Translations under genes and position numbers: made by a program
NCBI GenBank assembly: GCA_937911395.1
Contig: CALDSI010000153.1
Coordinates: 1 to 33,941, forward strand
Source: an uncultured Labrenzia sp.
GTDB taxonomy: Bacteria > Pseudomonadota > Alphaproteobacteria > Rhizobiales > Stappiaceae
Direction of reading: 5' to 3'
DNA: 33,941 nt
The notes under the pieces: model-generated
Database searches by the model: none
Seen by the model: only the letters and a program-made list of their open reading frames with translations
What the model was told of the DNA's origin: nothing
Part shown: piece by piece, positions 1 through 33,941 of the stretch
Position numbering within the stretch: position 1 is the first letter of the stretch
How the letters are laid out: each line of letters opens with the position of its first letter

Positions 1-1
1 C

Positions 2-1408
2 GGACTGGCCGATCATGGACAGCGTTTCGATCTGCTCTTGGACGCAGCCAAATCACCCGGAGCAAACTCAGCTCCGGAAATGCGTGCATCTCGTAACGCT
101 GCGCCCAAAGCCCAGACACCGAGTCCTCCTGCTTCGGAACCGAAATCAGATGAAGATGACGGGCTGGATGCATTGTTCTCGATGGTCGAGGCGCCGAAAC
201 GATCGGCGGACAGTGAAGTCACACAGGATCTTGCAAAGCACGCCGTCCAGGCATTCTTGTCCCAAACCTCCAGTGGCGAACCGCGCAAACCCGCTCCATC
301 CACACCTGGACCGGTTGGCGACTGGGCCTCTTTCGATGCTATGATCGAAGACCAGGCCGCTCTGTTCCTCAAAGATCGCCGCCTGCATCAGATTCTGGAA
401 AACTGGCTCGCGCTGCGGATGTTGCTGGCTGAGTTGCCACGCGAAAGTTCAATCCGCTTGTTCCTCTTTCAGGTCAGCGCGACAGCTGCCATCGAGGATG
501 TTTTGGCGAGCCTGGAAGAACCGGAGGGTGCGCTCGCCCATGCCGCATTCGACGTGGTTCTTGCCGCCAATGAGTCCAGCCTCGCAAAGGACGGCGCCTC
601 CGGCTTCAAACGTCTGGCCACGGTCGCAGCGGAAAATGCGACGTGCCTGCTCGGCACCCTCGCCCCGGATTTTGCCGGAGAAAGCGCTGACACGGTCGGC
701 AGCCGGGAGACGCCGCACCAAATGCTGGATCAAATCGGCTTTGAACAGTTTGCAAGCCTCCGGCAATCTGCAGCGTCGAGCAGTCTTGCCTTGTTCTGGA
801 ACAAGGGACGCCTCTTTGCTGACGATGACGGTCCGGCCGATGTTGGCCTGCCCGCCAGCTGGATTGCCCTGCTGTCAATTCTCCACGCTCAAGCGGCAAA
901 CGGATGGCCCGACTTTGGTGTGGGCCAAAAACTGTCGATTGATCAACTGGAAACGGCGGAACACGCCAATACCGGAAAACCGGTGGCGGACAGCGTCATG
1001 ACATTTGTCTCGCAAGAAGCAGCTCTGTCACTGGCTTCAGCCGGCATCAACGTTTTGCGTGGTCAGGCCAACCGGGCAGAGGTTTATTTTGCCGGATCCC
1101 GCACGGTCTCGGCGAGCAAGTCGGAGGAGCCGAACGCAGGTGTTGCGCGCGCACTTTCCATGGCCCGGCTCAACACGTTGCTTCAAGTGGCTTTTTCAAC
1201 GGCGCCGTCAGGTTCCAAGACAGCAGAAGAGTCTGCCAACAATCTTCAAGCCCGGCTCGACGAAATATCAGACGCCCTTTTCAATGCTGTCCAGTTTTCG
1301 GTGAGCGCAGCCCGATCTGAAGAAGACGAAGACGTGCTTGATATCGATGCGACGCTCGCAGGCTCAACTCGGGGCAACCGTCACTTCGGGTTCAGGATCG
1401 GGATCTGA
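2..1408 (+). CDS. Divergent TssC/ImpD-like T6SS sheath protein, 5' end off window
   Basis: The frame is open to the left edge, so the start lies outside the window; 468 codons are visible. The protein follows the order of TssC sheath proteins in a weak form. A WLALRMLL stretch matches the family's W-R-x-L-x-x-L region, then comes IRLFLFQVSATAAIEDVLAS where TssC has its strand and 'el-edle' helix. FEQFASLRQS follows where TssC has the W-x-x-L-R-x-S-E helix, and a VYFAGSRTVS stretch sits at the AAFFSAQSVQKP position. The N-terminal part is Ser/Pro/Ala rich and low complexity. The gene ends 12 bp from the stop of ppkA, facing it, so it is not in the main operon. Some Rhizobiales imp clusters carry two tssC-type genes, and this may be the diverged one. 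The assignment rests on eye alignment, and identity to the window's own TssC is low. Confidence 0.6.
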   Translation, partial: GLADHGQRFDLLLDAAKSPGANSAPEMRASRNAAPKAQTPSPPASEPKSDEDDGLDALFSMVEAPKRSADSEVTQDLAKHAVQAFLSQTSSGEPRKPAPSTPGPVGDWASFDAMIEDQAALFLKDRRLHQILENWLALRMLLAELPRESSIRLFLFQVSATAAIEDVLASLEEPEGALAHAAFDVVLAANESSLAKDGASGFKRLATVAAENATCLLGTLAPDFAGESADTVGSRETPHQMLDQIGFEQFASLRQSAASSSLALFWNKGRLFADDDGPADVGLPASWIALLSILHAQAANGWPDFGVGQKLSIDQLETAEHANTGKPVADSVMTFVSQEAALSLASAGINVLRGQANRAEVYFAGSRTVSASKSEEPNAGVARALSMARLNTLLQVAFSTAPSGSKTAEESANNLQARLDEISDALFNAVQFSVSAARSEEDEDVLDIDATLAGSTRGNRHFGFRIGI

Positions 1409-1420
1409 CCCGGCATTGAC

Positions 1421-2380
1421 CTACCAACTGAGCTGCGACCGGATCCAATCGGCTGCAGATTGGCGCTGCGCGGCGAAGGACGTTACGAAACCCGTGACTT
1501 CCGGGGTCCGTCCTGCATCGTCAAACGCAAGGCCTTTCATCAAGGCCGTCCACTGCGCCGAAGAGAGGTGCTCTGGCCTCTCTGGCTGAACCGACGCTTC
1601 CATGGCCTCAAGCGCGTTTTTCGGACCGAACGGCCGACGTCCAGCAAGGCACAGATAGACCATGACCGCCAACGAGAACACGTCATCGGCCGCGCAAGGT
1701 TCGTGGCCCTCCAGCCGCTGGGGCGAGGCATAACTCGGGGTGATTGCGCCAAGACGGATCAGGATCCGGATCGTGTCTTCTTCATCCTTGCGCAAGGACG
1801 GTGCAATCGGCGCAGAGATGTTGAAGTCGATCAGTTTGACCGAGCCATCTGTTTGCACAAAGACATTGCCGGGTTTCAGGTCGGAATGGATGATCCCGTT
1901 GGCATGGGCAAACTCGAGAGCCGAGCCCAAATCCTGCACCAGCCGCATCACCTGAGCGAGCTCCAGTTTGCGGTCCTCCGCCTTGCGCAGAAAACTGGAG
2001 AGCGTGTCCCCTTCCAGATACTCCATCACCATGAAATGCAGGTTCTGAACGCGGTCCATGTCGTAAACACGAACGATGTTGGGGTGGACGAGATCCCGCA
2101 GGCGGCGCGCTTCCCGGTGCATCAGTGCGACAAAATCAGGTTCTATCTCCGGTCCCGCCGTGATGATCTTTAAAGCAACATCGGCTTTCGACAATCCCGC
2201 TTTCGCCGCAACAAGATCCCGCGCCTTGAAAACCAGCGACTGCCCGCCCCGGCCGATTTCCTTGATCAACAAATACCGGTCCTTCAGCACAAGGCCCGGT
2301 ACCGGGGTCATGGTTTCGGCTGGCTCCGCCATTGTATCAACGGCGAGCGTATAGCCAGGATCCGTGTCTGCTTCAGCCAT
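1421..2380 (-). CDS. ppkA: T6SS Ser/Thr protein kinase, PpkA-like
   Basis: A 319-residue Hanks-type kinase, which in T6SS phosphorylates the FHA protein to switch on secretion. Visible motifs are the glycine loop GRGGQS (43-48), the ATP lysine in VALK (Lys71), the catalytic loop HSDLKPGN (165-172, Asp167), DFN at 185-187 where most kinases have DFG, and DDVFSLAVMVY (232-242) of subdomain IX. There is no membrane segment or periplasmic domain after the kinase fold, so it is a soluble short form, unlike the long membrane PpkA of Pseudomonas. It is the last gene of the minus-strand operon. Its ATGGCTGA start overlaps the old stop of the damaged pppA frame, which suggests translational coupling. 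The HRD-to-HSD change is common in bacterial kinases; the DFN is less usual. Identification as a kinase is secure. The PpkA role comes from context. Confidence 0.9.
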   Translation of the reverse strand: MAEADTDPGYTLAVDTMAEPAETMTPVPGLVLKDRYLLIKEIGRGGQSLVFKARDLVAAKAGLSKADVALKIITAGPEIEPDFVALMHREARRLRDLVHPNIVRVYDMDRVQNLHFMVMEYLEGDTLSSFLRKAEDRKLELAQVMRLVQDLGSALEFAHANGIIHSDLKPGNVFVQTDGSVKLIDFNISAPIAPSLRKDEEDTIRILIRLGAITPSYASPQRLEGHEPCAADDVFSLAVMVYLCLAGRRPFGPKNALEAMEASVQPERPEHLSSAQWTALMKGLAFDDAGRTPEVTGFVTSFAAQRQSAADWIRSQLSW

Positions 2381-3000
2381 TGTCGTTCAGCCGCACCGTG
2401 ATCAGTGTTACGTCGTCCGATGATCCCCCCTCGACCGCATGAGCAACCAAACGGTCCGCGACACCCGTACTACCATCTGCGAGCGCATCGGCGATCGATC
2501 ACACGCCTGTCGACCAGAATGTCTTCATGCGAGCCGAGCGCGCGGGTCAGCCGCCCCAGATCATCACTATGGTCTTCCGATACAAGAAAGAGATGACCTT
2601 GGCGCAACAAATAAAGACGGCTGTCGCCGACCCACTGGCACCCGGCATATCCGTCGTGGATGATCAGGGTCAAACCGGTACATCCGCTGATGTCCGCGTC
2701 CGGGTTTTCCAGATAACTGCCGTAGAGCTGGTCGTTCACACGATGAAAGGCGGCTTCGATGCGTTGGAGCCGTTCGTTCACGCCTTCGCCATCTGCAAAC
2801 TCGATCACTTCCAGCTCGTCGACAAAGGCGCGGCTCGCTAGGTGACCATCCCGATGCCCCCCCATGCCGTCAGAGACAGCAAACAGAGCATGTTCGGGCT
2901 TGGACACATGATTGTCTTCATTCTGACTGTGGCGCGTGCCTTGCCGGGTGGCGGTTTCGATCTCCAGGCCTGTTCCGGTCTTTTTCTTTTCTGTGACCAT
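2373..3000 (-). pseudogene. pppA: PppA-like PP2C phosphatase with internal deletion and frameshift
   Basis: PP2C-type phosphatases of T6SS clusters reverse PpkA phosphorylation. The frame from ATG at 3000 encodes 176 residues with the N-terminal PP2C motifs NED (27-29), SDGMGGH (43-49), GCTGL (106-110), GDSRLYL (125-131) and LTRALG (151-156), then stops at 2470. The missing C-terminus is still present in another frame: codons from 2492 to the TGA at 2375-2373 encode 39 residues including EGGSSDDVTLITV, the typical final PP2C metal-site motif. Between the two parts the expected strand with the 'LLxCSDGL' aspartate is absent. A simple one-base error therefore cannot explain the break; about 20-30 codons appear lost. 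The remnant ends inside the ppkA start, the usual operon overlap. The product is probably inactive. Confidence 0.8.
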
Positions 3001-3061
3001 GTCTTCGTTTTGCCGTTTGAGGTGCTATCTCCTTGCGATCCGGAAATAACAGCATGCTGTT

Positions 3062-3799
3062 TCAAGTCCGCTCACGCCAGCCCTGAGCCTCCCAATGCCC
3101 CATGAAAATTCCCCGGGCGGCGTCCGCTTCAGGCATGGCTGAGAACACACAAACCTCACTAACCCGTTCCGGCGATCCTTCATGCCACCAGTACCCTGGA
3201 GAGGATGATCGCTTCTTCTTTTTTTCCGTCTCCGGCCAGACCAGTATGTGCGCCGGCACTTCATTCGAAGCCACCAGATCTGTCCATGGGATGCACAGGC
3301 CCGCTTCACCACTCTCAAGGTCGGGAAGCGTCATCGAAACCTTGTAGGGCGGCTCATCTATCGCCGCCCTGATGTCCGCTGAACAATTTGTGACGCTGTT
3401 GAGGAAATTGCGGCGGTTGCTTTCGCCCGCAAGGAACGTCAGCAGGTCAAGCTCCAGGCGATCCATGATTTCGTCGATCTGGAAAATAATGTCGTTGCTG
3501 AATTGCTCGACATGCATCGACATCAAAACAGCCAACGGGAAGGTCCGGCCCATGGTGTCTGCGGATCCGGCAACAAGTCCAATCCAGGCGCGGTCATCGA
3601 GATGATTGATTGGCAGAGCAAATCGCCAGACCGGGGCACTGAAGTAAGCGTTGTGCCAGGTCTGCGGCGCAGCGGTCGTACATGCGTGAAGCCAGTTGCT
3701 CACGATGTTAGCCCAAGCGTCGGTTACCCGTGCCGGTAATCCCTCGAAGACAAAATCTCGTTCGGCGGGGCGTTTGCCAAAAAAGCCGCAGATATGCAT
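3062..3799 (-). CDS. tagF: T6SS-associated protein TagF (ImpM)
   Basis: 245 residues, about the usual length of the family. The N-terminus GFFGKRPAERDFVFEGLP (5-22) matches the TagF signature G-x-x-G-K-x-P-x-x-x-D-F. APVWRF (55-60) and GSADTMGRTFPL (78-89) are the further conserved blocks. TagF is a cytoplasmic post-translational regulator; in other bacteria it represses T6SS assembly, in some cases by acting with the FHA protein. It lies between tssM and pppA, with gaps of 54 and 61 bp, in the same direction. A short KKKK stretch near residue 195 is a surface loop without known meaning. The assignment is strong from sequence and place. Confidence 0.9.
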   Translation of the reverse strand: MHICGFFGKRPAERDFVFEGLPARVTDAWANIVSNWLHACTTAAPQTWHNAYFSAPVWRFALPINHLDDRAWIGLVAGSADTMGRTFPLAVLMSMHVEQFSNDIIFQIDEIMDRLELDLLTFLAGESNRRNFLNSVTNCSADIRAAIDEPPYKVSMTLPDLESGEAGLCIPWTDLVASNEVPAHILVWPETEKKKKRSSSPGYWWHEGSPERVSEVCVFSAMPEADAARGIFMGHWEAQGWRERT

Positions 3800-3853
3800 G
3801 CGCCCCAGCCTCCCTGGTCCATGTGGTTCAAAAAGTTTTCCGGCCGATCCGCT

Positions 3854-6800
3854 TTAAAGAGCTGGCGGGCACCGGAAGGATGAATAGAGCCCAAGGTTGA
3901 ACGGGTTCACAACGCTTCCGGCACTCAAGGCGAAGCTGCCCTTGTAGCTGACATCAACTGTCTTGGTGCCGTTGTCGATCCGCTGTTCCTTCTTCACGAC
4001 CTTTTCGACCGAGAACTCGAACCGGTCGCGTCCACGGACCCGGGACAGGCCAGAGGCACTCAACATCCGGAAGATCGCCCATGTGCCTTCCTTGAGGATC
4101 GTGGTCTTTGAATTGTCCAGAAGGGTGATCGACAGTTCCGCGGTGCTCGCATCCGCCTGGCTCGGCCAGCTGAAGTCCTTGCCGCGCACCGGACCGTGCC
4201 GGTAAACAATCGAGTCATCGTCAATTTTCAAGGTCGACCGCAGAGCTTCCGGATCCAGGAAGGACGGCCGGATCGTGAATTTGGTCTCCGGACTGCTGCC
4301 GCCTTTGGCAAAGAACGCGTCCTTGATCGTTTGAGACGTGGAAATCTGGTTGAGCGTTTCTTGGGCCAAGCCCAGGCCCGCACCTTGCGTCTGGATCGGG
4401 CTGAACTGGCGCCGCCGCACCACGATGAACGGTTTCAGGTAGTCGTTGTAAAACGCATCCATGACACCGGAGGGGCCGAGCAGGTCCGTGAAATCCTCCA
4501 GGCTGACGTCTTCTTGCGCATCCGGATCGAACGGATACCGCCCGGCGATGATGGCCGTACAAGCCGGTACGACTTCATCTTTCCAACGGCCGTTCAAATA
4601 GAGATAGGCCGATTTATTCAAAAGATCCCAGGTACGGTTGACGATCGACAGGACCATCGAACGAACCGGTTCGGGGTTGGTAGACGCTTCCGCCCGCAAG
4701 GTCGTGAAGGAATCGGTTGTCGGTGTTTGCGCTCTTCCCTTGACCTATTCATATGCGGCTTTTGTTGGGTCCGGAGCTGTCACAACGCCGGACACATTGC
4801 CATATAGATCGCCGAACAGCTGCTGAACGCGGTCCAGCGTCTGGCTGCTCGGCGGAGCGGTCAGATTGTTCAGCGGCCGGAAGGCATTTTCGATTGCAAT
4901 CCCGGGCCACGGCGCATCCCCGAACGCTGTTTCCACCGCCGCCCTTTGTGCAGCTTCACTTGCAGACGCAGCAATGCCGGTTGCAGCACCAGAAGACGCT
5001 GCGGACGCCGCCTGTGTTGCCGCCTGGTTCTGCTGGGAACCTGGAAGCGGCAGCTGGGTGTTTTCGCGCAGGATGTTCAAAACATTCGTGAGTGGCGAAT
5101 CCGGGCTCGACAAGTCCTGCAGAACAATCTGGGCTCGGCCTAGCGAGCCGATTTCCACCACACGGATATAGCTGATCCCTTCACGCCAGGCCTGGACGTA
5201 GTCTTGTGTATACATCCGGACGATTTCCTGGGCGAGCCGGTTATAGGTCGTATCACTGACGCTATCCCCGAGCACCCAGTCGGACCCGATGGATGAGCGG
5301 ATATATTCCGGAAGCCGGGCCAGGAAGAAATTGTAAAAACCGTTCTTGGTGTAAAGGCCCGGGATCAGGCTGCGGCCACCTGCTGTCGCACTGTCAATGA
5401 ACAGCGCCCCGGCCCCAAGCGAGCGCGTCAGATTGATCGGCGCGACGCGGTAACGTTGCGCGGAATCCGTCACCATGCGGGTATAGATTTCGCTTGCGTG
5501 CGGAACGCGCGGGATCCGGTCGCGGGCTTCCTGGACGATTGGTTGGTCAACGGCCGTCTGGATCGGCAGGAGCTGAATCAGGTTGTTCATGTGCTCCTGC
5601 ATTGCGCCCCGGTTTTCCGGGTTGAGCACAAATGCTGCCTCATTCTGCGACCGGAAGGCGTTTCTGACCTTGTCTGCATTGTAGTTCTGGCCGGTCGTCA
5701 GCATGAGGTAGGTTTCAAGCTGATCGCGCAGAAGCGCCGAATTGCTGCCCGTGGTGTTCGAAACCAGTTGGATTTGCGCTTCAAGACGCGAAGCGATCGA
5801 TGGCAGAAGATATTCGGTCAGGTAAGAATCATAGGTCTTCGTTGCAGCTGGAAGCAGCTTGGACTGCGACTCAATTGAGAACGGCGTGACGGTCAGCCAA
5901 TTCTCTTGATCAATCACCTCATCCCGCAAGGCCTTGGCGGCATTGAGCGTCGGCAGAATGCTGATGAGCGAGCGGTTTTGGTCTGCCTCCGTGCGCAAAA
6001 CACTCACCCGGTTGGAGAGCTCTTCCACCTTCTCCGCCGTCTGCTCGGCGTGATTGAGACCAGCAAGCCAGTAGGCCGACATGCCGATGACAAAGGCACA
6101 CAACGCCGCCAGACCACCTGCGTAGAGCGCCGCCAGACGCCGCTCCAGACCCGTGTTAACGCCCACAAGGTTCTGCTCGGGAAAGACAATATTGGAGAGC
6201 AGATTCTTGATGAAATAGGCTTTGCCCTGCCCGCTGAGCGGCATCTGATGCGATGGGGCCAGCTGGAAACTGCGGCCCATTGCGCCAAGCAAACGGTCGA
6301 ACGGCGTTCCTTCCTGCGTTCCGGACGTGAAATAGACGCCCCGTAACAAAGGCTGCGCTTCGTAACGGCTGGAGCGGAAAACATCCGCCAAAAAGCTCCG
6401 CAAGACCGTGGAGAGAGATCCGAACTCATAAGGAAAGCCGTAAATGCGGCACCTGCGGCTGTTGTTCCGCTCTTCACTTAGCGTGCCAGGCAAGTCCTTT
6501 TCCAGACGTGCCACAAGATCAGTAAATCCGGCCTCGAACGCCGGCCCGACAGTGATCTGCTGCGGGTCATACGGCAGTGTGACGCCCCAGACCTGCTCCC
6601 GTTCGCGCTGCTTCAGGTCGTCGAAATATTCATCGAAGCCGGCGATCAGGTCACACTTGGTGAACATGACATAGACCGGCAGGCGCATGCCGAATGTCCG
6701 GTGCAGTTCGCGCAGGCGCTGGCGCAGAATTTCTGCCTGACGTTTCCGGCTGTCCTCGTCTGCAACGGCCACATCCTCAATGCTGATGGTCAGCAGGATA

Positions 6801-7468
6801 CCGTTGACCGGACGCCGTCTGCGGAACTTGAGAAGCAGCTCGAGAAAACCATTCCAGGCCGCGGCATCAACGCCCTTGTTGACGTCCTGCGTCGTGTACC
6901 GGCCAGCCGTATCAATCATCACGGCTTCATTGGAAATCCACCAGTCGCAGTTGCGCGTGCCGCCAATGCCTTGCAGCGCCTCCTGCCCATGTTCGGCAAG
7001 CGGGTATTCCAGGCCGGAATTGCGCAAAATGGTGGTTTTACCCGTGCCGGGCGGACCAATGATGATGTACCAGGGCAGTTCGAACAGGAAGTTCCGGCGC
7101 CGTTTGCCGTCCAGCGGGTTGTCGCGCAATTTTTGCAGGGCAGCTTCGAACCGTTCCCGGATCAGCTCGACCTCATCGGCTGACATGTCCGTTCCCATGG
7201 ACACCAATTCGTCATTGGCAAGCATGGAGTTGATAAGCTTGGCATTCGCCCGGCGTGCCAGAACATGGCGAAGGAATGTAATCAGGAAGAACAGGACAAA
7301 CAGCGCGACGATCGCAATGATCCGCGGCTCGGTCTGAGCAAACGGCGTGAAGCCCGCAATCGTTACAATGCCGCCAAAGAAATAGATTGCAACTGATACT
7401 ATGATCAGCAGCAGGAGGATTAGCAGGCTTACCGGTCTCAAAAGGCTTGCGAAATACGTCCTTATCAT
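3854..7468 (-). pseudogene. tssM: TssM (IcmF) membrane protein interrupted by an in-frame TAG
   Basis: TssM spans the inner membrane and links TssL to the TssJ lipoprotein. From ATG 7468 the first 907 codons give two N-terminal membrane helices (about 11-35 and 44-64), a Walker A GPPGTGKTT (138-146), VMIDTAGRY (183-191) and a third helix (448-470). At 4747-4745 a TAG stops the frame after ...AAYE. Reading on in the same frame gives 296 more residues to TAA at 3854, including NGRWKDEVVPAC and IAGRYPFDP, which are the conserved TssM C-terminal region. The sum, 1204 codons, is the normal length for TssM. The C-terminal periplasmic part contacts TssJ in other systems, so a 907-residue product should not complete the envelope complex. 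The downstream part has no good start codon of its own. Read-through, a real nonsense mutation or a base error are all possible. Confidence 0.88.
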
Positions 7469-7479
7469 ACCTGCCGCCC

Positions 7480-8403
7480 CTATTTCACTTCGAGCGCTTC
7501 AATGGCGCTCAACGGGGGGACGATTTCACCTTCCAGCATGAAATCGCTGTAGGCCCAGGCGATGAACAGGATCGACACGGCAATGATACCGATGATCCAC
7601 ATTGGAGGCAGGACGCTCACCTTCCGGCCACCCTTGTGGCCTTCGGACACTTTCGACAGCGGCTGGTCTGGCTTGATGCGCGTATTGCGCTTGATCAGCC
7701 GTGACAGTTCGTTGCGCAGATCTTCCAACTGATCCCGGCCACCTTCCAGAACCCGATAACGGCCTTCGAACCCGAGCATCAGGCAGGCATGCAGCAAGAC
7801 CAGCAACGGCATCTTGCGCGGCGCATCGCCCTTGATCCGGTCCAAAATGCCAAAGAACTTCTCGCCGCCCCAGGTTTCATTGTGAAACTGGTTTAGCAAA
7901 CTGTTGGAACTCCACTCGCTCCGGCTGCCCCAGGGCGTCATCAAGACGGTCTCGTCGACTGTTGCACACAGAACATAACGCGCGGCGATGATGTCACCTG
8001 CTTCGACGCCTTCCTTTTGCGCGGTTTGCTCGAACTTGTCGATTTCAGCCACAACTTCGCGGCGGAGCGAGACGACATCGGCGCGGTCAATCGCACTGCG
8101 CAAGTGCGCTATCAGCAGCAGCAACGGTGATGCCGCGCGAACCAGAACGCGTTCCGGGATGCGGTCGAAAAGGCGAACGATTGATGTTGCAGATTCAACC
8201 GAAGAGCCGTTTTGCGAGGCCGGAGCAGACGGATCAGGCTGAGCTTGCTGCGCCGGCTGGGCTACGGAAGGTTGACTGACGAACGCAACAGTCGGCTCAT
8301 CGCCCGGATCGCCCACCCCTGCCGAGCCCTGCGCCATGGACGTACGTGCCCGCGGCGACAAGCGCTGCGCTACGGTCGGTTGGTCCAGGTCGTCATTTGT
8401 CAT
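7480..8403 (-). CDS. tssL: T6SS membrane protein TssL (DotU family)
   Basis: 307 residues. After a low-complexity Pro/Gln/Ala N-terminus (1-70) comes the cytoplasmic DotU fold (about 75-250) with the family blocks ARYVLCATVDE (141-151), SLLNQFHNETWGGEKFF (168-184) and GFEGRYR (211-217). One membrane helix follows at 268-287, with a short periplasmic tail. There is no C-terminal OmpA-like peptidoglycan-binding domain, so anchoring to the wall would need another protein. Gaps of 11 bp to tssK and 11 bp to tssM show tight operon packing. In the inner membrane it partners TssM and contacts the baseplate through TssK. Confidence 0.93.
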   Translation of the reverse strand: MTNDDLDQPTVAQRLSPRARTSMAQGSAGVGDPGDEPTVAFVSQPSVAQPAQQAQPDPSAPASQNGSSVESATSIVRLFDRIPERVLVRAASPLLLLIAHLRSAIDRADVVSLRREVVAEIDKFEQTAQKEGVEAGDIIAARYVLCATVDETVLMTPWGSRSEWSSNSLLNQFHNETWGGEKFFGILDRIKGDAPRKMPLLVLLHACLMLGFEGRYRVLEGGRDQLEDLRNELSRLIKRNTRIKPDQPLSKVSEGHKGGRKVSVLPPMWIIGIIAVSILFIAWAYSDFMLEGEIVPPLSAIEALEVK

Positions 8404-8414
8404 AAGCTGCTAAG

Positions 8415-9749
8415 TCACTTGCCTTTATGGATTGCCCAAAGTTCTAGCCCCAACCCCGGGTAGTCGCCGCTCAAGTGTAACGCGAATGCGGCTGTGGTCT
8501 GCATTTGCGGCCAAAGTTCATTGTCGGTATCCAACGAAAAGTAGACCGCGTTCTGGATATACGGGATTTGGCGGGGAGCCACTGAGAGTGGCGAGATCCC
8601 AATCCCGGGCAGCTGCAGATTGACCAACTCGCGAATCTTTTCGACCGGCCCGACCTTGATCTGAATTGGCATCTGCTTGCGCAGGGTTTCCAGATCCACG
8701 TTTGCATACGCGATCAGCACAAAAGAGCGCGCTTGGAACACCATCCGGTCTGACGTTTCGCCCAGCCAGATCCCGTATTCCCGTTTTGTGAGCGGGATGC
8801 TGATCGCGTTCTGCTCGACAACAAAACTGAGAAGATTTCGCAGGACGGCGACCAAACCCTGATACGTCATGCGCAGATCGCGATGGTCGTACGCCGGAAT
8901 TTCAGGGGGCCTGCGGGTGTCGGTCCCATAGGCAGAGATCTCGCCGATCAGAGAAATCAGATCCCGGTAGACCATCTCGGGCATATGCCGTCCGGACATA
9001 ATCAAATGACCGATCAGAACCTCGTAGCGGTTCACCACGCCGAGCATCATGAGGTCCATCAGGCCGTTACGGGTGCTACTGCCCTGCCCTGCCGCGTTGC
9101 TGGCCATCATCTCGCCGCGCTTACGCAAAAGGCTGCGCACTTCTTCAAGATGTGCCAACAACGGCTTGCTTGCAGCAACGAAATTAACCGGGGGAATGAA
9201 TGTGCCGGAAAGTTGCACACCACCTTGTGCGTCCACACCTTCAATCTCGGCGATCGGCAGATTGGCGGTCTCGTCATGGCTTTCACCTTCGAGGATCAAC
9301 CGGGCTGTCAGTGTTCCAACCGCGATGTTGGCGGGTGGCCGGTCAGCTTCTGCCGTATTGCGCGCCTCGGACATATGTCGTGTGTAGCGCTGTTTGCCTT
9401 GCGCTTCGTGGCCGACTTCCAGTCCGCCGACAGACTTCAGCGGTACAGCCAGATAGATCTTTTTGCCCTGATGTTCCGATGTGATCTCGCGTGCGCCTGC
9501 AACCTTGTGCAAGAGCGAGGTATTGAAGACGGATCCGTCCGGAAAGACGATATCCGCGTCCGCGATCTGAACCTGGCCGATCCGCAAGGCGTCCGGATCA
9601 AACTCAAGCTTTCGCACGCCCCAAGTGTAGGGCGCCTGGTCTTTCACCCGGTGCTCAAGATTGGTTTCGATCCAGCGGTCATATTGCTGGAGGTGCTGGG
9701 GCCGGAGAAACATTCCCTCAAGCCAGAGCGGTTTGCCGCTTGCGTTCAA
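8415..9749 (-). CDS. tssK: T6SS baseplate protein TssK
   Basis: 444 residues, the usual TssK length. The N-terminus KPLWLEGMFLRPQHLQQYDR (6-25) is the hallmark of the family. TssK trimers join the baseplate (TssEFG) to the TssL/TssM membrane complex. The first codon that keeps this signature is TTG at 9749, with AGGGGAG five bases upstream. No in-frame ATG lies before the conserved block, so a TTG start is the best choice. The gene is preceded by a 131-bp gap after tssJ and ends 11 bp before tssL. Confidence 0.93.
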   Translation of the reverse strand: MNASGKPLWLEGMFLRPQHLQQYDRWIETNLEHRVKDQAPYTWGVRKLEFDPDALRIGQVQIADADIVFPDGSVFNTSLLHKVAGAREITSEHQGKKIYLAVPLKSVGGLEVGHEAQGKQRYTRHMSEARNTAEADRPPANIAVGTLTARLILEGESHDETANLPIAEIEGVDAQGGVQLSGTFIPPVNFVAASKPLLAHLEEVRSLLRKRGEMMASNAAGQGSSTRNGLMDLMMLGVVNRYEVLIGHLIMSGRHMPEMVYRDLISLIGEISAYGTDTRRPPEIPAYDHRDLRMTYQGLVAVLRNLLSFVVEQNAISIPLTKREYGIWLGETSDRMVFQARSFVLIAYANVDLETLRKQMPIQIKVGPVEKIRELVNLQLPGIGISPLSVAPRQIPYIQNAVYFSLDTDNELWPQMQTTAAFALHLSGDYPGLGLELWAIHKGK

Positions 9750-9816
9750 TGCACTCCCCTGCGCTTCTCACCAAGTTTCATGATTCGAACCTAACGGCAA
9801 AATACCGACGTTGCGG

Positions 9817-9845
9817 AGTATCTTCTAATTGATTCCGCTGTGCAA
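9817..9845 (-). promoter_or_regulatory. Possible internal promoter ahead of tssK
   Basis: The 131-bp gap between tssJ and tssK (9750-9880) is the second-largest in the operon. On the minus strand it holds TTGCAC, then 17 bases, then GATACT, upstream of tssK. The match to a housekeeping promoter is weak (3/6 and 4/6), so this is only a candidate. I see no hairpin or other feature in the gap. Confidence 0.2.
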
Positions 9846-9880
9846 ACTCAATTCGTTAGGAACCCCTTGCGGGATCGGTC

Positions 9881-10372
9881 CTAAAAGACGCCCAATCGGC
9901 GGTTTCGAAGCTTTTGTATTCGAACAGCAAGAGTGGTCAGATAGATGACAAACTCGTTTTTCTTTTCTTGTTCGAGTTCGATCGAGTCCTGCCACTGGGC
10001 AGATTCAATGTCCCGGAATGCAGCGACAACCCCTATGTAGCGGGCTTCGCTGGAGATACTGCGGTTGTAGTCGACCGTCTGTCCCGGTGTCAGCTCGTAT
10101 TCCGCACTGCCAACCAGGTCACCGCCCAACAATTTCTTGTCGTTGTCCGCGAAGTCAAAAAAGCTGCCGTTTTGAAATGCCGTCAGCTCTTTCAACTCGT
10201 AAACCCGGACCACAACCGGTGCCGGATCTCCATTTTCGTTGGGGTTTACGTTGGCATCGGCCTGCAGCTCGATCTTGATTGGTGTCGGTTTGGCGACACG
10301 CGAACACCCGGCAGAAATGGCAATGGGCGCGGCCAGAAGTCCGATGCACGCTGATCGTCGGGTCAGGCTCAT
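9881..10372 (-). CDS. tssJ: T6SS outer-membrane lipoprotein TssJ
   Basis: 163 residues. A signal sequence with RR at 5-6 leads to the lipobox ISAGC, giving a lipidated Cys23. The mature part has the TssJ transthyretin-like pattern PVVVRVYELK, then FDFADN and an EYELTPGQ block, ending with a hydrophobic strand FVIYLTTLAVRI. TssJ sits under the outer membrane and holds the periplasmic end of TssM. Its ATG overlaps the tagH stop by 4 bp (ATGA). The start and the lipobox distance fit a type II signal peptide. The double Arg alone does not make it a Tat substrate. Confidence 0.88.
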   Translation of the reverse strand: MSLTRRSACIGLLAAPIAISAGCSRVAKPTPIKIELQADANVNPNENGDPAPVVVRVYELKELTAFQNGSFFDFADNDKKLLGGDLVGSAEYELTPGQTVDYNRSISSEARYIGVVAAFRDIESAQWQDSIELEQEKKNEFVIYLTTLAVRIQKLRNRRLGVF

Positions 10373-12294
10373 TTCTTCCTCTTATTCCAATAATCGTCGG
10401 ACATGCGCCGCGCCTGCTCTTCCTGCACTTGCGTGAAGGCTTCCATGATCATCTGCCGCACGACTGCCTCATAGTCCTTGCGCATGTGATCATATGTGCT
10501 GCGCGCCGTATCCCACTTGTCGCGACGCCCCCCAAGACTTCTTAGGCGCAATGCGCCGTCGCCGTCACCGGCCTGTGCCAAAGCTTCTGGGGATAATTTT
10601 TCAAACATCAACCGCATCGCCCGTTGCATGGCCGACATGATAACCATCGAATGGCTCTGCAAATCCTGAAAGGCGTGACGGGTTGCCTGCGCGGGCGACA
10701 GATAGCCGTCGGTCCTTGTCAGCAGCATTTCATCCAAGGCCAACTCGCCAACCTTGAAATACTTGAACGGGTTGTTTTCTTTCGGTTCGATCCGGGTTTC
10801 GTCAATCCGGAACTCAGACTTCACGACCTTGCGCGCGGCCATCATCGACACGAGGCCGGATGCCATCTCGCGGACCATGGCACCGACATCCTGAAGGATC
10901 TGATCCCGGATAGCTTCAGGAACATCGGCTTCTGGAAACCCCATGGCACGTAACAGGATTTGCAGATCCTCATCGCTGCGCGGCCCGGTTGGCATCGGAA
11001 TGTTCGGGACCTCCTGAACCGATCCTGAGGCTTGCGACTCTTGTGGAGCCGGAGCTGATGGCATGGGTTGCGACGGCATCGCCTGCGCGGGCATTTGTGG
11101 TTGCTGCACGGCTGCGGGCACCGGTTGAGGTGCCCCGGCCAGCCGGGCTTCGTCCTTATCCGCACCTTTGGCCTTGGCATCGAGCGCTGCGACCCGTTGT
11201 TCACGTCGGGCTTTGAGCGCATCCAGATGAGACAGACCGCCAGCGGTTCCCGGTCCCGGCATGGGCGGCATCATCGAGGAAACAGGTGCGTTCAATCCGG
11301 CACTCTGCGGCATTGGCGGAAGTGCCGCTGATGCGGAAGCCGGCTGGGCGGCTTCCTGTACTGAGGCCGGAGCTGGGGCTGAAGAGGCTTGTTGAGCTCC
11401 AAAAGAAAAATCGTCCGGGATGGTTGATTGCGCCGCCGGTTGAGGAGCTCCCGGTTGAGACGGCATCGGAGCCGCCTCTTGCGCAGTGGGTGAACCTGGA
11501 AGCGGGCCGCCTGGAAGAGACGACCAGAAGTCGTCCGGAATGCCGCCGGAGGCTGCCGGCGTGGCAGCTGGCGCAGGCGTAGCACTTGGCTGTTGTTGAG
11601 CTGGCTCGGCCGGCGGCGATACGACCGGTCGAGGTGAAACGCTGGCGGCGACTGGTTGCGCCGGTTGGGCGACGGGTGCGGCCGTGGCTTGCGGCAGAAC
11701 TTGCGCTGTCGGGGGCACTGCAGTTGGTGCCTGCATGAAGTCCTGCGGGATTTGCTGCGTGGATGCCTGCGGGGCGGCGCTCACCACCGGCTGAGGTGCT
11801 GGGTCACTGCCACCAAGATAATCCAGCGGATCCAGAGACTGTTTGCCCTTTGGAGGCGCACCATAGGTCTGTCCCGGCGCCAGGAATTGTGCATCCGGGG
11901 TAAAATCGGGTTGCGGCTCCACTGCAGGGGCTGGCTGAACCTGTGGCTGTGCGGCAGCAACAGGAGCGGATTGCACGGGTTGCTGCGCCGTGACGAGTTC
12001 TGCAATTATTTCATAAGGACCAGCTGTCAGGACAGTCCCCGGCCCCAGCGGAATAGACCGGCCGCGGCCAATTGGCTGCTCCTGTCCGGCAAGAAACGTC
12101 CCGTTGGTGCTCTCGTCAATCAGCAGGTATGCGCCACCTTGAAACACGACGCGCGCATGTATGGATGACAAGATCCGATTGGGATCAGGAAGAACCCAGT
12201 CGCACTTTTTTGAGCGCCCAAATGTTCCACCGGAAGTCCCGTAGCGGAATTGACTGCCCAAAGCCGCGCAGGTCAGGATCAACTCACTGCTCAT
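10369..12294 (-). CDS. tagH: T6SS FHA-domain protein TagH (Fha, ImpI-like)
   Basis: 641 residues. Residues 1-100 form an FHA domain with the phosphothreonine-binding blocks FGRSKKCDW (25-33), SSIHARV (43-49) and ESTNGTF (61-67). A long Pro/Gln/Ala/Met linker (about 105-430) follows, then the C-terminal TagH/ImpI domain (about 440-641), with SEFRIDETRIEP and DEMLLTRTDGYLSPAQ as recognisable parts. In T6SS the FHA protein is the target of PpkA and the scaffold for its pathway. It overlaps tssG and tssJ by 4 bp on either side. The linker is low complexity, and its exact length could differ between strains. With pppA broken, its phosphorylated form might persist; that is inference. Confidence 0.92.
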   Translation of the reverse strand: MSSELILTCAALGSQFRYGTSGGTFGRSKKCDWVLPDPNRILSSIHARVVFQGGAYLLIDESTNGTFLAGQEQPIGRGRSIPLGPGTVLTAGPYEIIAELVTAQQPVQSAPVAAAQPQVQPAPAVEPQPDFTPDAQFLAPGQTYGAPPKGKQSLDPLDYLGGSDPAPQPVVSAAPQASTQQIPQDFMQAPTAVPPTAQVLPQATAAPVAQPAQPVAASVSPRPVVSPPAEPAQQQPSATPAPAATPAASGGIPDDFWSSLPGGPLPGSPTAQEAAPMPSQPGAPQPAAQSTIPDDFSFGAQQASSAPAPASVQEAAQPASASAALPPMPQSAGLNAPVSSMMPPMPGPGTAGGLSHLDALKARREQRVAALDAKAKGADKDEARLAGAPQPVPAAVQQPQMPAQAMPSQPMPSAPAPQESQASGSVQEVPNIPMPTGPRSDEDLQILLRAMGFPEADVPEAIRDQILQDVGAMVREMASGLVSMMAARKVVKSEFRIDETRIEPKENNPFKYFKVGELALDEMLLTRTDGYLSPAQATRHAFQDLQSHSMVIMSAMQRAMRLMFEKLSPEALAQAGDGDGALRLRSLGGRRDKWDTARSTYDHMRKDYEAVVRQMIMEAFTQVQEEQARRMSDDYWNKRKK

Positions 12295-13400
12295 GACACC
12301 ATCAGACCGTTGGATTGTTTTTCGGCAAGTCCCGTTCCGGCCATACGACCGCTAATATCCGGCGTAGCATGTTCCAGCTCACCGGTATAGTCTGGTCCGC
12401 TCCCCAAAGGCAGGCCCGTCAACTGAACAGGATTCTCCAGTTGGCTGTCTTCCTCGGCATCGAGCCACAGCGAAACACCCAGCCGAATATCGCCGATTTT
12501 TCCGGCCGTCACCGTGTCCTCCTTGAAGACGAACTGCAGATCCCAATCGAGTGGGTCCCGCATGACCATAGCCAAGAGTTCGGCAATTTCAGGGTGCCGC
12601 TCTCCTCCGGGCATGAATGGTTTGAGTTTTTCATAGGACGCTGGGCCCATCCGGACAGTGAACTTGCCGAGGTCGTCTTCAACTTCTTCGCCAAGCACCA
12701 TGTCTCCACCAAGAAGGGTGTTTCGAACGCCAAGCGAGATCTGGCTGTCTTCACCCATCACTACATGACGGTTCACATACTCTATGATTTCGCACGGCAC
12801 CTTGAAGAAGCTCGACAAGACCGATGCAACAGCCTCGGCGGAGTTCGAGTACAGCGACATCAAACCAACATGCGGCAGCAGGGCCGATCTTGCGACGGAT
12901 CCGATTTCCGCCCGGTCCTCGATCGGAAATCCGCACAAAGCCAGGAAGCATTTGGACGTTGCATCAAGCCCATGATCTTCAAACCGGATGTAGTGCCGGG
13001 AGCGGCGCCAAATCTGGTACAAAAGGATCGTCAGACGGTGATTGAACAGATCCAAAAGATCTTCAAGAGAAGATGGGTTTTCGTCGCTCTCGATGATCCT
13101 TTCCGTGACGTTCGGCGGCAGCGGCGATGCCGGACCATAAAGGCCCAGAAAATTCACCCGGATATCAAATTTGTCGCGCGCCTCGTCATAGGAGATCTCG
13201 GAGACATCACTGGCTCCAAAACTCAACGAGCGGGTGGCACGGAACTGGATCGGTTCATCTTTCGGCGCGTGGCCTGGACCCATCTTGTTGACGTCGGCAT
13301 GCATCAGGCCGATGAGGTAGACGAGCTGAAAGAATTGGCTGTGCGCAAGGTGCCCGGCAAGAGCGTTGTGTTTTTCCGTTGCCTCGACAACTTCCGTCAT
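12291..13400 (-). CDS. tssG: T6SS baseplate protein TssG (ImpH)
   Basis: 369 residues. SQFFQLVYLIGLM (21-33), then IQFRATRSLSFGAS, then NFLGLYGPASPLPPNVTE are the ordered TssG blocks, with the GLYGPxSPLP motif diagnostic. The family forms the TssF2-TssG heart of the wedge complex of the baseplate. The gene overlaps tssF (13397-13400) and tagH (12291-12294) by 4 bp each, so translation is probably coupled and stoichiometry fixed. A large plus-strand frame opposite it is a shadow. Nothing unusual is seen. Confidence 0.93.
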   Translation of the reverse strand: MTEVVEATEKHNALAGHLAHSQFFQLVYLIGLMHADVNKMGPGHAPKDEPIQFRATRSLSFGASDVSEISYDEARDKFDIRVNFLGLYGPASPLPPNVTERIIESDENPSSLEDLLDLFNHRLTILLYQIWRRSRHYIRFEDHGLDATSKCFLALCGFPIEDRAEIGSVARSALLPHVGLMSLYSNSAEAVASVLSSFFKVPCEIIEYVNRHVVMGEDSQISLGVRNTLLGGDMVLGEEVEDDLGKFTVRMGPASYEKLKPFMPGGERHPEIAELLAMVMRDPLDWDLQFVFKEDTVTAGKIGDIRLGVSLWLDAEEDSQLENPVQLTGLPLGSGPDYTGELEHATPDISGRMAGTGLAEKQSNGLMVS

Positions 13401-15145
13401 AGCTGCGCCGCGCTCCCTTCCTTCGGATCCCAGCTCAAGAGCGTGTTGCTGTCGGTCCCGATGATCGAGAGGCGATGCAGACTGTTTATGCTGGCGTAGG
13501 ATTTCAAAAAGCGGTCCAAAATACAGCCGAAAAGGTACATTTCCGCCTCTCCGCCCATTTCACTCTCGGCGAGCCGAAGCACAAGTTCATAGGCGCGGAC
13601 GGGACGCCCATTGCGGAAGATATCGACGCTGCGCCGTTCGAAACTCTTGAAGCTTTGAAGCAAGAGATCCCGCTGAAGCGCGGCCTGCCGGTCCACATTC
13701 GCCCGGAAATCATAGGCCCCGATCACTGTGCGCAACGCTTCGACGTCGATCAGCGATGCATAGTTGCGGGAGAGGTTGGCAATCAGCGTCCACAAGATCC
13801 GGTCATCTAGCGGCGGTGGAACCTCGCCCAAAATCCGGGTGATATTTGTGAACACCAGTTTGGCCGGTGTCTCCGATGTTGGCTGGTTGACCGACCCAAT
13901 GCCGAACTTGCTGGCGTGCTCCCCATTGGAGCAAAGCAGATTTAGAGAGATTGTTTCGGTCAACGGTTCTCCGGCTTTGTTGAGCCGGGTGACGAACGAA
14001 ATGTAGTGGTCAATTCCACTTCCGAGAACCGACGGTTTGATGGTCGCACGGTAGTAGAGCTTGTCCGGATCCGCCCCGGACGTATCGTGCGAGAAGGACT
14101 CAAACGCCTGGTAATCAATTCGCTTGCTGCTGCCTTGCACCCAACCGGTCACGGACAGCACGTCATGGACGCTGCGCAGCTCGCGGCCGCCAAGTGGCCG
14201 CACCGGGTACTCACTGCGATCATGCGACACCAGAAGGGCCTGGCCTTCGGCCTCAAACAGATTGACCGCGGGCGTGGTGTTCAACTGGATCTGGTGCGGC
14301 ATCACCCGGCTGAGGTTGGAAAAACCCTGATTGAAATGAAACACCAGTTTGAAGCTGTCCGCGGTTACACGGGCGTATTTCTCAAGGCCGCGGATGCGGA
14401 CATACATGAATTTTTCAGGGCAGGAGAAGTACTCCTGCATGATCCGGAACCCGTCAAATGAACCTTCCGGATATGGTAGACTCGCTTCGTCACGTTCAAA
14501 CCCGACCGGCTCCAGAACCACGTCCGCGGTGATCGGGTCCTGTCCCTTTGGCAACAGCTGAACCGACCTCAATCGCTTCATCAGATAAAGGTAAAGCTGT
14601 TGCGCCGTGTTGGTCTCGCCTTGCCCGCCGAGGTAAAGGGTCAGCGGTGCAGCCGCCAATGCAGCGAGGCCTGCGCCAGCCGTTTTCGTAAAGGACAACT
14701 CGAGAGACGCACTGTCCTTGCGGTTGTCCAAGTTGGTATCGCTGATCTCCAGCGGCAGAACGTTGAGGTCCAGAGTCGTGCGAAACGGCACCGCTTCGCC
14801 GTTCATGGAAGCGGTCTTGACCGACGTCCCCTTCGGAACGCGAATGGCCAATTCAGAAACATCCGGTGCGTGCCGGAATTTCAAAGTCGTCATCGGCGGG
14901 ACAGGCCGCAGGTAATGCGGCCAGATCAGCTTGAGCAGCGAATGCGCCACCTCCGGCATTTCAGCATCCAGCCGCTGGCGCAGCCGTCCGACAAGAAACG
15001 CAAAGCCTTCCATGAGCCGTTCGACATCGGGGTCTGTCGGGTCATCGGCAAGGTACTTGGACAGACGCGGGTTTGCCTTGGCAAACTCGGCTCCGAGTTC
15101 CTTGAGATAGCTGAGTTCATCCCTGTAGTAGGAATTGACCGACAT
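13397..15145 (-). CDS. tssF: T6SS baseplate protein TssF (ImpG/VasA)
   Basis: 582 residues, normal for TssF. The start YYRDELSYLKELGAEFAKAN (6-25) followed by DPDVERLMEGFAFL is the family signature. The further WPHYLRPVPPM stretch is also typical. TssF builds the baseplate wedge with TssG, TssE and TssK. It follows tssE after 22 bp and overlaps tssG by 4 bp. The ATG at 15145 is the only sensible start, since the signature begins at residue 6. Confidence 0.94.
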   Translation of the reverse strand: MSVNSYYRDELSYLKELGAEFAKANPRLSKYLADDPTDPDVERLMEGFAFLVGRLRQRLDAEMPEVAHSLLKLIWPHYLRPVPPMTTLKFRHAPDVSELAIRVPKGTSVKTASMNGEAVPFRTTLDLNVLPLEISDTNLDNRKDSASLELSFTKTAGAGLAALAAAPLTLYLGGQGETNTAQQLYLYLMKRLRSVQLLPKGQDPITADVVLEPVGFERDEASLPYPEGSFDGFRIMQEYFSCPEKFMYVRIRGLEKYARVTADSFKLVFHFNQGFSNLSRVMPHQIQLNTTPAVNLFEAEGQALLVSHDRSEYPVRPLGGRELRSVHDVLSVTGWVQGSSKRIDYQAFESFSHDTSGADPDKLYYRATIKPSVLGSGIDHYISFVTRLNKAGEPLTETISLNLLCSNGEHASKFGIGSVNQPTSETPAKLVFTNITRILGEVPPPLDDRILWTLIANLSRNYASLIDVEALRTVIGAYDFRANVDRQAALQRDLLLQSFKSFERRSVDIFRNGRPVRAYELVLRLAESEMGGEAEMYLFGCILDRFLKSYASINSLHRLSIIGTDSNTLLSWDPKEGSAAQL

Positions 15146-15167
15146 CCAGCACGTATCCTTTTACGGC

Positions 15168-15581
15168 TTAAGCAGTGAGGCGCACCTTGCCCGAGCTGTC
15201 CAGCACAGAATCAAAACGCACGCGAACCTGCCGCGTACCATATTTCAAGTCTGCCTCAACGTTGAACACAAACTCCAGCGGACGGTTCGGATCCTCAATT
15301 GTCCGGACCACCGGATTGCTCAGTCGAGGTTCGAATTTGATGATTTGCTGCTCAATATCCCGGCACAGCTCTGAAGCTGTATCCTTGTGGCTCTGGTTGA
15401 CAGCGTTGAAATCCGCCAGCCCGTAGTCGGGACGCGTTTCACAGCAGCCTGCCATTGAGTTCAACAGGATCCGCAAGTCGGCGAGAATACTGTCCATCAG
15501 CGCCGCCTCATGCTGATCCAGCGACTTGAACTCGTCTTTTAGTACATCGCCTTCAAGACGCTGAAAAAGGGATACCGCCAC
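15168..15581 (-). CDS. tssE: T6SS baseplate protein TssE (gp25-like)
   Basis: 137 residues, the usual size. SLFQRLEG (4-11) and DSILADLRILLNSMAG form the N-terminal helix region. NPVVRTIEDPNRPLEFVFNV, followed by a short strand end, is the gp25-like core, which nucleates sheath assembly on the baseplate. The gene lies 81 bp after tssC, a gap that holds a strong hairpin, and 22 bp before tssF. Confidence 0.9.
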   Translation of the reverse strand: MAVSLFQRLEGDVLKDEFKSLDQHEAALMDSILADLRILLNSMAGCCETRPDYGLADFNAVNQSHKDTASELCRDIEQQIIKFEPRLSNPVVRTIEDPNRPLEFVFNVEADLKYGTRQVRVRFDSVLDSSGKVRLTA

Positions 15582-15603
15582 AACAGAGGTCCTCTTGAAG
15601 CAA

Positions 15604-15633
15604 CACAGGGCACCAATCGTTTGGCGCCCTGTG
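15604..15633 (-). terminator. Hairpin in tssC-tssE gap, attenuator or RNA stabiliser
   Basis: CACAGGGC (15604-15611) pairs perfectly with GCCCTGTG (15626-15633). After one mismatch, CCAA pairs with TTGG around a TCGT loop. The structure sits between the sheath gene tssC and the baseplate gene tssE. No run of T follows in the direction of transcription, so it is more likely a stabilising or partial-attenuation structure than a full terminator. Confidence 0.6.
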
Positions 15634-15662
15634 AAAGGTCATTCGTCAAGACACTGACCGAC

Positions 15663-17150
15663 TTAAGCCTTGTCGAGCTTGCCTTTCAAGGACAGTGTGA
15701 AGTCTGCCCCCATGTACTTGAAGTGCGGCTGTACCGCCATCGACACGCTGTACCAGCCTGGTTCGCCCTCAACATCCGATACGGTGATCGACGCCTTGCG
15801 AAGCGGACGGCGCGAACGCACGTCTGCGGACGGATTGTCTTGGTCAGATACGTACTGGCGGATCCAGTTGTTCAGCTCGGACTGCAGTTCGTTGCGGTCT
15901 TTCCAGCTGCCGATGTTCTCCCGCTGCAAAACCTTGATGTAATGCGCCAAGCGGTTGATGATCATCATATATGGCAACTGTGTGCCGAGCTTGTAGTTCA
16001 GCTCCGCATCCTTGGCTTCCGGATTGTTGCCGAAGAACTTCGGCTTTTGAACCGAGTTTGCCGAGAAGAACGCAGCGTTGTCGGACCCTTTGCGCATTGT
16101 CAGGGAAATAAAGCCCTGCTCGGCAAGTTCGTATTCCTTACGATCGGAAACCAGAACTTCTGTCGGGATCTTGCTCTGCAGCTGCCCCATGGCCTCAAAG
16201 GTGTGGACCGGCAGATCCTCGACCGCCCCCCCTGACTGAGGGCCGATGATGTTCGGGCACCAGCGGAATTTGGCAAAGCTGTCGGTCAGCTTGGTCGCCA
16301 TTGCAAACGCTGCGTTGCCCCAGAGGTAATTTTCGCTCTGGGAGCCAGACTCTTCTTCGTAGTTGAATGCCTTTACCGGTGTGGTCTCAGGCCCATACGG
16401 GGTACGAAGCATGAAGCGCGGCATGGCCAGCGCAAAATAGCGGGAATCCTCCGACTCGCGGAAAGAGTTCCATTTCGCGTATTTCGGCCCCTCAAAAATG
16501 GATTCCATGTCCTTGAGGTTCGGGATCTCCTCAAAGGTATCAACACCGAACATGGCCGGCGCAGCTGCAGCGATAAACGGAGCATGCGACATGGACCCAA
16601 CGCTGGCGCAGTACTGAGCCAGTTTGATATCCTGTGAGCCGGGGCCGAAATCGTAGTTTGTCACGACCGCGCCAACCGGCTGACCACCGAACTGACCATA
16701 TTCTGCTGTGTAAATGTGCTTGTAAAGGCCGGACTTCACGACTTCCGGGCTGTCTTCGAAATCTTCCAGAAGCTCGTCTTTGGAGACGCTCATCATTTCG
16801 ATTTTGATGTTCTGGCGGAAATCTGTCCGGTCCGCGACAAACTTCAGACTGCGCCAAGCGGACTCCAGCGTCTTGAAGTCTTCATTGTGGATGATCTGAT
16901 CGACCTGGTCCGACAGCTTCTTGTCGATCTCGGTGATCATCATGTCGACGGCAGCGCCAGAGACCTGGCTTTGGCCGTCTGTCGGCTTCAGAAGTTCGGA
17001 AATGAATGCAGCAACGCCCTTTTTGGCGACGTCATAACCATCGTCGCTCGGCGCGAGTTTGGTTTCCTGCAAAATCTGGTCAAGCAACGAGGCGTCGAGT
17101 TCCTCGGTTTGCGCGCCGGCGCCCTGTTGCTGGTTTTCGGTGTCAGCCAT
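15663..17150 (-). CDS. tssC: T6SS sheath large subunit TssC
   Basis: 495 residues from ATG 17150; a GTG two codons upstream is also open but less likely. The family blocks are all present: WRSLKFVADRTDF, MMSVSKDELLEDFEDS, YDFGPGSQDIKLAQYCA, AHAPF-type SHAPFIAAAAPAMFG, FRESEDSRYFALAMPRFML, FSANSVQKPKFFG and the C-terminal HFKYMGADFTLSLKGKL. TssB/TssC heterodimers form the contractile sheath in the cytoplasm, which ClpV takes apart after firing. The N-terminal part is acidic and Gln-rich. It follows tssB after 80 bp, a gap that holds a small GC-rich hairpin (17196-17215). This is the standard sheath gene, in contrast to the divergent relative at the left edge. Confidence 0.96.
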   Translation of the reverse strand: MADTENQQQGAGAQTEELDASLLDQILQETKLAPSDDGYDVAKKGVAAFISELLKPTDGQSQVSGAAVDMMITEIDKKLSDQVDQIIHNEDFKTLESAWRSLKFVADRTDFRQNIKIEMMSVSKDELLEDFEDSPEVVKSGLYKHIYTAEYGQFGGQPVGAVVTNYDFGPGSQDIKLAQYCASVGSMSHAPFIAAAAPAMFGVDTFEEIPNLKDMESIFEGPKYAKWNSFRESEDSRYFALAMPRFMLRTPYGPETTPVKAFNYEEESGSQSENYLWGNAAFAMATKLTDSFAKFRWCPNIIGPQSGGAVEDLPVHTFEAMGQLQSKIPTEVLVSDRKEYELAEQGFISLTMRKGSDNAAFFSANSVQKPKFFGNNPEAKDAELNYKLGTQLPYMMIINRLAHYIKVLQRENIGSWKDRNELQSELNNWIRQYVSDQDNPSADVRSRRPLRKASITVSDVEGEPGWYSVSMAVQPHFKYMGADFTLSLKGKLDKA

Positions 17151-17195
17151 GTTCACGGTCTCTGATCTTGCTGTGGTCCGGGTAAGATGAAATCA

Positions 17196-17215
17196 GCGGG
17201 CGCCGGTTGCGCCGC
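17196..17215 (-). other. Small GC-rich hairpin in tssB-tssC gap
   Basis: GCGGGCGC (17196-17203) pairs with GCGCCGC (17209-17215) with one bulged G and a five-base loop. It lies between the two sheath genes. No T tract follows, so I do not call a terminator. Confidence 0.35.
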
Positions 17216-17230
17216 CGATTTGAACGGCAC

Positions 17231-17749
17231 TTATTCGCCGTCGCCGGAATTGCCGGTCGTCTTGGTGAGTTCAGCCAGAAGTTTTTCTCGGGCAGCTTCA
17301 TCGCCGAGAACGTTCTGGATTGCCTTTCGGAACGCCGGAACGTTGCCCAGCGGACCCTTCAAGGCGACAAGCGCCTCACGCAGCTCCAGAAGTTTGTTGA
17401 GTTCCGGCGTCTGACGCACAACGGATTCAGGAGAGAAATCGGCCAGGCTTTCGATCTTCAGCGAAACAGACAGCTTTTCCTGCTCTTCGCCTTCCTGCTG
17501 TTCGACAAGCTTGTTGTCTGTCGACATGTCCAGCTTCAACTCGTGGCTTTTCATCACCTCGTTGAAGTTGTCCTTGTTGATGTTGATCAGGGACCGGTCC
17601 TCGACTGGCGTGTCGTCGGGACGCATGGTGTAATCCCCGAGCATGACGAGCTTCAGCGGAAGTTCAACTTCTTCCTTAGCGTCTCCCGTTGCGGGCTTGT
17701 ACTTGATATTCACCCGCTCCTTGGGAGCGACGGAGGATTCTTTGGACAT
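17231..17749 (-). CDS. tssB: T6SS sheath small subunit TssB
   Basis: 172 residues, the normal length. VNIKYKPATGDAKEEVELPL (14-33) and KLVMLGDYTMRPDDTPVEDR (34-53) followed by ININKDNFNEVM are the TssB signatures. LLELREALVALKGPLGN and FRKAIQNVLGD are the C-terminal helices that pair with TssC. A strong ribosome site AAGGAGAAGGC sits directly before ATG 17749. A 187-bp gap separates it from tssA upstream, the largest in the operon, so a second promoter there is possible although I could not define one. Confidence 0.95.
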   Translation of the reverse strand: MSKESSVAPKERVNIKYKPATGDAKEEVELPLKLVMLGDYTMRPDDTPVEDRSLININKDNFNEVMKSHELKLDMSTDNKLVEQQEGEEQEKLSVSLKIESLADFSPESVVRQTPELNKLLELREALVALKGPLGNVPAFRKAIQNVLGDEAAREKLLAELTKTTGNSGDGE

Positions 17750-17936
17750 GCCTTCTCCTTAACGTCAGTCGAGCTTCCGATGTCACTTACGGAAATCATG
17801 TTATAAAACCGGTGTTCCCCTGTCCGGGGGCACTTTAGAACTGTTTCATGTCAAATCTGTCTAGAAGAGTCTTAAAAAAGACCTCTCAAAGACATGACTT
17901 TTTTCAAAAGGCACACAACAAAACCACTTTGCGCGG
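17750..17936. other. tssA-tssB intergenic stretch
   Basis: This 187-bp gap carries no reading frame of interest. A short CCCC-TGTCC-GGGG hairpin lies about 17816-17829. A TTGACA occurs on the minus strand near 17850, but no acceptable -10 box lies at 16-18 bases, so I leave promoter assignment open. Confidence 0.4.
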
Positions 17937-19673
17937 TCAGCGCTTGCCCGTCAACTCGGCAGCCGCGCCGAGGTCCAGTATCGATAAAGTTTCCATGACA
18001 GAGGCCTTCAAAGGCACCAAATCATTGTCAGAAATGACCTGACGGATGTTTTTGTGGTTGAGACTTCGCCATGAGAGCCGGGCCAATTCGACGACCAGGT
18101 CAGGCTCCCAAGCCGCCAGATTCGCATCTTCTGCGGTCTTTCGAAGCCGAGACAATTGAGCTACCAACGGCTGAAGAACATCGAACTGCAGGCACAATTC
18201 ACTAAGCTTCAACTGTCCACGGAACCAGTCCCGCTCCGCCCGGCAGCCGGCGCAATAGTCTTTCAAGACCGCCAATCCTTCAACAACCTTACCGGCCTGA
18301 GCCAGGCTTGCGGCTGTTGATGCGGCTCCCGTAAGCGGATCCCCTTCACCTCCTGTGCCGCCTCCGGCGGCAACGCTCTCGTTGATCCATGCTTTTGTTT
18401 CACCGCTCGCAAACGGGGTTCCATCGCTGAAGGACAGAGACAGCACATCCGGCAGGCGCTTCAAGAACCCGGCCAACTCCCCTTCTACCAAAAGACGCGC
18501 GGCATCATAGTCGCTGCCGAGCGCGCTCATAGCCTCGCAAATCATGAAGTGCGCATCGATCCAGAAGGGCGACGTCATGAATGCGCCTTCGGCTGATTGG
18601 ATCAACCCGAGATGATTTCCGGCACCCTTGAGCGCTTGCAGTTCCGCGATCCTGTTTTTCTGAGGTGGCGGCAACGTGGACTTCCCGCTGTTGGCGGGTG
18701 GCATCACGGTGATCCGGCCCCAAACAGCAAATCGGGCACACAAATACCCTCTTGGATCCTGCGGTGCGTGTTGCCGGCTGCTGGACGCGACCTTTCCGGC
18801 GGCATTAAACAGGGACGTAAATGCTGCATCCGAGTCGCCATCAACAGCAACCTCCGGCACCGCAATTGGTGCAGCGCTCGGGGTTGGCGAGGCTGTTTGC
18901 GGCGCGGGCGCGGCAGCCGGTGGCGGTGCAGAAGCTGTGGCAACAGGCTCAGCGCCTGCTGGTTCGGTTGCCTGAGCGCTCCCCGAAGCTGCCTCCCCTG
19001 CCGGGCTCGCAATAACCTCGCCTCCAGCGTCCTTGGCTTCTTCCGCGGCTTGGGCCGCCGCTTCTGCCTCGGCTTTCTTACGCGCTTCTTCCTCAAGCAC
19101 CGAGCTTATGTTTTTTGCGATCGGGCGGAGCGCACGGAGCAGCGGCCCGAGAGCCGCTTGGGATTTGGTGAACTTCTGTTCGAGAGCGGTATCAAGTTCA
19201 AGCAGGTAGTCATGCGCCTGAAGCGCAGCCATGCCCTGTTCGCCCTCTGGCGTCTTTCCCTCGACAAGTGACCCAAGTTTTTCTGCAAACCAGTCGAAAG
19301 CCCCCGCCCGGCCACGTTCGCGGCGCACAGGCGGTGTCATGTCTTCCCAATGGTCCTTGGACATATCTTCGAGGATCTTGACGCCAATCGCGAGACCCTT
19401 GAAATCTTCCTCCAGAAAAAGACCGTAAGCGAGCCGGGTCGCCAGAACGAGATCTTTCGAGTTGTCCTTCAAGACATCGACGGTCTTCTCGTTCAGCATC
19501 TTCCAGTTGACGGCAGACGGCCCATCGATCTCCATTTTCCGGAATTCGGCTTCAAGCTCTTCGAATTCGGGACTGTCGCGGAACTCTTCCTGCCCGTCCG
19601 CATTCGCCAGAGGGACCTTGCCAACCTCTGCCCGCGGATCGGACAACTCAGGAATTACAATCTCTTCAGCCAT
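17937..19673 (-). CDS. tssA: T6SS cap/priming protein TssA (ImpA)
   Basis: 578 residues. The N-terminal ImpA_N domain (about 25-140) shows VNWKMLNEKTVDVLKDNSKD followed by LATRLAYGLFLEEDFKGLA and HWEDMTPPVRRERGRAGAFDW. A Pro/Ala/Glu-rich linker (about 205-280) leads to a C-terminal helical domain of the VasJ type, ending LAAWEPDLVVELARLSWRSL. TssA primes and coordinates assembly of tail tube and sheath. It is the first gene of the minus-strand operon, with AGGGA eight bases before ATG 19673, and is divergent from the STAS gene at 19893. The promoter for the whole T6SS operon should therefore lie in 19674-19892. Confidence 0.92.
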   Translation of the reverse strand: MAEEIVIPELSDPRAEVGKVPLANADGQEEFRDSPEFEELEAEFRKMEIDGPSAVNWKMLNEKTVDVLKDNSKDLVLATRLAYGLFLEEDFKGLAIGVKILEDMSKDHWEDMTPPVRRERGRAGAFDWFAEKLGSLVEGKTPEGEQGMAALQAHDYLLELDTALEQKFTKSQAALGPLLRALRPIAKNISSVLEEEARKKAEAEAAAQAAEEAKDAGGEVIASPAGEAASGSAQATEPAGAEPVATASAPPPAAAPAPQTASPTPSAAPIAVPEVAVDGDSDAAFTSLFNAAGKVASSSRQHAPQDPRGYLCARFAVWGRITVMPPANSGKSTLPPPQKNRIAELQALKGAGNHLGLIQSAEGAFMTSPFWIDAHFMICEAMSALGSDYDAARLLVEGELAGFLKRLPDVLSLSFSDGTPFASGETKAWINESVAAGGGTGGEGDPLTGAASTAASLAQAGKVVEGLAVLKDYCAGCRAERDWFRGQLKLSELCLQFDVLQPLVAQLSRLRKTAEDANLAAWEPDLVVELARLSWRSLNHKNIRQVISDNDLVPLKASVMETLSILDLGAAAELTGKR

Positions 19674-19892
19674 TGGAGTATTCCCTTGTCACGGCCCGCA
19701 GCATCATGGTCTTCCGGCATCCCGCTTCGTCACAACCAGATCACCGGTCCAGGCTCGGACCATATACCGCCACGTCATTGACAGGAAACACCTGTTGCGT
19801 TCTTCATTTCATAAGAATTTCATGCTTCAAGGGAAATCCACGCACTGGCGAGTTTCAGCCCCCTAATCAATCCTGTGGAAGGTATGGTCCAA
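19674..19892. promoter_or_regulatory. Divergent tssA / STAS promoter region with inverted repeat
   Basis: The 219-bp divergent region should hold the promoters of both the T6SS operon and the signalling module. Visible elements are TTGACA at 19778-19783, overlapped by an inverted repeat ACAGG-AAACA-CCTGT (19781-19795), and two ATTTCAT direct repeats (19806-19812 and 19817-19823) spaced 11 bp, one helical turn. A convincing -10 box at 16-18 bp is lacking, so the promoter itself is unproven. Confidence 0.4.
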
Positions 19893-20249
19893 ATGGCGGA
19901 TGCGGCGCATCTCACGATCAATGACGAAACGGTGGACGGGATTCGGATCATTTGCCCCAAAGGCAAACTGGAGACCCTATCGGCAAAAGATTTTGAAGCG
20001 CATCTCAAGTCAGCCGCCCAGGAGAGCGATTCCAGCTTGCTGATCGATATGAGCGGCGTAGATTATGTGACCAGTTTTGGTCTGCGGTCCTTGTTGATCA
20101 TCACCAAACAGATCGCTCCAGCAGGACGCAAACTGATCCTCTTCGGCGTCAATCCGTCGGTCCATGAGGTCCTGAAGATCTCCGGCTTCCTCAAGATCCT
20201 CAGCGTGGTTGAGGGGCGCGATGATGCTCTGGCAGAGATCCGGGGCTAG
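19893..20249 (+). CDS. STAS-domain anti-sigma-factor antagonist
   Basis: 118 residues from ATG 19893, chosen because GGAAGG lies about ten bases before it; an ATG at 19884 and a GTG at 19875 are in frame but badly spaced. The protein is a single STAS domain of the SpoIIAA/RsbV kind, with GKLETLSAKDFEAHL and the strand LLIDMSGVDYVTSFGLRSLL, in which the Ser of TSFG is the expected phosphorylation site. In partner switching the unphosphorylated form binds the HATPase protein and frees that protein's own target. The HATPase gene follows 43 bp later and the cognate-type phosphatase is convergent with it, so the three form a full switch. Its output target is unknown; its place next to tssA makes T6SS control a possibility only. 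Confidence 0.88.
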   Translation: MADAAHLTINDETVDGIRIICPKGKLETLSAKDFEAHLKSAAQESDSSLLIDMSGVDYVTSFGLRSLLIITKQIAPAGRKLILFGVNPSVHEVLKISGFLKILSVVEGRDDALAEIRG

Positions 20250-20292
20250 CTGGCTTTATGCGCGCTCAGCGCCCTAGAAGGAGACCGGGTGG

Positions 20293-20736
20293 ATGACATC
20301 GGTTCTCGGGACTTTGGAAGTTGCAAACGAATTAGACGAGCTCTCCAGGATCTACACCTTTCTGGACGACCTTGCTGCACGCCACGGTCTCGATGACCAT
20401 ACCCGCCGTCATCTGACTTTGATCGTAGAAGAGCTTTTCTCCAACACCGTGTCCTACGGCTATCCAGAGGCCGTGGCTGACACCATCAAAACCGAACTCA
20501 CCAAAGATGGTGATAGGCTCATCTTGACCCTGGAAGATCACGCAACCGCTTTCGACACCGGGACTGCCCCTGTCCTCGATATGACCGAGACATCTGCCGA
20601 GAACATGTCAGTTGGTGGACTGGGGCTCTTTCTGGTCCATCAGGTATCTGAAGAGGTGTCGCACTCCCGGAAAGACGGCACCAATACAACGCGCGTCGTC
20701 TTGCGGTTGAGCTCTAACGGATCCGATCAGAACTGA
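20293..20736 (+). CDS. RsbW-like anti-sigma / Ser kinase (HATPase)
   Basis: 147 residues, GHKL ATPase fold. The N-box EELFSNTVSYGYP (about 47-59) keeps Glu and Asn. The G1 region is EDHATAFD, less regular than the usual D-x-G-x-P-F-D. The G2 box GGLGLFLVHQVSEEVSH is complete. Such proteins phosphorylate a STAS antagonist and sequester a sigma factor or another target. AAGGAG lies nine bases before ATG 20293. The 3' end overlaps the end of the convergent phosphatase gene by 10 bp. No sigma factor gene is in the window, so the sequestered partner is unknown. Confidence 0.87.
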   Translation: MTSVLGTLEVANELDELSRIYTFLDDLAARHGLDDHTRRHLTLIVEELFSNTVSYGYPEAVADTIKTELTKDGDRLILTLEDHATAFDTGTAPVLDMTETSAENMSVGGLGLFLVHQVSEEVSHSRKDGTNTTRVVLRLSSNGSDQN

Positions 20737-21665
20737 AACTCGATCATTGAATAGTCATCCGGCAACTCGGATTGACCAGACTTTTTCTGAACCCACTCCA
20801 GAATATGTGCAGGTATGGAGCCGTTTGCGGCAAGCGCCGCGTTGGCCAGACCTTCAAGGCTTAATACATTGCCTTCAAGGTCATCCACCTCATAGGTGCC
20901 GTCACTCAAGACCAGCAAGCGATCTCCTGATCTTACCAACACGTCGGACTGATCGAACGTCATATCTTCAATGGCGCCGATCACCATGCCTTCGCTCGTC
21001 CCAATGAGCGAAAACGCGCCCTCGTCCTTGGCTGCTGCTGCTGGCAACAGAACGGCTGCCGGATGCCCCCCGGACGCATAAGACAGTTTGCCGGTCGACC
21101 TCTGAAAAACGCCGTACCAGATGGTGAAGAACATGTTGTTCTGCCGTTCCATCGGAAAGGCGTTGTTCAACTTGAAAAGCACATCGGAGGGGATCCGGAA
21201 ATCTGTTTCCGGCAACGCGCAAGAGCGCAACACGTTGATAATCGAGACAGAGAGCAGGGCTGCACCAACACCGTGTCCGCAGACATCGATCAGATATATG
21301 GCAAAATGATCGCTATCGAGGTCATGATAGCCGAAGGAGTCGCCGCCAAGTTCCGTTGACGGAACCAAAAGCCAGTCTGCTTTCGGGCCTTCCGACCTCG
21401 GTTCCGGCAGGATCGACAACACATACCGGCCTGCGTCGGCCAACTCGGCCTCAAGCCGGCGCTGCGTGTCCAGAAGCAGCTGATTGTTCTCGGCAAGCTG
21501 ATCTTCCACGGCCTCGCCGTGTTCGATGGTCGCTTCATAAAGAAGCTGCAGATCCGCATGCTCGGCTTTCAACTCTGTCAGCTCAGCGCGCAGGGTATCC
21601 AATTCATCTTTCATAGATGCGCTGTACCCGCCGGTTTGAGAATCAGATGAAAACGAATCCGTCAT
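20727..21665 (-). CDS. SpoIIE/RsbU-type PP2C phosphatase with coiled coil
   Basis: 312 residues from ATG 21665, preferred because GGAAACGGAAA precedes it; an ATG 63 bp upstream is also open. The first 90 residues are a heptad-like coiled coil (LDTLRAELTELKAEHADLQL and following). The catalytic domain has GGDSFGYH, IDVCGHGVGAALLS, GGHPAA, LVLSDGTYEV and the final PDDYSMIEF, so all metal-binding aspartates appear present. This class dephosphorylates STAS antagonists in partner switching. No sensor or receiver domain is fused, so the input probably comes through the coiled coil or a partner. It is convergent with the HATPase gene. Confidence 0.88.
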   Translation of the reverse strand: MTDSFSSDSQTGGYSASMKDELDTLRAELTELKAEHADLQLLYEATIEHGEAVEDQLAENNQLLLDTQRRLEAELADAGRYVLSILPEPRSEGPKADWLLVPSTELGGDSFGYHDLDSDHFAIYLIDVCGHGVGAALLSVSIINVLRSCALPETDFRIPSDVLFKLNNAFPMERQNNMFFTIWYGVFQRSTGKLSYASGGHPAAVLLPAAAAKDEGAFSLIGTSEGMVIGAIEDMTFDQSDVLVRSGDRLLVLSDGTYEVDDLEGNVLSLEGLANAALAANGSIPAHILEWVQKKSGQSELPDDYSMIEFQF

Positions 21666-22051
21666 TTTCCGTTTCCAATAACAGTCAGAGTTTTCCGCCG
21701 CGCTCCTCGCAGCCGTTCCGCTAGTCATTTAACGGCGTTTGTTGGTTTTGGAAATACGCTGCCTTCGAGCAGCGAAAAATCAACATTCCCCAGATGCTTG
21801 CGGATAGATCAGCTCCGTATCTTGTCACCTATCAGAATAACTGCCAAAAGCCGTGATAATTCATACTGGTTGACACTCAATGTTCAAACAGTTGAACTAG
21901 GTATGGGGCTTATATTTACCATTCTGGTTGGATCTAGCTTAACGATTTTGACGTCATACTTCCTGCCGCGGTGATAGGGAGCCGCAGTCATCTGTGTTCG
22001 GAAACTAAAACTGAGCGCATTTTTCGGCGTCATTAATGGAGTTTGGGCGAC
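21666..22051. other. Intergenic region between divergent signalling genes
   Basis: About 390 bp without a gene, more AT-rich than its neighbours. It holds TTGACA at 21870-21875 and, just after it, a perfect inverted repeat GTTCAA-ACAG-TTGAAC (21882-21897). This is the place for the promoters of both the phosphatase and the downstream plus-strand run; no good -10 box is clear. Confidence 0.45.
21882..21897. promoter_or_regulatory. Perfect inverted repeat GTTCAA-N4-TTGAAC
   Basis: A 6+4+6 perfect dyad seven bases after a TTGACA hexamer, within the intergenic region upstream of the SiaB-like gene. Its size fits a dimeric regulator. No regulator can be named from the sequence. Confidence 0.4.
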
Positions 22052-22567
22052 GTGTCATATTCGAACGCCAGCGGAGCGGGCGAAACGCCGATGATCGAGA
22101 TCGATCTGGATGTTCGCGATTTTTCTTCAAACTGGGCCAACTGCGATCTTGTTTCGAGCTACGTCTCCCGAATGGTTTGTCACAATCGTCTCGATTCCAT
22201 GCTGTTTGCCAATCTCTATTCCTCTGCCCTCAATGAGCTGATGGAAACAGCGTTCCACAGACACGGAAACGACGGCAAGGTCGTGTGCCGGTTCAAACGC
22301 CGTGAGAATTCGGACCGCATCGAGATCGATATGCCCGGCAGCGAAGATATCGCGCGCTTTTACGATGACGCGGTCGCCTTGACCAAGCGTCCAGACAAGG
22401 ACGCCATCTATCTGGATCGCCTCTTCTCAGCAGAGAACCCTGATAGATCCCTCGGTCTTTTGGAGCTGAGCGTCGATTATGGGGCGGAGTGCAACCTGAC
22501 CCGTGACCAATCAAACAACCGCATTTGCCTGACGGCCGATCTTGTTTTCGAGGATAATGCATCGTGA
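22052..22567 (+). CDS. SiaB/slr1658-like protein with degenerate N-box
   Basis: 171 residues from GTG 22052, with GGAG ten bases before it; a TTG at 22043 is in frame but lies too close to the ribosome site. The protein is a paralog of the one at 26139: it shares the NEL-x-E helix, the acidic strand, the long helix and an LGLLEL turn near the end. The family resembles the SiaB / slr1658 group of HATPase-fold regulators, recalled rather than searched. Where the paralog has NEILENA, this protein has NELMETA, so the N-box Asn that binds metal-ATP is a Thr. The GSGLG turn is also reduced to RSLG. It may bind its STAS partner without kinase activity. Its stop overlaps the GTG of the methyltransferase gene (GTGA). 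Confidence 0.7.
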   Translation: MSYSNASGAGETPMIEIDLDVRDFSSNWANCDLVSSYVSRMVCHNRLDSMLFANLYSSALNELMETAFHRHGNDGKVVCRFKRRENSDRIEIDMPGSEDIARFYDDAVALTKRPDKDAIYLDRLFSAENPDRSLGLLELSVDYGAECNLTRDQSNNRICLTADLVFEDNAS

Positions 22568-23742
22568 CTTCCCCAGCGACTGGCCACGCATTCGATTGGC
22601 GTTTCAATGAAAACGATCAGGAATTCTCCCTGCAGGGCAGCTTGCGGCCACAATCCGCCGATGAGCTCAATGGCTGCATGGAGGCTCTCGATTCTGCGAC
22701 GTCCACAGTCAAAGGCCGACTCTATCTGAACGTCCGGCGCCTCGTGCGTATGAACAACGTTGCCTTTCAGGCGATTGCCCGGCACCTGGTCGACACGTGC
22801 GTCAATCGCCCGGACCTGAACATCCAGGTGACGACGTCGAGCTGTGTTGGATGGTCAACACGCAAATTCCAGGCTTTGGAAAGCGCAAATCAGAACATCA
22901 CCGTCAGTGAGTACGACAGCGACTTTTATCCTGGGCAGACCTTCCTGGAAGAAGGTGGTTTCATTCCGATCTTGCGGACACAAACCAAGCTGACCTGGCA
23001 CCACGAGCGCGAAATCCTCGGCCGTCATGGACTTAAGCCTGGCATGCAGATGGCGGACATCTGTTGTGGAATTGGCGATTTCGCAGTTTTGGCGCAAAAG
23101 GAATACGAGCTCGGCCGGCTCGTTGCACTCGATCACTCAAAATCAAGCCTTGATTATGCTCGCAAGGTTGCCGCCGAATTTGGCGTAAAGGGCATTGAGT
23201 ATGTTTATGGCGATGCCTCTGAAATGCTTCTTGAAAGCAACCAATTCGATTTCGTCACTTGCCGCCACGCACTACAGGTTTTTGATCATCCGGAAGAGAT
23301 CCTGAAAGAACTCTACCGGATCTGCAAACCGGGCGGCCGGGTCTACATCACAAACGAGAAAAACTCGCACTGCCTCGGCGAACCGCGCTCTGAAACCATT
23401 CAGTGGACTTATAACGAGGTCGCCAAGCTCTGGGACCACTTCGATATGGATATCGAACTCGGCCCCAAGAGCCGGCGCTATCTGATCGACGGCGGGTTTG
23501 AAGACATCAAGATGGAAAGCTTCATGGTCACCAACCTTGACGGCAATCCACAAGACTTCGCAGACATCATCCAATCCTGGGAAAACGTTTATGCTGGCCA
23601 AATGGCCGTTGAGCGTGGTGACAGTCCGGAACAGATTGCCCTTTTCCGGCAAGGTTTCCAGGATCACATTTTTGCTGCCCTGCACCCCAAAGGCTACGCT
23701 GGTTGGCCAATCTGGGTTGCCTCTGGACGGAAGCCTCTATGA
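22564..23742 (+). CDS. STAS-like domain fused to SAM methyltransferase
   Basis: 392 residues from GTG 22564, overlapping the upstream stop by 4 bp. Residues 10-120 look like a STAS domain: the strand GRLYLNVRRL then VRMNNVAFQAIARHL matches EIVLDLTGLEFLNSSGINLL of the free STAS protein at 26716. The phospho-acceptor Ser of NSSG is here NNVA, so the site seems lost. Residues 140-392 are a class I SAM-dependent methyltransferase: motif I ADICCGIGDF (164-173), acidic Asp190 in LVALDHS, YGDASEM (215-221), FDFVTCRHALQVF (228-240) and KPGGRVYITNE. The substrate is unknown; the C-terminal part is unlike the small-molecule enzymes I can name. The fusion ties a methyl transfer output to a partner-switch scaffold. 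Confidence 0.8.
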   Translation: MTSPATGHAFDWRFNENDQEFSLQGSLRPQSADELNGCMEALDSATSTVKGRLYLNVRRLVRMNNVAFQAIARHLVDTCVNRPDLNIQVTTSSCVGWSTRKFQALESANQNITVSEYDSDFYPGQTFLEEGGFIPILRTQTKLTWHHEREILGRHGLKPGMQMADICCGIGDFAVLAQKEYELGRLVALDHSKSSLDYARKVAAEFGVKGIEYVYGDASEMLLESNQFDFVTCRHALQVFDHPEEILKELYRICKPGGRVYITNEKNSHCLGEPRSETIQWTYNEVAKLWDHFDMDIELGPKSRRYLIDGGFEDIKMESFMVTNLDGNPQDFADIIQSWENVYAGQMAVERGDSPEQIALFRQGFQDHIFAALHPKGYAGWPIWVASGRKPL

Positions 23743-26135
23743 CACAGACCCAGTCTCCCGCGACCGCGAACAAGGCCGATCAGGAAGAAGAGATCGGCCG
23801 TTTTTCCCGGCACAGTTTTCGCGCCAAGTTCCTGCTTGTGGTCGGGGCGGCCGTGTTGTTCGACATCATGCTGGCCGGCGGTGTGGCCATCTGGAACGTG
23901 CAACGGCTTTCCAGAGACGCAACCGCAACTGTGAGCCAGGGTTTGACCGAAGCCACGCAGGAATACCTCAATACCTATATCGACACGACAGCGCTTCGCA
24001 CGAACCTCCTGCTCGATCAGACATACTCCGAGGTTGAGACCCTCGGCAGCTCGCTGCAGGCCTTGATCGATCATCCGGAAACGGAAATCCGGATTGGCGA
24101 AGCCGTGGAGAGTGACCCGGAACTGGGCGATCAAGACATCACCTTTGATCCGCAAGGCGGGTGGGCTCAGAACCTTGCTGGTCCGTCTGTTGTCAGCATC
24201 TGGGGCTATTTGCTTGATGATGACGGCAACCTCCTGCCCAGCGCCAGAGAGGAAGTCATCGACAGCGCGGCCTTCAACCTGGTGGCGCCTGCCCTGATGT
24301 CATCGGGCTCACAGAAACTGCAGATGTACTATGTCGGCCCCAAAGACACGCCGATCAAGCGGACGACGCCCTATACCACTCAGGCGCAAACCTTTGATCG
24401 GCTGTATCCGGGCCACAACGAAGAGAACTTTTGGGATTTCTTCTTTCCCGGCGTTTATGAGGGATGGCAGAACTGGATCAGCGATCCCACTTCCCGTCCG
24501 GTCGACCGAAACATTGTTGCAACAGAACCTTACATCGACGCGATCACCGGCGCTCTAATTGTCAGCTTTTTCGAACCGCTGTGGACACAGGACCGGTCCG
24601 ACGTCGCCGGGATGGCGGCTGTTGATGTCACGCTCGACCAGTTCGGCGAATTGGTTGAGAACGTGCAGATTGCTGACACGGGTTTTGGCTTTCTGACAAG
24701 CTCCGCCGGCAATGTCATTGCCGTGAGTGAAGTTGGCGCAGAAAAGCTCGGCCTCATCTCAGTCGATGCCACGGGTCAGGGCGTAACCGGGATCAACCGC
24801 TTCTTGAATCAGAGCCGGTATCCCGCGATCTCGAACCTTCTGTTGCCGGAAGATGCCAATACGGTAATCAAAACCCTTGAAATTGATGAAGGCAATGGGC
24901 CGGAAAACTTTATCGTTGTTTTGAAGCGACTGGATCCGGTGAACCTGTGGAACGGCTCCACAATTGTCTCCGAAAGCCTGACCCTCGGCTTCCTCGTTTC
25001 TGAAGGGGAAATGTACGAAACGCTCGGCGAGGTGCAGGAGGAAATATCCGACGCCACCCGCAGCATTGTTCAATGGCAGATCGCGGCCCTGCTGATCAGC
25101 TTGGTAATCGTGTTCATCGCCGTTTATGCGATTTCTGGCCGGATTACCGCTGGCCTAAGCGCCCTTGCAGACGCCGCCCGTGCCCTTCAAAACAAGGACT
25201 ATTCCGTCCGGGTGAAAATCCCGAGCAAGGATGAGGTCGGCGCTGTGGGCACGGCCTTCAACCGGATGGCTGAGGAAATCAGTTATCATACGGAAAACCT
25301 TGAAAAACTGGTCGAAGAGCGCACCGGCAAACTGGAAACGGCGAACAAGGAAATCGTCGCGCTCAACAAGCGTCTCCAGAACGAAAACCTGCGTCTTGGC
25401 GCTGAACTCGATGTCGCGAAACGCATTCAGGAGATGGTGCTGCCGCGGCGCAGTGAGCTGGAAGGCATCGCCCAAATCGAAATCGCTGCCTACATGGAGC
25501 CGGCGGATGAAGTCGGCGGCGATTACTATGACGTTCTCCATGACGGCGGCCGGGTGAAAGTTGGCATCGGCGACGTGACCGGACACGGGCTGGAAAGTGG
25601 CGGCCTGATGCTCATGGTGCAGTCAGTTGCCCGGGCCTTGCAGGAATAGGGCGACAACGACCCAATTGCGTTCCTCGAAGTGCTCAACCGTGCACTTTAC
25701 AAGAACATCGCACGGACCAACTCCGACAAGCACATGACCCTCGCCTTCGTTGATTACGAGGATGGCAAGGTCACGCTCTCCGGACAGCATGAGGAAGTGC
25801 TGATTATCCGGGCGAATGGCGATGTCGAACGGATCGATACGGTCGAACTCGGTTTCCCGGTTGGCCTGGAAGCGGACATTGCACCATTTGTGCAAACTGA
25901 AGTCCTGAATTTCGGTCCGGATGATGTTCTTCTGCTGCACACGGACGGTGTGACAGAGGCGGAAAACCCTGACGGCGTTCTTTACGGCTTCGACAGGATG
26001 TGCGCCTGTGCCAAAGCCAATGCCGGCAAACCAGCCAAAGCCATTATTGAGGCGATACTGGCAGAAGTTAAAGCACACATTGACACACAAAAAATGTTTG
26101 ATGACATTACCCTTGTGGTGATGAAGCACAGGTAG
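23739..26135 (+). pseudogene. SiaA-like HAMP-PP2C phosphatase with in-frame TAG
   Basis: The full frame is 798 codons with a TAG at codon 637 (25647-25649). ATG 23739 overlaps the methyltransferase stop (ATGA). Two membrane helices (about 29-53 and 446-466) enclose a large periplasmic sensor domain, followed by a HAMP domain (467-520), a coiled coil (515-560) and a SpoIIE-type PP2C domain. Catalytic parts before the TAG are GGDYYD (593-598) and GDVTGHG (611-617). After it come GQHEE (682-686), TDG (735-737) and FDDIT (787-791). The same frame continues with DPIAFLEVLNRALYKNI, a well-conserved stretch of the family, so the TAG interrupts a once intact gene. The 636-residue product would lack half of the active site. 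The layout matches Pseudomonas SiaA, whose phosphatase acts on the STAS-like SiaC. Whether it is nonsense, read-through or error is open. Confidence 0.85.
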
Positions 26136-26138
26136 GCT

Positions 26139-26684
26139 ATGACAGTGACATTCGGACACGCCGAGCTGACGAATGGGCCGTCAGCAACCACGCTCCACAT
26201 CACCCTCGCCGCAGAACCGCTGGAGCTGAGCTGGCAACACTGCGGAACAACCTCCGATTTTCTTGGCGATTATTTTGCAAAATGCTGTGCAAAGGGGGTC
26301 GATCAGGTCGACGCCCGGCACAGCATCGGCTACTTGCTGAATGAAATATTGGAGAATGCAGTGAAGTTCCGCCACGATGGCAACATCGAGATCAGCTGCT
26401 CACTGGACGGAAATCATTTCGAATCCGAGATTTCCAATGTGATTGATCCGGCCACGGCGGAGAAGTTTCAGGAGCTCTTGACGGAAATCCTGGCACGAGA
26501 TCCGGGCGAACTTCTTCTGGAACGCATTGAAGCCAACGCGACCGATCTGGACTCCTCCGGGTCTGGACTTGGGCTTTTGACGCTAATGAGCGATTATGAT
26601 GCAAAACTCGGCTGGCGCTTCACACCGGATGCCAGTAATGGTTCGGTCAACTTGAAAACTGTAGCTGCGCTGACATTCTCCTGA
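26139..26684 (+). CDS. SiaB/slr1658-like HATPase-fold regulator
   Basis: 181 residues, starting 3 bp after the phosphatase stop. The helix LLNEILENAVKFRHDG (about 66-81) is an N-box with Glu and Asn intact. DLDSSGSGLGLLTLMSDYDA toward the end resembles the glycine-rich ATP lid. The family fits the SiaB / slr1658 group, in which SiaB phosphorylates the STAS-like partner SiaC; this is from recall. A free STAS gene lies 31 bp downstream, so kinase, substrate and phosphatase are adjacent. It is the apparently active paralog of the degenerate protein at 22052. I found no membrane segment. Confidence 0.75.
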   Translation: MTVTFGHAELTNGPSATTLHITLAAEPLELSWQHCGTTSDFLGDYFAKCCAKGVDQVDARHSIGYLLNEILENAVKFRHDGNIEISCSLDGNHFESEISNVIDPATAEKFQELLTEILARDPGELLLERIEANATDLDSSGSGLGLLTLMSDYDAKLGWRFTPDASNGSVNLKTVAALTFS

Positions 26685-26715
26685 GCGCATACATAATTCC
26701 GAGGGAACGATTAGA

Positions 26716-27054
26716 ATGGAAATCAGCACCAACGACTACCGTGTCTGGGCAGAAGGGTCGAAGATCCATTATGAAGGCACGATGCGTCTGTCTGGTACGG
26801 AGGCGTATGCGCCAATCCTGGAACTCATGAACAATGTGCTCGATTCCAAACCGGAAGAAATCGTACTTGACCTGACCGGTCTGGAATTCCTCAACAGTTC
26901 CGGCATCAACCTCCTTGCAAAGTTCACCATCGAGATCCGCAAGCAACCGGAAATCGGTGTGCGTGTTCTCGGCTCCAAAGCCATTCCGTGGCAGTCCAAG
27001 TCGTTGCGTAACCTTCAGCGTCTGCACAAGTCTCTCGAGCTGCAAATCAACTGA
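26716..27054 (+). CDS. STAS-domain regulator, slr1659/SiaC-like
   Basis: 112 residues, one STAS-type domain. GTMRLSGTEAYAPILELM, then EIVLDLTGLEFLNSSGINLL carries the likely phospho-acceptor Ser in NSSG. GVRVLGSKAIPWQSKSLRNL continues as a conserved helix-strand segment. GAGGGA precedes ATG 26716 by nine bases. It follows the SiaB-like kinase and is the expected substrate of that kinase and of the phosphatase upstream. In Pseudomonas the comparable protein SiaC activates a diguanylate cyclase; no cyclase is in this window, so the output here must be sought elsewhere. Confidence 0.82.
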   Translation: MEISTNDYRVWAEGSKIHYEGTMRLSGTEAYAPILELMNNVLDSKPEEIVLDLTGLEFLNSSGINLLAKFTIEIRKQPEIGVRVLGSKAIPWQSKSLRNLQRLHKSLELQIN

Positions 27055-27087
27055 CGGCTGCACATCGCAGCGGCCGGGAAATCGGAC

Positions 27088-27507
27088 ATGATCAGCGGAC
27101 GCCACATTCCGGCAACAGGAAAAGCCCTCATGGCACTCTTGTGCCTGGGGCTTGCCGCGTGCCAGACCTCAACCAATCCCGAATTCAAAAGCACTTATGT
27201 CGGCAAACCGTCGGCAGACTTCTTCCTCAAGTATGGCCCGCCCTCGGACGTGATTGCCTATGATGCAATCCCGAAAGGTGCAGATCCGATCAACTACCCG
27301 GGCGGAGATCCCAAGGAGCTCGTTTATTATTGGTCGTCCATCAACGAGCGGACCTATACGGAGAAGAAAAACCCGAAGCCGCTGACCGACGAATGCAATC
27401 TGGCGATCCTGACTCGGGCCGATGGCAAAATCCTTCGGATGGAAGTCCAGAGCACTTCAATGCCGCTTGAGAAGGTGAAGGCGTATTGCGAGACCATCGT
27501 CGAGTAG
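27088..27507 (+). CDS. Small lipoprotein, function unknown
   Basis: 139 residues. The signal sequence ends in the lipobox LAAC, giving a lipidated Cys25. A segment STYVGKPSADFFLKYGPPS follows, of the kind seen in small outer-membrane lipoproteins in which a turn ending GPP occurs once. The rest is soluble and has two further Cys near the C-terminus, which could pair. The gene lies 33 bp after the STAS gene and is followed by a 180-bp gap, so it is the last gene of the signalling run. I do not recognise a named family. A link to envelope sensing by the upstream phosphatase is only a guess. Confidence 0.75.
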   Translation: MISGRHIPATGKALMALLCLGLAACQTSTNPEFKSTYVGKPSADFFLKYGPPSDVIAYDAIPKGADPINYPGGDPKELVYYWSSINERTYTEKKNPKPLTDECNLAILTRADGKILRMEVQSTSMPLEKVKAYCETIVE

Positions 27508-27687
27508 CCCGCATCTACACTCCGCATTTTCCCTTTATATTCCAGATGTTCAACACCCTCTAGCCGGGCTCGAAGCATGCTGTGTCACCCAACGTGACCC
27601 GACTTATCTCCTATGCAAAATTTCGAATACAACGAAACAATTGTTTCAGAAATTGACAATCAAAAAAACAAATGAAACAGTGCGCGC
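27508..27687. other. RpiR upstream region
   Basis: An AT-rich 180-bp gap. It holds the 14-bp palindrome described separately, TTGACA at 27653-27658 and a further GAAACA half-site at 27674-27679. There is no clear Shine-Dalgarno before the RpiR ATG, so translation may begin on a very short or absent leader. Confidence 0.45.
27634..27647. promoter_or_regulatory. Perfect 14-bp palindrome, likely RpiR operator
   Basis: GAAACAATTGTTTC is fully self-complementary. It lies 40 bp before the RpiR start, next to TTGACA. Repressors of the RpiR family are dimers and often control their own operon, so this is the natural autoregulatory site; the assignment is inference. Confidence 0.55.
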
Positions 27688-28551
27688 ATGACATCTGCGC
27701 GACCACAAATCCGAGCTGCCATCACCGCAAATTACGCTGATCTCAGCGAGACCTTGCGGACGGCCGCGGATTACCTTGCAGACAACCAACTTGAAATCGC
27801 AACGCGTAGCCTCCGGGCGATCGCGGCTGCGAGCGGTGTCTCCCCTGCCAGCTACACCCGGCTCGCGCGGGCCATTGGTTTTACCGACTACGAAGCCTTG
27901 CGCGAACAGGCGCGGATGGAGCTCAGCCAGCGCGGCAGCAGTTTTCAGGACAAGGCCCGGCAGCTTCGAAACGAGGCGGATCAGCCCTTATTGCCCCGCC
28001 AGGCGGCAGCTTGTGTCGACAACATCAAGGCCCTGGTCGACGACATTGATCCGGTTCGGCTGGAACAGGTTGTCGACTGCCTGTCGAAAGCACGTAGAAC
28101 CGTCGTTGTCGGGGCGCTCGCTTCAGCGGGGTTTGCCGATTACTTCGCGTATCTCGCCAACTGGTTCAACGACCGCTGGATCGTGGCGGGGCGCAATGGC
28201 GCATCTCTGGGCGGCGCGCTCGCAAGCCTGACCAAAGACGATTGCATCGTGATCGTCTCCAAGCACCCGTATGCCCACCGCTCGGTCCGGGCGGCGGAAC
28301 TTGCAGCAGAAAACGGTGCGAAAGTGATCGTCCTGACGGACAGTCATGCGTTTCCAGGGTTGCAATTCGCAGACCATCACTTCATTCAGCGCACTGAAAG
28401 TCCACACTTTTTCTCATCTTACGCGGCCACGCTCGTTCTCATTGAGACCATCACGGGCATGCTGGTCGCGCGAGCCGGTTCCGAGGCGGAAGCCCGGATC
28501 CAAAATGTCGACAGGCACAATCGCTTGCTCGATGAACTTGAAAATGTCTAG
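27688..28551 (+). CDS. MurR/RpiR-family transcriptional regulator
   Basis: 287 residues. The N-terminal helix-turn-helix domain (about 1-85) has SLRAIAAASGVSPASYTRLA then GFTDYEALREQARMEL, the RpiR pattern. The SIS domain (about 120-265) has TVVVGALASAGFADYFAY, DDCIVIVSKHPYAHRSVRAA and AKVIVLTDSHAFPG. SIS domains in this family sense phosphosugars or related metabolites. The gene lies 52 bp upstream of the TAXI receptor in the same direction, so it is the likely local regulator of the transporter. No Shine-Dalgarno is clear before ATG 27688. Confidence 0.88.
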   Translation: MTSARPQIRAAITANYADLSETLRTAADYLADNQLEIATRSLRAIAAASGVSPASYTRLARAIGFTDYEALREQARMELSQRGSSFQDKARQLRNEADQPLLPRQAAACVDNIKALVDDIDPVRLEQVVDCLSKARRTVVVGALASAGFADYFAYLANWFNDRWIVAGRNGASLGGALASLTKDDCIVIVSKHPYAHRSVRAAELAAENGAKVIVLTDSHAFPGLQFADHHFIQRTESPHFFSSYAATLVLIETITGMLVARAGSEAEARIQNVDRHNRLLDELENV

Positions 28552-28603
28552 GGTGGTTGGACCGCTCTGGAACAAAAACTGAAATAGAGGGAAGCCTAGT
28601 CAA

Positions 28604-29572
28604 ATGATGATGAAACTGAACCTTGCAGGTGCTGTTCTTGCGACCAGCATCGCCTTCACCGGCGCAGCTGCCGCGGAAGAATTCATCACCATCGGCACCG
28701 GCGGTGTCACAGGTGTTTATTACCCGACCGGTGGCGCAATCTGCCGCCTGGTGAACCGGGATCGCAAAGACCACGGCATCCGCTGCTCGGTCGAATCCAC
28801 TGGTGGTTCTGTGTACAACATCAACACCATCCGTGAAGGCGAGCTGGAGTTTGGTGTTGCCCAGTCTGACTGGCAGTTCCATGCTTTCAACGGCACATCC
28901 AAGTTTGAAGACAAGGGTCCGTTCGAAGAGCTGCGCGCCGTGTTCTCCGTGCACCCGGAGCCGTTCACTGTTGTGGCTCGTGCAGATTCCGGCATCAAGA
29001 CCTTTGATGACCTGAAAGGCAAGCGCGTCAACATCGGCAACCCGGGTTCCGGTCAGCGCGGCACCATGGAAGTGCTGATGGAAGCCAAAGGCTGGACCGC
29101 AGACGATTTTGCGCTCGCAACCGAGCTAAAAGCTGCCGAGCAGTCCGCAGCTCTGTGTGACAACCAGATCGATGCAATGGTCTATACCGTTGGTCACCCG
29201 TCCGGTTCCATTCAGGAAGCCACAACTGCATGTGACTCCGTACTCGTGACCGTTGGCGGCGACGCTGTCGACAAGCTGGTTGCTGACAACAGCTACTACC
29301 GCACCGCCACCATCCCGGGCGGCATGTACCGCGGCAACGATGCTGACACCGGTACCTTCGGTGTGGGCGCAACCTTCGTGACCTCTTCCAACGTGTCTGA
29401 AGACACTGTTTACACCCTGGTCAAGTCGGTCTTCGAAAACTTCGATGCCTTCAAGAAGCTGCACCCGGCATTCGCCAACCTGAAGCCGGAAGAAATGGCT
29501 CAGGACGGTCTGTCCGCTCCGCTGCATCCAGGTGCTGCGAAGTACTACAAAGAAAAAGGCTGGATCAACTAA
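28604..29572 (+). CDS. TAXI-family TRAP transporter solute receptor
   Basis: 322 residues. The signal peptide ends near AAAA-EE (after residue 24). [20 protein letters not shown] (27-46) is the hallmark of the TAXI receptor family, followed by [30 protein letters not shown] and [19 protein letters not shown]. The protein catches a small solute in the periplasm and hands it to the fused TRAP permease encoded next; the substrate cannot be read from sequence. Two Cys in the mature chain (ICRL, IRCS) and another pair later may form disulfides. Its codon use looks more biased toward preferred codons than the neighbours', in line with high expression. Confidence 0.93.
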
Positions 29573-29591
29573 TCCAACCTTCTGAAACATG

Positions 29592-29619
29592 GGCCCGGGG
29601 GCAAGCTCCCGGGCCTTTT
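29592..29619 (+). terminator. Terminator-like hairpin between receptor and permease
   Basis: GGCCCGGG (29592-29599) pairs with CCCGGGCC (29608-29615), extended inward by a G-T and a G-C pair around a CAAG loop, then TTTT. It is a rho-independent terminator in form. Because the permease follows in the same direction, it probably acts as a partial stop that makes receptor exceed permease. Confidence 0.8.
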
Positions 29620-29754
29620 GTCAGCACAGCCATGCCACACAGAAGATCGCGTGCTGTTTTCAAAACATGTCTTTGTCCAGAGCAGCTTCGCTCATAGGAT
29701 CTTGGGAATTATCGGACCGGCGAATTGGGGGCCGGACAAACGGGGGAACATTTG

Positions 29755-32387
29755 ATGTCTGAAGAGTATCAGGCGAACAAGAAGGCCGGGTCGAGTGGCC
29801 TGTCTGAGGAAGAACTTCAGGAACTGGTCGCAGCGTCCGATTCCGGCTCGCGGAACCCTGCCGGCCCGATTGGGCTCTTTCTGGCAGCTGTCGCATTGGC
29901 TTGGTCCGCTTTCCAGGTTCTTCTAGCCTCTCCCCTTGCCAACTATGTTCTGCCCAGCGACCTGATCAACAACAGCCGCCAGGTCCACCTTGCCTTTGCC
30001 ATCTTCCTCGCTTTCATGGCCTATCCAGCCTTGAAAAGCGCCATCACATCCCGATTCAGGATTGTGTCCTTGCCCTGTCCGGTGCGTTTTTCGCGCTCTA
30101 CGGCCTCTTCTTCTACGAGAAAATCGTCAACAACGGCGGCCTCGCCGACGATGTCGACAAATGGTTTGCGCTCGCAGGTATCCTGATCCTGTTTGAAGCT
30201 GCGCGCCGGACCCTGGGTCCCGCGATGGCCATCGTCGCCACCGTCTTTCTCCTTTACGTCTTCTTCGGCTCCTCCCAATGGGTGCCGGAAGTCATGCGCT
30301 GGAAAGGCGCATCGCTACAAAAGGCGATGAGCCATATGTGGATCACATCGGAGGGTGTCTTCGGGATTGCGCTTGGGGTCTCCACAAAGTTCGTATTCCT
30401 GTTTGTCCTGTTCGGGGCTTTGCTCGATAAGGCGGGCGCGGGCAACTACTTCATCAAGATGGCCTTCGCTGCGCTTGGCCACCTGAAAGGCGGCCCGGCC
30501 AAGGCAGCCGTTGTAGGGTCAGCTGCAACCGGCCTCATCTCCGGTTCGTCCATTGCGAACGTTGTCACCACCGGCACCTTCACCATTCCGCTGATGAAGC
30601 GGGTTGGCTTTACAAATGAACAGGCTGGTTCCGTTGAAGTTGCGTCATCCGTAAACGGGCAGATCATGCCTCCGGTCATGGGCGCTGCCGCCTTCCTGAT
30701 GGTGGAATATGTCGGCATTTCCTATGTCGAGGTCATCACCCACGCCTTCCTGCCGGCTGTCATTTCCTACATCGCATTGGTCTACATCGTGCACCTGGAA
30801 GCGGTGAAACGGAACATGCCGACCATTGGCCATAAAACCGTGTCCACCTTGCGCACGGTTCTGGGCATGTTCTTCTTTTTCGCCGGCTTTGCCGCGCTCT
30901 GTTACGGCATCAAGTTCCCGATCGGCTGGATCACGGCCCTTGTACCGGATGGCGCCAGCTGGATCCTCGCTGTTCTGGTTTTCGTAGCCTACCTCGTGCT
31001 TCTGAAGCTTGCCGCAAGCGTTGACGATCTGCACCCGGACGATCCGAATGCCAAGGACATCGTCCTTCCGGAAATCGCCGATATCTACAAGTCCGGCCTT
31101 TATTACCTCCTGCCGATCGTTGTGCTTGTCTACTTCCTGATGATTGAGCAGAAGTCTCCGGGCCTCTCCGCCTTCTGGGCAACCACCCTGCTCTTCGTCA
31201 TCCTTTTGACCCAGCGGCCGATCAAGGCGATCTTCCGCGGGGAAAACAAGATGGTCGAAGAGTTCAAGGAAGGCGTTGTTGATCTCGCCAAGGGCATGAT
31301 CGACGGCGCCCGCAACATGATCGGCATCGGTTTGGCAACAGCCACCGCCGGCATCATTGTTGGTACCGTGACCCTGACCGGTATCGGCCAGGTGATGGCC
31401 GACCTCGTCGAGCTGGTCTCTGGCGGCAATCTTGTTCTGATGCTAGCCTTTGTCGGACTTCTCTCGCTGGTTCTTGGCATGGGACTTCCGACCACGGCGA
31501 ACTATATCGTGGTGTCCTCGCTGATGGCCGGTGTGGTCGTAGAACTCGGCGCCCAATCCGGCCTGATCGTGCCGCTCATTGCGGTTCACCTGTTCGTCTT
31601 CTACTTCGGGATCATGGCGGATGTGACGCCCCCCGTGGGTCTTGCCTCCTTTGCCGCAGCCGCGGTGTCGGGCGGTGATGCGATCAAGACCGGCTTCACG
31701 GCGTTCTTCTATTCGCTCAGAACCGTTGCCCTGCCATTCGTCTTCATCTTCAACACCGATCTGCTTCTGATCAACGTTGGCTGGGGACAGGGTATTCTGG
31801 TCTTCATAATGGCAACGATAGCCATATTGGCCTTCACGGCCGGAACCATGGGCTATTTCGTCACCCGCTCACGCATCTATGAGAGCATCGCTCTGGTGCT
31901 TGTTGCTTTCATCCTGTTCCGTCCGGACTTCTTCATGAACCGGATCCAGCCTCCGTTTGAGATTGTTCAACCGACCAGTTTCGTTGAGGCCGTTGGCGAG
32001 GCTAACCCGGGAGATGAGATCCGCATCACCGTGAACGGCCCCGACTTCGATACAGGATCTCAGGCGGAAACGACCTTCATCCTGACCGTCGGAGACGAGC
32101 CGGATGCGGAAGCCCGCCTGTCTGCTGTTGGCCTGACCGTCTTTGACGAAGACGGCGTGATGAAAATGGATGAACCCTTCCCAGGAACACCGTTCTTTGA
32201 AACACTCGGCAACTTCGATTTTTACGGGGATGACCCGGTCCAGATCGCAAAAGCCCAGGTGTCTCTTGAGCAAATGCCGAAGGAGCTGATCTACATTCCG
32301 GGCCTTCTGCTGCTTGGCCTGATCTATCTGCTCCAACGCCCGCGGGCCCGTGTCGAGCGCAAGGAAATGGAAGGAGCTCCGGCATGA
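29755..32387 (+). pseudogene. TRAP permease, fused 4TM/12TM, with frameshift near codon 97
   Basis: The fused TAXI-type TRAP permease should be about 877 residues. ATG 29755, with GGGGGA seven bases upstream, opens a frame that reads an N-terminal soluble stretch and the first helices to YPALKSAI. The family sequence then continues in another frame from 30045 (HIPIQD, followed by VLALSGAFFALYGLFFYEKI). The second frame is open to TGA 32387 and shows the large DctM-type domain with PAKAAVVGSAATGLISGSS and VLGMGLPTTANYIV, and then a C-terminal DUF3394-like part. One missing base in 30037-30047 explains the break, for instance one C lost from a CCC run (then ...KSAHHIPIQD). It may be a read error or a real lesion. 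The stop overlaps the start of the stress protein gene. Confidence 0.87.
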
Positions 32388-32815
32388 ACAAGACCATCCT
32401 TTGCGCCGTTGACATCACGCATCCGGAAGACCGTGAGGTCCTTCAAACGGCCGATAAGCTCGCCCGGCTCGACAACGCCCAGCTCGACGTGATCACTGTG
32501 GTGCCGAATTTCGGCGTCACGCTTGTTAGCTCTTATTTCGATGAGAATTTTCAGGATCAGATCGTCAACGAGACACAGGAAAAGTTGACAGATATTGTCG
32601 GCAGTGTCTTGGGCGAAGAGCGTAACAAGGAGATCCGTCACGTCGTGGCGACGGGCTCCATTTACGAAGAGATCCTGGAGCTGGCCAAACGGACCAACAC
32701 GGATCTAATCGTGATTGGCGCCCATAAACCGCAGTTGCGTGAGTTCCTGCTAGGGCCGAACGCGGCCCGCGTTGTCCGGCACTCCAAGTGTTCAGTCTAC
32801 GTCGTCAGGGTCTGA
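32384..32815 (+). CDS. Universal stress protein (UspA family), TRAP-linked
   Basis: 143 residues, one Usp domain. It starts KTILCAVDITHPED, the beta1-loop of the family, and ends IVIGAHKPQLREFLLGPNAA then VVRHSKCSVYVVRV, close to the ATP-binding G-x-x-x-P...L-G-S-x-A form but with LGPNA in place of LGS. It overlaps the permease stop by 4 bp (ATGA), so it is coupled to the transporter, as the UspA-like protein TeaD is to an ectoine TRAP system in Halomonas. A role in tuning transport is likely by analogy only. Confidence 0.9.
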   Translation: MNKTILCAVDITHPEDREVLQTADKLARLDNAQLDVITVVPNFGVTLVSSYFDENFQDQIVNETQEKLTDIVGSVLGEERNKEIRHVVATGSIYEEILELAKRTNTDLIVIGAHKPQLREFLLGPNAARVVRHSKCSVYVVRV

Positions 32816-32836
32816 TCTGACAGTGCAGACGCAAAC

Positions 32837-32862
32837 AAAGGGCCGGAATTTTCCGGCCTTTT
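32837..32862. terminator. Bidirectional terminator
   Basis: GGCCGGAA-TT-TTCCGGCC (32841-32858) flanked by AAAG on the left and TTTTT on the right. It can stop transcription from usp on the plus strand and from the DUF3108 gene on the minus strand, whose stop lies at its right edge. Confidence 0.85.
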
Positions 32863-33638
32863 TAATTCAACTTCTTGAAGCGGACGTTCTGGATGTTGAG
32901 CGGCCCAACGGGCGTCATCAGGCTGGCTCTGTAAAGCAGAAGATACGGTTTGCCCGGCACCTCGGCCAAGTGGATCTCCATTGAGGTATTGGCTTCCAAT
33001 TGCTGGATGGTCCTGCGGTTCGGCCTGTGGCCTGCAATCGCCTTGTAACGTGCAGAGCACGTAAGGACGCCACCGGAATAGCCCTTCCGACCACCGCGTT
33101 TTTGATATTTCGTTTTGTAGTCCAGAACGATGTCATACCTGTCACGGCCATCATAAATCGGAACCGTACGCTTGCAGCTGTCCGGGTGCAGACCCTTCGG
33201 CGCTGGAAACAAGACTGCAGTCAACGGATCAATCACACCCTGTTTGTGGGCATCCGTGACTCGGATCCGCTCGTTCATCCGGTTTTGGGCTGGGTGGATC
33301 TTGGTTCCCGTGACGGCGCCATTCGCCATCGAGAGTGAAACAGTGTTCGGTTTGCCATCTTCTTCGGCCTGCATCGAAAACGAAGCAGGGCTCAAGCCAT
33401 GCGGCGATACGGAACCCGTTGCGAGCACATTGCCGGAACCGTCAGAGACGAAATTGCCGAAGGCTGCCATCTTGCCCTGCCCGTGAATCTTGTAAGACTG
33501 GTCTTGGAGGTCGACGGAAAGCGCGCCCTCCCCGATCTTCAGCCCGGTCAGCGAGATGTCGTATTTCACATAAAGGCTGCTCGCCTCGACCGGCATGGCA
33601 ACAAGGCACAGTGCTGCGGCAAGTGATTTCAGGTGCAT
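32862..33638 (-). CDS. Exported DUF3108-type protein
   Basis: 258 residues. An N-terminal signal peptide ends near PVEA-SS. The mature protein begins LYVKYDISLTGLKIGEGALS, and further on shows IDPLTAVLFP, YDGRDRYDIVLDYKTKY and TCSARYKAIAGH, which fits the DUF3108 family of periplasmic proteins of unknown function. The C-terminus returns to strands, GKPYLLLYRASLMTPVGPLN, as expected for a beta-rich fold. It is convergent with usp and not part of the TRAP operon. The start ATG 33638 is the only one that keeps the signal peptide. Confidence 0.82.
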   Translation of the reverse strand: MHLKSLAAALCLVAMPVEASSLYVKYDISLTGLKIGEGALSVDLQDQSYKIHGQGKMAAFGNFVSDGSGNVLATGSVSPHGLSPASFSMQAEEDGKPNTVSLSMANGAVTGTKIHPAQNRMNERIRVTDAHKQGVIDPLTAVLFPAPKGLHPDSCKRTVPIYDGRDRYDIVLDYKTKYQKRGGRKGYSGGVLTCSARYKAIAGHRPNRRTIQQLEANTSMEIHLAEVPGKPYLLLYRASLMTPVGPLNIQNVRFKKLN

Positions 33639-33932
33639 CGGGCTCCCCTTCGTTCCGGCTCCTCGTCATTTCTGAAAAAGAGATTGCCCGATGATTTGGG
33701 CGCCAGTACGGAGAGTTGGTTCATCTGACATTCATGTTGCCAGCGCTCCGCGATACACCTGATCGTTCAAAGAACTTTGCACAACGTTCCAAAGATATGC
33801 CGATTTGGAAAGGATGCTGTTGCATTACCTCCGCTGGCGCCTATCTGATCGTAATAATGCGATGACTTGCTGTTTCACACCGTTTCATCGCGACGAGATC
33901 GACCAATATCCGGTTCTGGAGACATTGACCAA
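33639..33932. other. Right-hand intergenic stretch
   Basis: Nearly 300 bp without a supported gene. On the plus strand two GTTTCA copies lie at 33872-33877 and 33882-33887, one helical turn apart; they share the GTTTC core with the palindrome ahead of the RpiR gene. The region should hold divergent promoters for the DUF3108 gene and a gene beyond the window. Confidence 0.4.
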
Positions 33933-33941
33933 ATGAGCGAT
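33933..33941 (+). CDS. Possible start of a gene running off the right edge
   Basis: ATG AGC GAT at 33933 follows GGAGA (33918-33922) with a ten-base spacer. Only three codons are visible, so nothing can be said about the product. Confidence 0.3.

Follow-up and report, generated by a model that had tools for sequence, protein, structure and literature searches.

A putative five-gene partner-switch cassette with a second kinase/STAS pair that appears to have lost phosphotransfer and carries a methyltransferase

Partner switches and related systems

In partner switching of the SpoIIAB/SpoIIAA and RsbW/RsbV kind, a GHKL kinase binds a STAS protein and a PP2C phosphatase resets the system. The GHKL fold can also serve signalling without kinase activity, for which the pseudokinase DivL is a precedent. 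Signalling without phosphorylation has been described for the STAS proteins of the stressosome (PMC3944199). The SiaABCD system of Pseudomonas aeruginosa comprises a sensor PP2C phosphatase (SiaA), a GHKL kinase (SiaB) and a STAS-like target (SiaC) (PMC7647112, PMC8457831). SiaC is phosphorylated on T68, in the peptide LLYLNTSSIK (PMC7647112), and the stalk of SiaD carries two SiaC-binding motifs (PMC8457831). A cyanobacterium in which slr1658 is disrupted reportedly recovers less well from iron limitation (Zer et al. 2018, cited in PMC7555055); no methyltransferase is mentioned in the parts of PMC7555055 covered here.

Organization of the locus

The window, that is, the whole stretch of 33,941 nucleotides analysed here from an uncultured Labrenzia sp., contains five genes of interest on the + strand. 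Gene 1 (22052..22567) encodes a GHKL pseudokinase of the slr1658/SiaB type (Kdeg); it starts with GTG, an alternative TTG start lying at 22043, and overlaps gene 2 by four bases, GTGA. Gene 2 (22564..23742) encodes a STAS-methyltransferase fusion (FUS). The genes that follow specify a SiaA-like sensor phosphatase with Cache, HAMP and PP2C parts (23739..26135), a slr1658-type kinase with intact motifs (Kcan, 26139..26684) and a slr1659-type STAS protein with the acceptor motif NSSG (STAScan, 26716..27054). A neighbouring PP2C phosphatase, encoded on the - strand (20727..21728; SpoIIE domain, E = 4e-36), carries the N-terminal helix motif LLYEATIEHGEAVEDQL and is a candidate partner.

The downstream kinase and STAS protein match slr1658_superfam (NCBIfam NF047703) and slr1659_superfam (NF047705) with 184.1 and 144.6 bits, respectively, above the cut-offs. 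Gene 1 reaches 52.8 bits (E = 3e-14) with the former model and residues 10-108 of the fusion 29.5 bits (E = 7e-7) with the latter, both under the curated cut-off of 100 bits. Since the family scores are high downstream and low upstream, the window holds two pairs of one kind, one canonical and one diverged. Profile-profile comparison with hhalign relates gene 1 to the downstream kinase (E = 2.7e-9, probability 96) and the STAS part of the fusion to the downstream STAS protein (E = 7e-7, probability 92). A Pfam search of gene 1 returned no match, and the name "ubiquinone biosynthesis methyltransferase UbiE", which two plasmid records give to the pseudokinase, is unsupported by the family search of the window's copy.

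The features that define a partner switch are found downstream: GHKL motifs in the kinase, including the N-box Asn, an acceptor Ser at the start of alpha-2 in the STAS protein, and a PP2C phosphatase of the SpoIIE type. Gene 1 lacks the kinase motifs and the fusion the Ser/Thr acceptor. The live kinase scores 16.8 bits with DUF6272 (cut-off 26.6) and the live STAS protein 12.6 bits with SiaC (PF09345, cut-off 24.5), which places neither in these families. A search of PDB sequences with the live-kinase profile gave nothing better than E = 0.14; with the live-STAS profile there were eight weak matches, six of them STAS proteins, the best being RsfB (8ih8, E = 7e-4).

The window's sensor phosphatase gene is interrupted by an in-frame TAG at 25647-25649. 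The part before this stop matches the SiaA model (E = 5e-31, 108 bits, under its cut-off of 700), and the SpoIIE domain is present in both pieces. Among the best 80 of 250 relatives, the phosphatase is a single open frame of more than 700 residues in every case, and the motif DVTGHG occurs in all 78 clustered relatives. A first-pass annotation had placed the upstream pair directly before a PP2C sensor phosphatase; a SiaA-like gene does follow, but the window's own copy is cut.

Loss of the phosphorylation chemistry in the upstream pair

Both upstream genes lie where that annotation put them. The departures that it described, NELMETA in gene 1 for NEILENA in the paralog (an Asn to Thr change in the N-box) and NNVA in the fusion for NSSG in the live STAS protein, hold far beyond the window. 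Locus counts are based on the best 80 of 250 relatives obtained in a scan of a genome contig collection; together with the window, these 80 loci provide the 81 sequences referred to below for each protein. Because only the best 80 of 250 were kept, these counts describe the closer part of the family.

The N-box Asn occurs in 0/81 pseudokinases and in 81/81 live kinases; the pseudokinases have Val (49), Thr (26), Ala (3) or, in three cases, another residue in this column. The Asn of G1 is likewise missing from all 81 pseudokinases (Pro in 76) and present in all 81 live kinases. The first Gly of G2 is found in 5/81 pseudokinases versus 80/81 live kinases, and the second in 28/81 versus 80/81. 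As the N-box Glu is retained in 81/81 pseudokinases, residual ligand binding is possible; the residue may be kept for structure, the only explanation that we offer. On the STAS side, the acceptor column holds Asn in 79 fusions and Ser in 2, against Ser in 81/81 live STAS proteins. The two fusions with Ser come from Mesorhizobium genomes (L084 and L092), whose pseudokinases still have Val at the N-box. The joint loss of both sides of the phosphorylation reaction, which had been proposed from the window's two motifs, is thus a property of the best 80 of 250 relatives as well, and these columns lead us to reject a private mutation or a sequencing artefact.

The assignment of this column as the STAS acceptor is backed by SiaC, in which the phosphorylated T68 likewise sits directly after an Asn. 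A true N-box Asn or acceptor Ser located elsewhere was looked for and not found in the two proteins. N61 of gene 1 aligns with the invariant Asn that precedes the paralog's catalytic Glu, not with the N-box Asn; together with E62 and E65 it is invariant in 43/43 aligned pseudokinases. S92 and S93 of the fusion are invariant among 46 aligned fusions but follow strand 86-92, outside the acceptor loop. A shift of the acceptor to the next residue was also considered and rejected, Thr being found there in only 22 of the 81 fusions.

Predicted fold and selection

Gene 1 and the fusion were modelled with AF2, each as a single chain, and the alignments used for structure mapping were subsets of 43 pseudokinases and 46 fusions. 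With the pseudokinase model (mean pLDDT 90.6), Foldseek gave only four PDB matches at E <= 0.001: 1l0o, 1tid and 1til, in which SpoIIAB is bound to its partners, and SiaB (6kko_A). Entry 6kko is the SiaB-SiaC complex, and its chain B also matches the model (TM 0.63, E = 4e-3); the DivL structure 4q20 is among the further matches. The pseudokinase is thus confidently predicted to keep a GHKL fold like that of SpoIIAB and SiaB. The earlier description of gene 1 as SiaB-like agrees with this model, and with the slr1658_superfam and hhalign matches given above.

In the fusion model (pLDDT 83.8), residues 1-120 adopt the order beta-beta-alpha-beta-alpha-beta-alpha-beta, and the acceptor column is the first residue of helix 65-81. 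This predicted STAS fold, the slr1659_superfam match and the hhalign alignment all speak for the STAS-like nature that had been assigned to residues 1-120.

In six close pairs of genomes, the pseudokinase has a dN/dS of 0.034-0.080, one of the pairs (L039/L043) having a saturated dS of 2.7; the other cassette genes range from 0.02 to 0.20. The window's pseudokinase gives 0.027 and 0.064 against two near relatives. Compared with the more distant L035, its dN/dS is 0.18, about twice that of the live paralog (0.08). These ratios indicate that the pseudokinase evolves under purifying selection, and the idea of a decaying gene was rejected on the basis of the ratios and of the confident predicted fold. 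The pseudokinase of L090 (126 aa, cut by a contig edge) was included in the motif counts and left out of the structure alignment and the tree-distance comparison.

The methyltransferase part of the fusion

The fusion consists of a slr1659-type STAS part without acceptor (residues 1-120, N65) and a class I SAM methyltransferase (about 145-392). Residues 165-262 match Methyltransf_11 of Pfam (E = 4e-19); the class I domain match extends over about 145-264, the nearest models being Methyltransf_11 and UbiE/MenG. Eight of the ten columns of the SAM motif ADICCGIGDF are conserved in 81/81 sequences (best 80 of 250 plus the window) and the two others in 78 and 80; D190, G216 and D217 are conserved in 81/81. 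The attribution of a SAM methyltransferase to the fusion is well borne out by this match and these intact motifs, which point to a class I enzyme of the UbiE/Methyltransf_11 type with putative methyl transfer activity. Conservation within the cassette is highest in the methyltransferase, with a mean distance of 0.23 against 0.35-0.83 for the other parts. Its best Foldseek match, 3mgg, is an uncharacterised enzyme and the next, LahSB, modifies a peptide; most others among the 50 matches listed are small-molecule enzymes (phosphoethanolamine, rebeccamycin, TleD). Public records label the cassette genes hypothetical or UbiE. A stand-alone methyltransferase match was seen in one genome of the class sample (L117).

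Distribution, gene order and co-occurrence

Within the window's genus, 22 of 37 genomes, counting its own, have the full-length fusion; it is also present in 1 of 24 other sampled genomes of the order and in 4 of the 385 that make up the class sample. Record titles of its relatives name Roseibium/Labrenzia, Mesorhizobium, Rhizobium, Sinorhizobium/Ensifer, Aminobacter, Phyllobacterium, Devosia, Parvibaculum and others. Of 72,556 plasmid records, 120 have the fusion too, among them S. meliloti 1021 pSymB; phage records gave no match at E 1e-15.

In all of the best 80 of 250 loci, the pseudokinase, fusion, SiaA-like, kinase and STAS genes follow each other in this order on one strand. The fusion was the bait and is present by construction, so that the informative part of this count lies with the other four genes. 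The pseudokinase frame was found in 80/80 loci, one copy being cut by a contig edge, and the co-occurrence of the two upstream genes, which a genome search was to check, is thereby established for this sample. A stop/start overlap of four bases joins the pseudokinase and fusion genes in 68 of the 80 loci and the fusion and phosphatase genes in 76, the reading frames being taken as placed by similarity, with putative starts. Such overlaps point to coupled translation.

The slr1659 family was also searched in overlapping samples of 398 (phylum), 385 (class) and 347 (order) genomes, distinct positives being counted; here, the fusion was not the bait. A live STAS protein above the cut-off is found in 19 distinct genomes, 18 of which belong to the window's class, and in 18/18 of these the fusion is present as well, at a distance of about 4 kb. 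The remaining genome (L149), from another class, has the live pair only.

A possible mode of action

The best explanation of the locus, taken as a whole and with the loss of function in the upstream pair included, is that two kinase/STAS pairs share one five-gene partner-switch cassette, and we lean slightly towards its being correct. The downstream pair would be the live switch, in which the SiaA-like PP2C sensor and the kinase set the phosphorylation of the small STAS protein; the upstream pair would be a diverged copy that lost phosphorylation on both sides and kept its folds, its STAS part bearing the methyltransferase. On the simplest account, a SiaB/SiaC-like pair was duplicated, phosphotransfer was lost in one copy and the STAS protein of that copy was fused to a methyltransferase, this sequence of events being putative. 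The two fusions with Ser, the Thr found at the next position, the retained N-box Glu, the scores below the cut-offs and the dN/dS against L035 were all counted against this explanation. Its basis, namely homology, motif loss, predicted fold, selection, gene order and co-occurrence, was computed; from it we infer the activity of the live pair and a complex between the pseudokinase and the fusion.

The upstream pair had been put forward as a phosphorylation-independent scaffold. The loss of chemistry stands for this pair, but not for the system as a whole, since the pair is embedded with a live kinase, a live STAS protein and a PP2C sensor in 80/80 loci (best 80 of 250). A phosphorylation-independent module with a methyltransferase, forming one arm of a larger live switch, is well grounded because of the motif loss, the fold, the selection and the 18/18 co-occurrence. 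Rather than acting as a stand-alone phosphorylation-independent system, the dead pair is more likely to depend on the live switch, which would read or gate it.

How the two pairs might communicate is a more tentative matter. In our proposal, which we consider possible rather than probable, the pseudokinase would read the phosphorylation of the live STAS protein by competition and so gate the STAS-tethered methyltransferase. The complex in which it would hold the STAS-methyltransferase could not be opened by phosphorylation. Since a pseudokinase without nucleotide motifs could hold its partner permanently, release would have to come from competition. The likely competitor is the live STAS protein, the binding of which is expected to depend on its own phosphorylation and would couple the methyltransferase to the sensor phosphatase. 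Once dephosphorylated by the active sensor, the live STAS protein would compete for the pseudokinase or bind the complex, freeing or repositioning the methyltransferase, the activity or target choice of which would in this way track the sensor signal. Mirror-tree partial correlations are 0.30 for pseudokinase and fusion versus 0.36 for pseudokinase and live kinase and 0.35 for the fusion STAS part and live kinase; because all cassette proteins co-vary, they single out no pair, that of the pseudokinase and fusion included.

The neighbouring genes bring another output into consideration. Of the best 80 of 250 loci, 51 have a GGDEF-EAL gene 55-365 bases upstream of the cassette and in its orientation; L111 has one on the other strand, and tblastn found none upstream of the Roseibium loci, window included. 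All 51 proteins examined keep an intact EAL motif and show AGDEF in place of GGDEF. In L149, a stalked GGDEF diguanylate cyclase and a phosphatase of the SpoIIE type adjoin the live kinase and STAS genes, and that genome gave no second match to slr1658 or slr1659. Given the upstream GGDEF-EAL genes, the live STAS protein may have an effect on c-di-GMP as well, comparable to that of SiaC on SiaD. The main output might even be c-di-GMP, or the second PP2C, reached through the live STAS protein as in SiaABCD, with the dead pair as a minor modulator. We find this reading conceivable but rather doubtful: no GGDEF-EAL gene was found near 28 of the 80 cassettes (among them L090, which has no upstream DNA); moreover, the fusion accompanies the live STAS protein in 18/18 genomes of the class, and no part of the cassette is better conserved than the methyltransferase.

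Relatives of the window's PP2C at 20727-21728 occur in the flanks (up to 8 kb, shorter at contig ends) of 18 of the 80 other loci. Core genes of type VI secretion are found in the flanks of 12 of the 80, all within these 18, a number too small for a fixed link to this system, which was rejected. Ten of the 80 loci have neither a GGDEF-EAL gene nor a flanking PP2C, one being L090, without upstream DNA. At its N-terminus, the L149 cyclase has a helix similar to the one in the window's PP2C (E = 6e-9), and a second copy that matches less well (E = 3e-4). By analogy with SiaD and its two SiaC-binding motifs, STAS proteins of the slr1659 type may dock on this helix, which we regard as a lead; the motif is also present in a class III cyclase at another place in the window's genome, so it is not restricted to cassette neighbours.

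The methyltransferase could also act back on the switch itself. As Asn is not a phosphomimic, the STAS part of the fusion should look unphosphorylated; it might permanently mimic the unphosphorylated live STAS protein and recruit the methyltransferase to the live kinase or to the SiaA-like sensor, cassette proteins being methylated in an adaptation loop similar in spirit to that of CheR in chemotaxis. The fusion/phosphatase overlap in 76/80 loci and the partial correlation between the methyltransferase and the sensor part of the SiaA-like protein (0.52, the highest of all pairs) fit such an arrangement; the correlation may, however, stem from shared inheritance or rate. It leaves the conserved pseudokinase without a role, and the fold matches are mostly to small-molecule enzymes or, for the best one, to an uncharacterised protein, although LahSB modifies a peptide. 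We consider this feedback unlikely, in its adaptation-loop form as well.

Still less probable, in our view, is a ligand sensor, in which the pseudokinase would bind another small molecule in its altered nucleotide pocket and control the methyltransferase apart from the live switch. Newly conserved columns on the side of the pocket (the G1 Pro, and N61, E62 and E65) would suit it; nothing hints at a ligand, and strict linkage and co-occurrence favour coupling to the live switch. That an ordinary small-molecule methyltransferase merely sits beside decaying signalling genes, in a pair without signalling role, is very improbable and already disfavoured, its likeness to UbiE and to small-molecule enzymes being outweighed by a pseudokinase frame kept in 80/80 loci with a confident fold and low dN/dS, a STAS part fused in 80/80 and a live switch that co-occurs in 18/18 class genomes.

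Comparison with known systems

The first-pass annotation knew of no described system of this form, and the open-access titles and abstract openings that we searched contain no description of such a combination. Nor was any open-access literature found on SMb20447-SMb20452, which we take to be the corresponding S. meliloti tags. To our knowledge, partner switches rely on phosphorylation of the STAS protein and have a sigma factor, a cyclase or another regulator as their output, and we know of none to which a methyltransferase has been tied. We also know of no case in which DivL or the stressosome STAS proteins pair both losses or carry a methyltransferase.

If the proposed competition is right, the signal of a phospho-switch would be passed to methylation through a dead kinase, and genes publicly named hypothetical or UbiE would acquire a function. 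Because S. meliloti 1021 has the fusion on pSymB, the use of a kinase fold as a pure protein switch, and its methylation target, are directly testable. The occurrence of a five-gene cassette with a live pair and a dead, methyltransferase-bearing copy in many rhizobia and marine relatives suggests a type of signalling output that has yet to be studied.

Like SiaABCD, the cassette has a sensor PP2C, a GHKL kinase and a STAS target, and its pseudokinase model matches 6kko; a gene for a c-di-GMP enzyme lies near it in 51 of the 80 loci. Unlike SiaABCD, which has one kinase/STAS pair, it adds a pair that is catalytically dead and whose STAS part bears a methyltransferase, and its kinase and STAS proteins belong to the slr1658/slr1659 families, below the DUF6272 and SiaC cut-offs. 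Within that superfamily (NF047703/NF047705), the live pair are members above the cut-off and the dead pair are homologous and below it. The pseudokinase resembles SpoIIAB in fold (1l0o, 1tid, 1til); in contrast to the SpoIIAB and RsbW switches, one pair of the cassette lacks the nucleotide motifs and the acceptor, and none of the five genes encodes a sigma factor. Each kind of component is thus already known, and what we rate as new is the variant of partner switching: across a broad clade, a second pair has lost the phosphorylation chemistry on both sides and bears a methyltransferase.

Conservation of the SiaA-like gene

In the window, the SiaA-like gene (23739..26135), which encodes the PP2C sensor of the cassette, is interrupted by an in-frame TAG codon at positions 25647-25649, inside the PP2C domain. 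The same gene is uninterrupted and encodes more than 700 residues in 80/80 of the relatives collected with the fusion (the best 80 of 250), near-identical ones among them. Either the assembly is wrong at this codon or the gene has truly been inactivated.

Genes flanking the cassette

A GGDEF-EAL gene lies directly upstream of the pseudokinase in 51 of the 80 loci, among them loci of Mesorhizobium, Sinorhizobium, Rhizobium, Aminobacter and Phyllobacterium; in the plasmid record L119 it occupies positions 9721-11415. Its product carries AGDEF in place of GGDEF, and the EAL motif is intact. The complete cassette and a GGDEF-EAL gene are present in L080, whose record bears the name Mycobacterium sp. 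KBS0706; this organism label looks doubtful. In the public records of two plasmids, the pseudokinase itself (L119:11486-12004, L120:11450-11965) is named "ubiquinone biosynthesis methyltransferase UbiE", a name perhaps transferred from the adjoining gene.

In the window, the cassette adjoins a type VI secretion cluster on the minus strand (1421-19673), with Pfam matches to a protein kinase, PP2C, TagF, TssM, TssL, TssK, FHA, TssG and TssF, and with genes that we take to be tssC, tssB and tssA. Core genes of this secretion system occur in the cassette flanks of 12 of the 80 loci, three of which have a distant system on the opposite side.

A separate STAS protein, with a TSFG loop, and an RsbW-like protein (19890-20736) are encoded next to a second PP2C, and this pair looks like a further partner switch within the region of the cassette. 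Close relatives of both lie to the left of the cassette in 9/80 loci; in four more (L051, L052, L060 and L071), one or both have a weaker match.

A shared N-terminal helix

An N-terminal helix motif, approximately DLxLLYEATxEHGExxExQL, is common to three proteins: a PP2C of the window (20727-21728); a diguanylate cyclase with two copies, one of them weak, which adjoins the live slr1658/slr1659 pair in a genome of another class (L149:8322-9140); and a class III cyclase encoded elsewhere in the window's genome (L152:676-1758). This helix may be a docking element for STAS proteins.
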